A DNA stretch of 44,286 bases, from positions 1 through 44,286 of IMG/VR virus record IMGVR_UViG_3300037264_000664. One strand, given 5' to 3'. Shown here piece by piece: positions 1 to 44,286 of the stretch (positions within the stretch are counted from its first letter, which is position 1; the number at the start of each line of letters is the position of its first letter). The position numbers were made by a program, and so were the translations under genes. This stretch comes from a virus. Below the pieces are notes generated by a model that was not told the DNA's origin, did not search any database, and was given only the letters and a program-made list of their open reading frames with translations.

Positions 1-1
1 T

Positions 2-1771
2 TACAACCGGGGCGGTGCGGTAGGCCCGTCGGCCATCTATCCCGGCTCTGGCCAGAGCTTCACGATGCCGCGGCCACTCCCGCCAAACACGATCGAGATG
101 CCACCCATGACGCCGAAGTCCACGGCGTTGACGGTGCCGGGCGCCGCGCCCGCCGCGCCGACGGGGCGGCTCGGGCTGCCAGCGCCAACGGCGCCGCTAG
201 CCCTGCCAGCGCCGACTCCGCTTGCGCAAGTGGACCTGAGTGCACCTCCGGGGCGGACTGCGATGGCGCGCGCGCCCGGCCCGCCGCGCGTCCCTGGCCA
301 ACTCGGCCCGCGCAGTTTTGCCGTCGATCCCACCACGGTGTCAGGCATCGGAGACATTCCGCAGGCCCGGGGTCGGCTTGCGCGCGCCGCCATCAGGGTG
401 GCCCAGGCCGGGCCGGCAATCGCCGGGACCGTCGCAAATGCGGCGGCGGACAAATTGTTGGCGCCGTCGCCCGGTGCGGCTGCGCCAGGCACTGGCGTAC
501 CACAGGGGATTCCGGGCATCGGCGACATGCAGCCCGTGCCAGCGCAGGCGCCCAGTTTCTTCCGCGACACGGAGGTCGGCCGCAACGTCGGGAACATCAT
601 CAACGCGATTCCCGGCGCCCGCCCGATCGCGGGCCCGCTATTCCGCGCTGGCTCGATGGCCCAGCGGGCAACCGCCGTCGGCGGCGAGATGGTGCGCGCC
701 GCGGCGTCGTCAAACGCCCTGGACGCGCCGCCTCAATTCCCCCAGCCGGCGCCGCAAAGCGTTGGCGCGCCGCTGCCCACGCCACAACAGATCGAGGGCT
801 TCGTCGCGCCGGGCGACATCGGCGCCGGTGCCGGCCGCGGGCTCGTCAATCCGCCCAACGTGCAGCCGGGCGGCGTGGTGACGCGCAACGGCAATGCGTT
901 CTCTGGCCAGAACATCGGCGAAGGGTTCGTCTACGCAGACGGCAGCAGGAGCCCGAATCAGATCGGCGTGGCGCCAGGCGGCGGAACTGGCGGCACGCCG
1001 TCGGTGGACGCAGCACTCGCGGCGGCGCGCAGCGCAGCGGCGGATCGCGGGGATTTCGGGGCTCTCGGCTTGCCGGGTGGTTCGGCGCCCGGCCTGTCTG
1101 GTGGCGGAGTCTCGGGGATCGACCTGGGAAGCGTCCCGGAAGGCGCGCGGCGCACCGGCCACGTGACCGCGCTCAATGCCGACCAGTTCGACCGCGACCG
1201 GGCTGCCTACCTGACTGAGCAGGCTCTGCGCCTGGGAGGCAAGGCGGGGCCGGCGCAGGCCAGGGCTATCACTGAGGCGGCTGCGGCACAAGGTGCCGAA
1301 CGCAGCGCGCGCCTGCGCGACACAACGGGCCTCGCCATTGCGAAAGGACAAACCGCCGCACAGGCAGCGACTGCAGGCGCTCAAGACCGCACCACGCGTC
1401 GCGGCCAGGACATCGGCGCAATGACGCATGCGAGCTCCGATAAGCGGGCGTTGGACGTGGCAAACATCCAGGCCGGCGCGCACATCAAGGGTGCTCAACT
1501 CGGCTCGGACTCTCGCGTGACGGCCGTGGAGGCGCGTGCGCAGCGCTACCAGCACGTTCCTGGCGGTCAGGAAGTGCAGGACATCGGCGGCCTTCCCCAG
1601 CTTGTCAAGCGCCCGGATCGGATGTTCGACAGTCACACGGGGCAGTTCCTGGACGCCTCGCCTGCCCAGGCAGGCCTGACAGACACACCCGAGAGGTTGG
1701 CCATCAAGAATGACCAGAAACTGACGCGGGATCAGAAGATTGCCAAGCTGAAAGCACTGGACGCAAAGTGA
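2..1771 (+). CDS. Partial virion-associated protein, Pro/Ala/Gly-rich, 5' end cut by window edge
   Basis: The reading frame is open from base 2 with no stop before base 65, where the first ATG lies, so the true start probably lies outside the window. The visible part is 589 residues ending at TGA 1769-1771. The first ~350 residues are rich in Pro, Ala and Gly. The last ~200 are Ala/Gln/Arg-rich and probably helical, with a more ordinary soluble tail after 'RYQHVPGG'. I recognise no catalytic motif. The stop overlaps the GTG start of the giant polyvalent gene (GTGA), so the two are translationally coupled. Position and composition suggest a structural or ejected internal protein. This function is inference; only the frame and coupling are seen. 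Confidence 0.75.
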   Translation, partial: YNRGGAVGPSAIYPGSGQSFTMPRPLPPNTIEMPPMTPKSTALTVPGAAPAAPTGRLGLPAPTAPLALPAPTPLAQVDLSAPPGRTAMARAPGPPRVPGQLGPRSFAVDPTTVSGIGDIPQARGRLARAAIRVAQAGPAIAGTVANAAADKLLAPSPGAAAPGTGVPQGIPGIGDMQPVPAQAPSFFRDTEVGRNVGNIINAIPGARPIAGPLFRAGSMAQRATAVGGEMVRAAASSNALDAPPQFPQPAPQSVGAPLPTPQQIEGFVAPGDIGAGAGRGLVNPPNVQPGGVVTRNGNAFSGQNIGEGFVYADGSRSPNQIGVAPGGGTGGTPSVDAALAAARSAAADRGDFGALGLPGGSAPGLSGGGVSGIDLGSVPEGARRTGHVTALNADQFDRDRAAYLTEQALRLGGKAGPAQARAITEAAAAQGAERSARLRDTTGLAIAKGQTAAQAATAGAQDRTTRRGQDIGAMTHASSDKRALDVANIQAGAHIKGAQLGSDSRVTAVEARAQRYQHVPGGQEVQDIGGLPQLVKRPDRMFDSHTGQFLDASPAQAGLTDTPERLAIKNDQKLTRDQKIAKLKALDAK

Positions 1772-4700
1772 GCCAGTACGAGGACTACCTCGATCAGCCT
1801 GATCGCGTCGATCCATACGGCGCGTATCTGGACCTTGGCGCGCCGCCGCGCAAGGCGACCAAAGCCGGCGCGGGTGTCGTGCGCACGCTGGCTGACCAGG
1901 CCCTATCTCTCGGGCAGGGTGTTGTCGGTGGCGTCAAAGCACTGGTCGACATCGGTGGAACCGGGACGGCCGCCAGCCGTGGACTCGGCACCCTAAACCA
2001 GGGTATCGAAGGCCTCTACTCACCGACGCGCACCGCTGAGAAGCAGGCACGCCAAGCGACGATTGAGGAAGCGGACACGTCCGGCGGGACGTTGGATCAG
2101 GTCACTTCCCGCCTTGGCGGCTTCGCGGAAGCTCCGGCCCAGACACTTCTGCAAGGCATCGGCTCGATGGCGCCTACGGTGGCCGCCGCCGTGCTGAGCA
2201 AGGGGCGCACGCTTGCCGCGTTGCCGGTCGGCGCGGCGATGGGGGTTGGCGGGATCAAGGGCCAGAACTACGATGCGGTGAAGGCCGAGGCAACCAAGCA
2301 GGGCCTGGGCGAAGCGCAGGCCGAGCAATTGGCCAGCCGAGCGTCCGAGTACAACTTGAGCAACGCTCCCCAGCAAGCGCTTGGCGGCGCGCTCGGTGCG
2401 CTGGATGCTGGATTCGGCGTGGAGAGGTTGCTTAGCAATATAGTCCGCGGCACTGTGAGCCCGGCGAGTCGGCTGAAACGCGTCGGAATCGGAGCGATCG
2501 AAGAAGCGATCCCGGAGGGGCTGCAAGGATCACAAGGCCGGTACGCCCAGAATCTGGCGTTGACCGAGGCGGGCTTCCCGACCGACCTGATGAGCGGCGT
2601 TGTCGGGTCTGGCGTTCACGATGCGGCGGTCGGTGCAGCGCTTGGCGCCGGGGCTGGGCTTCCTGGGCGGCGCGCATTGGCTGCGCAGCAGAGCCCCGAG
2701 TCCATACCGCAGCCCATACCGTCACCCGGCGACCCGATTCGAGCCGGCAGTCTCCCGGCGGCCGGTCCGCTGACCAACGCCGTCAATATCGGGATCGAGG
2801 GCGAGGCGCAAGCGGCCGACGTCGGCGTCCCGACAGAGGCTCCGATTGCCGCGGGGCTTGCCGGGGTGCCGAGTACGGATGCGCCGCATCCGGACACCAA
2901 AAAACCACGGGGCGGGAAAGCCGCGCCCGGCCCACTCGAAGCGGTCGCGCCAGAAGGCGGCACCGAAAAGCCGACCTTCGACCCGACCACGGGCGAGATC
3001 ACGCCGCCGCAGCGCGCCAGTTGGCCGACCCGAGAGGCCGTCGATCAATACCTGACCCAGCAGCGCGTCAGTGGCGGCGCGAAGACGGGGAAGGCCGCGC
3101 CGGTTGAACTCAAAGGCGGCGGGTTCAGTTTCCTGCGCGAGGGCGAGCCCGGGTACGAGGAAGCGGCAGCAGCCAAACCGCTGCCCAAGCTCGCTCAGGG
3201 AAAGCCGAAATCTGCCAAGCAGACGAAATTGCAGGAGCGCCGCGCGAAGGCCGAGGAGAAAAAGGCGGCGAAGGCGGCGAAGGCGAGTAGTGTGCCAATC
3301 CAGCCGGAAACCGCGCCGGAAACCCCAACTACTCCCGCGCCGACGGTCGACGAGGCCGCGCATGTAGCTGCAACCTCGACGCAAAACGAGTTGCCGCAAC
3401 CAACTCAGGCCCAGAAGGAGGCCGGCAACTACCAGAAGGGCCACGTCGCGGTAGGCGGCCTGGACATCAGCATCGAGAACCCGCAGGGCTCGACCCGCAG
3501 CGGCACCGATCGCTCGGGCAAGGCCTGGACGGTCAAGATGGCCCACCACTATGGCTACATCCTGGGCACTGTAGGCGCGGACAAGGACCACATCGACACG
3601 TTCATCAAGCCGGGCACCGCCGAGGACTACGCCGGGCCAGCTTTCGTCGTCGACCAGGTCCACCCTGAAACTGGCAAGTTCGACGAGCACAAGATCATGC
3701 TCGGGTTCCCCAGCGCGCTGGAAGCCCGGCGCGCCTACGCCAAGAACTACGCGAAGGGCTGGAAGGGGCTCAAGAGCATCACCCCGGCGAGCCTCGACGA
3801 ATTGAAGGCATGGCTGGCTGGCGGACACACGAAGACGGCGTTCTCCACCCGACCGACCCCGATCGAGCAACAAGTCACCGCACATGGGGCGCCAGGCACC
3901 CCAATTGGGGTGAAAACAGAGGGTGTCCCCACTGCCCCCACTGTCCCCGCGCCGACGCAGAAAGCGCCCGCTGGGTTGCCCGCGGGTTCGATGGCCGCAC
4001 CGGCGGACGACGTTGTGCGAAATCTGCGCAAGTTGTCACACGACACCGAGGCGCCAGGCGACGTCATGCTCGGAAACGACAAGTTCGTGAGCATGGACGA
4101 GGCAATTGCCGCAGCTCGAGCAGCGATGACCCCGCGCGAGCATGGCATGCCATTCCAGTTCATGCGCGTGCTGGACATCTCCGGTCGTGACTTGAAGCGG
4201 ATCGTTGCCGCAATGAAGGAAGGAGCACCCAATGCCGAAGCAGTACGAAGCGATGAGGAACAAGTTCGCCCAGGGGGCACCGAAGGACAGCCCAGCGTAC
4301 AACCAGGCCCAGAGCAAGGCGGCGGCGATCTACAACAGCCGCCACCCGAAGCAGCCGGTGACCGGGGCGTCGGAGCCGAAGGCCCGAAAGAAGAAGTAGC
4401 CCCGAAGACGCTGCGCGAGCGCCGCCGTGCGGCGGTTGCGGAGGCCGCCCAGAAGCGCGCGGATCAAGAAGCCGCCGCCGGTGGCAATCCGCATGTCTGG
4501 TCAGGGCGCGCCGCCCGCAAAGCTGGGCACTCTCGCACTCCACCACCTGAAATCACGGGCCGAAGACACATCAAGATGTGGCTTGAGGGATGGGATGCCG
4601 CGGGCCCTGCGGAAGCCCCAGTAGCCAAGGCGGAAGATACCCAGGGAGCCGGAGCTACCGGAGAGAAGACGCTTGCCGATCTGGTGAAAGCGATCGACAA

Positions 4701-7700
4701 GAAGTTGCCAAAGCCCGAAAAGAAGCAAACCGACCTACAGCGGCGCCGGGCCGAATCGAAAGCGAAGAAGGGCCAGGGCGCCGCGGAAACCGGGCGCATC
4801 TTGGGCGAGAACAGCGACGGCAACAACGTCCTCGAAGACCCCAGCGGCGTGCGGTCCTACGTCACCAAGGAAGGCGTGCGCGTTGAAGAAACTGTAGCGC
4901 TCACACCGACCCGGCAAGGCATCGTGACTTCCCCCGTCAAGCCGCGCGCCGCCGAGTTCAAGACGGCGGAAGAAATCAGCGCTGAACTTGCCCCCCCGAC
5001 GACGACTCCAACGAAAGAGGCACCCGATGATTCCGCCACTCCAATCCCTGCGCCGCCGGTCGATCAGCCGATGGTTGAGCGAGCAGCCGGCAATGGCGAA
5101 GCTCCCTTCCGCGGAGCTATCCTCGAAAGTGGAATCCCTGGACCAGCAGATGATGGAGGTCTTCGAGGAGGAGGAGGACCAATTGAGGGACTCAATGATG
5201 CGGGCGGGAACCTGGGGAACGGGCGCGGGGATGGGCTCCTTCCCAATGGACCGCCTGACAATCTGGGAGACCGTCAGAAACGAGTATCTCCCGACCTTGA
5301 CTACCGACCAGGAATCGGAGACCTGACGCGCACGGGTTCGTGGTTCGAGACGGCCGGCCGCAACGTCGACATCATCGAACTGGCAATCAAGATCGACGCG
5401 GAGAAGCGCGCCGCGACGCCCGAAGAACAGGCCCAGCTGGCAAAGTACGTCGGTTTCGGGGCAGGGGAAATCGCCAACGCCCTGTTCCCTGTCCCTTCGG
5501 AATGGGCGCGCAAGCAGGAACCGGCCCGCCTGATCTGGCCCGATCTTGTCGCGCAGCGCGAGAAGCGCTGGGGGCCCCTGGCTGAGCGGCTCGCGGCCCT
5601 GCCGGTCGAATGGCAGAAGTCGATCCTGCAGTCCACCCAGTATGCCCACTACACCAGCGAAAACATGGTGCGGTCCATCTGGGCGGCAGTAGGGCGTCTA
5701 GGGTTCACTGGCGGCAAGATGTTCGAGCCTGGCGGTGGCATCGGCACGTTCCCGATGCTGATGCCCGAGAGCATTCGCAAGGACTCGAAGTACACAGCGA
5801 TCGAGTTTGACGGACCCACTGCATTGATCTCCAGGCTGCTGACGCCTGGCCAGAACATGCTGCATGACGACTTCATCAAGCGCAAGGTGCCGCGCAACTA
5901 CTTCGACTTGGGCATCGGCAATCCGCCGTTCTCGCAGACTCCGATTCTTGGTGACCCGGACTACGCCAAGTTCGGGTTCATGCTGCACGACTTCTTCTTT
6001 GCCAAGACGATCGACCGCGTGCGCCCGGGTGGCCTGCAGGTATTCGTCACCAGCAAGGGGACGATGGACAAGCAGAACGCCAAGGCGCGCAAATACCTCG
6101 CCGCCCGGGCCGACCTGTTGGGCGCCATCCGTTTGCCGTCCACCGCTTTCCAAGGCAACGCCGGCACGAGCGTCGTCACAGACGTCCTATTCCTGCGCAA
6201 GCGCGCGGAGGGAGAGGCGCCGGCCGGCGAGGCGTGGCAAGACCTCAAGAGCGTTGACACGCCCGATGGCCCGGTGCTCATCAATGAATACTTTGCGAAG
6301 AACCCGCACATGGTTCTGGGGCAAAACCGCATCAGCGGCAACACCGACGACAAAGGGCGGCGCATCAACAGCAACGGCCGCGGCGGAGAGAAGTACACCG
6401 TGGTCAGCTACGACGAGACTCCGGCCCAGCTCGACGCGAAATTCGCGAAGGCCGTTGAAAGCCTGCCGCAGAACGTCTATTCGACGATGACCGCCAGCGC
6501 AGAGACGCTGCGCCAGCAAACCGCCAAGATCGAATTCGATCCGAAGATCAAGCGCGAAGGCGTGATCTACGTCGCTGCTGATGGCACCCTGATGCGCGTG
6601 GAGAACGGCGCCGGCCGGTCGCTGGCTACGATGGTGCGCCTGTCGGCCAAAGACACGGCCTGGCTCAAGGGCTACGTGGGGATTCGCGACGCTGTGCAAT
6701 TGGCGCGTGCAGCGCAGGTCGCCGATGGCGACTGGCAGGCCGCACTGAAGACACTGAACAAGGTCTACGACAAGTTTCTCAAGGACCACGGGCCGATCAA
6801 CGCGTTCCGCATTCAGGTCTACAAGCGCACCGACGAAGAAGGCAACGAGACTGAGGTTCCAAGGCGCGTCCTCACGAACCGCCGCTTGTTTCGCGAAGAC
6901 TACGACCAGGCGCTCGTCACGCAGATTGAGCAGATCACTGACGATGACAAGATCATCAAGGCGAAATTCCTGCGCGAGCGCACGATCGGCAAGCCCCTCG
7001 TGCGCGAGGTCAAAACAGTAGGCGACGCCCTCGCTGTGTCGCTCGATGAGCTGGGCCGCTTCGACCCGAAGGACGTGGCCAAGCGAATCAACTTGACTCA
7101 GGAAGAAGCGCTGGATGCCTTGGGCGCCGGGGTCTACAAGACGCCACAAGGCGAGTGGCAACTGGCCGACGAGTACCTGTCGGGCGATGTCGTTGCAAAG
7201 TTGGCAGAAGCGCAGCACGCGGCGCGTGATGACGCCTCGCTTGAGCGCAACGTCGCAGCACTGAAAGAGGCCCAGCCGGAGAAACTCGGGCCGTCGCAGA
7301 TCAGCCCGAAACTCGGCGCCTCATGGGTCGCTGCCGAGTTCGTCAGCGAATTCGCGAAAGAGATTGAAGCCGGCCATGTGACATTCGACGTCAAGACCGA
7401 AAGTTGGCAGGTGACGGGTAGCGACAAGCGCTCTGAGCGTCGGGCGGGCGCGGACTACGGCAGCGCCGATCGGTCGTCGTCTGAGTTGCTCGAAGCCATG
7501 TTGAACAGCCGCGACATCGTGGTCAAGTACGGCAGGAGCGCCGGTGAGGATCTCGCCGGCAAGGTCAACCCCACCGCCACCACCGCAGCAAACGAGGCCG
7601 CGAGCAAGATTCGCGAGAAGTTCCGTTCATGGGTATGGACCGACTCCGAGCGCGCGGTGACGCTGGTTGAAACCTACAACGAACGGTTCAACAACCTGGC

Positions 7701-10700
7701 GGGCCGCAAGTTCGACGGCAGCCACATGACATTGCCTGGCTTGCGTCAAGGCTTCGTGCCACACGCGCACCAGCTGCGCGCGATCTGGCGACAGATTCAG
7801 ACTGGGAACACCTATCTGGCGCACGCAGTGGGCGCAGGAAAGACGTTCGAGATGATCGCCGGTGGCATGGAACAGCGCCGCCTGGGCCTCATCAGCAAAC
7901 CGATGTACGTGGTGCCGAACCACATGCTCGAACAGTTCTCGAACGAATTCCTTGAGTTCTACCCGCTGGCGAACATCATGGTCGCCGACGACGAGAATTT
8001 CCACACCGACCGGCGCCGGGCATTCATCGCCGCAGCGACTCTCAACGCGCCCGACGCCATCATCATCACCCACAGCGCGTTCGAGCGCATCGGCGTGAAG
8101 GCCGAGAGCGTTGACCCAATCCGGGATCAAGTCATCGGTGATCTGCAAGCGGAACTGGACGACTCGGACAGTTCGGATCGCGTTCGGCGCAAAAACCTGG
8201 AACAGCAGATCGAGGCGGTGAATCAGCGCTTCGATCGCATCCTGGCGGCGGGGGGCAAGGACTCGACGATCAAGTTCGAGGACATGGGCGTCGACTTCGT
8301 CTATGTCGATGAGGCGCACGACTACCGCAAACTCGATTTCGCGACGAATCAATCGGTCAAAGGCGTCGATCCCAAGGGCTCAAGGCGAGCCATGGACATG
8401 TACGTCAAGACGCGATACCTGGAGAAGAAGTCGCCGGGTCGGTCGATGGTGTTTGCCACTGGTACGCCGGTGACGAACACGATGGGCGAGCTCTACACGA
8501 TCATGAAGTTCTTCGCGCCGGAAACACTGTCGCGCGACGACATCAGCACGTTCGATGCGTGGGCGCGCATGTTCGGCGAAGTCGTGACGGACCTCGAGAG
8601 CAATGTCGCGGGCAGGTATGAACCCGTGACGCGGTTTGCCAAATTCGACAACGTGGTGGAGTTGATGACCCGCGTCCGGCAGTTCATGGACGTGTTGACC
8701 TCCGATAGCCTGGGCGCACTTGTCAAAAGGCCAGACGTCGCTGGGGGCGGGCCACACATGATCGTCGTCGAGCCGACTTCGCAATTGCGCGACTACATGC
8801 GAACCGTGCTTGCGCCGCGGGTCGAGACATCAAGGAAATGGAAGCCCTCTCCGGATCAGCCGAACAACCCTGATCCGATGCTGAACATCATCACCGATGG
8901 GCGCTTTGCGGGGCTCGATCCGCGCTTCTTCGGTGCCAAGTTGGACCCCGGCACCGTGACGCCGCTGACGAAACTGGGCGAGACGATCATCGACGAGTAC
9001 AAGGCAAGCGCGGACAACCCATATGCCGACGCAGCCGGAAAGGTCGAAGCCCTCAAGGGCGGCACGCAGATCGTGTTCTACAACCTCGGGTTTGGCGCGC
9101 AGTCGATGGCGAACCGTGGCTTCAACGCAAGGCTGGCGCTGAACAAGCAACTCACGGCCGGAGGCGTCAAGCGCGAGCACATCGCATGGTTCGACGAGGC
9201 CAAGACCGACGCTGCGAAGGAGGCCTTATTCAAGGCCATGCGCGCGGGGCAGATTCGGGTGCTGATCGGGTCTGCCAAGAAAATGGGGACCGGGGTGAAC
9301 GTGCAGAAGCGGCTGACTGCGCTGCAATACCTCGATCCGCCGTGGTTTCCGGCCGATGTCGAACAGCCGCACGGGCGCATCTTGCGCCAGGGCAATCAGA
9401 ACGATGTCGTGCGTATCAACTGGTTCGCGGCGAAGGGCAGTTACGCTGAAGCGATGTGGCAAATGGTCGCGCGCAAACAGCGTTTCATCGACCAGGCATT
9501 CCGTGGCGACAAGACCATGCGCTCGATGGAGGACATGGACGAAGCGAGCCAATACGCGCAGGCCTCGGCACTGTCCAGCGATGACCCGCGCGCGATGCAG
9601 TTGGCGGGACTGCGCCAGGACGTCACGCGCTACGAAAACTTGCAGCGCGCGCATGCGAGCGAACAGATCGCCGTCAAGGACGCCATTCGCCAGGCGACAT
9701 ATAAGGCAGAAAACCACGCCAAGCGGTTGGCGGTTTTCGAGAAGGCATTCAAGGCGATCGGCGGGGAGCACATCTACTTCGAGTCCGGCAATGTCAACGG
9801 CAAGGAGTACGCCAAGTCGAAGGAATTCGGCCAGGCGCTCAAGGATCGGTTCAACCAACTCATCGCCGATGCAGTCCTGAGCCCGTACCAGGAGAAGCGC
9901 CCGCTTGGTTCGATTGGGTCGGTTGAACTGTGGATTCGACATCTAACCTTCTACGACACGGGCCTGAAGGCCCAGGTGCCTGGATCCACGTTCCAGCTGA
10001 TGGCAACGGTCGGCGGTCTGGACCTGGACGTGATGACCACCGAGGGGATGGGCAGCGACATCGACGATCAGGGTTTGACGAGACGTGTCCTCAACTCCGC
10101 AAATTCACTCAGTGGCTCCGTGGACCACGAACGCGACGGGTTGAAGGAGCAGCAAACCGAACTGACGCGCCTGAAGAAGAAATTCGGCGCCCCCTTCGAG
10201 CACGCGCACCAGATGGCCGAGAAGTACGGCGACTTGAAACGGCTCGAGGCGGAACTCGAAGCGGAAGGAAAGGCCAAGCCCGCGGCGCCGGCCGCGGCCG
10301 TCGAGCCGGAAGGCTCCACCAATCTGCGCCAGACCGGCGCGCCCGAGGCGAACACCACCGACACCGTGCAGTTCTCGGTTGTATCGGCTCGCGCATTCAG
10401 CAAACCAAAGCCCATCGGGGCCGACTCAGGAGTGAATTTCAACCGTGAAAAAGCCGTTGCAAACCTACCCGCTTCCGTGCGAGACGATCCATTCTTCGGG
10501 CCTGAAAAAACCGCGATGCGGAACGTTCACGCCCGCACCGCGCTATGGGACAAGCTCCAAGCGTTTGGCAAGGAACAGGGACTCCCGCCATACACCCTTG
10601 GTGTTGACAGCATCGGCAACATCACGGTCGGAAAGCCCGCCCCCCAAATCGCGCTGAAGCTGCTTGCGGAGTTCGCCGACGCGAACGACACAGGGGTCTA

Positions 10701-13700
10701 CGTTCTTGCACAGTCCGCGCAACAAAGCGTCGAGAAAATCTCGGCCTATCGCCCGATTGGGTATGAGCCGACGACGGGCCTCGGCCTATACGGGCAGAGC
10801 CGCGGATCGGGCGGGACATCCGATGGATTGGGTTTTGCTACGTTCGCCTACAAGCCGCGCGGCATTTCTGAGTTCATGTTCGCTGTCGGGGATGCCCCAG
10901 TATCCGAACGCGGCCCAACGGCGCAGAATATCGCCAATGCACCCGCCAGCCTCGCCGATCGAAACGCCACCGCCAAGCTCCAAGCCAGCATCAATACCGT
11001 CTGGCCTGATTTTGTGCTGGACCCTATTTCTGCGCGAGCTGCAGGCAAGGGCAGAGACGCCCTCTCCGAGCTCATCAAGCGAGTCTTCACCACCCGCCGA
11101 GTAGTCTGGTTCCAGGCGAATCACCTGTTCGCCGATGGGGTTCACGACCAGAAGCAGCGCGACGTTATCTTCCTGAACGTGCGTTCGCAGCGCCCGCACC
11201 TGGCGGCGGCCGGGCACGAGATGCTGCACGCCCTGAGCCTCGAGCAGCCGGCGCTGTATGCGCAACTGCGCACGCGCATCCTGGCCCTTGGCAAAGACCT
11301 CGACCTGCGCCACGCGCGGCTACAGGGAACCCGCATCAAGGTACTGGGCGAAGACGGCCGCATGACGCTTGCCGGGCTCGAGGAAGAATTCATTGCCGAT
11401 GTCGTGGGCGATAACTTCATGGACCCGAAGTTCTGGCAGATGCTGGCCAAGGATCAGCCCTCGGGCTTCCAGGCGGTGCTGAAAGCGATCCTGAATTGGA
11501 TCGATGACGTTCTCTCGAAGATACGCGCCCAGACCCCCTTCGGCACGAACGAATTCCTGACCGACATGGTCGCGGCGCGCAAGGCGGTTGCGGAGACGAT
11601 CCGCGCATTCGCCCCGGCGATCGACGAGGGACTGTCTGGCGCGGACATCAATCTGAGCGTTGCCGCCCAGGCACCGCCGTTCTACAGCGCGCTTGCGCGT
11701 CAGGTCGAGAAGTCTGCAATGAAGCAGGGCGACGCCGCGGCGTGGAAGCAGGCCATCAAAGGGATGGTCAACAGTGGTGTCGTGAAGGCGGACGAAGTTC
11801 AATGGACCGGCATGGACGAGTGGCTCGACCTGCAGCAAGGCAAGATCACGCGCCAGGCGGTAGGCGACTTCCTCAACGCCAACGGCGTGCAGGTAACGGA
11901 GACGGTGCTGGGCGATGGCGCGCCGACGCCGCTGAAGTGGGGGAAAGAAAGCGCGGAAGACGAAAACGACGAGTCGTTCATGGAGAGCGCCGACGGGTAT
12001 CGCATCGTGCGCGCCGCTGATGGCGCCCTAAGCATCTACACCCCGGACGGCGACCAAATTCACGGCGATATCTTCGGCGACGAACGTGCGAAGGAGTTGG
12101 CAGCAGCAGACGCGGCGGGCGATGACGGAGCGACCGTCACCAAGTACGGCCAGTACCAACTCCCCGGCGGACCGCTTTCCCGCGACACCGAAATCCTCTC
12201 GCGCGAGGGTTGGCTGCGCATGGACGAGGTTCAGGTCGGCGACATCGTGATGACGCGCCGCGACGATGACGGCGCGCTCGAATGGCAAGAGGTCGAGGCC
12301 GTGCCGACCGTGTTCGCGGACAAGCTCTACCACTTCAAGAACCAGTCGATCGACATGCGCGTCACGGCTTGCCACAACATGCTTGTCAAGCGACGCCGCC
12401 GCAGCTCGGGCGGGCTGTTCCGCGCCAAGGCGGCCGACCTGTGGACGATGGCGGAATGCGTTGCGCCGCTGGTTGGCGAGTGGGCCGATGGCGCCGCGGC
12501 GCCGCTGTACGGGTACGCAGCCCAAGATGCGGCAGAACTGATCGGCTGGTACATCGCCGAAGGCTCTGCCGTGACCGAAGACGGCAAAAAGTCCACGCTT
12601 GCAATCTCTCAAAGCCGCGAGGCAAACCCGGCCAAGTGCGACCAGATCGAGGCGCTGCTTGGCCGGATGGGCGTCGCCTGGAACTACGTCGAAAGCGGCC
12701 CGGCCTACTACCTGTCGATCAAGTCGATGGATCGCGGACTGGTGGCGTTGCTTCACGCGCAAGGGAAGTCGCACGACAAGTACATCCCCGGCTTCATGTT
12801 TGAGCAGCCGCGCAGCGTCATCGTGGCGCTGATGGATGGGCTGCTGCTTGGCGACGGCAATCTTGCGTGCAAGGACAGCCCGACGCGCGAGCCGCGCTGG
12901 GCCTATCACACGATGAGCAAGCAACTCGCCGACGACATGCAGGCATTGGCGCTGCTGTCTGGCGTGCGCGGCACCATCAGCCAGCGGCCGACCGGGCTGT
13001 ACGAGGTCAGGCTCAACTCAAAGCAGTGGGCCAGCATCGACGACGCGAAACACGCCATCGTTGACTACAACGACACCGCCTACTGCGTGACCGTGCAGAA
13101 CCATGCGATCTACGTTCGCACGGGTGGCGTCGCCGCGTTCACTGGAAACAGTAACTACCGCGAGGTGCTGTTGACGCTGCCGCGTGGCGTGGTCAACAAA
13201 CTCGACGACGCGGAGATCGCGGCCGAGGGCACCAACCCAACTAGCGGTAAGCCGTATGTCCGCTTCAACTGGCATGGGCAAACCTACGTTGTTGAGCGCG
13301 AGGCGGGCGAGTCGTCACGAGACGCAATGCTCCGGCGCATCAACAGTGACCGCGAGGGGCGTGGCGCGGGCGAAGTAAGGCCGCAATCTGAGTTCCGCTC
13401 CAACCACTGGGACCAGCCCAACGTCCTCGCCCACATCCGCCTGAACGACCGCACCGACGCCGACGGCAAGCGCGTGCTGTTCGTCGAGGAGATCCAGAGC
13501 GACTGGGGGCAGGCGGGGAAGAAGAAGGGCTTTGCCACTGGTGGCAGCCCGGCGCGCGACGCATTCAAGGCGTTCGAGGCCGACGTGCGCAAGCGCTTCC
13601 GCGAACAGGTCATCGGCGAGGCTACAGAACTGAAACCAGAGCGCCGCGAAGCCTGGGCCGACACGATCGTCAACAACTCGACTATCGGCGACATGGCTCG

Positions 13701-16700
13701 CGCGGTTGGCGAAGGCGAGAGGGCGCGCGAACTGCAACGCGCCGAGATGGAAGAAGAATCGGCGGCCGGCAAGACGGTTCCAGCCGCCCCCTTCGTCGGC
13801 AAGACCGACGCCTGGGTCAGCCTGGCCATCAAGCGCGTCATCAAGATCGCAGTCGATGGCGGGTATGACCGCGTGGCTTTCGTGAACGGTGACCAATCTG
13901 CGCTGCGCTACAAGGAAGCGCTGATGAAGGCGGTGGATACCATTGCGATCAAGCGCAACGATGGCGGCACATACACGCTTGATGCCTTCAAGGATGGGGC
14001 GGCCGTGCATGAAGAAACGCACATCGGCGCCGAGAAGGTGCGCGAACTGCTTGGAAAGGCCGGCGACGACATCATCGCCAAAGCCGACTCTGGCGTGGGC
14101 GCTGATGCCGGCGGCTACGTCACCATCAAGACCGGCGACATGGACATCGGAGGCGCGGGCATGCGCGCCTTCTACGACAAGATCGTCCCCAACGTCGCCA
14201 AGGAAGTGCTGCGCAAGGTGGGTGGCGGGCAGATGAAAACGGTTGACCTTTCATCGCCCGCGCTGGCCGAGACGCGCCGCAGGATGGGTGTGGCCACTGT
14301 CGACGCAAAGCAACAACCGGGATTCGACATCACCCCCGCCATGCGCGAGAAGGCCGCAGGCGGGCTGCCGATGTTCAGCGTGGCCAGCAACATCGAAGCC
14401 GGCCTCAACCGCGCGCGCGACATCAATCTGCCCCTGCGCTACAAGCTGGGCGACCTGTTCAACGACAACGGGCGCCTGAACTGGTGGCACAAGACTGTGG
14501 GCACGATGCACAACCTGGCGCAGCGCAGCCCGGCGTTCCGGCGGGTCTACGACACGACCCAGAACTTCCTGAATGACGTCAGCTACTACGCCACCGAGGC
14601 GAGCAGCTTGGCGCCGACGATCCTGCCGAAGCTCGAAACCTGGAAAGACATCGGCAGGACGCCCCTGTCCGCTGCGGACACCAAGGCGCTCGCCGGCCCT
14701 GTGTTCGAGGGCACCTTGATGTGGACGCGCGACGCGAATGGCACCCCCGTCCCTCAGCCCGACGTTCAAAAGGCGGGCATCGTTTGGACCGACGCCGAGT
14801 TGCGGTCGAGATTCCAGATGACGCCCAAGCAGATCGACCTCTACCGCCAGTTCCGCGCCACGATCGACAAGAGCCTCGAGAACCTCGCGATCAGCGACAT
14901 GCTGCGCTACGGCGGCGCGGACGTTGCCAAGGTGCGCCAGCAGGCCCTCGATGCGGGAAGCGTGGACGCTGCGGCGATGGTGCTGCACGACCACCTGGTG
15001 GAGTCGGCGGCAGAGGATGAGGACCGGGCGCCGCTCCTGCTGAGTACCGCAAAAGCCATCATGGACAAGGCCGAGCGCGCGAACGACTTGATGGCGCGCG
15101 GCTATGCGCCGCTTTCACGGTTTGGGCAGTACACACTGGATGTGGTCGACGGCGCTGGCGAGCGCGTCTATTTCGGGCTGTTCGAGACGGCCAGGGAGCG
15201 CTCGCGCAAGGCCCGAGAGATGCGGGCGGACAATCCCCGGGCGAGGATCACCCAAGGCACGGTTTCGGAGGAAGCGTACCGGCTATTCGCTGGCGTCACC
15301 CCGGAAACGCTGGAATTGTTCGGCGGCATGCTGGGCCTCGAAAGTCAGGGCAGCAACGCGGCGAGCCAGGCTTTCCAGGAGTACCTCAAGATCGCGCGCA
15401 GCAACCGCAGCGCATTGAAGCGCCTGATCGAACGCAAGGGCGTTGCCGGGTTCTCTGAGGACGCCGGGCGCGTGCTCGCGGGCTTCGTGTATTCAAACGC
15501 GCGCCAGACCAGCAGCAATCTGCACATGGGCGAGTTGACCGAGTCCATCGAGGCGATTCCGCAGGGCGCGGGCCAGTTGAAGGATCGGGCCGTCGCGCTG
15601 GCAGAGTACGTGAAAAACCCGACGGAGGAAGCGCAAGGATTGCGCGGCTTGTTGTTCGCGCAGTTCCTGGGCGGGTCAGTTGCCGCAGCGATGGTCAACA
15701 TGCTGCAGCCCGTGCAGGTCACGCTGCCCTATCTCAGCCAGTTCGGCGGGATTGCGAAGGCCGCGCGCCAGATGCTCGCCGCCGTGAAGGACGCAAACAA
15801 GCGCCTGACGGGCGATGCCGCGCTGGACGCTGCGCTGCACAAGGCGGCGGAAGAAGGCATCGTGTCGCCGCAGGAGGTCCACCAGCTGATGGCCCAGGCG
15901 ATGGGCCGCGGCGCGCAGCGTTCCGGCGACGGGACGCTGATGGGCAATCTGTCAGCCAGGGGCATGAACTACACCGCCAAGCTGCTGTTCGGGTGGGGCA
16001 AGGTATTCGGGGTGGCGGAACAATTCAACCGGCGCGTGACGTTCATTGCGGCCTACCGGACCGCGGCGGAGCAGGGGCGCAGCGACCCCGCTGGATTCGC
16101 CTCGCGCGCGGTGGCGGAAACCCAGTTCACCTACAACAAGGGCAACAAGCCGGCTTGGGCGCGCGGCGCCGTCGGCTCGACCCTGTTCACGTTCAAGCAA
16201 TACTCGATCAGCTACCTCGAGCTCCTGCACCGCATGTGGACCCAAGGCGGGGCCGATGGCAAGCGCGCGACCCTGCTGGCTCTGGGAATCCTGTTCCTGA
16301 TGTCCGGCGCCGGTGGCCTGCCGGGCTCCGACGATCTGGACGACCTGATCGACGGGTTCATGCAGAGCGTCATGGGCCTGAACTTTTCGAGCAAGCGCGC
16401 CAAGCGTGAATTCTTCGCGGAAACGCTGGGGCTTGGGGCCGATGGCTCGCGCTTCCTTGAGCACGGGCTGTCGGGTCTGCCCGGCTCGCCGATTGATGTC
16501 TCGGGACGCCTGGGGCTGGGCAACCTGATCCCCGGCACGGGCCTGCTGACGCGCAAGGCGGACCACACGGCGGACGTTGCCGAGATTGCCGGGCCGGCCG
16601 GAGATGTAATCAAGCGCACTTTCCAGGCCGGCGGCAAACTTCTCACCGGCGACGTGAAGGAAGCGCTCGGCCTGATTTCGCCGATCGCCGTGCAGAACCT

Positions 16701-17130
16701 CATCAAAGCCAATGACATGGCCACCACCGGCATGTATCGCGACAAGTCCGGGAAGAAGATTCTGGACGTCGATGGTTACGACGCGGCAATGAAGGCGATC
16801 GGCTTCCAGCCGGTCGACGTGGCGCGCGTCCAGGAGGCCAGCAGGACCGCGGCGCAAATGATCGGGTTGAACCGCATGCGGGAGACGGAAATTGCCGATC
16901 GGTGGGCGCGGGCGATCTTCGAGAAGAAGCCGGAGGACATCGCGGCTGCGCGCGACTCGTTGCGGGATTGGAACGTCGACAACCCGCAGTCGCCCATTCG
17001 GATCGTGCCCAACCAGATCAAGACCCGCGTCGAAGCTATGACGGTGGATCGCGCGACCCGGCTGCAAAAGACCGCCCCGAAGGAAATCCGGGCCCAGGTC
17101 CATCGTGAATTGCAGTTGAACCAGCGGTGA
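1768..17130 (+). CDS. Giant polyvalent protein: methyltransferase-helicase-metalloprotease with intein, 5120 aa
   Basis: One uninterrupted 5120-residue frame, GTG start overlapping the previous stop. Domains in order: hydrophobic Ala/Gly-rich N-terminus (~30-310); pyrophosphatase-like polyvalent domain (~570-692, InPase family); short Rmf/CrpP-like segment (~906-944, ends MWLEGWD); N6-adenine methyltransferase with EPGGGIG (1320-1326) and NPPF (1385-1388); SNF2-type helicase with AVGAGKT (2020-2026), DEAH (2181-2184) and GRILRQGN (from 2536); zinc metalloprotease HEMLH (3150-3154); intein (3469-3794); conserved FVEEIQSDW region; LPD38-like C-terminus (~4700-4900, FKQYS motif) with one hydrophobic segment near 4835. 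The family is known from phages and plasmids; methyltransferase-helicase fusions resemble P1 DarB, which protects injected DNA from restriction. I infer a virion-packaged, co-injected protein. No lytic transglycosylase motif was recognised. The linkers at 4232-4399 and 5027-5326 look out of frame (see nested genes). Confidence 0.93.
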   Translation: MSQYEDYLDQPDRVDPYGAYLDLGAPPRKATKAGAGVVRTLADQALSLGQGVVGGVKALVDIGGTGTAASRGLGTLNQGIEGLYSPTRTAEKQARQATIEEADTSGGTLDQVTSRLGGFAEAPAQTLLQGIGSMAPTVAAAVLSKGRTLAALPVGAAMGVGGIKGQNYDAVKAEATKQGLGEAQAEQLASRASEYNLSNAPQQALGGALGALDAGFGVERLLSNIVRGTVSPASRLKRVGIGAIEEAIPEGLQGSQGRYAQNLALTEAGFPTDLMSGVVGSGVHDAAVGAALGAGAGLPGRRALAAQQSPESIPQPIPSPGDPIRAGSLPAAGPLTNAVNIGIEGEAQAADVGVPTEAPIAAGLAGVPSTDAPHPDTKKPRGGKAAPGPLEAVAPEGGTEKPTFDPTTGEITPPQRASWPTREAVDQYLTQQRVSGGAKTGKAAPVELKGGGFSFLREGEPGYEEAAAAKPLPKLAQGKPKSAKQTKLQERRAKAEEKKAAKAAKASSVPIQPETAPETPTTPAPTVDEAAHVAATSTQNELPQPTQAQKEAGNYQKGHVAVGGLDISIENPQGSTRSGTDRSGKAWTVKMAHHYGYILGTVGADKDHIDTFIKPGTAEDYAGPAFVVDQVHPETGKFDEHKIMLGFPSALEARRAYAKNYAKGWKGLKSITPASLDELKAWLAGGHTKTAFSTRPTPIEQQVTAHGAPGTPIGVKTEGVPTAPTVPAPTQKAPAGLPAGSMAAPADDVVRNLRKLSHDTEAPGDVMLGNDKFVSMDEAIAAARAAMTPREHGMPFQFMRVLDISGRDLKRIVAAMKEGAPNAEAVRSDEEQVRPGGTEGQPSVQPGPEQGGGDLQQPPPEAAGDRGVGAEGPKEEVAPKTLRERRRAAVAEAAQKRADQEAAAGGNPHVWSGRAARKAGHSRTPPPEITGRRHIKMWLEGWDAAGPAEAPVAKAEDTQGAGATGEKTLADLVKAIDKKLPKPEKKQTDLQRRRAESKAKKGQGAAETGRILGENSDGNNVLEDPSGVRSYVTKEGVRVEETVALTPTRQGIVTSPVKPRAAEFKTAEEISAELAPPTTTPTKEAPDDSATPIPAPPVDQPMVERAAGNGEAPFRGAILESGIPGPADDGGLRGGGGPIEGLNDAGGNLGNGRGDGLLPNGPPDNLGDRQKRVSPDLDYRPGIGDLTRTGSWFETAGRNVDIIELAIKIDAEKRAATPEEQAQLAKYVGFGAGEIANALFPVPSEWARKQEPARLIWPDLVAQREKRWGPLAERLAALPVEWQKSILQSTQYAHYTSENMVRSIWAAVGRLGFTGGKMFEPGGGIGTFPMLMPESIRKDSKYTAIEFDGPTALISRLLTPGQNMLHDDFIKRKVPRNYFDLGIGNPPFSQTPILGDPDYAKFGFMLHDFFFAKTIDRVRPGGLQVFVTSKGTMDKQNAKARKYLAARADLLGAIRLPSTAFQGNAGTSVVTDVLFLRKRAEGEAPAGEAWQDLKSVDTPDGPVLINEYFAKNPHMVLGQNRISGNTDDKGRRINSNGRGGEKYTVVSYDETPAQLDAKFAKAVESLPQNVYSTMTASAETLRQQTAKIEFDPKIKREGVIYVAADGTLMRVENGAGRSLATMVRLSAKDTAWLKGYVGIRDAVQLARAAQVADGDWQAALKTLNKVYDKFLKDHGPINAFRIQVYKRTDEEGNETEVPRRVLTNRRLFREDYDQALVTQIEQITDDDKIIKAKFLRERTIGKPLVREVKTVGDALAVSLDELGRFDPKDVAKRINLTQEEALDALGAGVYKTPQGEWQLADEYLSGDVVAKLAEAQHAARDDASLERNVAALKEAQPEKLGPSQISPKLGASWVAAEFVSEFAKEIEAGHVTFDVKTESWQVTGSDKRSERRAGADYGSADRSSSELLEAMLNSRDIVVKYGRSAGEDLAGKVNPTATTAANEAASKIREKFRSWVWTDSERAVTLVETYNERFNNLAGRKFDGSHMTLPGLRQGFVPHAHQLRAIWRQIQTGNTYLAHAVGAGKTFEMIAGGMEQRRLGLISKPMYVVPNHMLEQFSNEFLEFYPLANIMVADDENFHTDRRRAFIAAATLNAPDAIIITHSAFERIGVKAESVDPIRDQVIGDLQAELDDSDSSDRVRRKNLEQQIEAVNQRFDRILAAGGKDSTIKFEDMGVDFVYVDEAHDYRKLDFATNQSVKGVDPKGSRRAMDMYVKTRYLEKKSPGRSMVFATGTPVTNTMGELYTIMKFFAPETLSRDDISTFDAWARMFGEVVTDLESNVAGRYEPVTRFAKFDNVVELMTRVRQFMDVLTSDSLGALVKRPDVAGGGPHMIVVEPTSQLRDYMRTVLAPRVETSRKWKPSPDQPNNPDPMLNIITDGRFAGLDPRFFGAKLDPGTVTPLTKLGETIIDEYKASADNPYADAAGKVEALKGGTQIVFYNLGFGAQSMANRGFNARLALNKQLTAGGVKREHIAWFDEAKTDAAKEALFKAMRAGQIRVLIGSAKKMGTGVNVQKRLTALQYLDPPWFPADVEQPHGRILRQGNQNDVVRINWFAAKGSYAEAMWQMVARKQRFIDQAFRGDKTMRSMEDMDEASQYAQASALSSDDPRAMQLAGLRQDVTRYENLQRAHASEQIAVKDAIRQATYKAENHAKRLAVFEKAFKAIGGEHIYFESGNVNGKEYAKSKEFGQALKDRFNQLIADAVLSPYQEKRPLGSIGSVELWIRHLTFYDTGLKAQVPGSTFQLMATVGGLDLDVMTTEGMGSDIDDQGLTRRVLNSANSLSGSVDHERDGLKEQQTELTRLKKKFGAPFEHAHQMAEKYGDLKRLEAELEAEGKAKPAAPAAAVEPEGSTNLRQTGAPEANTTDTVQFSVVSARAFSKPKPIGADSGVNFNREKAVANLPASVRDDPFFGPEKTAMRNVHARTALWDKLQAFGKEQGLPPYTLGVDSIGNITVGKPAPQIALKLLAEFADANDTGVYVLAQSAQQSVEKISAYRPIGYEPTTGLGLYGQSRGSGGTSDGLGFATFAYKPRGISEFMFAVGDAPVSERGPTAQNIANAPASLADRNATAKLQASINTVWPDFVLDPISARAAGKGRDALSELIKRVFTTRRVVWFQANHLFADGVHDQKQRDVIFLNVRSQRPHLAAAGHEMLHALSLEQPALYAQLRTRILALGKDLDLRHARLQGTRIKVLGEDGRMTLAGLEEEFIADVVGDNFMDPKFWQMLAKDQPSGFQAVLKAILNWIDDVLSKIRAQTPFGTNEFLTDMVAARKAVAETIRAFAPAIDEGLSGADINLSVAAQAPPFYSALARQVEKSAMKQGDAAAWKQAIKGMVNSGVVKADEVQWTGMDEWLDLQQGKITRQAVGDFLNANGVQVTETVLGDGAPTPLKWGKESAEDENDESFMESADGYRIVRAADGALSIYTPDGDQIHGDIFGDERAKELAAADAAGDDGATVTKYGQYQLPGGPLSRDTEILSREGWLRMDEVQVGDIVMTRRDDDGALEWQEVEAVPTVFADKLYHFKNQSIDMRVTACHNMLVKRRRRSSGGLFRAKAADLWTMAECVAPLVGEWADGAAAPLYGYAAQDAAELIGWYIAEGSAVTEDGKKSTLAISQSREANPAKCDQIEALLGRMGVAWNYVESGPAYYLSIKSMDRGLVALLHAQGKSHDKYIPGFMFEQPRSVIVALMDGLLLGDGNLACKDSPTREPRWAYHTMSKQLADDMQALALLSGVRGTISQRPTGLYEVRLNSKQWASIDDAKHAIVDYNDTAYCVTVQNHAIYVRTGGVAAFTGNSNYREVLLTLPRGVVNKLDDAEIAAEGTNPTSGKPYVRFNWHGQTYVVEREAGESSRDAMLRRINSDREGRGAGEVRPQSEFRSNHWDQPNVLAHIRLNDRTDADGKRVLFVEEIQSDWGQAGKKKGFATGGSPARDAFKAFEADVRKRFREQVIGEATELKPERREAWADTIVNNSTIGDMARAVGEGERARELQRAEMEEESAAGKTVPAAPFVGKTDAWVSLAIKRVIKIAVDGGYDRVAFVNGDQSALRYKEALMKAVDTIAIKRNDGGTYTLDAFKDGAAVHEETHIGAEKVRELLGKAGDDIIAKADSGVGADAGGYVTIKTGDMDIGGAGMRAFYDKIVPNVAKEVLRKVGGGQMKTVDLSSPALAETRRRMGVATVDAKQQPGFDITPAMREKAAGGLPMFSVASNIEAGLNRARDINLPLRYKLGDLFNDNGRLNWWHKTVGTMHNLAQRSPAFRRVYDTTQNFLNDVSYYATEASSLAPTILPKLETWKDIGRTPLSAADTKALAGPVFEGTLMWTRDANGTPVPQPDVQKAGIVWTDAELRSRFQMTPKQIDLYRQFRATIDKSLENLAISDMLRYGGADVAKVRQQALDAGSVDAAAMVLHDHLVESAAEDEDRAPLLLSTAKAIMDKAERANDLMARGYAPLSRFGQYTLDVVDGAGERVYFGLFETARERSRKAREMRADNPRARITQGTVSEEAYRLFAGVTPETLELFGGMLGLESQGSNAASQAFQEYLKIARSNRSALKRLIERKGVAGFSEDAGRVLAGFVYSNARQTSSNLHMGELTESIEAIPQGAGQLKDRAVALAEYVKNPTEEAQGLRGLLFAQFLGGSVAAAMVNMLQPVQVTLPYLSQFGGIAKAARQMLAAVKDANKRLTGDAALDAALHKAAEEGIVSPQEVHQLMAQAMGRGAQRSGDGTLMGNLSARGMNYTAKLLFGWGKVFGVAEQFNRRVTFIAAYRTAAEQGRSDPAGFASRAVAETQFTYNKGNKPAWARGAVGSTLFTFKQYSISYLELLHRMWTQGGADGKRATLLALGILFLMSGAGGLPGSDDLDDLIDGFMQSVMGLNFSSKRAKREFFAETLGLGADGSRFLEHGLSGLPGSPIDVSGRLGLGNLIPGTGLLTRKADHTADVAEIAGPAGDVIKRTFQAGGKLLTGDVKEALGLISPIAVQNLIKANDMATTGMYRDKSGKKILDVDGYDAAMKAIGFQPVDVARVQEASRTAAQMIGLNRMRETEIADRWARAIFEKKPEDIAAARDSLRDWNVDNPQSPIRIVPNQIKTRVEAMTVDRATRLQKTAPKEIRAQVHRELQLNQR
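4232..4399 (+). CDS. Overprinted small basic protein inside the polyvalent gene
   Basis: A 55-residue frame, shifted +1 against the polyvalent gene, from ATG 4232 to TAG 4397-4399. A very strong ribosome-binding site (AAGGAAGGAG) sits just upstream. The product starts MPKQYEAMRNKF, contains AAAIYNSRHP and ends in a basic tail, KARKKK. Small phage and plasmid proteins of this look are common and have no assigned function. Of its 55 codons 51 end in G or C, whereas the polyvalent frame over the same bases has only about half G/C at third positions and reads as a Gly/Pro/Gln-rich linker. That points to this frame as the constrained one. Expression has not been shown. Confidence 0.7.
   Translation: MPKQYEAMRNKFAQGAPKDSPAYNQAQSKAAAIYNSRHPKQPVTGASEPKARKKK
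5027..5326 (+). CDS. Overprinted 99-aa protein inside the polyvalent gene
   Basis: A 99-residue frame, +1 relative to the polyvalent gene, from ATG 5027 to TGA 5326, with AAAGAGG six bases upstream of the start. The product is well mixed in composition: a basic N-terminus, an acidic helical stretch (MMEVFEEEEDQLRDSMM), then FPMDRLTIWETVRNEYLP. About 80 of 99 codons end in G/C, against about 47 percent for the polyvalent frame over the same bases, which there encodes a Gly/Pro/Asn-rich linker directly ahead of the methyltransferase domain. I do not recognise the family. It may be an independent gene whose DNA was read through when the giant gene was assembled. Confidence 0.68.
   Translation: MIPPLQSLRRRSISRWLSEQPAMAKLPSAELSSKVESLDQQMMEVFEEEEDQLRDSMMRAGTWGTGAGMGSFPMDRLTIWETVRNEYLPTLTTDQESET
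12172..13149 (+). mobile_element. In-frame intein with LAGLIDADG homing endonuclease, class 3-like
   Basis: 326 residues (polyvalent residues 3469-3794) interrupt a continuous extein motif: YQLPGG upstream and SNYREVLLTLP downstream. The N-terminal splicing block reads PLSRDTEILSREGW, an intein block A but with Pro at position 1 instead of Cys or Ser. Block B is TACH (Thr3533, His3536). The two LAGLIDADG helices are LIGWYIAEG (3591-3599) and LMDGLLLGDG (3688-3697). Block F is YCVTVQNH with Cys3773 at the position usually Asp. The C-terminus is FTGN, with Thr two residues before the terminal Asn, and Ser is the +1 residue. Cys in block F plus Thr in block G without a position-1 nucleophile is the class 3 pattern known from the mycobacteriophage Bethlehem DnaB intein. 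The usual block B Trp appears to be Met3538. Confidence 0.9.
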
Positions 17131-17243
17131 CTCAACTCGCCGCGGTGCTGCTCTTGTGCGGGCTGGCTGTCCTGATGGCCGAGTCAGGGGTACTCGGCGC
17201 CGTCATCGTCTGCGTGCTCGCCTGGCTCGCGATGCGCTGCTGA
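17127..17243 (+). CDS. 38-aa hydrophobic membrane peptide coupled to the polyvalent gene
   Basis: The GTG start overlaps the polyvalent stop (GTGA at 17127-17130) and the frame ends at TGA 17241-17243. The product is almost entirely hydrophobic: residues 4-17 and 22-36 could form one long or two short membrane segments around a central AESG turn. The codons fit the neighbouring genes. Position at the head of the lysis block suggests a small membrane or lysis accessory protein, but no family is recognised. Confidence 0.6.
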   Translation: MTQLAAVLLLCGLAVLMAESGVLGAVIVCVLAWLAMRC

Positions 17244-17597
17244 CCCTGAGCCATTCATCCGATGTACCCGGGTGCGCGTTACGGGCCACGGCCGCACATG
17301 CGCATGCTCAATGTCCTTCCCCCACGCCGCCAGGCCCATGAACATCGGATTGGTTGGAATGAGGTCGTCTGCCTTCTGACGGGCGGCCTGCGCCTCTTTT
17401 GTGCCGTATTCAAACCCACCGCCAGGCCACTGGTCGATCTGGCAGATTTCGGCGGTTTCGTCCAGCGCGTCGTAGGGGATCAGGGCTTGCTCGATCACGA
17501 AACGGGAGGTGTCGTACAGCGCGGGGCCAAGCGGCAGAAGTCGATACGGGGCCTTATCGAGGAGCGTCAGCGACGGTTTTCGGAAATTTCGGAACAT
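17184..17597 (-). CDS. Reverse-strand 137-aa protein of unknown function within the lysis block
   Basis: Reads leftward against all neighbours. Codon third positions are mostly G/C, and the first ~95 residues look like a folded soluble domain, including LPLGPALYDTSRFVIEQA, ICQIDQWPGGGFEYG and PTNPMFMGLAAWGKDIEH. The C-terminal ~25 residues overlap, antisense, the 38-aa membrane peptide gene and look less natural, so the conserved part may end before them. The upstream Shine-Dalgarno is weak. A single gene turned against a lysis operon is typical of a moron, an accessory gene with its own transcription. I do not recognise the family. Confidence 0.6.
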   Translation of the reverse strand: MFRNFRKPSLTLLDKAPYRLLPLGPALYDTSRFVIEQALIPYDALDETAEICQIDQWPGGGFEYGTKEAQAARQKADDLIPTNPMFMGLAAWGKDIEHAHVRPWPVTRTRVHRMNGSGSAAHREPGEHADDDGAEYP

Positions 17598-17802
17598 CCG
17601 GTATCTTCTGCCTCGATTCGGCTGGCGTCAACAAAGACCTCTCCGGTTACACTCGCCTTCCATGCTGCAGGTTCAACTCACCGGAACCTTTGATGAATTC
17701 CGGGTGCTGTTCGCGCAGGCCTCGGACAATGCGGTATCGCTGAAACTTGACGCGGTTTTTCAATCCCTCGCCACTGTTGGCATCATCCTCGAAGGATTCA
17801 GA

Positions 17803-18039
17803 ATGGATCAAGCACAACTGGCGCAAGAACTGCGCAACGTCTCTGGACAGGTCGCGAAGATCCGGACTGAAACTGCGGCGACTCTGCAGAAGGTCATCGA
17901 TCTGCAGGGCACCATTGGTACGGTCGGTACTGTCGTGACCCAGGAGGTCATCGACGCGCTCACCGCGCTCAAGGTGCAGGCGCAGCTCACCGATGATCTG
18001 GTGCCCGACGTTTCCGCGCCGCCGCCGATCGTGATCTAA
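17803..18039 (+). CDS. Small helical phage protein, 78 aa
   Basis: ATG 17803 is preceded by GAAGGA with six-base spacing, the best ribosome-binding site in the frame. The product (MDQAQLAQELRNVSGQ...) is amphipathic and probably helical or coiled-coil, and ends DDLVPD plus a Pro/Val tail. Phages commonly carry small proteins of this design near the lysis genes; their role is unknown. The frame is open further upstream to ATG 17662, which would give 125 residues. That start has no Shine-Dalgarno, but TACACT at 17648-17653 could be a -10 box for a leaderless transcript. Bases 17598-17802 otherwise contain only the divergent start of the reverse-strand gene. Confidence 0.62.
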   Translation: MDQAQLAQELRNVSGQVAKIRTETAATLQKVIDLQGTIGTVGTVVTQEVIDALTALKVQAQLTDDLVPDVSAPPPIVI

Positions 18040-18066
18040 AACCCGGGCCGGCGGCGCCGGAATCAA

Positions 18067-18390
18067 GTGCTTTCCTTTGCGCCCGACAAGTCCACGCACG
18101 GGATGGCCGGCTACGGCGCCGCTTGCCTGACCACGTGCGCCGCTCTGGTTGCCGGCCTTGGTTTGGCCCTGGCGGCGGTTTGCGGGGTTGCCGTGGCCGG
18201 GGCCCTCGGTCTGGCAATCGAGTGGCGTCAAGCGCAGTTGAACCGCCAGCGCATTGCGGCCGGCGAAGCGCCGCGCCACGATGTTGACCCGGCCGACGCC
18301 GTGGCGACGCTCCTGGGGGGCTGCGCCTACGAGGCGCCGCTGCTGACGATCTACATGGCCTACGCGTTCCTCCAGTGGCTGAAACACTAG
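18067..18390 (+). CDS. Small membrane protein, holin-like, 107 aa
   Basis: GTG start, 107 residues. A long hydrophobic stretch (~residues 15-50, rich in Ala, Gly, Leu and Val) is followed by a charged segment containing QAQLNRQRIAAGE, then DPADAVATLLGGC and a second hydrophobic segment at the end. The DP-D-ATLLGG pattern recurs in small phage membrane proteins of lysis clusters. It may be a holin or holin partner; the larger candidate is at 20161-20520. The next gene starts inside its last codons. Confidence 0.65.
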   Translation: MLSFAPDKSTHGMAGYGAACLTTCAALVAGLGLALAAVCGVAVAGALGLAIEWRQAQLNRQRIAAGEAPRHDVDPADAVATLLGGCAYEAPLLTIYMAYAFLQWLKH

Positions 18391-18524
18391 ACTCGTGGTT
18401 TTGGGGCGCGGTCTGCCTCGCGGGCGCCGTCGTCATCCTTCGGTTGCTGTGGTGGGGGAACAAAGACCCCGCGACACCACGCGACGATTTCCCGCCGACA
18501 CTTCCCGACGTTTGGAAGCACTGA
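18375..18524 (+). CDS. 49-aa single-pass membrane protein
   Basis: GTG 18375 lies inside the end of the previous gene and the frame ends at TGA 18522-18524. The product has one clear membrane segment (FWGAVCLAGAVVILRLLWW) followed by a Pro- and Asp-rich soluble tail ending LPDVWKH. Overlapping starts of this kind are usual in this operon. It is a small lysis-block protein of unknown role. Confidence 0.6.
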   Translation: MAETLDSWFWGAVCLAGAVVILRLLWWGNKDPATPRDDFPPTLPDVWKH

Positions 18525-18527
18525 ACA

Positions 18528-18827
18528 ATGGCCGATTGCCCACCATGCCACGGGAGCTGTGAGCAAAGTGACAAGTGCCCCACTTGGCGAGGCGTGCCGG
18601 GCCTAGTCATCACGAACCGCACACGCACCGGCGGCGGCATCGTGATCGGCCAGCGGTGGCCAGGCTACCCACACGTGCGCGATCAGGGCGAAAGTGCGGA
18701 CATGATCCAGAAAAGCCTTCTCGCCGGAGCGGAAGATCCACAGTCAAATGGGTGGCGCGCTGTGCTTCGTGCCGTGACCAAGAAACTCGCCCGCCGAGTA
18801 GCAGCCCTGATTGGAGGAGACCGATGA
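18528..18827 (+). CDS. Cys-rich N-terminus small protein, 99 aa
   Basis: ATG 18528 follows the previous stop by three bases, with GGAAG further upstream. The N-terminus holds four cysteines (CPPC, C12, C17) that could bind a metal, then TNRTRTGGGIVIG and a basic C-terminal helix (AVTKKLARRVAALIG). The product has no signal peptide or membrane segment. I do not recognise the family. Its stop overlaps a tiny downstream start (ATGA). Confidence 0.55.
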   Translation: MADCPPCHGSCEQSDKCPTWRGVPGLVITNRTRTGGGIVIGQRWPGYPHVRDQGESADMIQKSLLAGAEDPQSNGWRAVLRAVTKKLARRVAALIGGDR

Positions 18828-18877
18828 GCTGCCCGGCACCAGAGACGGCCGGCGCCGAGGGCGAAACGTCTGCGTGA
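18824..18877 (+). CDS. Possible 17-aa micropeptide
   Basis: ATG 18824 overlaps the previous stop (ATGA) and has a near-perfect GGAGGA ribosome-binding site, but the frame ends after 17 codons. The peptide is Ala/Glu/Pro-rich. It may be a translation-coupling leader for the next gene or the remnant of a deleted gene. Without conservation data it cannot be called a gene with certainty. Confidence 0.3.
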   Translation: MSCPAPETAGAEGETSA

Positions 18878-18937
18878 AACCCCTCGCCACCCTCCTCCTT
18901 CAACACGCAGTTACACAAGCGCTGGTTACACTTCACC

Positions 18938-19186
18938 ATGACGGACTTGAATGCCAGTCTAGAAATCGGCAAGCTGCAAGAGCAAGTCGCGGCAGTTCGC
19001 CGAGACAATGACAGGATGGCGGCGAGTCTTGAGCAGATCGAAAAGGACGTTCGAGGAATGGCCCAAACCCTCAGCGAAGCCCGAGGTGGTTGGAAGGTTC
19101 TGGTAGCCATCGGAACCGCCGGTGGGCTCGCCGGGAGCTTTCTGTCATCGTCTTGGACCTGGTTCACGTCAAGGGGCGGATCATGA
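18938..19186 (+). CDS. Coiled-coil plus membrane anchor protein, 82 aa
   Basis: ATG 18938. Residues 5-50 form a charged amphipathic helix (IGKLQEQVAAVRRDNDRM...), followed by a C-terminal hydrophobic segment (WKVLVAIGTAGGLAGSFL). This coiled-coil plus tail-anchor layout is common among phage lysis-cluster proteins and BDR-like or holin-associated proteins. The stop overlaps the next ATG (ATGA). Confidence 0.7.
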   Translation: MTDLNASLEIGKLQEQVAAVRRDNDRMAASLEQIEKDVRGMAQTLSEARGGWKVLVAIGTAGGLAGSFLSSSWTWFTSRGGS

Positions 19187-19281
19187 CTATCCTCGACTGG
19201 TTGGCTGAGATCGGCCACAAGATCACGTTAGGTTGGCGAGCCCTGATGTATAAAGTCGGGTTCCGCAAGGACGACGACTAA
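19183..19281 (+). CDS. 32-aa small protein
   Basis: ATG 19183 overlaps the preceding stop and has AAGGGG upstream. The product (MTILDWLAEIGHKITLGWRA...) is a short amphipathic helix with an acidic DDD end. The next gene begins on the base right after its stop. It is too short for any family assignment, but tight coupling on both sides and a good ribosome-binding site support it. Confidence 0.55.
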   Translation: MTILDWLAEIGHKITLGWRALMYKVGFRKDDD

Positions 19282-19572
19282 ATGCGTATCCTGCTGCTTT
19301 TGCTGGTTCTCTCAGGCCAGGTTCATGCGGCAGTTGTTGCTCACGCAGTGACCAATGACAACAAGGTTCTGAATCTCCACGATGTCAAATGCGACACCAT
19401 GGGGTATCGAGCAGAACTCGTTTCAGAACTGATAACCGTCTTCCAAGGTTGCTGGGCGCCACATCCGAACATCAACGGGGCGATTCACATTACATGGAAA
19501 GACGGTGATGAATCGGTAGTCCCGAGATCGGTCTTCAAGGCCGGGCCATACGGTACGAACGTGAGCAAATGA
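19282..19572 (+). CDS. Small exported protein with signal peptide, 96 aa
   Basis: Starts directly after the previous stop (TAAATG). The N-terminus is a typical Sec signal peptide: MRILLLLLVLSGQVHA, with likely cleavage after VHA. The mature part (~80 residues) has two cysteines (in KCDTMG and GCWAP) that could pair in the periplasm, and a beta-rich look (INGAIHITWKDGDESVVP). Location in the lysis block suggests a periplasmic function, perhaps linked to envelope breakdown or superinfection exclusion. This is inference only. Confidence 0.7.
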   Translation: MRILLLLLVLSGQVHAAVVAHAVTNDNKVLNLHDVKCDTMGYRAELVSELITVFQGCWAPHPNINGAIHITWKDGDESVVPRSVFKAGPYGTNVSK

Positions 19573-19772
19573 GAAGCAACATGCAGCGTCTCTTGCGTCT
19601 ACCCCCAGATGAAGAGCGTTGCGCTTGCAGAGGCCCGTGCCACGACCGGCATGGATGCCTCAGATGGCGGGCCTATGACTACCCCGGAACCCCGCTAGCC
19701 GACTACAGTTTCGAGCGAGGCGAGACGTGCGATCACTTCCTTGCCCTGCCAGAGAATCAGGAGGCTCCGTGA
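19569..19772 (+). CDS. Cys-rich small protein, 67 aa
   Basis: ATG 19569 overlaps the preceding stop (ATGA). The product holds five cysteines, including CACRGPC, HGC and ETC, with several His residues, a pattern that could fold around zinc. ATG 19581 is an alternative start. Its stop overlaps the GTG of the endolysin gene. Family unknown. Confidence 0.6.
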   Translation: MRSNMQRLLRLPPDEERCACRGPCHDRHGCLRWRAYDYPGTPLADYSFERGETCDHFLALPENQEAP

Positions 19773-20164
19773 TTACACTTCGGGATTATTGGATGGGAAG
19801 GGACGAGCAGTATCCCCTGGCCATGACTCCGGAGATCGAGGCTAACGCCGAGCGCCTGTTGGGATTGGTGAATGCTCTGTTGGCGATTTATGGGGACAAT
19901 CATACCAAGGTCAATTCGGGGTGGCGCCCCCCAAGCGTGAACGCCGCAACGCCCAATGCGGCTCTGCATAGCAAGCACATGACGGGCCAGGCGATAGACC
20001 TCGCGGACCCGGACGGAGAGTTGGATGATTGGCTCGCATCCGATGCTGGGCTGGACGCTTTGAACAAGATCGGTCTGTGGGTCGAGCACCCGGCGGCGAC
20101 GAAGGGTTGGGCGCATTTGCAATCGATGCCGCCGAAGTCCGGGCGTCGGGTATTTTATCCATGA
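19769..20164 (+). CDS. Endolysin, peptidase M15-type (DD-carboxypeptidase-like)
   Basis: GTG 19769 (GTGA overlap with the previous stop, CAGGAGG upstream) gives 131 residues. Motifs of the M15 zinc peptidase family are visible: SGWRPP, then SKHMTGQAIDLAD, with His and Asp as metal ligands, and the C-terminal WAHLQ with the third ligand His. Phage members of this family cut peptide bonds in peptidoglycan. There is no signal peptide, so release would need a holin, and a holin candidate follows directly. The ATGA overlap couples it to that gene. Confidence 0.85.
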   Translation: MITLRDYWMGRDEQYPLAMTPEIEANAERLLGLVNALLAIYGDNHTKVNSGWRPPSVNAATPNAALHSKHMTGQAIDLADPDGELDDWLASDAGLDALNKIGLWVEHPAATKGWAHLQSMPPKSGRRVFYP

Positions 20165-20520
20165 GTCTCGACCAATTCCTTGTCTGGTGGGCGTCGGCCT
20201 TCGATGGCCCATTCGCGGTACTCTTGCTGCTGTTGGCCGGTCTGGCAATCATGCTATGGCGAGCGCAGAAGAATGGACACCTGGACTTCGCCAAGATGTT
20301 CAAGGACGAGAACGGCAAAGAGTCAGGATTACGATTCTGCGTTTTGGGGGCGTGGATCATTTCGAGTTGGGTCGTGATGGCCGATTTGGTGGCGCAGAAG
20401 CAAGGTGACGCTGCACTGCTTGGAATCTATCTCGCCACATGGTCGGGGTCCGCGGTGTTCATCAGGGCACTAGAGCGGTGGGATGGAAGTCTCGCAAAGA
20501 AACCCAACATCACGACATGA
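20161..20520 (+). CDS. Holin candidate, three membrane segments, 119 aa
   Basis: ATG 20161 overlaps the endolysin stop. Hydrophobic segments lie at about residues 15-33 (FAVLLLLLAGLAIMLW), 57-78 (FCVLGAWIISSWVVMADL) and 86-104 (ALLGIYLATWSGSAVFI), separated by charged loops including AKMFKDENGKESGLR. The position between endolysin and spanins supports a holin that opens the inner membrane for the endolysin. No specific holin family was identified. Confidence 0.7.
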   Translation: MSLDQFLVWWASAFDGPFAVLLLLLAGLAIMLWRAQKNGHLDFAKMFKDENGKESGLRFCVLGAWIISSWVVMADLVAQKQGDAALLGIYLATWSGSAVFIRALERWDGSLAKKPNITT

Positions 20521-21077
20521 TAAATTTCCTTGCCCTCATCCCAGGTCTAGGAGCCCTGAAAGCCATAGCCATTGCTGCGGCGATTACCTCGTTGGTGGCT
20601 ACGGGGGTTGGGATTGAACGTTACTACGCGGGGAAGAAAGCCGGGGTATCTCAAGACAAGAAACGAAGCGATGCCGTCATCGACAAACTCAGACACGACG
20701 CCCAGAACGCCTACGACCAAATCATGGCGTCGTATCGGAGTCTGGAAAACTCGATGAACTCGGCTATCAAGGAGAAACAACGTGAGTACGACAAAGCCAA
20801 AGCGAAGCATCAGGAAGTACTTGTGGCTGAGCGTGCTACCGCTGCTGCTGACAGTGACATCTTGCGCAAACGTTTCGAGTCCGGACCCGCTACCGGTTGC
20901 AGTAGCAACACCACCCAGATTCCCGCCACCCCCAGCAGTGGAGATGCCCCCGCCATCGGGGACGTACTGGATGACCTATTGCGAAGGACGAAAGAACTTG
21001 CAGGAGCGGCTGAAGGTCACGCTGAGTCCGTCAGAACTCTGCACGATGCTTGGCGTTCGGTAGAGGCTATTCGCTGA
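20517..21077 (+). CDS. Rz: Rz-like inner-membrane spanin
   Basis: ATG 20517 overlaps the holin candidate stop. 186 residues: N-terminal membrane anchor (ALKAIAIAAAITSLVATGVGI), then a long charged coiled coil in the periplasm (about residues 45-120, e.g. AIKEKQREYDKAKAKH). This is the i-spanin design, which acts with an outer-membrane lipoprotein to fuse the two membranes in the last step of lysis. The partner Rz1 gene lies nested in another frame. The stop TGA 21075-21077 touches the left edge of the attC cassette array. Confidence 0.85.
   Translation: MINFLALIPGLGALKAIAIAAAITSLVATGVGIERYYAGKKAGVSQDKKRSDAVIDKLRHDAQNAYDQIMASYRSLENSMNSAIKEKQREYDKAKAKHQEVLVAERATAAADSDILRKRFESGPATGCSSNTTQIPATPSSGDAPAIGDVLDDLLRRTKELAGAAEGHAESVRTLHDAWRSVEAIR
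20782..21063 (+). CDS. Rz1: Rz1-like outer-membrane spanin lipoprotein, nested in Rz
   Basis: A GTG-started frame of 93 residues fully inside Rz in another frame, the classical nested arrangement. The N-terminus is basic (TTKPKRSIRKYLW), followed by a hydrophobic core and a lipobox ending TVTSC, so cysteine 28 would be lipid-modified. The mature part is Pro-rich (RFPPPPAVEMPPPSG), as in known o-spanins. It is longer than lambda Rz1 but within the range seen in other phages. Confidence 0.85.
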   Translation: MSTTKPKRSIRKYLWLSVLPLLLTVTSCANVSSPDPLPVAVATPPRFPPPPAVEMPPPSGTYWMTYCEGRKNLQERLKVTLSPSELCTMLGVR

Positions 21078-21097
21078 TGTTATTGGAAACGTTAGGC
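21076..21097 (+). repeat. Left boundary of the cassette array: 12-bp repeat plus core box
   Basis: GATGTTATTGGA (21076-21087) followed closely by the core box GTTAGGC (21091-21097). The same 12 bp recur at 21319-21330, again followed by GTTAGGC after a longer spacer. The two copies flank the first cassette gene. No partner GCCTAAC is visible, so this is at best the remnant of an attC or the insertion target of the array. Confidence 0.6.
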
Positions 21098-21316
21098 GTA
21101 TGCGTCTTCATCGGGGTCGTACCACTTGCCGCGACTGAAGCGTTTCACCAACTTCAGCGAGTCCATGCAAAGCACGTTTGCCCATCCCCCGGCGTACTCG
21201 AATTCGTTCGGGTCGTGCCCTGCTATGGCCTGATCTAGCGTGTCGAATCGACCCTTCAGGTCTTCGGCGCCTCCGCTTGGGTAGTAGTCGTTTCCAGCAA
21301 AAAGTAGGTATTCCAT
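21092..21316 (-). CDS. Cassette gene 1: acidic 74-aa protein
   Basis: Leftward frame whose TAA stop is the complement of TTA inside the core box GTTAGGC. The product (MEYLLFAGNDYYPSGG...) is acidic and ends WYDPDEDAYA, without membrane segments. Its start lies at the edge of the second 12-bp repeat and has no clear Shine-Dalgarno. The whole gene fits between two core boxes, so it behaves as one mobile cassette. Small phage proteins of this type are common and unassigned. Confidence 0.68.
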   Translation of the reverse strand: MEYLLFAGNDYYPSGGAEDLKGRFDTLDQAIAGHDPNEFEYAGGWANVLCMDSLKLVKRFSRGKWYDPDEDAYA

Positions 21317-21318
21317 CG

Positions 21319-21356
21319 GATGTTATTGGACACTTGTCGTCTATAACACGTTAGGC
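21319..21356 (+). repeat. Degenerate attC-like site
   Basis: The 12-bp repeat GATGTTATTGGA, a short hairpin with arms TGTTAT (21321-21326) and ATAACA (21343-21348), then a perfect core box GTTAGGC (21350-21356). The opposite core box (GCCTAAC) is missing, so the site is much shorter than the three complete attC sites to the right. It may be a decayed attC. Confidence 0.5.
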
Positions 21357-21686
21357 CGCACGAACAGCCGCCCGTGCGCGCAGCATCTCGTCTGCCATCT
21401 CATAGGCGTAATCGGCCACCCATGCCTGAACCTGCCGCCATTCATCGGCCTCTATCTCGCCGCTGTCGTACCGCTGCCGAGCCGACTGCATTTCCATCTG
21501 CATGGCCTTTGCCGCGAAGTAGTCCCGAAGGCTCATGCCCGGCTCATCGCCCGGCGTCACCAAAAACAGGTTGTCGCCTGCGGGCTGGCTGCGCTCCGGT
21601 TTGTACGGGAACGCGGCGCCACCGTCCGCGTGCGGCCTAACCTGGCGCTCAAGCGGAGCACCAACGGCCGGTTCAGTCTGTGCCAT
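21351..21686 (-). CDS. Cassette gene 2: phage-type protein with RDYFAAKAMQ motif
   Basis: 111 residues from ATG 21686, chosen because AAAGGA sits five bases upstream; ATG 21692 in the same frame is possible. The stop TAA lies in the core box at 21350-21356. The core MSLRDYFAAKAMQ...YEMADEML resembles a small protein family widespread in phage genomes, with no known function. The first 17 codons (up to PLERQVRPH) are encoded by the attC site at 21635-21736, so ribosome-binding site and start lie in the attC loop. The gene runs opposite to the attC orientation. Confidence 0.8.
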   Translation of the reverse strand: MAQTEPAVGAPLERQVRPHADGGAAFPYKPERSQPAGDNLFLVTPGDEPGMSLRDYFAAKAMQMEMQSARQRYDSGEIEADEWRQVQAWVADYAYEMADEMLRARAAVRAA

Positions 21687-21736
21687 CTTCATCCTTTCGT
21701 GCGGGCCGTTGGTGCCCGCTTAGCTCTACGTTAGGC
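21635..21736 (+). other. attC recombination site 2 (102 bp)
   Basis: Core boxes GCCTAAC (21635-21641) and GTTAGGC (21730-21736) bracket an imperfect palindrome. The left arm reads GCT-C-AAGCGG-A-GCACC and pairs with GGTGC-CCGCTT-AGC on the right, leaving C and A unpaired. These two extrahelical positions are the hallmark of integron attC sites and set the top strand as the + strand. The unpaired spacers next to the boxes are also as expected. The loop carries the start region of cassette gene 2 on the opposite strand. Confidence 0.9.
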
Positions 21737-22273
21737 CCCATGAATACGGCACTCCCACAGCACGCGCGGAACTCCGCCATTGCCTACCGGGTCGCGCTTG
21801 TCCTTCAGGGCCACGCTGCTTTCGGCCCAACTCTTGCGGGCTTCCAGCGTCTTCACTTTCACCCAGCCGGCCGCTCGCAGGCTTGCGCCAGTCTCGTCGG
21901 CCTGGGTGTACGTAATGCACCGCTTGTAGCCCATCGCCTTCGCAGCGCGCCACACAGCACCGTAGAGCATGCTGTTCGCGTTCGGCGTGCCATCGGTGCA
22001 TGTGCGGTTCACTTCCAGCGTCACGCCGTCGTCGTAGTGCCTGGCCACCGGGCGCCCAGCTGTCGCCACGCCCACAAGGTCGGCGCCAGCCCGCAGGCCA
22101 ACCCCGAACTTCCAACCGCGTGGCGGCTTGTTGTGGCGGTGGTGCAGGGCAATGAACTCGCACGCCTGCCGCAGTGTCACCGGCACCACATGGGGCCTAA
22201 CCCGGCGGTCAAGCGGAATGCCCACGGCGGGGCAGTCCGTCGCGTCTTCCAGCAGTAGTGCCGCCGTGGTCAT
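21731..22273 (-). CDS. Cassette gene 3: XF1762-like protein (GNAT-type fold)
   Basis: 180 residues. The core from VPVTLRQACEFIALHHRH through GVATAGRPVARHYDDG, LEVNRTCTDGTPNANSMLYG and AAKAMGYKRCITYT to GASLRAAGW matches the XF1762 family of phage-associated acetyltransferase-like proteins as I know it; activity is unproven. The stop TAA lies in core box 21730-21736. The ATG at 22273 is in the right arm of the attC site 22195-22294, and AAAGG at 22282-22286 is its ribosome-binding site, so the first 26 codons (to about PLDRRVRPH) are attC-derived. The gene is antiparallel to the attC. Confidence 0.85.
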   Translation of the reverse strand: MTTAALLLEDATDCPAVGIPLDRRVRPHVVPVTLRQACEFIALHHRHNKPPRGWKFGVGLRAGADLVGVATAGRPVARHYDDGVTLEVNRTCTDGTPNANSMLYGAVWRAAKAMGYKRCITYTQADETGASLRAAGWVKVKTLEARKSWAESSVALKDKRDPVGNGGVPRVLWECRIHGA

Positions 22274-22294
22274 CCGCTTACCTTTACGTTAGGC
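22195..22294 (+). other. attC recombination site 3 (100 bp)
   Basis: Core boxes GCCTAAC (22195-22201) and GTTAGGC (22288-22294). The left arm GGT-C-AAGCGG-A-ATG pairs with CAT-CCGCTT-ACC on the right, again leaving exactly C and A unpaired, and CACGGCGG pairs with CCGCCGTG further in. Same orientation as the other complete attC sites. The right arm contains the start codon and ribosome-binding site of cassette gene 3 on the minus strand. Confidence 0.9.
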
Positions 22295-22498
22295 CCCTGA
22301 TTCATCGGCTGGCGGCAAGGTGTAGATCGTGAAGTTCACCGCCCTACCAGGCAGCCATGCGCCGGCCTGATTCGCTGGCACTTGTACCGTGATCCACTCC
22401 TCTTTCACGGTGGAGCGCGGCGGACACAGCGTCACGGCAAACATGTCGCCTTGCCCGCACTCGATCTTTGCCACATGGCCCTGGAACTGAATCGTCAT
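22289..22498 (-). CDS. Cassette gene 4: small beta-rich protein, 69 aa
   Basis: 69 residues from ATG 22498, with AGGAGAT six bases upstream. The stop TAA lies in core box 22288-22294. The product (MTIQFQGHVAKIECGQGDMF...) appears beta-rich, with two cysteines, and no recognised motif. Unlike genes 2 and 3 its start is not inside an attC. Bases 22499-22600 between it and the next attC hold no further convincing frame and could contain a promoter; I see no clear one. Confidence 0.75.
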   Translation of the reverse strand: MTIQFQGHVAKIECGQGDMFAVTLCPPRSTVKEEWITVQVPANQAGAWLPGRAVNFTIYTLPPADESGA

Positions 22499-22600
22499 CT
22501 TGATCTCCTGTTGGCCCGCTTTCGCGAGCCGGTTTCAACCCGCCCATGCGAGTACGCATCGGCTCGTGCTACTGTTCAGTTCCGTGGGGTCAGCCGCCCA

Positions 22601-22665
22601 GCCTAACCCTCGGTCGAGCCGACGCTGCCCGGGTACGGTCATCGCGGCTCACCTCTACGTTAGGC
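22601..22665 (+). other. attC recombination site 4 (65 bp)
   Basis: Core boxes GCCTAAC (22601-22607) and GTTAGGC (22659-22665), closer to the classical attC length. The left arm GGT-C-GAGCCG-A-CG pairs with CG-CGGCTC-ACC on the right, leaving C and A extrahelical as in sites 2 and 3 and in known attC sites such as that of aadA1. Top strand is again the + strand. The stop of cassette gene 5 lies in the right core box. Confidence 0.92.
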
Positions 22666-23022
22666 CCCAGGCGCTGGGTGAGCCGTCCTGAATGCCTCTC
22701 TCTCTGCTACTTCCTTGTCAAACAGCGCCTGTGCCCCTCCAAGCGCGCGGGCTTCGTCCAAGTTGGGCAGGTGCCCAGGCCCATCCAGCGTGTTCACGAT
22801 CCACTGCAAACCGTGCCCTGGGCCTCTCAAATGTCCGTCCACCACAGCGGCGCGCATCGCCAGAATCTGGTGGTGCATCAGGTCGCCGAACATGATCGCC
22901 CGGCGCTCGCTGCTGGCTTCGGCAACTTCAACGCCCAGCGCAAACGCCGCCAGTTCCCGGTCAGTCGGCTCCACGCCTGGCAGCTTGCGTTTCCACGCGG
23001 CAATCAGTTGGTCGCTCGTCAT
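22660..23022 (-). CDS. Cassette gene 5: phage-type 120-aa protein
   Basis: ATG 23022 is chosen because AGGA sits five bases upstream; the frame stays open to 23055. The stop TAA is in core box 22659-22665. The product (MTSDQLIAAWKRKLPGVEPTD...) is a soluble, mostly helical protein. The segment FALGVEVAEASSERRAIMFG resembles small unassigned phage proteins. No attC or core box is visible upstream of this gene, so the array has no closing site on its right side, or the site has decayed. Confidence 0.75.
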   Translation of the reverse strand: MTSDQLIAAWKRKLPGVEPTDRELAAFALGVEVAEASSERRAIMFGDLMHHQILAMRAAVVDGHLRGPGHGLQWIVNTLDGPGHLPNLDEARALGGAQALFDKEVAEREAFRTAHPAPGA

Positions 23023-23108
23023 CTTCTTCCTCGTCGGTGTGGTCATCAAGGTCAAACACTACGCCGCAGGCTGCACATCGTTGCCATCTTCATGCTTGCT
23101 CGAGTGGG

Positions 23109-23294
23109 TCAATCATTCTTTCGCCGAGCCTTTGAGAACTCGACGAACCAGTCAGGCCGGAGCAGCCGCAGGTAGCGCTCGTGCTTGGCAGGTAGCACTG
23201 TCTTCCAGTGGTAGGTGGTGATCGGCGCCACGGCCAGCAGCTGGGCGAGCGCATCGCGCCCGCCGGCTTTCCTCATCGCAAACGCTGTGTCCAT
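23109..23294 (-). CDS. Cro/YdaS-like transcriptional repressor, 61 aa
   Basis: The ATG at 23294 gives MDTAFAMRKAGGRDALAQLLAV... with a helix-turn-helix (ALAQLLAVAPITTYHWKTVLP) and the ending LRLLRPDWF, typical of short Cro-like phage repressors. It has no Shine-Dalgarno. A -10 (CATAGT, minus strand, 23300-23305) and -35 (TTGCAA, 23324-23329) with an 18-bp spacer would start the transcript at about the ATG, so the mRNA is probably leaderless. It faces away from the early operon and shares an operator region with it, which suggests control of its own and the early promoter. Confidence 0.78.
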   Translation of the reverse strand: MDTAFAMRKAGGRDALAQLLAVAPITTYHWKTVLPAKHERYLRLLRPDWFVEFSKARRKND

Positions 23295-23298
23295 GCGC

Positions 23299-23313
23299 AA
23301 CTATGCCATAGTT
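23299..23313. promoter_or_regulatory. Perfect 15-bp palindrome over the repressor -10 box
   Basis: AACTATG-C-CATAGTT is a perfect inverted repeat centred on one base. It overlaps the minus-strand -10 (CATAGT) of the Cro-like gene, five bases ahead of its start codon. This is the expected place for an autoregulatory operator. Binding is inferred from symmetry and position. Confidence 0.7.
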
Positions 23314-23322
23314 CTCGGGAGG

Positions 23323-23342
23323 TTTGCAATAGTGCTTGCAAA
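23323..23342. promoter_or_regulatory. Inverted repeat carrying both divergent -35 boxes
   Basis: TTTGCAA-TAGTGC-TTGCAAA. The left TTGCAA (23324-23329) serves as -35 of the leftward repressor promoter and the right TTGCAA (23336-23341) as -35 of the rightward early promoter, so a protein on this palindrome could block both. Seen directly; the regulatory role is inferred. Confidence 0.65.
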
Positions 23343-23364
23343 AGCCCAAGCGCGGGAGTCTAAT
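23336..23364 (+). promoter_or_regulatory. Sigma70-type early promoter
   Basis: -35 TTGCAA (23336-23341, 4/6 match), 17-bp spacer, -10 TCTAAT (23359-23364, 5/6 match). Transcription would start near 23371, about 28 bases before the first early gene at 23399. The -35 lies in the palindrome shared with the repressor promoter. Confidence 0.7.
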
Positions 23365-23398
23365 AGATGTCCCTTCATACAACTTGGAGCCTTCATCC

Positions 23399-23968
23399 AT
23401 GTCCCGATCACACCACCACCCAGGCGACCACACGAACGACCCCCGCGAAGTTGAATACGAGCCATCGATGGCTGAACTTGACTTGCAGGATGTTGTGGAC
23501 AACGGTGCAACTGCCTACACGGACGGGGCACCCGTCTCCAGCAATCCCTATCTGACCGACACGCCGCAGCACATGGCCTGGCGCGACGGTTGGATGACCG
23601 AAGAATTGCAGAGTGCCCCCATTCTGCTGATCGGCGGCAACGCCTACCGCATTGAAGACGGGGCGCTGATGGCCACGCGGCTGATGATTGGCGGCGCCAT
23701 CGATCACGGGGAGTGGGGCGCGGTCGATCGCAGCTGCGACGACCTGCACCAAGCCGCGCGCGCCCAGATCATGCTCAGCGCGTGCGCGACGACGAGCATG
23801 CTCCAGGCCTACGAGGCCGACCTTGCAATGCGCCTCAAGGCGTGCCTCGCGAACTCGCATCACCGGCTCGGCCCAGCCGCAGCGCGACCACAACTGGTTC
23901 TGGCCGACCTGCACGCCGAGGTTGCGCAGCACCTGTCCGCCATCCGCAAATTCTCGGAGCCGACATGA
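23399..23968 (+). CDS. First early gene, 189 aa, Rmf-like motif
   Basis: ATG 23399 with GGAG nine bases upstream, first gene after the early promoter. The N-terminus is His- and acid-rich. Residues ~38-68 (TDGAPVSSNPY...HMAWRDGWMTEE) match the short ribosome-modulation-factor-like motif found in many phage proteins. The rest (AIDHGEWGAVDRS..., then a helical stretch) is not recognised. Its stop overlaps the next ATG (ATGA). A role in the switch to early gene expression is possible but unproven. Confidence 0.75.
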   Translation: MSRSHHHPGDHTNDPREVEYEPSMAELDLQDVVDNGATAYTDGAPVSSNPYLTDTPQHMAWRDGWMTEELQSAPILLIGGNAYRIEDGALMATRLMIGGAIDHGEWGAVDRSCDDLHQAARAQIMLSACATTSMLQAYEADLAMRLKACLANSHHRLGPAAARPQLVLADLHAEVAQHLSAIRKFSEPT

Positions 23969-24198
23969 GCCGCGACGCCTACTTCTGCGACGACGAAGAC
24001 CCCGGTGACGACGACGACTACCACATCGACTTCGCCGACCCCGGTGGCGTATCTGCGTTGCGCGCCTCGAGCACGAGCAACCCCCGCAACCTGCCCTGCC
24101 CAACCTGCAAGCGCACGAACATGCTCACCCCGGCCGACCGTGCCCGGGGCTACCAGTGCGACCACTGCGCGGATCGTGCGGAGCGTGGCTATGACTAG
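23965..24198 (+). CDS. Small zinc-ribbon protein, 77 aa
   Basis: ATG 23965 overlaps the previous stop. A strongly acidic N-terminus (CDDEDPGDDDDYHIDFADP) precedes a C-terminal zinc ribbon: CPTC followed 19 residues later by CDHC. The role is probably nucleic-acid or protein binding. The next gene starts within its last codons. Confidence 0.7.
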   Translation: MSRDAYFCDDEDPGDDDDYHIDFADPGGVSALRASSTSNPRNLPCPTCKRTNMLTPADRARGYQCDHCADRAERGYD

Positions 24199-24427
24199 CA
24201 CGATGCGACTCTCAGCCGCGGCAGCGCTCCCGAGGCTGCTCGCGCGGCACAAACTGTGCAACAGCCGCGGCGCGGTCCTGGCACTCGTGGTCGGCGACTG
24301 GGCCATGACGCCGGACGAAATCGTCAACCAAGCCGTCGCTGCCGGCGCAGCCACGGAGCCCCGTGCGCTGCGTGCGCTGGAACACGCAACAATCGTCAGT
24401 GAACTGTGCAAGGGGGTGCAATCGTGA
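24191..24427 (+). CDS. Small helical protein, 78 aa
   Basis: ATG 24191 overlaps the previous gene by eight bases; ATG 24203 is an alternative. The product contains LLARHKLCNSRGAVLALVVGD and MTPDEIVNQAVAAGA, both probably helical, with a possible winged-helix-like look. Family not recognised. The GTGA overlap at the end couples it to the next gene. Confidence 0.6.
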   Translation: MTSTMRLSAAAALPRLLARHKLCNSRGAVLALVVGDWAMTPDEIVNQAVAAGAATEPRALRALEHATIVSELCKGVQS

Positions 24428-24594
24428 ACAACAATCGTCACTTCGGCGTGTCGCGCGACCTGCGCGAAAAGACGCGCAAGTACCGGCGCCGCCTCGCGAA
24501 TGGCCGCTTCTGGTGGCCGTCCTGGGACCGCGTTGTCGCCATCGTCGCGATGGTTGGCGTGATCGTCGCGCTCTGGTTCGTGGTGTACAGATGA
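24424..24594 (+). CDS. 56-aa basic single-pass membrane protein
   Basis: GTG 24424 overlaps the previous stop. The first 40 residues are very basic (REKTRKYRRRLANGRF), followed by one membrane segment (VVAIVAMVGVIVALWFVVY) to the end. The topology suggests a cytoplasmic basic domain on an inner-membrane anchor. It could be a superinfection or host-takeover protein; nothing more specific can be said. Confidence 0.65.
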   Translation: MNNNRHFGVSRDLREKTRKYRRRLANGRFWWPSWDRVVAIVAMVGVIVALWFVVYR

Positions 24595-25436
24595 TGGACC
24601 TGACACCCCTTGCTCCGATCGCGCCGGGTCTGTACTACGGCGTCAGCAATGAGGCGTACCACGCCGGCACGCACGCGGTCAGCAACAGCATGCTGCGTGA
24701 CTTCGCGCGCTCGCCGCTGCTCTGCTACAAGCTGCACTTCGACCCGGACCGGCCGCCGCGCAAGGTGAAGCAGGGGCAACTCGAGGGCTCGCTGACTCAC
24801 TGCGCGCTACTCGAGCCCGGTCAATTCCGCCTGCGCTATCCGATCGGACCCACCGCGAACCGCGCGACCAAGGTATGGAAGGAATTTGCCGAGGGCTGCT
24901 TGCCCAACGAAACGCCGATACAGCAGGATCAGGCGGATGAAGCGTTTGCGCAGGCACGATCGCTGCGCGCGATCCCCGATATTGGAAAGATGTTCTCCGC
25001 TGGCCAGCCCGAGGTCAGCGCCTACTGGGTCGACCCGGAAACCGGCCTGCTGTGCCGATGCCGGCCTGATTGGGAGTGGTTGCACCCGGAGCGCGACGCC
25101 TCAATTCTGATCGACGCGAAAACCTATTCGGATGCGTCGCCGCGCGAATTCGCGCGCCAGATCGCGCGCAAGAGTTATCACGGGCAGGCGGCATGGTATT
25201 CGGATGGCTACGCGCTGGCCACCAAACGTGAAGTGCTCGGCTTCGTGTTCGGCGCCGTCGAAACGACGTGGCCCTACGCGGCCGCGGCGTGCATGCTCGA
25301 CGAGGAATCATTGGCAAAGGGCCGGGCGGCCAATCGCCTGCTGCTCGACGCCTATGCAAAGTGTCTGCGCTCTGGCGTTTGGCCCGGGTACAGCGAATCG
25401 ATCGCAGTTATCACCCTGCCCTCATGGGCTCAATGA
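24591..25436 (+). CDS. PD-(D/E)XK exonuclease, RecE/YqaJ-like
   Basis: ATG 24591 overlaps the previous stop; 281 residues. The N-terminal YYGVSNEAYHAGTHAVSNSML is typical of the DUF3799/PD-(D/E)XK family of putative exodeoxyribonuclease VIII. The active-site region is visible as GSLTHCALL, CRCRPDWEW with catalytic Asp, and ILIDAKTYSDA (D-x-K), followed by YHGQAAWYSDGY. It lies directly upstream of recT, as in most phage recombination pairs. The enzyme would resect double-strand ends to make single strands for RecT. Confidence 0.88.
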   Translation: MMDLTPLAPIAPGLYYGVSNEAYHAGTHAVSNSMLRDFARSPLLCYKLHFDPDRPPRKVKQGQLEGSLTHCALLEPGQFRLRYPIGPTANRATKVWKEFAEGCLPNETPIQQDQADEAFAQARSLRAIPDIGKMFSAGQPEVSAYWVDPETGLLCRCRPDWEWLHPERDASILIDAKTYSDASPREFARQIARKSYHGQAAWYSDGYALATKREVLGFVFGAVETTWPYAAAACMLDEESLAKGRAANRLLLDAYAKCLRSGVWPGYSESIAVITLPSWAQ

Positions 25437-25450
25437 AAGGAAACTTAGAA

Positions 25451-26398
25451 GTGGCCACCACCAGTCTGACCGACATTGCCGCGGGCAACAAACCCAAGGC
25501 CGAAACGCCGATCGCCAAGGCCGAAGCGTACCTCAAGACCTACCGGCCGCAGATGGCCCTGGCGCTGCCCAAACACCTGACCGCGGACCGGATGACGCGG
25601 CTCGCGCTGACGTCGCTCAGCACGAATCCGAAGCTGCTCGAGTGCGACCCGAGGTCACTCCTGGGCGCGATCATCACGTTGTCCCAGCTCGGCCTGGAAA
25701 TCGGCGTCATGGGGCATGCGTACCTCGTGCCGTACAAGGGTCGCGTGACCCCAATTCCCGGGTGGCGTGGTTTGGTCGATCTGGTGAACCGCAGCGGGCG
25801 CGCCACGGTCTGGACCGGCGCGGTGTTCGAGGGCGACGAGTTCGATTACCAGCTCGGCGATTCACCATTCGTGCGGCACCGGCCCGGCGACGAGGACGAC
25901 CCTGCAAAGCTGACCCATGTCTATGCGTGCGGCCAAGTCAAGGACGCGGTCAAGACGAACATCGAGGTCTATCCGATCCGCAAGGTGTGGAAGCATCGCG
26001 ACAAGGTGAACAAGGTCGGCAACGCGCACTACTCCTACGTGTACCCGGAGATGTACGCCCGCAAGGTGCCACTTTTGCAGGTGCTCAAATACATGCCAAG
26101 CTCGATTGAAATGGCCTCTGCCATGGAATTGAGCGCAGCGCAGGATGCCGGCGGCGTCGTGATCGATGGGGACTTCAAGGCGATCGATCAGAACACCCCG
26201 GACCCGGAAACCGGCGAAATCAAGGGCCCGGCTGCGCCGCCCGCGGCGGGCCCCAGCTTTGCCATCTGCATCGAGCGCCTCAAGTCGACAACCGACCCGC
26301 AAGTCGCCGCGATCATCCTCGAGGATGCGGCGCTGCTCCCCGAAGGGCAGTTTGCCGAAGTGAAGGCGTTTTTCGCCCAGAAGTTCACCACCCCCTGA
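25451..26398 (+). CDS. recT: RecT-family single-strand annealing protein
   Basis: 315 residues from GTG 25451 with AAAGGA upstream; ATG 25433, which overlaps the nuclease stop, is an alternative giving six more residues. The motifs LLGAIITLSQLGLEIG, AYLVPYKGRV and PIPGWRGLVDLVNRSG are those of the RecT family. It would pair the single strands made by the upstream nuclease, supporting phage recombination and repair. A Pro-rich linker (~residues 255-270) leads to a short C-terminal helical tail, LKSTTDPQVAAIILEDA. Confidence 0.93.
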   Translation: MATTSLTDIAAGNKPKAETPIAKAEAYLKTYRPQMALALPKHLTADRMTRLALTSLSTNPKLLECDPRSLLGAIITLSQLGLEIGVMGHAYLVPYKGRVTPIPGWRGLVDLVNRSGRATVWTGAVFEGDEFDYQLGDSPFVRHRPGDEDDPAKLTHVYACGQVKDAVKTNIEVYPIRKVWKHRDKVNKVGNAHYSYVYPEMYARKVPLLQVLKYMPSSIEMASAMELSAAQDAGGVVIDGDFKAIDQNTPDPETGEIKGPAAPPAAGPSFAICIERLKSTTDPQVAAIILEDAALLPEGQFAEVKAFFAQKFTTP

Positions 26399-26411
26399 AA
26401 GGCTTTTCACC

Positions 26412-26768
26412 ATGTCAATCCGACCCATCATCGATACCCTGCGCCTCCTGCAAAACGGCCTGTTCCTGGACGAGTGCGGAGACAAACTCGCCGAGGCCGT
26501 CAAGGCGGTGGACGACACCGGCAGAGCCGGCAAGCTGACCATCACGCTGGACCTCAAGAAGTCGGGCGGCGCGCTGGCGATCAGCGCCAAGGTCACGAAT
26601 AAGGCGCCCGAACCCAAGGCTGACGAAACGCTCCTGTGGCCCACGGTCGAGGGCAATCTGTCGCTCAACAACCCCGCGCAGCGCAATCTCGATCTGCAGG
26701 TGGCCCCGGGACGCAGCGCCGAAGTGCGCAACGTCGATGCGGCGACCGGCGAAATCAAGACGGCCTGA
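26412..26768 (+). CDS. Recombination-operon protein of unknown function, 118 aa
   Basis: ATG 26412, in the recT operon 13 bases after its stop. The product has a helical N-terminus (DTLRLLQNGLFLDECGDKLAEAV), a beta-like centre (GKLTITLDLKKSGGALAISAKV) and an Asp/Glu-containing tail. Small proteins of this form often lie between RecT and DUF2303 genes in phages. Function unknown. Confidence 0.7.
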   Translation: MSIRPIIDTLRLLQNGLFLDECGDKLAEAVKAVDDTGRAGKLTITLDLKKSGGALAISAKVTNKAPEPKADETLLWPTVEGNLSLNNPAQRNLDLQVAPGRSAEVRNVDAATGEIKTA

Positions 26769-26798
26769 TCTTCAACACCCTCACACGAGTACCCACAA

Positions 26799-27656
26799 AT
26801 GGCTGACCCAACCCTGCGGCCGGAGAACCTGGCCGAAACCCTCGCGCGCGTGCTGCCGGACGCGAGAATTCTTTTCCCGTCGGAACCGAAGATCGGCGAC
26901 ATGCTGCAGGTCATCGTGCCGAAAAACTCGGAACTGCGGCAGTTCGATATGGAGCAGCTGCTGCCGAACCCCCGCCGCACCAAGGGAGTGGCGCATTTCA
27001 GTTCGCCGCTGAGTTTCGTCGACTACGTGGAACGGTTCACGACGCTCCAAACGCTCGCTTGGTGCGACTTCAACCCGCAAAGCCTCGCACTGAGATTCGA
27101 TGCGGTGATGGATGACCATGCTGCCAGCGCACCCGGTTGGCGTGGCCACAGGGCTGTATTCGAGCCCCAGACAAGTCGAGAGTGGAAGACCTGGCAAGCG
27201 TCCAACGGAAAGTCAATGTCCCAGGTGGACTTTGCCGAGTTCGTGCAGGACAACCAGGACGACATCGTGACGGACGACGCGAAGACCACGCCGACATCGC
27301 TGCAGATGATGACCATGGCGACGGACTTCATTGCGCAGGAGGACCACGTGTTCAAGAGCAGCGTGCGCCTTAGCAGTGGTGGCGTGCGCCTGACCTACGT
27401 CGCCGACGCGGACAAGAACACCGTCGAAACGATGCAGATGTTCGAGCGCTTCGCCATTGGAATCCCAGTCTTTCAAGACGGTGTCGGCTGGCGCATGGGG
27501 GTGCGACTCAAGTACCGCGTGAAACAGGGCGCGGTGACGTTCTTCTACGAACTGACGCGGCCGGACCGGGTCCACGGCGCCGCCGCAGCCGCAGTGATCG
27601 CACAGATACAGACGGCGCTGGACGCGACACCGCTGCTGATGGGAGTCTGCCCATGA
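26799..27656 (+). CDS. DUF2303-like protein, 285 aa
   Basis: ATG 26799. The product carries the family pattern of DUF2303 (YfdQ-like) phage proteins: PRRTKGVAHFSSPLSFVDYV, ALRFDAVMDDHAASAPGWR, then SQVDFAEFVQDNQDDI and a C-terminal beta-rich half ending FFYELTRPDRVH. These genes commonly sit in phage recombination operons; the biochemical role is unknown. Its stop overlaps the next start (ATGA). Confidence 0.85.
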   Translation: MADPTLRPENLAETLARVLPDARILFPSEPKIGDMLQVIVPKNSELRQFDMEQLLPNPRRTKGVAHFSSPLSFVDYVERFTTLQTLAWCDFNPQSLALRFDAVMDDHAASAPGWRGHRAVFEPQTSREWKTWQASNGKSMSQVDFAEFVQDNQDDIVTDDAKTTPTSLQMMTMATDFIAQEDHVFKSSVRLSSGGVRLTYVADADKNTVETMQMFERFAIGIPVFQDGVGWRMGVRLKYRVKQGAVTFFYELTRPDRVHGAAAAAVIAQIQTALDATPLLMGVCP

Positions 27657-29029
27657 CTGACGACGTTGCCGCTGGCCGCGTGGATGATCCGATGGAGCGA
27701 ATCCGCACCGAGGGCGGAATCCGGGCAGATGGGCCCATGCTCACGCACAAAGACCTGCCGGCCGACGCCACGGCCGTCGCCGTGCGCGCCAGCCTGACGA
27801 AGGTCGGCGACGCCCTGGCCGAGTTCGACCGGGTGGCCTCGGGCATCGCCGAGCTGCAGCGCCGCCACGCCAACGTGGTGTTCCCGGTGGCGACCAAGGT
27901 CGGCATGGCCGAGGCCTCCGCGGCGCGCCTGGCGATCCGACAACCGCGCTACGCCGTCGAGGCCACCCGCCGCGACGCCAAGGCGCCGGTGCTCGCGCTG
28001 GGCCGCAACATTGACGAGCGCGCGCGCTGGATCACGACCGAGTTGCTCAAGATCGAGGAGCCCATCCACCAGCAAATTGAAGTCGAAGTCAAACGCGTGG
28101 CCGAGGAGGCGGAACAGAAACGCGTGGTCGAGGAGGAGCGCGTTGCAGCCCACCAGCGGCGCATCGAGGAGATTCGTGCGGTCGCGGAAAACGCGGTCGG
28201 CGAAACGGTCACGCACATGGACGGGGCGATCCTCGCGCTGACGGCGCTGCACATCGGCCCGGAAATGCAGGAATTCGAGGCGGCGACGCGCAATGCGCAC
28301 TCGCTGACGCTGGCCAAGTTGCGCAGCATGCGTGAGACGCAGGCCAAGCGCGACGCCGAGGCGGTGGAACTGGCGGCCCTGCGTGCTGCAGAAGATGAGC
28401 GCAAGGCAGCCGAAGCGCGAGCGCTCGAGGAAACACGCCGCCAGCAGATTGCCGGCCTGGTTGCCCAGGCCCAGGAGCTGGCTGAACGGCGCCGGGTCCA
28501 GGATATTGCGGAGGAGAAGCTGGCGGAGGAGCGCCGTGGGCAAGAAGCGGAATTGGCGGCGCGGCTGCGTGCTCTACAAGCCCAGGAGCGCCAGTTGCAG
28601 GAGCAGCAGCACGCAATACAGCAAGCTGAACTGCGGCGCCACGAGCGAGAGCTTGCAGTGCAACACGCGCAGATGAAGTATGCAGAGCCAGCGCCTGACT
28701 CAGCGATTTCGCAACTCGCCTCGCTGCCCCTGCTTGAGGCTGCCCCTGCTCAGACAACGCCGCTTGAATTCGAGCCGCCAAGCGCGCAGCGCATCGTGGT
28801 GGAGCAGCAGCTGGCGAGTTCGCGCAAGATGTTCCTGACGCTCGTGTCCGTGCGGCAGGGGGAAATAGAGCACCCCGGCCTTCTGGATGTCAACGCGGGC
28901 ATCGAGATTGGCATGGCGATTCACGACGCAAGTGTCGCCTTCGGATGGCTCGACCCAGTGGCACACTTCGCGCAGACGGCGGACAAGCCCAAGAAGGTCC
29001 GCAAAGTGAGCCACGGGAGCACGTCGTGA
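27653..29029 (+). CDS. Long coiled-coil protein, 458 aa
   Basis: ATG 27653 overlaps the previous stop. Residues ~20-130 form a mixed helical domain. Residues ~140-345 are an Arg/Glu/Ala/Gln-rich coiled coil (e.g. EEAEQKRVVEEERVAAHQRR). The C-terminal ~100 residues (SSRKMFLTLVSVRQG...MAIHDASVAFGWLDP) are globular and basic at the end. The shape resembles SbcC/Smc-like or phage recombination-associated coiled coils, but no ATPase motif is present. It is in the recT operon, so a DNA-recombination role is likely but unproven. Confidence 0.78.
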   Translation: MTDDVAAGRVDDPMERIRTEGGIRADGPMLTHKDLPADATAVAVRASLTKVGDALAEFDRVASGIAELQRRHANVVFPVATKVGMAEASAARLAIRQPRYAVEATRRDAKAPVLALGRNIDERARWITTELLKIEEPIHQQIEVEVKRVAEEAEQKRVVEEERVAAHQRRIEEIRAVAENAVGETVTHMDGAILALTALHIGPEMQEFEAATRNAHSLTLAKLRSMRETQAKRDAEAVELAALRAAEDERKAAEARALEETRRQQIAGLVAQAQELAERRRVQDIAEEKLAEERRGQEAELAARLRALQAQERQLQEQQHAIQQAELRRHERELAVQHAQMKYAEPAPDSAISQLASLPLLEAAPAQTTPLEFEPPSAQRIVVEQQLASSRKMFLTLVSVRQGEIEHPGLLDVNAGIEIGMAIHDASVAFGWLDPVAHFAQTADKPKKVRKVSHGSTS

Positions 29030-29232
29030 ACGCCACGGAGCTATGTACTCAGGCCGCGAGTGATCTGCGCCACACGGTTGCCGCGATGCGCGGGGCGATG
29101 CAGAAGAACGCAGACCCCGTGTTCGGACTGGTGATCCTGCGCCTGATCGCGCGCGCCGCGACGCTGGAACGCGAAACATCAGTGGTCGTGGGGGCCCTCT
29201 TGGCGCAAGACGTCCAGGTCAAGCCGAAATGA
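29026..29232 (+). CDS. Small helical protein, 68 aa
   Basis: GTG 29026 overlaps the previous stop. The product is mainly helical (ELCTQAASDLRHTVAAMRGAM..., PVFGLVILRLIARAATLE). No family recognised. The stop overlaps the next ATG. Confidence 0.6.
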   Translation: MNATELCTQAASDLRHTVAAMRGAMQKNADPVFGLVILRLIARAATLERETSVVVGALLAQDVQVKPK

Positions 29233-29438
29233 AACCCAGGCTGCTCGGTCTCACGTGCTTCGCTTGCGGGCGCCCGCTTCGTGGGCCCCCAGCACTCGCG
29301 GACACGCGCGATGACCAGATCGTCTACCTCGGGCCAGAGTGCGCGCGATGGGTGCGCCAGGCCGACGACGAGGGCTATCAGCCCCCACTGGGCGGCCCGC
29401 GGCTATTCCCGCTTGACCCCGATCGGTACGCCCGATGA
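29229..29438 (+). CDS. Small protein with CxxC near the N-terminus, 69 aa
   Basis: ATG 29229 overlaps the previous stop. CFACGRPLRG near the N-terminus and PECARW later suggest a small metal-binding fold. This looks like a zinc-finger-type phage protein. The stop overlaps the next ATG. Confidence 0.6.
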   Translation: MKPRLLGLTCFACGRPLRGPPALADTRDDQIVYLGPECARWVRQADDEGYQPPLGGPRLFPLDPDRYAR

Positions 29439-29539
29439 TCAACGCCGACCCCCCAGCTTTCACCTGGCGGCGCCTCAGAGTCACTATAGCGATCTGCGCG
29501 ATCGCCTGGGCCGCGGTTATTTACTGGGTGGTGAACTGA
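29435..29539 (+). CDS. 34-aa membrane peptide
   Basis: ATG 29435 overlaps the previous stop and the frame ends at TGA 29537-29539. A short basic head (WRRLRV) is followed by a membrane segment (TIAICAIAWAAVIYWVV). The stop overlaps the next ATG (TGATG). Coupling on both sides supports it as a real gene. Confidence 0.55.
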   Translation: MINADPPAFTWRRLRVTIAICAIAWAAVIYWVVN

Positions 29540-29709
29540 TGGCCAAACGAATGATCACCACCACCGTCCGCACCAACGCGCAGCTGCGCAAGATGCATCT
29601 GAGTTACTACACACTGTGCAAATTGGCCGATGCGCTGCATTGCGTAGACCCGCAAGAGTGCCTCGAACATCGTTTGACCCACCCAGCGTGGCAGCCAGGA
29701 TCACCATGA
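29539..29709 (+). CDS. 56-aa basic protein
   Basis: ATG 29539 overlaps the preceding stop; the product starts MAKRMITTTVRTNAQLRK. It is basic, with two cysteines near the middle and a Pro/Trp-containing end. The stop overlaps the ATG of the Rha-type gene. No family recognised. Confidence 0.6.
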   Translation: MAKRMITTTVRTNAQLRKMHLSYYTLCKLADALHCVDPQECLEHRLTHPAWQPGSP

Positions 29710-30731
29710 ACGGAAACATTCCAGAAAACACCCCCGCGGTTCCGGCCGTCCACCCGCTGACGATGACCAGCCTCGAGATTGCGGAATTGGTCGAAGTTCG
29801 GCACGACAGCGTGAGGCGAAGCATCGAAACGATCGCGGAAAGGGGCGCGATCAAACTCCCACAAATTGTGGAAGTTTCCGGCGATGGCACCCGGGGCCCG
29901 AGGTCAGTGCGCGTTTACATCCTCGGCGAGCGCGATACCCTGGTTGTGGTCGCGCAGCTGTCCCCTGAATTCACCGGGCGCGTGATCGATCGCTGGCGGT
30001 GGCTCGAGGCCCAATTCGCCAAGCCGGCGCCGGTGGCCGTCGACATGAACAACCCGAAAGTGCTTCGGGCGATGCTCATGGCCTACGCCGACAACGTGGA
30101 GAAGCTGGAAGCCGACAAGGAGACCCTGCAGGTCGACAAAGGCAAGGTCGAGAAGCACTGCGATTTCCTCTTGGGTGTCCAGAGCGGCCTGGTGAAGCGC
30201 ATCGACGAGAAGATCACCGAGGTCCACGAACTGAAACACACGGTCGACGTGATGGCGCCCCAGGTGAAGGCCCTGCGCCGCATCGCCCTCGAGCCGGCCG
30301 ACGACGCCCCGGTATCCCTGCGTGCCGCGGCCAAGAACTGCAGCGTGCCGCCGAAGTGGCTCGTGGACTGGATGCTCGAGCACAAATGGCTGTACCGCGG
30401 CGCTGGCGAGCCGCCCGGTGACTTGATCCCGTACCAACCCAAGATCACCGCCGGCTACCTCGAAATGAAACTCGTCGAGCAGGTGCGAACCAGCAAGACG
30501 AATTCCACCGTCCAGGTGGTGCGGCAGTTCCTGCAGCCCGTGGTGACCCAGAAGGGCCGCGTCCGCCTGTCATACGAGCTGGAGTGCCTCAAGAAGCAGG
30601 GGGTAGACGTGCCGAACACGTCAATCCACACCCCCAAACCCCGCAAACCGGCCACCAAGCCCCGCAAACCCCCCGGCCGAGGCATGAATCCCGACGCGCC
30701 CAACGGCCTCGCGTGGGCGGATAGGCCATGA
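29706..30731 (+). CDS. Rha/KilAC-type antirepressor, 341 aa
   Basis: ATG 29706 overlaps the previous stop. The N-terminal ~95 residues (MTSLEIAELVEVRHDSVRRSI...FTGRVIDRWRWLE) match phage regulatory proteins of the Rha type. A coiled-coil stretch (~115-190) follows, then a KilA-C/ANT-type C-terminal domain (VSLRAAAKNCSVPPKWLVDWML...). The Pro/Lys-rich tail (PRKPATKPRKPPGRG) may bind DNA. Such proteins inactivate or compete with repressors, which fits the nearby Cro-like gene and a temperate or formerly temperate lifestyle. Confidence 0.85.
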   Translation: MNGNIPENTPAVPAVHPLTMTSLEIAELVEVRHDSVRRSIETIAERGAIKLPQIVEVSGDGTRGPRSVRVYILGERDTLVVVAQLSPEFTGRVIDRWRWLEAQFAKPAPVAVDMNNPKVLRAMLMAYADNVEKLEADKETLQVDKGKVEKHCDFLLGVQSGLVKRIDEKITEVHELKHTVDVMAPQVKALRRIALEPADDAPVSLRAAAKNCSVPPKWLVDWMLEHKWLYRGAGEPPGDLIPYQPKITAGYLEMKLVEQVRTSKTNSTVQVVRQFLQPVVTQKGRVRLSYELECLKKQGVDVPNTSIHTPKPRKPATKPRKPPGRGMNPDAPNGLAWADRP

Positions 30732-31102
30732 AGAAACCCAGCGTGATCATCGGGTCTAGAGGCGTTTTTGCCGATTCGCTGAAAACCGCCGTTCCGCGAA
30801 ATTCCCCGGCGCCACGCCGACCGTTCAGATTGACACCCGATCAGGCCAACACTTGCCACGACCGCGGATGGACTGGCGCCGAAATCGACACGTTCCTACT
30901 GCGCTCACACCTGTTCGCGCGCCGGCGCCTGGCCATCCACGACGCCGCGGATCTGGCCGAGCTCCTGCTCCTGCGCGATCGGCTGGAGGACAAGCGCCGC
31001 CTGTGCATCGAGTGTCTGCACGGCATGGGAACCAGGTGCCCGGCCGGATACCCGATCCCGGGATTCCTGTTGAATCACTGCCACAAGTACGTCTCAGCCT
31101 GA
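30728..31102 (+). CDS. Protein of unknown function, 124 aa
   Basis: ATG 30728 overlaps the previous stop. An Arg-rich N-terminal part is followed by LTPDQANTCHDRGWTGAEIDTF and a C-terminal region with four cysteines (RRLCIECLHGMGTRCPAGY...LNHCHKY), compatible with a zinc site. It lies at the end of the recombination block before a short intergenic stretch. Family not recognised. Confidence 0.65.
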   Translation: MKKPSVIIGSRGVFADSLKTAVPRNSPAPRRPFRLTPDQANTCHDRGWTGAEIDTFLLRSHLFARRRLAIHDAADLAELLLLRDRLEDKRRLCIECLHGMGTRCPAGYPIPGFLLNHCHKYVSA

Positions 31103-31181
31103 GAACAGCCATGAACCACCTGCCACCCCTGGAAGAAGTCGGAGAAGGGTGCGCAAACACCAGTGTCATAATGCCCGTCAA

Positions 31182-31451
31182 ATGTCAAACGTAGTCAAAC
31201 GATGGAAGGTGCTGGACTGGCCGGCCCGCCCCGCCTCCACGCGGCCCCTGATGCTATGCTGCCCGCGGTGCCAGACCGACCAGCAGCTCGAGGTCGGTCA
31301 CACACCTGGCGGCGTCATCATCGCGGCAATGGCGCTGACGATCGTCTTCGACCCACCGAACTACAAACCCAGAGACAATTTCATGCCTGAGTCGATTCAG
31401 TGCCGCAATTGCCGAAAGATATTCTCCTCGGAGGTAACCCATGTTCGGTAA
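31182..31451 (+). CDS. Zinc-ribbon protein, 89 aa
   Basis: ATG 31182 gives MSNVVKRWKVLDWP... with two CxxC pairs (CCPRC and CRNC) spaced as in a zinc ribbon. Its start has no strong Shine-Dalgarno. An extended -10-like sequence, TGTCATAAT (31164-31172), lies just upstream and could drive the replication genes. The last ten bases overlap the next gene start. Confidence 0.7.
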   Translation: MSNVVKRWKVLDWPARPASTRPLMLCCPRCQTDQQLEVGHTPGGVIIAAMALTIVFDPPNYKPRDNFMPESIQCRNCRKIFSSEVTHVR

Positions 31452-32520
31452 GTATTTCGCCTCGACATTCTCAGGTTCAATGATGGCCGCAGGCCCCGAG
31501 GTATTCGCGGTCTGGGGCTATGTCATCGCCCACGCAGTTGATTCGCGCGTCGAACTGAACCCCCGACTCCTGGCCGCCGTGATCGGGTCTACGCCAGAGC
31601 GCATGCTCGCTGCAATCGAGCGCTTGTGCGCATCCGACGCCGAAAGCCGCAGTAAAGAACAGGAGGGGCGCAGACTTATGCGCGAGGGCGAATTCCAGTA
31701 TTTCGTGGTAAATCACGATAAATACCGCTCGATACGCGACGAAGAAGGCAGAAGGGAATATAACCGAGAGAAGAAGCGCGAGGAGCGCGCGCGCAAAGCA
31801 TTACCCGGGCCGAGTATGCAGTCTAAGGATGTTTCGCCGTCGAATGCGCCGGAAGATCCACGCGTGTTTTCCGGCCAGAATCTTCCAGTCACCCCGGCGG
31901 TCAATGACAATCAACGACTTTCAAACATGTCAGCCAATACAGAAGCAGAGACAGATGCAGAAGCAGAGAGCGAGCCGACTACCCCTGCGCGCACACGAAT
32001 AGCAACGCCCGTGCCAACTGAACCGAATTCAGCGCGCTCGCTCAATTCGAATCCGAACCCCAAAGACCAAAACGCCGAGATTTGCGCCGACGTCTATGCG
32101 AGCCTCGTGGCAATCGGGATCACTGGCCTGACCTACGCCGACCCGGTGCTGCGCATGCTGGTCGACCGCGGCATTGGGGCTGCGGAGGTGATCGGCGTGG
32201 CCCAGCAGGGCGCCAGATCGGGCCGTGGCAACTGGGGATGGGTTCAGGCCGCGGTGTTGGGCAAGCGGCGCGACGCCGCGGCAATCGGGCAGCAAGCGGC
32301 ATCCATTGCGCCACCAGCTGCGCCACCGGCGCCAGCGGTCAGCCTGGGCCCACTCCCGCCCGAGACACACGAGGCGCGCGCCAGGCGCCGGGCCAGACTG
32401 GGATTCCCGCCAGAGAACCCAGAACCGAAGCCGCCGAGCGACCTCGAGGCGCAAACGCTGGCGGCGCTACAGCAGAAACGCGGCGAGCCGAGCTTTCAAG
32501 GCGACAAGGAGGACGCTTGA
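31441..32520 (+). CDS. Replication organizer-like protein, 359 aa
   Basis: ATG 31441 with CGGAGG upstream. The N-terminal ~120 residues (MFGKYFASTFSGSMMAAGPEVFAVWGY..., LLAAVIGSTPERMLAAIERL, then YFVVNHDKYRSIRDEEGRREY) resemble the winged-helix replication initiator/organizer proteins of many phages. A long polar Pro/Ser/Glu linker (~125-200) is followed by a DnaT/PriA-type C-terminal helical region (ICADVYASLVAIGITGL...RSGRGNWGWVQAAVL). It would bind the phage origin and load the host helicase. No separate helicase or DnaC gene follows. Confidence 0.8.
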   Translation: MFGKYFASTFSGSMMAAGPEVFAVWGYVIAHAVDSRVELNPRLLAAVIGSTPERMLAAIERLCASDAESRSKEQEGRRLMREGEFQYFVVNHDKYRSIRDEEGRREYNREKKREERARKALPGPSMQSKDVSPSNAPEDPRVFSGQNLPVTPAVNDNQRLSNMSANTEAETDAEAESEPTTPARTRIATPVPTEPNSARSLNSNPNPKDQNAEICADVYASLVAIGITGLTYADPVLRMLVDRGIGAAEVIGVAQQGARSGRGNWGWVQAAVLGKRRDAAAIGQQAASIAPPAAPPAPAVSLGPLPPETHEARARRRARLGFPPENPEPKPPSDLEAQTLAALQQKRGEPSFQGDKEDA

Positions 32521-32747
32521 AATCAACCCAAAGGTTCGAGCCCGTGGCCTGCGCGCCGACGCAAGTTCTGCTCGAGTGCGCAAGTTGCGCACGATTCAAT
32601 CCCAGCATCCCGGACGAGCCGACCCATCGCTTTGGCTTGGTGATCGATGCTTCGCGATTCCTGCTTCGTGGAAAATGCCCGATGCACATGCCAGCGCGCA
32701 CAGCCCACATCCCGGCCCACTTGAGGTACAGCGTCGATGCCTCCTGA
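32517..32747 (+). CDS. Cys-rich small protein, 76 aa
   Basis: TTG 32517 overlaps the previous stop and has AAGGAGG directly upstream, a strong reason to use this rare start. The product has CASCARFNPSIP and a later Cys/His pair (CPMHM), suggesting a metal-binding module. It overlaps the next ORF by 11 bases. Family unknown. Confidence 0.6.
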   Translation: MKSTQRFEPVACAPTQVLLECASCARFNPSIPDEPTHRFGLVIDASRFLLRGKCPMHMPARTAHIPAHLRYSVDAS

Positions 32748-32985
32748 CACCTGCCACACATCGCCGTGCCCGGCGTGCCCAGGGCAACACACGATCAATC
32801 TGGTCCTCACGGTGTGCTCACATTGCGATAGCACGATCGCGCTAACGCAGGCCATCGCCACCGTGATTTCGCACATGCAGGGAGTGGCAATTTCAATCAA
32901 CAAGAAAGATCCTCCTATCTCTTGGGCCGTCAAGAGGGTGGTTGCAGTCCGCGAGAAAATCACGCTGTCCCCGAAAGCATGGTGA
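32737..32985 (+). CDS. Cys-rich small protein, 82 aa
   Basis: ATG 32737, within the end of the previous gene. The N-terminal half has CHTSPCPACPG and CSHC, resembling a zinc ribbon; the C-terminal half is ordinary. It overlaps the RusA start by seven bases. Codon use is slightly less G/C-biased than in its neighbours. Family unknown. Confidence 0.55.
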   Translation: MPPDTCHTSPCPACPGQHTINLVLTVCSHCDSTIALTQAIATVISHMQGVAISINKKDPPISWAVKRVVAVREKITLSPKAW

Positions 32986-33413
32986 CCGCCTACCTCACGA
33001 TCTTTGGTGAGCCGGCGTCGAAGGCGAACAGCCGCCGAATCGTGACCATCCACGATCGGCCCGCCAGCATCAAATCCCACAAGGCGCGCGCATACGAGAC
33101 TGACGCGCGCGCCCAGATTCCGCCGCAGGCGCGCCTGCGCCTCGAGGGCCCGGTGCGTGTGACGCTGCACCTGTACTACCGCACCCAGCGCCCCGACCTG
33201 GACGAATCGATCGTGCTCGACGTGCTGCAGGATCACTTCAGCAGAACAAACCCGCGCTACCTCATGCAGGCCGGCGTCTACCGCAACGACCGCCAGGTGT
33301 GCGAGAAGCACGTGTACCACCTCATCGACAAGGCCAACCCTCGAGCGGCAATCCTTGTCGAAGAACTTCCGCCCTTCTTTTCAACGCGTGGGCGGCGCGG
33401 TGTGGTTGCGTAG
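32979..33413 (+). CDS. rusA: RusA-like Holliday junction resolvase
   Basis: 144 residues from ATG 32979; GTG 32982 is possible. The pattern fits RusA: LTIFGEPASKANSRRIV near the N-terminus, then RVTLHLYYRTQRPDLDESIVLDVLQD, with the acidic residues that bind metal. RusA enzymes cut four-way junctions, here probably those made during recombination or replication before packaging. It follows the replication organizer, a usual position. Confidence 0.85.
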   Translation: MVTAYLTIFGEPASKANSRRIVTIHDRPASIKSHKARAYETDARAQIPPQARLRLEGPVRVTLHLYYRTQRPDLDESIVLDVLQDHFSRTNPRYLMQAGVYRNDRQVCEKHVYHLIDKANPRAAILVEELPPFFSTRGRRGVVA

Positions 33414-33528
33414 TTATCTGAACTACCTTGCGAGCATGCCCGGGGCACATGGCGCGCGAGCTGCCGCGGCGACCCCGGGGTTCGCCCGCAATGAGTGAGC
33501 CTCTGCGCGGCGCGATGCGTAGCATCAC

Positions 33529-33546
33529 TTTGCCGGCGCCGGCAAA
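33529..33546. repeat. Perfect 18-bp palindrome
   Basis: TTTGCCGGCGCCGGCAAA reads the same on both strands. It lies in the 175-bp gap between the RusA-like gene (ends 33413) and the GTG at 33589. The gap contains only short doubtful frames. The palindrome has no U-run, so it is not a clear terminator; it could be an operator or an RNA hairpin upstream of the tRNA-bearing gene. Confidence 0.6.
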
Positions 33547-33588
33547 CCGCAAGTAGTGAACCCTCAGACCGGCGACACGCCCTGACCC

Positions 33589-33891
33589 GTGCCAACGCTG
33601 CTCGACGGCCGAGAAGTGCCATCGGATTCCGAGGACTGGCGTCACGAGTGCGAAGCGCGCGCGATCCTCGACCTGCCAGGCAGCCCGGACGATCGCCGCA
33701 ACTGGCTCGACGACCTCGAGGCGCGCCGCGGGGTCAAGCACGCCGACAAACTGCGCGAAACTGTGCTCAAAATGTGGAGAATCCGATACAGTCAACACCC
33801 GCGGAGTAGCTCAACGGTGGAGCGCATGGTTCATACCCATGAGGTTGCTGGTTCAAGTCCGGCCTCCGCAACCAAGGACGACGAAGTATGA
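33589..33891 (+). CDS. Small protein whose 3' end contains a tRNA gene
   Basis: GTG 33589, 100 residues. The first ~70 (MPTLLDGREVPSDSEDWRHECEARAILDLP...LDDLEARRG...) resemble small proteins often found near phage terminase genes. The last ~30 residues are translated from a tRNA gene: SSSTVERMVHTHEVAGSSPA is the typical reading of a tRNA in this frame. There is no earlier stop in frame, so this gene appears to have had its end replaced or extended by the tRNA insertion. Its stop overlaps the next ATG. Confidence 0.68.
   Translation: MPTLLDGREVPSDSEDWRHECEARAILDLPGSPDDRRNWLDDLEARRGVKHADKLRETVLKMWRIRYSQHPRSSSTVERMVHTHEVAGSSPASATKDDEV
33800..33874 (+). tRNA. tRNA with CAU anticodon, initiator-type C1:A72 mismatch
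   Basis: 75 nt including CCA. Acceptor CGCGGAG pairs with CTCCGC-A, leaving C1:A72 unpaired, the key feature of bacterial initiator tRNA. D stem GCTC/GAGC; anticodon stem CATGG/CCATG with loop TTCATAC (anticodon CAU); T stem GCTGG/CCGGC with loop TTCAAGT; discriminator A plus encoded CCA. Against an initiator: pair 11:24 is C:G rather than A:U, and the anticodon stem lacks the three consecutive G:C pairs. It is therefore a hybrid; an elongator Met or a lysidine-modified Ile tRNA cannot be excluded. Confidence 0.92.
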
Positions 33892-34289
33892 CCGCCAAAG
33901 GCGAGCGCCAACGACCAAAACCACTTGCCGTGCCGCGATGGTCGACTTCCCACGAGCTCGTCGCCAACATGCGTGCGCTGTACGAAATCCTCAAGGACAA
34001 TCCGCGCGGCCAGATCATCGCCAGGCGCTGGCACATCGCGAACAAACTGCACTACATCCAGCCCTCCAGGACGTTGATCGAGAACGCGCTCGAGGCCTAT
34101 GAACTCGACGACCCGCCTCACGAGCCGGCGGAACCAGGCTCGCCGCCCGAAGGAGATACCGACATGGGCAGAACGAAGGTCAAACCTACGAAAAAAAAGG
34201 GGCCAGCCCCAAAGCAGGCGCCCTACAGCCCGGGGCCATATTCCCCGCCGCCGAAGATGTTTCCAACTGGAGGCGAAGGCAACAAGTGA
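33888..34289 (+). CDS. Phage protein of unknown function, 133 aa
   Basis: ATG 33888 overlaps the previous stop (ATGA). AAGGA at 33874-33878 overlaps the tRNA 3' CCA, so processing of the tRNA could affect its ribosome-binding site. The centre (WSTSHELVANMRALYEILKDN...) is helical; the C-terminus is basic and Pro-rich (KPTKKKGPAPKQAPYSPG). Family not recognised. It precedes the packaging genes. Confidence 0.7.
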   Translation: MTAKGERQRPKPLAVPRWSTSHELVANMRALYEILKDNPRGQIIARRWHIANKLHYIQPSRTLIENALEAYELDDPPHEPAEPGSPPEGDTDMGRTKVKPTKKKGPAPKQAPYSPGPYSPPPKMFPTGGEGNK

Positions 34290-34489
34290 CCATCCAGGCT
34301 CCACGGCTGACAGCGATTGCCAAGGCCGTCGCGGTTGCGCTCATGCCCTCCAGCGTACAACCGCGAGTGGTGCGCGATCCGGCGCTGGCCCGCCTCATGC
34401 AGGCCACTTGGGGCGGGCACTGGTCCGTCGGAACTCGGTTCTTCATGCTGGAAACCCCGTTCGGGGTTGAGATGGCCATTGCGCCTTAG
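34286..34489 (+). CDS. Small protein, 67 aa
   Basis: GTG 34286 overlaps the previous stop. The product (MTIQAPRLTAIAKAVAVALM...) has a helical N-terminus and the C-terminal GGHWSVGTRFFMLETPFG. No family recognised. It is the last gene before the terminator and the terminase operon. Confidence 0.6.
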   Translation: MTIQAPRLTAIAKAVAVALMPSSVQPRVVRDPALARLMQATWGGHWSVGTRFFMLETPFGVEMAIAP

Positions 34490-34537
34490 CTCCCCAGATA
34501 GAATCCGGCGCAGCGACAGTTGCCCGGCGCACTTTCA

Positions 34538-34563
34538 GCCCGCCACTGCGCGGGCCTTTTTTC
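34538..34563 (+). terminator. Rho-independent terminator before terminase genes
   Basis: GCCCGC (34538-34543) pairs with GCGGGC (34550-34555), loop CACTGC, followed by CTTTTTT. Six perfect GC-rich pairs and a six-T run. It would end the early transcript just before the small terminase gene, whose start is five bases later. Confidence 0.85.
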
Positions 34564-34567
34564 GTCC

Positions 34568-35038
34568 ATGGACCCAAGACCACCAGTCGAATACTCCGAG
34601 CTGCTTGCAGAAACGATCTTCGAGTACCTCTCCGAGGGTATCTCGATGAAAATGATCTGCGAAAAGCCGGGTATGCCCTCGTATTCGACGGCCAGGCGGT
34701 GGGAGCGCACGCGCAAGGACTACGCCGAGAAGGCGATGATGGCCCGCACGGTGGGCTGCCACTACCTCGCTGACGAGTGCCTCGAGATTGCCGACGATTC
34801 CAAACGAGACTACGTCGCCACCGACCGCGGCCCGCAGTTCGACCACGAGCATGTGCGGCGCGCACAACTGCGCATCGACACCAGAATGCGACTGCTCGAA
34901 AAGTGGGCGCCGATGCTGTACGGCCAGAAGATCGACCACTCGCACTCAGGCACCGTGAAGGTCGAGAAGATCAAGTACGTCATCATCGACCCAGCACCCA
35001 AGCCTGTGGCGCCCGATGCCGGCAGAACTGATCTTTGA
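34568..35038 (+). CDS. Terminase small subunit-like protein
   Basis: ATG 34568, 156 residues. A helix-turn-helix-like N-terminus (EGISMKMICEKPGMPSYSTARRW) is followed by a helical core with the sequence pattern of small terminases (ADECLEIADDSKRD...HVRRAQLRIDTRMRLLEKWAP). It would recognise the packaging site and deliver DNA to the large subunit, which begins inside its last codons (23-bp overlap). The start is just downstream of the terminator, so the promoter for this operon is not obvious. Confidence 0.8.
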   Translation: MDPRPPVEYSELLAETIFEYLSEGISMKMICEKPGMPSYSTARRWERTRKDYAEKAMMARTVGCHYLADECLEIADDSKRDYVATDRGPQFDHEHVRRAQLRIDTRMRLLEKWAPMLYGQKIDHSHSGTVKVEKIKYVIIDPAPKPVAPDAGRTDL

Positions 35039-36356
35039 GACTGCGCGGGTATTCGCCCCGCTGCTCACACCATCGCGCTACAAGGGCATCTGGGGTGGCC
35101 GCGGGTCAGGCAAGAGCCACTTTTTCGCAGAGAGGATGATCGCAGACAGTCTCGCGGAGCCCGGCGAGTCGGCCGGCGTGGGCATGCGCGGGGTTTGCAT
35201 CCGTCAGGTGCAAAAGGACTTGCTGCAGTCCTCCAAGGCCTTGATCGAGATGAAGCTGGACCACTACCGGCTCGGCCAGGTTGACGGATTCAGGGTCTTC
35301 AAGGACGTGATCCAGACCCCGGGCGACGGCGTGCTCATCTTCAAGGGGATGCAGGACTACACGAAGGAGAGCGTGAAGTCGCTGGAAGGCTTCAAGCGCG
35401 CATGGTGGGAGGAGGCGCAGACCGCCACGCGGGGTTCTGTGAGCATGCTGCAGCCGACGATTCGCGCGGACGGGTCCGAAATGTGGTTCAGCTGGAACCC
35501 GCGGCGCAGCACCGACGCTGTCGACGCCATGTTCCGCGGCACGGAGCTCCCAACCGGCTCGGTCGTGGTGCGCGCGAACTGGCACGACAACCCGAAGTTC
35601 CCCGCGGCGCTCGAGCAGGAACGCCTGGACTGCCTGCGCATCAAGCCCGAGCAGTACGACCACATCTGGGACGGTGGCTACGCGACCGTGCTCGAGGGCG
35701 CCTACTACGCCGCCGCGCTCAACCAGGCGAAGATGGAAGGGCGCATCGGCCGCGTGGCGCCGGACCCGCTCATGTCCTACCGCGCCTTCTTCGACATTGG
35801 CGGCACCGGCGCGCGTGCGGACGCCGTGGCCATCTGGATCGCCCAGTTCATTGGACGCGAAATCCGCATCCTCAACTACCACGAGGAGGTCGGCCAGCCG
35901 CTGGCGTCGCACGTGAACTGGTTACGCGAGAACGGGTATGGCGCGGCGAAAATCTGGCTTCCGCACGACGGCAACGCGGGCGACAAGGTCTACAAAGTGA
36001 CCTACGCGAGCGCGCTGCGCGACGCCCTGTTCGATGTGACCGTGATCGAAAACCAGGGAGCCGGCGCGGCGCGGGCTCGCGTCGAGGCTGCGCGACGCCT
36101 ATTCCCTTCGATGTGGTTCAATGCGGCCACCACGCAGCCCGGACTGGACGCGCTTGGGTGGTATCACGAGAAAAAGGACGAAACACGCAACGTCGGGCTG
36201 GGCCCTGAGCATGATTGGTCGTCGAATGGGGCAGACGCGTTCGGCTTGATGTGCGTGTGCTACGAGCAGCCGACAATCGACCAACCTCCGCCGCCCGTGA
36301 GTTGGCGCGCTCGACTCGGCCAAAACATCGCCACTCAGACCGCTTTGGGGACGTAA
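35016..36356 (+). CDS. terL: Terminase large subunit
   Basis: 446 residues from ATG 35016, overlapping the small subunit. The N-terminal ATPase shows Walker A GGRGSGKS (residues 27-34) and a Walker B/catalytic region RAWWEEAQTA. The C-terminal nuclease has FFDIGGTGARADA with a metal-binding Asp. This is the PBSX/Terminase_3-type architecture. It is the motor that packages DNA through the portal, encoded next. Confidence 0.92.
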   Translation: MPAELIFETARVFAPLLTPSRYKGIWGGRGSGKSHFFAERMIADSLAEPGESAGVGMRGVCIRQVQKDLLQSSKALIEMKLDHYRLGQVDGFRVFKDVIQTPGDGVLIFKGMQDYTKESVKSLEGFKRAWWEEAQTATRGSVSMLQPTIRADGSEMWFSWNPRRSTDAVDAMFRGTELPTGSVVVRANWHDNPKFPAALEQERLDCLRIKPEQYDHIWDGGYATVLEGAYYAAALNQAKMEGRIGRVAPDPLMSYRAFFDIGGTGARADAVAIWIAQFIGREIRILNYHEEVGQPLASHVNWLRENGYGAAKIWLPHDGNAGDKVYKVTYASALRDALFDVTVIENQGAGAARARVEAARRLFPSMWFNAATTQPGLDALGWYHEKKDETRNVGLGPEHDWSSNGADAFGLMCVCYEQPTIDQPPPPVSWRARLGQNIATQTALGT

Positions 36357-36359
36357 TCC

Positions 36360-38435
36360 ATGACCAAATCACCGATGGGCACATACCCGGTCGCCGAAGA
36401 ACTATGGAATCGCTACAACTACTGCGTGCAGCGCGGCCACCGCGAGTACACCATGCGGGCCCAGATGTGCGAGCGCATGTACCTGGGTGGCGGCTTGCAG
36501 TGGGACGAAAACGAGGCCGCGGGCCTTATCGTGCAAAAACGCACGCCCTACGAATTCAATGACATCCTGCCGAGCGTGAATTCCGCCCTCGGCCACCAGA
36601 TCAAGAACCGCATGGACATTCAGTTCCGGCCGCGCGGGGGCCGATCGGACCAGGTCCAGGCAGACATCCGCTCCAAGGTCATAAACCAGATCGCGTCGTC
36701 ACAGCACCTGCACTGGCTCGAGAGCGAAGTGTTCTCCGACGGCATGATCCAGCAGCGCGGTTACTTCGACGTTCGCATGAATTTCGACAAGAACATGCAG
36801 GGCGACATATCGATTACCGTGCCCGATCCGCTGGACGTCATCCCCGACCCTGACGCCAAGACCTACGAGCCCAGGGGCTGGGCTGACGTGATAACCACGC
36901 GCTGGCTGACCCAGGACGAAATCGAACAGTCCTACGGCCAGGAAATCGCGAACGAAGCCTTCGCGGCGCGCCCACAAGACTCCGACTTCGGAGAGTACGA
37001 CGACACCGGCGCGCGGCGCCCGAAGTTCGGGCAGTTCTTCGACTCGTACTACTCGGACGGGCGCCTGACACGCGCGCGCATCGTCGAGCAGCAGCGCTGG
37101 GTGACGGAGAACTTCAAGACCCTGTACTACCCGGCAACCGGCGATAAGCGCATGGCAGAGAATCTCTCTCCGGTCGTGCTCGAGCAGCAACTGGCAATGG
37201 GCGCCCAGTTGATAAAGACCCGCCAACGCCGGGTGAAGTGGGTCGCCGCGACGTGCAACGTGACGTTGCACAACGACTGGAGCCCGTTCAACCAGTTCAC
37301 GATCGTTCCATTCTTCGCATTCTTCCGGCGCGGGCAGACCATCGGTCTGGTGGACAACGCGATCGGGCCGCAGACCGCGCGCAACAAGGCCTTTTCCTCG
37401 ATGCAGCACATCCTCGGTTCGGTTGCGAACAGCGGGTGGACCCGGGAGGCGGATTCGCTGCACAACATGACCGACGAGCAGTTCAAGCAGCAGTCGGCGA
37501 TGACGGGCTTCGACATCGTCTACAAGAAGGGCTCCAAGGCGCCGGAGAAAATCCAGCCAAACCGCGTTCCCGAGGGCGTCGACCGCTACATCGAGCTCGT
37601 GACCAACGCGCTCAAGAGCGTGACGGTGCCCGACGCGATGCGCGGCATGGATGGCATGGACACCAGCGGCATTGCGCGCCAAACCCAGCAATTCGCGGCC
37701 CAGCAGCAGATCGCAGTGCCGATCGACAACCTGGGGCGCACGCGCCACATGCTCGCCGAGGTGCTTCACGACCGCATGCAGCAGTTCATTACCGAGGAAC
37801 GCGTTTATCGCATCACCGAACTCGACTTCAAGACCGGGAAAATGACCGAGAAGCCGATAACCGTGAACCAGTGGGACGAAACGACAGGCACTTTCCTCAA
37901 CGATTTGACCGAAGGCGAGTACGACGTTGACGTGCAAGAGCAGCCGGCTTCCGTGACGCTGGATTCTGGCCAGTTCGAGCAGGCAATCACGATGCGCGAG
38001 AAGGGAATCGCGATCCCGGACGCTGTTGTGGTGCAGTCCTCCAACTTGAACCACAAGCCCGAGGTTATCGAGGAGATGGCGGCGAATGCGCAGACCGCGG
38101 ACCCGCTGCAAGAGGCGGAAAAGAACCTCCTTGTCGCGCAGGCGCAGAAAACCGTCGCCGATGCAGTTTCGAAGATGGTCGAAGCGATGTTCAGCGCCAC
38201 CCAGGCCGCCAACCAGATCGCCACCGTGCCCACCGTTGCCCCGCTGGCCGACGCGCTGCTGCTCTCGGCCGGTTTCCAGGACGCCAACGCGCCACCGATC
38301 GTGCCACTTCCGCCGCCTGGCGCGCAGCCTGCACTTCTGCCAAATAATACACACCCGAACTTCCCCGCCAACCCTGACGTGGGCGCCATGAACGGGATTG
38401 AAGCGTTCGATCCTGCCGCCGGAGTGCCGCGGTAA
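36360..38435 (+). CDS. Portal protein, 691 aa
   Basis: ATG 36360, three bases after terL. The sequence fits long podovirus portal proteins: ILPSVNSALGHQIKNRMDIQF, then VPDPLDVIPDPDAKTYEP, TPDAMRG-type stem residues and a C-terminal coiled region (LVAQAQKTVADAVSKM...) followed by a Pro-rich tail. The dodecameric portal forms the DNA entry channel. Its long C-terminus resembles P22-like portals with a barrel. Order terL-portal-scaffold-capsid is standard. Confidence 0.88.
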   Translation: MTKSPMGTYPVAEELWNRYNYCVQRGHREYTMRAQMCERMYLGGGLQWDENEAAGLIVQKRTPYEFNDILPSVNSALGHQIKNRMDIQFRPRGGRSDQVQADIRSKVINQIASSQHLHWLESEVFSDGMIQQRGYFDVRMNFDKNMQGDISITVPDPLDVIPDPDAKTYEPRGWADVITTRWLTQDEIEQSYGQEIANEAFAARPQDSDFGEYDDTGARRPKFGQFFDSYYSDGRLTRARIVEQQRWVTENFKTLYYPATGDKRMAENLSPVVLEQQLAMGAQLIKTRQRRVKWVAATCNVTLHNDWSPFNQFTIVPFFAFFRRGQTIGLVDNAIGPQTARNKAFSSMQHILGSVANSGWTREADSLHNMTDEQFKQQSAMTGFDIVYKKGSKAPEKIQPNRVPEGVDRYIELVTNALKSVTVPDAMRGMDGMDTSGIARQTQQFAAQQQIAVPIDNLGRTRHMLAEVLHDRMQQFITEERVYRITELDFKTGKMTEKPITVNQWDETTGTFLNDLTEGEYDVDVQEQPASVTLDSGQFEQAITMREKGIAIPDAVVVQSSNLNHKPEVIEEMAANAQTADPLQEAEKNLLVAQAQKTVADAVSKMVEAMFSATQAANQIATVPTVAPLADALLLSAGFQDANAPPIVPLPPPGAQPALLPNNTHPNFPANPDVGAMNGIEAFDPAAGVPR

Positions 38436-38454
38436 GCACCTCGAGGAGAACACG

Positions 38455-38682
38455 ATGTCCAAACACAGCACGGTAATACCCGGCGGTTACGGCCCCGACG
38501 ACTGGCAAGCCAAAGCAGACATGCGCACGCTTGTCGAGGCCCAGTGCATCAAGAACGACCCAAAACGCTTCGCGAAGGCGAAGAAGTGCGCCCAGCAGGA
38601 GGCCGAGGAAATCGAACAGGCATTCGACACCGAGCCCGCCGAAGACGGCGCCGGCAAGAAGGACAAGGGCGACCCGTACTAA
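38455..38682 (+). CDS. Small acidic/basic head protein, 75 aa
   Basis: ATG 38455 with GAGGAGA upstream. The product starts MSKHSTVIPGGYGPDDWQAKAD and ends with a charged Glu/Lys/Asp-rich tail. It lies between portal and scaffold, where small head-assembly proteins are common. Family not recognised. Confidence 0.65.
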   Translation: MSKHSTVIPGGYGPDDWQAKADMRTLVEAQCIKNDPKRFAKAKKCAQQEAEEIEQAFDTEPAEDGAGKKDKGDPY

Positions 38683-38706
38683 CCCCACAACAAAAGGAAC
38701 TGATCC

Positions 38707-39666
38707 ATGGCAACAGCACAACCGAACCCACTCGAAGACGCGGACGAAATCATCGACACGACCACGCCTGCCATGCAGGTGGCCCAGACCGATGACGAGG
38801 ACGACGGCAGCACACCCGACACGCCCGAGCAGCTCGCGGCAGCCGAGGCCGCGCGCCAAGTCGCCCTGAAACAGGTTGCCGCGCTCGAGACGCCGCCGCT
38901 GCTAGACCTGCACGCAGACCCCGCGGCCCGCCAGACCGGGATCATGGTGCCCAAGCAGCGCCTCGACGAGGTCTATGCACGGTCGCGAGAGCTCGAGGTT
39001 GAAAACGAGACGCTGCGCATCGCCGCGGCCGCGGTTGCGAAGCCTGTCGTGCCGGAAGTGCCGCCATTCGACCTGGACAAGGCCGAGGCAGAGCGCCTGG
39101 CGGCGCTTGCCAGTGGCGATGACGCCGTCGCGCTGCAGATTTCCAAGACGATCAACGCCCACCTTCTGGAAACCGCCACGAAGAACGCGATCGCCGCGAT
39201 GCGGCAGGATCAGCAGGCCCAGGTGCAGGCAACCCAGGAAACCGAACTGGCGCAGGCCGTCAAGGATGTCGTCCTCCTGTACCCGCAGCTCGACGCGAAA
39301 AGCGAGGCCGCCAACGCGGACGCGATGCTCTTTTGCAGAGGCAAGCGCGATCAGCTCATCGACCAAGGCCAGCCGTGGGGCGCCGCGCTGCGCGCCGCAT
39401 CCGATGCCACGGCCAAGCTCTTTGGCTTCGATGCCCCGCCCGAAATCAAAGACCCCAAGGCCCTGGTCCCCAACACGCCCGCGCTGCGGCTGGTTGAAGC
39501 GCGCCGACGCAACGCCGCGGCGCTGGCCAGTCAGCCGCCCGATCTCGTCGGTGGAGTGGGCAATCGCGGTGCGGCCGGCGTGCGCCTGGACCCGCGCACC
39601 ATGAGCGATGCGGAACTGAATGCCTTGCCGGCAGCGGAACTGCAAAAACTCGACGGAAGCACTTGA
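38707..39666 (+). CDS. Scaffolding protein candidate, 319 aa
   Basis: ATG 38707. The protein is acidic and rich in Ala, Glu, Asp and Gln, with long helices (AEAARQVALKQVAALE, RSRELEVENETLRIA) and little predicted globular structure, as expected of scaffolds. It sits directly before the capsid gene. The C-terminus (MSDAELNALPAAELQKLDG) could bind the capsid protein. Its role is inferred from composition and position. Confidence 0.75.
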   Translation: MATAQPNPLEDADEIIDTTTPAMQVAQTDDEDDGSTPDTPEQLAAAEAARQVALKQVAALETPPLLDLHADPAARQTGIMVPKQRLDEVYARSRELEVENETLRIAAAAVAKPVVPEVPPFDLDKAEAERLAALASGDDAVALQISKTINAHLLETATKNAIAAMRQDQQAQVQATQETELAQAVKDVVLLYPQLDAKSEAANADAMLFCRGKRDQLIDQGQPWGAALRAASDATAKLFGFDAPPEIKDPKALVPNTPALRLVEARRRNAAALASQPPDLVGGVGNRGAAGVRLDPRTMSDAELNALPAAELQKLDGST

Positions 39667-39862
39667 GCGTTTCGGCGGTGCTATAGTCCCCGCCAACGGA
39701 TTCGCACACTCCGCCCAAAAGGTGCGTGCCTCGCTCAGCTAGGGTGCGATAACCCCAGCAGGCCCTCGCAGAGCCTCCCCATTCTGTGTGCCTCGCGGCA
39801 GAGCGGCGATACGGCTCAAAGCATTCCCCATGTTTTGATCTTCCGTATAGGAGCGCCAAGCT
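39667..39862 (+). promoter_or_regulatory. Intergenic region before capsid with extended -10 promoter
   Basis: No gene in these 196 bases. TGCTATAGT (39679-39687) is a good extended -10 box, without a well-spaced -35. Two copies of GTGCCTCGC occur further on (39726-39734 and 39788-39796), which may form RNA structure, and TAGGAG shortly before the capsid ATG is its ribosome-binding site. It would give the capsid gene extra transcription. Confidence 0.5.
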
Positions 39863-40960
39863 ATGTTCACCGCATTCAGCGAACTGAACGCCGTCCAGAA
39901 GCTCGTTTGGTCCCGCCGCACCTGGAGTGCCGCGCGCGACATGATGTTCGTGAAGAAATTCACGGGCGGCGAGGAATCCATGATTCAGATGGTCACCGAG
40001 TTGACCGCTGACGAAAAGGGCGCCAAGTGCGTCATGCAACTGGTTGCCGACCTGGTCGAAGATGGCGTCGTTGGGGACAACGAACGCGAAGGCCGCGAGG
40101 AGGCGATGCAGAACTACGAGCAGACCATCCAGCTCGATCTCATCTCCCACGGCGTGATTTCCAAAGGCAAGATGGAAGAACAGAAGACGGTCATCAACTT
40201 CCGCAACAACGCGCGAAGCCGTCTCGCATACTGGCTCGCAAACCGCGTCGACCAGCTGGCCTTCCTGACCTTGTCGGGCATCGCCTACACCTTCAAGAAC
40301 AACAGCGCTCCGCGCACCGGCTCGGCATTCCCGAACCTGACCTTTGCTGCGGACGTGACAGCCCCCTCGAACCTGCGCTCACTGGCCTACAACGGCACGG
40401 CGCTCGAGGTTTCCGTCACCGCCAACGTCACATCGGCCTACGTGCTTTCGTACAAGGCCATCGTGGACCTCGTGGCCTACGCCAAGTCGCATTACATCAA
40501 GGGCCTGATGTCCGGCGGCAAGGAGTATTACCTGTTCTTCTGCGACCCGCGCACGCTGGCATCGCTCAAGAAGGACGCGGACTATCAGCGCGCCGTGGTC
40601 GGCGTGGCCACCAAGAGCGGCACCGATTCGCCATGGTTCACCGGCGGCACGGTCACGATCGACGGCCTGGTCATCCACGAGCACCGCCTGGTCTACAACA
40701 CCAAGGGCGCGGCTCCCGGCGCGAAGTGGGGCGCGGGCTCGAACATCGATGGCACGCGCTCGCTGCTCTGCGGCGCACAGGCCATGGGCATGGCCGACAT
40801 CGGCACGCCGGACTGGGTCGAGAAGAAGTTCCAGTACGACAGCCAGACCGGCATCAACGTCGACAAGATGTTCGGCCTCCTGAAGCCCGTGTTCTTCTCG
40901 ATCTACGACGGGTCCGCACAGGACTTCGGCGTGGTGACGGTCGACACGTTCCTGTCGTAA
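39863..40960 (+). CDS. Major capsid protein, N4-gp56 family
   Basis: ATG 39863, 365 residues. The sequence (FSELNAVQKLVWSRRTWSAA..., then HGVISKGKMEEQKTVINFRNNARSRLAYWL and ...LVIHEHRLVYNTKG) fits the N4 gp56-type capsid family. It would form the T=9 or smaller head with the scaffold encoded upstream. It has its own intergenic promoter-like region. A separate decoration-type protein follows. Confidence 0.88.
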   Translation: MFTAFSELNAVQKLVWSRRTWSAARDMMFVKKFTGGEESMIQMVTELTADEKGAKCVMQLVADLVEDGVVGDNEREGREEAMQNYEQTIQLDLISHGVISKGKMEEQKTVINFRNNARSRLAYWLANRVDQLAFLTLSGIAYTFKNNSAPRTGSAFPNLTFAADVTAPSNLRSLAYNGTALEVSVTANVTSAYVLSYKAIVDLVAYAKSHYIKGLMSGGKEYYLFFCDPRTLASLKKDADYQRAVVGVATKSGTDSPWFTGGTVTIDGLVIHEHRLVYNTKGAAPGAKWGAGSNIDGTRSLLCGAQAMGMADIGTPDWVEKKFQYDSQTGINVDKMFGLLKPVFFSIYDGSAQDFGVVTVDTFLS

Positions 40961-40990
40961 TCCACCCCTGACACCTGAAAGGATTTCATC

Positions 40991-41392
40991 ATGGCACTCA
41001 GAAAGCCTGTCGAACGTCAGGACTTGATCGTCGCAACGGTCGATTTCACGTTCGCTGACATCGCCACCACTGCGGTTGCCGTTGCGGCAATGGACCTTCC
41101 GCCCAACGCGATCGTCGCCGGTGGCGACATCGTTGTCACGACGGTCTGGAACACCGCCACGTCAGCGGCCCTGGCCGTCGGCGACGTGACCACGACCAAC
41201 CGCTACGCCTCGGCCGTCGACCTGAAAGCGCTCGGCCGTACGGCGCTGACCTTGACCGGGTTCACCGTCACGTCGGTGCAGAAGCTGCTCAGCTTGCTTC
41301 CGACCTACGTCGGCGCCGCGGCCACGACTGGCGTTGCGCGGCTCACGGTTCACTACTACATCAAGGCGCGAGGCACGCATCCGGCCGGTTGA
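40991..41392 (+). CDS. Head decoration-like protein, 133 aa
   Basis: ATG 40991, 30 bases after the capsid stop. The sequence is beta-rich, Ala/Thr/Val-rich and without charge clusters (e.g. DLPPNAIVAGGDIVVTTVWN, ALTLTGFTVTSV), as in small capsid-cementing or decoration proteins. No catalytic motif. The role is inferred from position and composition. Confidence 0.7.
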   Translation: MALRKPVERQDLIVATVDFTFADIATTAVAVAAMDLPPNAIVAGGDIVVTTVWNTATSAALAVGDVTTTNRYASAVDLKALGRTALTLTGFTVTSVQKLLSLLPTYVGAAATTGVARLTVHYYIKARGTHPAG

Positions 41393-41408
41393 TTGGTGCA
41401 AGAATTGC

Positions 41409-41436
41409 GCGCCCGGGGCCTAGAGCGCCCGGGCGT
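41409..41436. repeat. GC-rich hairpin after the decoration gene
   Basis: CGCCCGGG-type stem: GCCCGGG (41411-41417) pairs with CCCGGGC (41428-41434), extended by C41410:G41435. No T-run follows, so it may be an RNA-stability or weak termination element in the gap between the two structural genes. Confidence 0.55.
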
Positions 41437-41468
41437 CCAATTCAACCCACCCAACGGAGCCTCATTCC

Positions 41469-41828
41469 ATGAAATTTCGAGCACCGAGCAGCCACGAACA
41501 TGTCCACATCGGCTTGACCAGCGGCCACACGTTTGTCGTCCACAGGGAACCAACCGACGTGCCGCCAATGTTTATTGAGCAGGCGATGAAACGGGGTTGC
41601 ATCCCCTGCGACGCGGAAATTCCGGTGCTTACTCAGGTCGTTCGTCCAACCAGCAATGAAGATGTCATCGTGGAGGCGATAAAGCGCATGCTCGAGGCGA
41701 ATGTTCCAGGCACGTTCATGTCCGATGGACGGCCCCAGATCGACGCCCTGGCCAAGGTCGTCGGGTTCACCATCACCACCGGGCAGCGCGACTCAGCCTG
41801 GGCGGCAACGAAAGCGCTCGTCGCTTGA
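41469..41828 (+). CDS. Head protein of unknown function, 119 aa
   Basis: ATG 41469. The N-terminal half is beta-like (HVHIGLTSGHTFVVHREPTDVPPMF), the C-terminal half helical (VIVEAIKRMLEANVPGTFMSDGRPQIDALAKVVG). Similar small genes lie between capsid and connector genes in podo- and siphoviruses. Not assigned. Confidence 0.7.
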   Translation: MKFRAPSSHEHVHIGLTSGHTFVVHREPTDVPPMFIEQAMKRGCIPCDAEIPVLTQVVRPTSNEDVIVEAIKRMLEANVPGTFMSDGRPQIDALAKVVGFTITTGQRDSAWAATKALVA

Positions 41829-41834
41829 CGCAGC

Positions 41835-42566
41835 ATGAATCGCGCCGAACTGATCGAAGCATTCAGGAGCGACGTCGGCGACGAGAAAGAACCCTTTCTC
41901 TGGACCGAAGCTGACGTTCAGCGCTACCTGGACGACGCGATCAGCGAGGCGTGCGACCGCGCACGCCTCATTCGCGACACCACCACCGCCGCGATCTGCG
42001 AAATCACCGTCACGGCGCTGACTGCGTCCTACGCCCTTGACGGGCGAATCCTGCACTTCGAACGCGCCAAGCTCGACAACAGCACCGTTCCGCTGGAAAT
42101 CACGTCCACTGCCGCGCTCGACGCCAGCATCCCCGCGGTGCCGCGCACCTGGCGCCCTCGCAGTAGCTTCGGCTACTGGTCGGCCTTCGGCTCATCGTGG
42201 GAAACCGCAAAGGGGCGGCCGAATGTCATCGCGATCGATCGTGAGGGGGCCGGCTGGACCGGCCGCCTCGTGCCGATCCCCACTTCCGACACCGTCCTGC
42301 GCCTGCACGTGTTCCGCGGGCCGCTGGAATCGCTTACCGAAGACGCAGACGAGCCAGAGGGCATCGAATCGCGCCTGCACCTGCGCCTGCTGGACTGGAT
42401 GAAACACCTGGCTTACTCGAAGCAGGACACGGAAACCAAGGACGCCATCAAGGCAATGGACTATGCCGATCGGTTCACTCTCGCCTTCGGTGGCCGCATC
42501 GACGCGAATCAGCGCCGGCTTCAAGAGAACAACGCTCCGCACGTGGTCGAATTCGTGGAATTCTGA
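41835..42566 (+). CDS. Head-tail connector/adaptor candidate, 243 aa
   Basis: ATG 41835. The N-terminus (LIEAFRSDVGDEKEPFLWTEADVQRYLDDAISEACDR) has the helical form of phage adaptor or gp4-like head-completion proteins. The central part is beta-rich and the C-terminus helical (HLRLLDWMKHLAYSKQDTETKDAIKAMDYADRF). It is in the right place to join portal and tail. Next gene two bases later. Confidence 0.75.
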   Translation: MNRAELIEAFRSDVGDEKEPFLWTEADVQRYLDDAISEACDRARLIRDTTTAAICEITVTALTASYALDGRILHFERAKLDNSTVPLEITSTAALDASIPAVPRTWRPRSSFGYWSAFGSSWETAKGRPNVIAIDREGAGWTGRLVPIPTSDTVLRLHVFRGPLESLTEDADEPEGIESRLHLRLLDWMKHLAYSKQDTETKDAIKAMDYADRFTLAFGGRIDANQRRLQENNAPHVVEFVEF

Positions 42567-42568
42567 CC

Positions 42569-43150
42569 ATGAAACTCAACCTCAACGCCGTTCAGGGCTC
42601 AACCTTCGACCAAACCGTGTTCTGGGAAACGCAACCCATGGTCTACCGACCGATCAGCTCCGTGACCCTCACCGGGCCCGTGCGCCTGACCGCGGCCGGA
42701 CACGGCATGCTCTCCGGCCAGCGCGCCGCCGTCGTGGGCGTGAAAGGAACGACCGAACTGAATGCCCAGCACGTGCCGTTCGAGAATGATGAATACCGCG
42801 TGGCAACGGTCATCGATGCGAACACGATCGAATTCAACGAGGAGCCGGGCCCACCGCTGACCGCCTACAAATCGGCCGGCTACATCGCCTATTGGACCCT
42901 CAAGGATTTGACCGCCTTCACCGCGCGCATGACGATCCGCGACAAGATCGGCGGCACGGCGCTACTCGCTCTGGTTTCGCCGACCGGTTTGGTCCTCACC
43001 ACCAGCATCCAAATCCTCATCACCGCCGTCCAGACCGCGGCGCTGGCCATTGGCCGCTGGGTCTACGACCTCGAGCTCGTGTCGGCCAGCGGAGTTGTCA
43101 CCAAGCTGCTGAACGGCACATTCAACGTCGCCGCGGAGGTCACGACATGA
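42569..43150 (+). CDS. Tail or neck structural protein with FCCH-like domain, 193 aa
   Basis: ATG 42569. Residues ~25-95 (VTLTGPVRLTAAGHGMLSGQ...VATVIDANTIEFN) have the repeat pattern of ubiquitin-activating-enzyme-like (FCCH) beta folds often embedded in phage tail proteins. The rest (KIGGTALLALVSPTGLVL... RWVYDLELVSASGVVTKLL) resembles BppU-type baseplate domains. The stop overlaps the next ATG. Confidence 0.7.
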   Translation: MKLNLNAVQGSTFDQTVFWETQPMVYRPISSVTLTGPVRLTAAGHGMLSGQRAAVVGVKGTTELNAQHVPFENDEYRVATVIDANTIEFNEEPGPPLTAYKSAGYIAYWTLKDLTAFTARMTIRDKIGGTALLALVSPTGLVLTTSIQILITAVQTAALAIGRWVYDLELVSASGVVTKLLNGTFNVAAEVTT

Positions 43151-43530
43151 CGTCGAAGCGCGCCCACGAGGGAGAAATCCTCATCGACAGTCGGTTCACG
43201 CCCGGCATTCCTGCGGAAGTGCTGGCAATCACTGGTCTGCCGCCCGAAGCGGGCCGCGGCCTGTACGAGGCGCCAACCTACACGTGTCGGCACTGCCAGC
43301 GGGTCGTGATGATGAACCCGGGCCGCACACGCGAGCGCGCATATTGCACGGGTTGCGACCATTACCTGTGCGATCAGTGTGGTACGGTACGCGCAGCCCT
43401 GGGCGGCGTGTGTCGCACGTTCGAACAGATCATCGAGGAAGTTCAGGAGGCGGGGGCTCGGGGCCTACCTGCCAGCCCTTTGTTGATCTTAGGCCCCGAC
43501 AACCGTCCCTTAAACATCACCCCCACCTGA
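43147..43530 (+). CDS. Zinc-ribbon structural-region protein, 127 aa
   Basis: ATG 43147 overlaps the previous stop. The central part has CRHCQRVV, then CTGCDHYLCDQC, a plausible pair of zinc-binding knuckles; the N-terminus (EGEILIDSRFTPGIPAE) is ordinary. Similar zinc-containing small proteins occur in phage head/tail operons. Not further assigned. Confidence 0.7.
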   Translation: MTSKRAHEGEILIDSRFTPGIPAEVLAITGLPPEAGRGLYEAPTYTCRHCQRVVMMNPGRTRERAYCTGCDHYLCDQCGTVRAALGGVCRTFEQIIEEVQEAGARGLPASPLLILGPDNRPLNITPT

Positions 43531-43543
43531 AAAGGAGCCAGTC

Positions 43544-44044
43544 ATGGCCAAGCGTTCCCTCTCGACGACCAACATCACGCCGACCGCCACCGCAGACGCC
43601 GCGGCTTTGGTGGACAGCACCTACCTGGGTGCGATTCTGGGCGCAAGCGCGACCCAGAGAACCAACATCCTGGAGGTTCAGATGGGTGGCATTGCCGCCG
43701 CATCGGCTCCCTCGATCATGCTGCTTGCCCGGGATTCAACCGTGGCCGGCACGCTGGTCCTTGGTTCGACCTTCGACGCCTCGCTCGACGCTGCGACAGC
43801 TGCCCTGGCAGCCCCCGCGGTGGTCGGCAACAGTGCCACGACCGACCCGCAACGCAGCGCAACGCTGCACTTGCTGAACCTGACGTTCAATGCCTTCGGC
43901 GGCATCGTGCGCTGGGTTGCCGCTCCCGGCGAGGAAATCTCGATCGTGGGCCTCGCCGCATCAACGGGCGAAGTCAGCCTGTCGGCATTCACCGGCGGCA
44001 CGCCAGGCGCGATGGGCAGCCACATCATCTACGAGACGCTCTAG
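43544..44044 (+). CDS. Phage structural protein, 166 aa
   Basis: ATG 43544 with AAAGGAG upstream. The sequence is Ala/Thr/Gly-rich and beta-like (e.g. TSTYLGAILGASATQRTN-type stretches, LLNLTFNAFGGIVRWVAAPGE), typical of tail or head decoration proteins. It is followed by a terminator. Confidence 0.7.
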   Translation: MAKRSLSTTNITPTATADAAALVDSTYLGAILGASATQRTNILEVQMGGIAAASAPSIMLLARDSTVAGTLVLGSTFDASLDAATAALAAPAVVGNSATTDPQRSATLHLLNLTFNAFGGIVRWVAAPGEEISIVGLAASTGEVSLSAFTGGTPGAMGSHIIYETL

Positions 44045-44063
44045 GCGTTTCTTCGATGTCGAC

Positions 44064-44101
44064 GCAACCAGGCCCTCACTGCGGGGTCTGGTTGCTTCCT
44101 A
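44064..44101 (+). terminator. Terminator hairpin after the structural operon
   Basis: GCAACCAG (44064-44071) pairs with CTGGTTGC (44088-44095), with an inner CCC/GGG pair. A weak T-rich stretch (TTCCTATTT) follows. It probably ends or reduces transcription before the last, partial gene. Confidence 0.7.
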
Positions 44102-44150
44102 TTTGTCCATCGAACCGTATCGCAAGATGACGGGTGACTGAGCGCGCGAA

Positions 44151-44286
44151 ATGGCCACGTTCTACTGCGATTACGAGGGGGGGAGTGACGCTGCCGCTGG
44201 CACGTCATTCGCCCTGCGCTGGAAAACTCTAACCAGCGGCGCAACCGCAGCCCGAATCGCCCCAGGAGACACCATCCGGGTGATGG
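44151..44286 (+). CDS. Partial tail protein, 3' end cut by window edge
   Basis: ATG 44151 begins MATFYCDYEGGSDAAAGTSFALRWKTLTSG... and runs off the window after 45 residues. The start pattern (a short beta strand, then GTSF...RWKTLTSGATAARIAPGDTI) is common at the N-terminus of phage tail or spike proteins of the right-handed beta-helix type. No stop is visible. There is a terminator 50 bases upstream, so it may have its own promoter. Confidence 0.65.
   Translation, partial: MATFYCDYEGGSDAAAGTSFALRWKTLTSGATAARIAPGDTIRVM

Follow-up and report, generated by a model that had tools for sequence, protein, structure and literature searches.

The window analyzed here, a stretch of 44,286 nucleotides covering positions 1 to 44,286 of the IMG/VR virus record IMGVR_UViG_3300037264_000664, contains a short ORF which lies wholly within a much larger one and is read in another frame. 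This raises the question whether the short ORF is a gene in its own right, and if so, how it came to share its bases with the large one. The host gene extends on the plus strand from position 1768 to 17130 and encodes 5120 amino acids when counted from GTG 1768, a provisional start. It combines InPase, SNF2-related and LAGLIDADG-type domains and is therefore a polyvalent gene, i.e., a very long ORF that brings together several mutually unrelated, conflict-related domains. The InPase (inorganic pyrophosphatase-like) domain (PF18823, E 7.5e-56; positions 3406 to 3816, plus strand) is located upstream of the short ORF. The LAGLIDADG-like domain lies at about 12820 to 13020, and its surroundings look intein-like, as judged by eye from Hint-type start and end motifs. 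Further downstream, the region from 35016 to 40957 contains head and packaging genes coding for a terminase large subunit, a P22-like portal and a major head protein. The head module of this phage is probably P22-like.

The short ORF, named F1, runs on the plus strand from ATG 4232 to the stop codon ending at position 4399 and comprises 55 codons (MPKQYEAMRNKFAQGAPKDSPAYNQAQSKAAAIYNSRHPKQPVTGASEPKARKKK), one base ahead of the frame of the giant ORF (frame +1). Its product of 55 amino acids begins with MPKQYEAMRNKF. An SD-like site (AAGGAAGGAG; positions 4216 to 4225, plus strand) is located six bases 5′ of the ATG. In the frame of F1, 51 of the 55 codons end in G or C, exactly as counted in an earlier sequence-only reading of this locus; for the host frame over the same stretch, that reading had given about 28 of 56 codons, and the correct value is 26 of 56. 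The mean GC3 of the host ORF is 79%, and in only 0.26% of its 55-codon windows does GC at host position 1 exceed GC at position 3 by as much as here. Read in the host frame, which is open across all of F1, the stretch is of low complexity and forms a flexible, acidic linker rich in Gly, Gln, Pro and Glu, in agreement with the earlier view that the giant ORF passes through F1 out of frame as a linker. Scanning the linker of the window for relatives gave none.

The length of F1 by itself is no evidence, since many out-of-frame ORFs of such a size exist in the GC-rich host gene. F1 might thus be a chance ORF, with a +1 frame that is often open in a GC-rich gene and a codon pattern which follows from the Gly/Pro/Gln-rich linker. 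The low complexity of the host stretch would suit this explanation, as would the abundance of similar ORFs: in 147 host ORFs, 946 candidate nested ORFs were listed in frame +1 and 183 in frame +2 (84% in +1). It is the homologues which raise F1 above chance.

Homologues of F1 were searched for in IMG/VR with the protein and then with alignments, and 112 non-redundant loci were identified on viral contigs, where redundancy removal was restricted to loci with identical 250 bases around the start and some of the remaining loci may be related. The family shows the conserved pattern MPKQYEA[MI]RDK(F/L) at its start, a variable middle, and then KAAKIYNS.H..PVTR followed by a basic tail. In 32 of these loci F1 is nested in a long ORF continuing on both sides, with the same relative frame in all of them and host ORFs of up to 5138 codons. 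The other 80 loci are non-nested under the rule used, and the majority of them are free-standing; most copies of the family stand alone, with a host-equivalent frame interrupted by stops. Having relatives outside the overlap, F1 is not restricted to its nest in the way a protein created by de novo overprinting would be. The presence of the same conserved protein as a free-standing gene in dozens of phages already refutes a chance ORF. In addition, F1 is nested in AT-rich genomes: two copies occur at 36–38% GC, in host ORFs of 2528 and 2132 codons, and an accidental long open frame is very unlikely there. Taken with the enrichment of SD sites at nested starts and with the better conservation of the nested frame, for which an antisense control gave 0.3% (both described below), these findings make a chance origin hardly credible.

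The hosts of the nested copies carry domains of the polyvalent type, namely InPase (11 of 31), DdrB-type ParB, RadC, methylases, helicases, and others. By blastp, about 23 contexts on the upstream side and 28 on the downstream side can be distinguished among the 32 nested sites, and in the consensus of 31 hosts the overlap itself is the best-conserved stretch. The small-gene tree is poorly resolved, which makes the count of separate nestings uncertain. Two doubtful loci were not relied on, L120 as the sole case in another frame (302 codons, 69% GC) and L081 as a nested F1 host (184 codons). No relative was detected by the search of genome contigs, and tblastn against cultured phages yielded nothing beyond a weak match, N-terminal in position, in Thermus phage phiYS40 (YS40_168, E 5e-3) and one of doubtful value in a faecal phage.

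An SD match of at least five bases to the anti-SD complement was found for 81% of the 32 nested copies versus 53% of the other copies, and for 7–10% of the control ATGs in the same host ORFs (n = 3394). This enrichment points to a translation initiation site belonging to the nested copies themselves and lends weight to the ribosome-binding site which had been proposed for ATG 4232.

The small frame shows the higher identity in 419 of 425 nested pairs. Together with the free-standing homologues, this indicates constraint at the protein level, so the small frame is indeed the more constrained one, as had been claimed. The host frame is constrained as well, as stop avoidance, reduced synonymous change and a shifted composition indicate. 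All 31 nested copies keep it free of stops, where the small protein and genome codon use would predict 1.92 such copies; the observed figure holds partly by construction, because nested copies are defined via an open host frame. A fairer figure without this definitional flaw is obtained from all loci, in which the host frame is open in 45 of 110 versus 5.5 expected; the sample selected by InPase (see below) is likewise not affected by selection for an open frame. At equal protein identity, synonymous codon change amounts to 0.42–0.44 in nested pairs versus 0.59–0.63 in free-standing pairs, and after matching for GC to 0.40–0.43 versus 0.55–0.60. The comparison of synonymous rates across relatives, which had been suggested as a check, hence speaks for dual coding. 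Finally, the host-frame peptide of nested copies contains no Cys or Trp and has a net charge of −3.4 per 50 residues, whereas the same frame in free-standing copies contains 3.6% Cys/Trp and has a charge of +1.8. Since the SD site is kept, the small protein is kept better than the host peptide, and the host frame is free of stops, both frames of the nested F1 copies are under constraint. The agreement of all 32 hosts in frame +1 was discounted as independent evidence, since in these hosts +1 ORFs exceed +2 ORFs fivefold and the host genes themselves largely account for such agreement.

Relatives which keep the host frame while the small frame is broken by stops, the pattern that speaks against F1, were represented by a single case. 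At L052 (positions 10001–10150) a nested copy contains one in-frame TAG, with the remaining small frame and the host frame intact; the other nested relatives keep both frames. Recoding of TAG was rejected for L052, since its long ORFs are devoid of TAG.

The open host frame also bears on the possibility that the giant ORF is in fact two genes, of which the upstream one ends near F1 and the downstream one begins anew behind it, the host frame being open by accident. Partial overlaps of this kind do exist, as in L036 and L150 the upstream ORF stops 28–43 bases into F1, and the giant gene of phage PBC5 is annotated as two ORFs around its copy of another nested family, F2 (see below). However, the host frame is stop-free far beyond the expectation from small protein and codon use, AT-rich genomes included, and cultured phages are annotated with a single uninterrupted giant protein across F2. 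An arrangement of two genes is therefore very unlikely.

The comparison of loci thus indicates that the F1 family is real, that it has free-standing members, and that its nested members keep both frames together with a putative internal initiation site. F1 is very probably a genuine small phage gene inside an inter-domain linker of the giant polyvalent gene, in a stretch that would be translated in two ways.

To what extent F1 belongs to its hosts can be seen from a sample of 80 loci chosen by the InPase domain only. F1 was found in three of them, nested in all three and in the same frame, and it is therefore an occasional passenger in InPase-type hosts. Two of these carriers, L199 and L203 (both at position 8752), are homologous hosts with 96% identity over 160 residues upstream. 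Their nested F1 copies differ strongly in the middle and match in start and tail, which looks like an exchange of alleles in place. Clean empty sites could not be demonstrated at the level of single bases, since the linkers of different hosts are not alignable. Such sporadic presence (3 of 80 InPase hosts), the many unrelated sites and the differing alleles in L199 and L203 could be explained by a selfish insertion, i.e., a mobile element placed in frame into the host gene and carrying an out-of-frame gene which spreads it, similar to the case of phage ShiLan discussed below. However, family profile scans of the 55-residue product revealed no mobility domain such as that of a nuclease or recombinase, and the sites, which are non-homologous, have no boundary of insertion in common apart from the gene with its SD site. 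A selfish insertion is thus unlikely.

The F1 product is predicted by AlphaFold2 to form a two-helix hairpin (H3-13 and H21-37) with a basic tail (mean pLDDT 83). The protein of the window matched no family in PHROG, Pfam or NCBIfam; a sequence search of the PDB gave no match, and Foldseek none below E 1. Weak matches were obtained for other parts of the family, namely to DUF7218 (Pfam) in 4 of 10 F1 members (best E 0.016) and to PHROG 32268 (best E 3.5e-5), and the window protein is unmatched in both cases. Neither a signal peptide nor a lipobox was seen by inspection. Free-standing F1 copies have no single fixed neighbor, but genes for terminase, portal and DNA polymerase are recurrent nearby, and one PHROG for the terminase large subunit matches 10 of the 63 large proteins scanned near such copies. 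As the tail is basic and genes for terminase and DNA polymerase lie close to free-standing copies, a role in binding nucleic acid during packaging or replication may be guessed at, a tentative assignment that is rather doubtful.

F1 exemplifies a wider pattern: several small families are nested within polyvalent genes, and the frame is the same for each of them. A second nested gene, F4, was located in the window via a dip in GC3 at about 5.0–5.3 kb. It extends from position 5027 to 5326 on the plus strand, encodes 99 amino acids (MIPPLQSLRRRSISRWLS...) and lies in the same +1 frame of the host ORF. Its SD-like site AAAGAGG (positions 5014 to 5020, plus strand) is replaced by AAGGAG at the same place in three homologues (L173, L174 and L179). 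These are 45–51% identical to F4 and are all nested in the same frame in host ORFs of 3546–3621 amino acids, and the nested frame shows the higher identity in 6 of 6 pairs.

Further families were obtained by scanning 147 giant ORFs of at least 900 codons for nested ORFs in whose relatives the nested frame is conserved better than that of the host. Every resulting cluster lies in frame +1. When the scan was rerun with controls, the nested frame was the better conserved one in 246 of 380 homologous sense pairs versus 4 of 1379 antisense pairs (0.3%).

The family F2 (MNLNNWIELGRQHWKEFLP..., about 100 amino acids) is nested in 24 loci, with the nested frame better conserved in 187 of 188 pairs. 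Its hosts are DarB-like giant genes, in cultured phages of Klebsiella, Erwinia, Vibrio, Pseudomonas, Agrobacterium, Ochrobactrum, and Microcystis. Nine of these loci (L158, L159, L160, L246–L249, L251, and L252), all with F2 in frame +1, are the cultured phages POI1126, Atu_ph08, Mwe-JY07, LASTA, Itty13, VvAW1, PEp14, Pavtok, and SopranoGao. In the phage records examined, F2 has no gene annotation of its own, and the annotation of cultured phages shows one uninterrupted giant protein across it; in Itty13, the genes annotated at the F2 site are on the opposite strand.

In Sinorhizobium phage PBC5 (L250; AF448724.1, 24209–28463) the upstream giant frame enters the F2 frame directly, both stop together, and the giant gene is annotated as two ORFs. 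L157 was grouped with PBC5. The arrangement in PBC5 may be due to an old sequencing error, a real frameshift, or a fusion. Its hybrid-like appearance would suit ribosomal frameshifting out of the giant frame, which would yield a truncated hybrid in place of a separate small protein, and an old sequencing error would account for it equally well. For F1, however, a conserved Met and SD site mark the start of the family, nested or free-standing, and no conserved slippery site was seen in an informal look, so that frameshifting is highly improbable and independent initiation at the internal site is preferred.

The family F3 (MENQIQAVQGLIDPPTPFDTLQAWKDWAQ..., about 60 amino acids) was found in six or seven loci in giant ORFs, in the same relative frame (L164:15916–16098, L165, L166, L169, L185, L233, and L018), of which L018 carries both F1 and F3. 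F3 and F4 are well supported as nested families. The families F5 to F7, with two members each (L048:11138–11419 and L175; L182:10897–11115 and L208; L187:6307–6522 and L195), are tentative, because the antisense control also yields a few clusters of two or three. Hidden nested genes, which belong to three or four families at the least, thus appear to recur in the giant genes of many phages and to be missed by annotation.

Based on these comparisons, the following course can be proposed. For ribosomes coming from the start of the giant gene, which remain in the host frame, the F1 stretch would encode a flexible acidic linker. The internal SD site would recruit further ribosomes to ATG 4232, from where they would translate in a frame shifted ahead by one base and produce the basic helical-hairpin protein of 55 residues. 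Both products would then be made, the small one by independent initiation at the internal site.

Since F1 also occurs apart from any host, and the majority of hosts have no F1, the small frame is the older reading; that of the host linker is newer and secondary. The sequence-only reading had described F1 as overprinted in the polyvalent gene; the nesting stands, and the direction implied by this term, a small gene arising atop the giant one, does not, because F1 is also found free-standing. The overlap could have originated when F1 was inserted into a linker, or when the genes flanking a resident F1 fused across it; the partial overlaps in L036 and L150 would be in keeping with the latter. Beyond F1, it is moderately probable that giant polyvalent genes serve as a general platform, whose linkers host several unrelated small families, each with an internal SD site and in frame +1. 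One mRNA would thereby give rise to a giant injected protein and its small partners, and existing small genes would be taken in, with their out-of-frame reading becoming new linker.

If this holds true, annotation misses a class of conserved genes within some of the longest phage genes, also in cultured isolates such as Klebsiella phage LASTA, Erwinia phage PEp14, and Agrobacterium phage Atu_ph08. It would represent an unusual route to overlap, in which an old small gene gains a second reading as the linker of a giant, as opposed to a new gene born on an old one. The nested and free-standing copies of one gene would form a natural set for measuring the cost of dual coding, and the question would arise why genes for supposedly injected proteins carry small genes inside.

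Out-of-frame nesting is established in phages, as shown by Rz1 and the HNH endonuclease of ShiLan. Like Rz1 in lambda Rz, F1 is a small phage gene embedded completely, in frame +1, in a larger gene whose corresponding stretch is a flexible linker (PMC6139136). Spanins likewise exist in several arrangements, of which 182 embedded, 228 overlapped, and 118 separated ones were counted in a survey (PMC6139136). However, Rz and Rz1 are functional lysis partners, a small outer-membrane lipoprotein and an inner-membrane host protein, whereas F1 lacks a lipoprotein signal and one family occurs in many unrelated hosts of the giant polyvalent type. In ShiLan, an HNH endonuclease is hidden out of frame in a methylase gene, without a detectable ribosome-binding site, and the host frame reads through without stops, probably as a tolerated loop (PMC11855218). 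There, a homing endonuclease occupies a fixed site; the F1 product is a 55-residue non-nuclease with a strong SD site, found at many sites and also free-standing. In the literature covered, which is mainly open access, no description of genes nested inside polyvalent or DarB-like ones was found. The hosts of F1 correspond to the polyvalent proteins of phages and conjugative elements in being giant multidomain ORFs with InPase, DdrB-ParB, methylase, SNF2 and other domains, and for this class packaging and injection with the phage DNA has been inferred; searching that article by term revealed no mention of overlapping or out-of-frame nested genes (PMC5512222). As in de novo overprinting, two proteins are encoded in shifted frames of the same strand, and the host linker of F1 fits the description of de novo +2 frames as rich in disorder (PMC8227390). 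That review treats the nested or shifted frame as new, and the new frame is usually the small nested gene, whereas here the small gene is the older one and the linker of the giant was added later as a reading. What appears to be new is a recurrent set of several families nested in polyvalent linkers.

Follow-up and report, generated by a model that had tools for sequence, protein, structure and literature searches.

The viral DNA analysed here, a stretch of 44,286 nucleotides that we call the window, carries an array of attC sites, the recombination sites by which bacteria shuffle resistance genes. We consider it probable, at about 0.8, that in this tailed, probably lytic phage the array consists of integron gene cassettes without an integrase and belongs to a widespread, phage-specific variant with attC at the 5' end of the gene, which a host integron integrase (IntI) would move in trans. 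The cassette genes run opposite to the polarity of the attC sites, and this inversion is general across dozens of sampled phage contigs and is not a property of bacterial arrays. Phage attC clusters, their methyltransferase cargo and the use of such sites by IntI1 are already known; in the papers searched, neither inverted cassettes nor a phage class of cassettes was described.

Structure of the array

The features of the window that are discussed below are the following, with the slash in a box marking the cut.

1768..17130, +, DarB-like antirestriction / DNA methyltransferase-helicase giant protein; 5,120 aa, single ORF
20439..21077, +, spanin-like late gene; phrog_312; convergent with the array
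21091..21097, +, left edge of the array, G/TTAGGC box; directly after the spanin-like gene; holds the TAA of gene 1
21092..21316, -, cassette gene 1, inverted; 74 aa; phrog_1411 (unknown function), E 9.3e-9
21319..21356, +, GATGTTATTGGAC...GTTAGGC box; small GTTAT/ATAAC hairpin; copy of the left-edge sequence 21076-21087
21351..21692, -, cassette gene 2; 113 aa; start inside attC 1; phrog_2201, E 5.9e-17
21635..21736, +, attC site 1; 102 nt; extra C in left arm; G/TTAGGC at 21730; 48.7 bits, E 7.4e-11
21731..22273, -, cassette gene 3; 180 aa; start inside attC 2; Mom-like DNA modification protein; phrog_1384, E 1.4e-39
22195..22294, +, attC site 2; 100 nt; G/TTAGGC at 22288; 47.5 bits, E 1.5e-10
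22289..22498, -, cassette gene 4; 69 aa; no family match
22535..22642, -, 35-aa ORF; starts inside attC 3; possible leader of cassette 4, without homology
22601..22665, +, attC site 3; 65 nt; G/TTAGGC at 22659; 49.4 bits, E 4.9e-11
22660..23055, -, gene 5; 131 aa; ATG at 23022; TAA stop in the attC 3 box; phrog_18739
23109..23300, -, small protein upstream of gene 5; weak Cro/YdaS-like similarity, below curated cut-offs
35016..40960, +, terminase large subunit, portal and major head protein; mark of a tailed phage

The three attC sites lie within 1.03 kb. An earlier note on this DNA, made from the letters alone, had placed GCCTAAC boxes at 21635, 22195 and 22601 and GTTAGGC boxes at 21730, 22288 and 22659, and all of these coordinates are correct. 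The unpaired C and A that it described in the left arm are likewise present in all three sites (GCT-C-AAGCGG, GGT-C-AAGCGG and GGT-C-GAGCCG, each followed by the unpaired A), that is, the inner pairing of each site falls into a three-base and a six-base stem, which an additional C separates in the left arm. Under a mechanical anatomy rule, the outer boxes fit RYYYAAC...GTTRRRY and are complementary, and the L and R pairs are complete (9/9 and 7/7) in every site, and this rule finds three sites in the 44,286 bases of the window versus none in 60 dinucleotide-preserving shuffles of it. A covariance-model search used a model of 20 bacterial attC sites only, which is independent of the window. It recovered exactly these three sites on the plus strand (47.5-49.4 bits; E 4.9e-11 to 1.5e-10) and no other locus, and on the opposite strand it matched only the middle site, at 21.3 bits. 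Structure rule and covariance score agree that the sites are genuine attC, as had been claimed. Chance hairpins, considered as a candidate, are ruled out by the 60 shuffles and the covariance model. Single-strand folding energies of all three sites are far below those of shuffles on both strands, and in each site the minus ('bottom') strand folds more stably than the plus strand (-28.7/-27.4, -28.5/-24.4 and -22.0/-16.9 kcal/mol, minus/plus). Rfam, searched over the window at its gathering threshold, reported no attC family and only a tRNA.

Five boxes (21091, 21350, 21730, 22288 and 22659) each hold the TAA stop of a minus-strand gene. The observation that each attC site sits at such a stop, with the TAA within the right-hand box (GCCTAAC read on the minus strand), was made before and holds; the list of boundaries given with it was incomplete, as there are two more G/TTAGGC boxes, at 21091 and 21350, each with the TAA of a minus-strand gene. 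Cut at R', the cassettes are 21092-21350, 21351-21730, 21731-22288 and 22289-22659, and each has its attC at the 5' end of the gene, except that in 21092-21350 the attC is absent or decayed. At its ends, the window array has degenerate sites. The box at 21319..21356 was called attC neither by the anatomy rule nor by the covariance model, and we regard it, with uncertainty, as a decayed attC or another end site. A direct repeat, GATGTTATTGGA, is seen at 21076-21087 and 21319-21330, beside the two left-most GTTAGGC boxes, and is possibly a decayed end site.

PHROG matches support four of the five minus-strand genes (1, 2, 3 and 5). In gene 2 the phrog_2201 match covers residues 20-109 only, so that the N-terminus of this protein is encoded by attC. 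The Mom-like gene 3 has 19 viral relatives; relatives of it (L004, L006-L022) were seen on viral contigs without an array detected around them. Relatives of gene 5 occupy true attC cassettes in two other loci (L023 and L024).

The carrier phage and the missing recombinase

The carrier is a tailed phage, and the identification of the contig as phage in the earlier note is borne out by its terminase large subunit (TerL), portal, major head protein and DarB-like protein. Exonuclease, spanin-like and endolysin-like proteins are also encoded. The giant ORF at 1768-17130 contains methyltransferase, helicase and endolysin-like stretches, and a tRNA-Met (CAT) gene lies within the phage at 33800-33874 of the window. 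In its portal the phage shares 50% identity with Acidovorax phage AP1 and 32% with Pseudomonas phages KPP25 and phiR18; from the likeness to AP1, our guess is a Burkholderiales host. A search with the spanin-like gene found no relatives, and a search of GenBank phages for close relatives gave only short cargo-gene matches and no array.

No integron integrase is present, as had been noted, since the contig has no TIGR02249 match. With the PF00589 profile, the contig yielded no tyrosine recombinase of any type, and the phage is therefore probably lytic. Such a recombinase is also absent from 27 of 29 array-bearing viral contigs, among the matches listed. With at least two attC sites, no intI and phage genes, the array is a cluster of attC sites without integrase (CALIN) carried by a phage. 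It is not a complete integron, because intI is lacking and neither attI nor Pc was recognised in the window. Overall, the earlier description as genuine attC sites in a phage CALIN was right but incomplete, as phage CALINs had already been published and the array is non-classical, with its genes inverted.

With a bacterial IntI query, 19 viral contigs bearing an integron-integrase relative were also found (L273-L291), 17 of them over the TIGR02249 cut-off. These contigs were considered as an explanation of the arrays and rejected, since no multi-site attC array occurred in the stretches examined, and three of the contigs showed a single site. It may be that they are prophages which use an integron integrase or flank one.

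Inverted gene polarity in viral arrays

The polarity of an attC site is set by the extra base in L'', and the gene of a classical cassette lies on whichever strand has the extra C in the left arm. That strand is plus in the window, and the cassette genes are on the minus strand; this opposition of genes and attC polarity had been overlooked in the earlier note. The classical arrangement, a gene followed by its attC with the gene on the attC top strand, is not found in the window.

To place this arrangement in context, one attC motif was searched for among viral contigs as well as bacterial and archaeal genomes, both of which are samples. After de-duplication, the matches listed comprised 53 viral arrays with 127 cassettes and 43 genomic arrays with 105 cassettes. 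Judged by ORF length among these listed matches, 58 viral cassettes are inverted, 13 classical and 56 undecided, and the corresponding genomic numbers are 5, 79 and 21; the inverted-to-classical ratios of 58:13 and 5:79 differ with a Fisher p of 1e-23. Because ORF length is ambiguous for GC-rich short genes (56/127 undecided), a homology test was added. Again among the matches listed, ORFs on the inverted strand of the 53 viral arrays matched 21 Pfam and 74 PHROG families, and the 108 viral ORFs on the classical strand matched no family in either collection. The 43 genomic arrays, which serve as a control, gave 44 Pfam families on the classical strand and a single one, a transposase, on the inverted strand (among the matches listed). 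A second, smaller motif sample yielded few arrays, with a weak result by ORF length (three inverted to two classical cassettes) and two PHROG families on the inverted strand versus none on the classical strand.

The start of the gene lies inside the upstream attC in 18 of the 53 viral genes with a credible start, versus 1 of 55 bacterial genes (p 6e-6, among the matches listed). Across 18 viral loci the covariance model gave one polarity per array, save for two weak reverse matches that overlap stronger ones. The published phage TJE1 has classical polarity, its gene and three model matches all lying on the plus strand, so that inversion does not extend to every phage and either kind is possible.

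The carriers are diverse, since a shared portal type gave only weak matches in 2/33 array-bearing contigs (among the matches listed). One terminase profile matched 13/33 such contigs, many of which are fragments, and another terminase profile matched 0/22, in both cases among the matches listed. One 31-kb viral contig has 15 attC model matches in about 7 kb (L029; G004, 7086-13980).

Exchange of units between related phages

Comparison between arrays, among the matches listed, shows that 29 of 84 ends of homology lie no more than 15 nt from an outer box of attC, where 5.7 would be expected. At 85% identity or more, 14 of the ends listed are at R' and 2 at R'', an excess that is as integron recombination predicts. 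Two loci (L029 and L099) have in common a 394-bp stretch, 99.5% identical, that consists of an attC and the downstream gene, with unrelated flanks on both sides starting exactly at GCCTAAC. Because the next attC differs between these two, the unit is attC plus gene. Another pair (L033 and L063) is 99.97% identical over 7,183 bp and diverges exactly at GCCTAAC, L033 having one more attC; this is a weaker case, as L033 ends about 200 bp beyond the junction and an assembly fork is possible there. L029 and L071 have a common cassette at different positions.

In the matches inspected, viral and sampled bacterial arrays are similar only over short stretches of 23-119 bases, which are probably attC, and no gene common to both was seen. 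No conserved attI-like sequence is common to all left edges of the arrays. Left edges are common to related phages in two pairs (L023 with L063, and L069 with L079), which suggests a fixed landing point with different cassettes. The left edge of L044, CGCCCTAAATCAA/GTTAGGC, lies about 690 bp before the first attC and may resemble the attI1 core. Late genes adjoin the array, in convergent orientation, in the window, L005 and L023.

In the cargo of the viral cassettes, DNA methyltransferases (N6/N4, C5 and Dam methylases) predominate, and further cargo includes Mom-like genes, anti-restriction or restriction alleviation (Lar) genes and many small unknowns. This content points to a possible role as swappable counter-defence.

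Proposed mechanism and alternative explanations

We propose that the mobile unit would consist of attC and then a gene that runs against the attC polarity; in the bacterial unit, the gene comes first and its attC second. IntI of the host, or of a different element in the same cell, would fold the bottom strand of attC, which is here the gene-coding strand, and cleave it, and units would be joined at RYYTAA/C (= G/TTARRY). Because the join point lies just past TAA, the stop of the neighbouring gene would be intact after insertion. The incoming unit would carry its own 5' part, namely the attC, the ribosome-binding site and often the start codon, so that transcription would be expected to come from the phage, on the side opposite to the integron Pc. 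An ORF that starts inside attC would survive shuffling only if the attC moves with the downstream gene. That this arrangement is common to many phages suggests a separate phage pool of exchangeable genes. A fuller version of this proposal, which we put forward tentatively and at rather less than even odds, is that phages have their own pool of 5'-attC cassettes, expressed from phage promoters, moved by host IntI at infection and born by insertion of attC at TAA/C stops.

Insertion at such stops might by itself account for the pattern, if resident phage genes were turned into cassettes by repeated IntI-mediated insertion of attC elements and exchange were secondary. Inverted polarity would then follow automatically, as a G/TTA cut corresponds to TAA/C on the gene strand and spares the stop; indeed, 27/58 inverted viral genes have the TAA exactly in the box (among the matches listed). 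It would also fit that Mom-like and gene-5-like genes occur in phage loci without a detected array, and that the N-termini attached to such genes are attC-encoded. However, classical cassettes, too, often have a TAA in the R'' box (24/79, among the matches listed), and no case was demonstrated of the expected intermediate, in which one attC would stand without a gene at the stop of a phage gene while a homologue is empty; we hold this explanation to be a serious contender but a doubtful one. It is unlikely that the attC resemblance reflects ancestry only and that the units are moved by a phage recombinase other than a tyrosine recombinase, or by homologous recombination at repeated hairpins. 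Nearly all array-bearing contigs are without a tyrosine recombinase, and the common attC sequence could act as homology; however, the breakpoints are precise at R' (14 versus 2, among the matches listed), and the sites keep the extra base in L'', the spacing and the preferential folding of the bottom strand that bacterial attC has and IntI needs. In addition, one study showed that IntI1 recombines phage attC (Qi et al., PMC9892861).

The array might also be an ordinary phage CALIN (Qi et al., 2023) made of classical host-integron cassettes, with the inversion in the window being incidental. Phage CALINs are on record, TJE1 has classical polarity, and the window sites are structurally ordinary attC, which would lead one to take this view. 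It is nevertheless quite improbable, as the inversion is systematic (0 families on the classical strand versus 74 PHROG families on the inverted strand among the viral matches listed, and the reverse in bacteria) and no gene was common with the sampled bacterial arrays in the matches inspected. Transcription terminator hairpins or RNA elements that merely resemble attC would be consistent with the intergenic position of the sites and with strong folding on both strands, but this is hardly credible in view of covariance matches at E 1e-10 with attC-specific boxes and the extra base, and of the exchange of whole units at the boxes.

Comparison with known systems

The bottom-strand selectivity of attC has been held essential, in that it orients the inserted cassette for expression from Pc (PMC8946536). 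The inverted phage cassettes form a large class and show that the coupling of polarity to Pc is not universal. Because phage units would be antisense to Pc, the phage and bacterial pools are expected to be functionally separate, and the prediction is of two cassette pools unable to usefully exchange expressed genes. If host IntI moves the units at infection, the integron system would also serve phage counter-defence through methyltransferases, Mom and restriction alleviation, and a pool of the phages' own would both give them a counter-defence repertoire open to exchange and serve as a direct model of gene cassette birth. Nucleotide-level comparison of related phages that have or lack units makes the origin of cassettes directly testable.

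Phage CALINs, including those of lytic phages, have been described and partly assayed (Qi et al., 2023; PMC9892861). That paper calls the arrays of Tetrasphaera phage TJE1 and of PH101 typical and does not describe systematic inversion. The window array resembles the phage CALINs presented there in being an integrase-free attC cluster, in the lytic phages that carry such clusters and in DNA methyltransferase cargo; unlike TJE1, with its classical polarity, the window has inverted genes. In phage P12002L, neither the anatomy detector nor the covariance model found a convincing attC site.

Finally, the phage arrays resemble bacterial cassettes and CALINs in their boxes, spacing, cleavage box, bottom-strand stability and single polarity per array, and the extra base in L'' is C in 98/106 viral and 91/96 bacterial sites among the matches listed. 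Like complete mobile and chromosomal integrons, they are arrays of exchangeable cassettes, but unlike these they have no intI and no recognised attI or Pc, and their genes would be antisense to Pc if inserted at attI. They also differ from bacterial cassettes in that the phage genes run against the attC polarity, each unit comprises an attC and the gene downstream, the start often lies in attC, and the cargo is of phage type.
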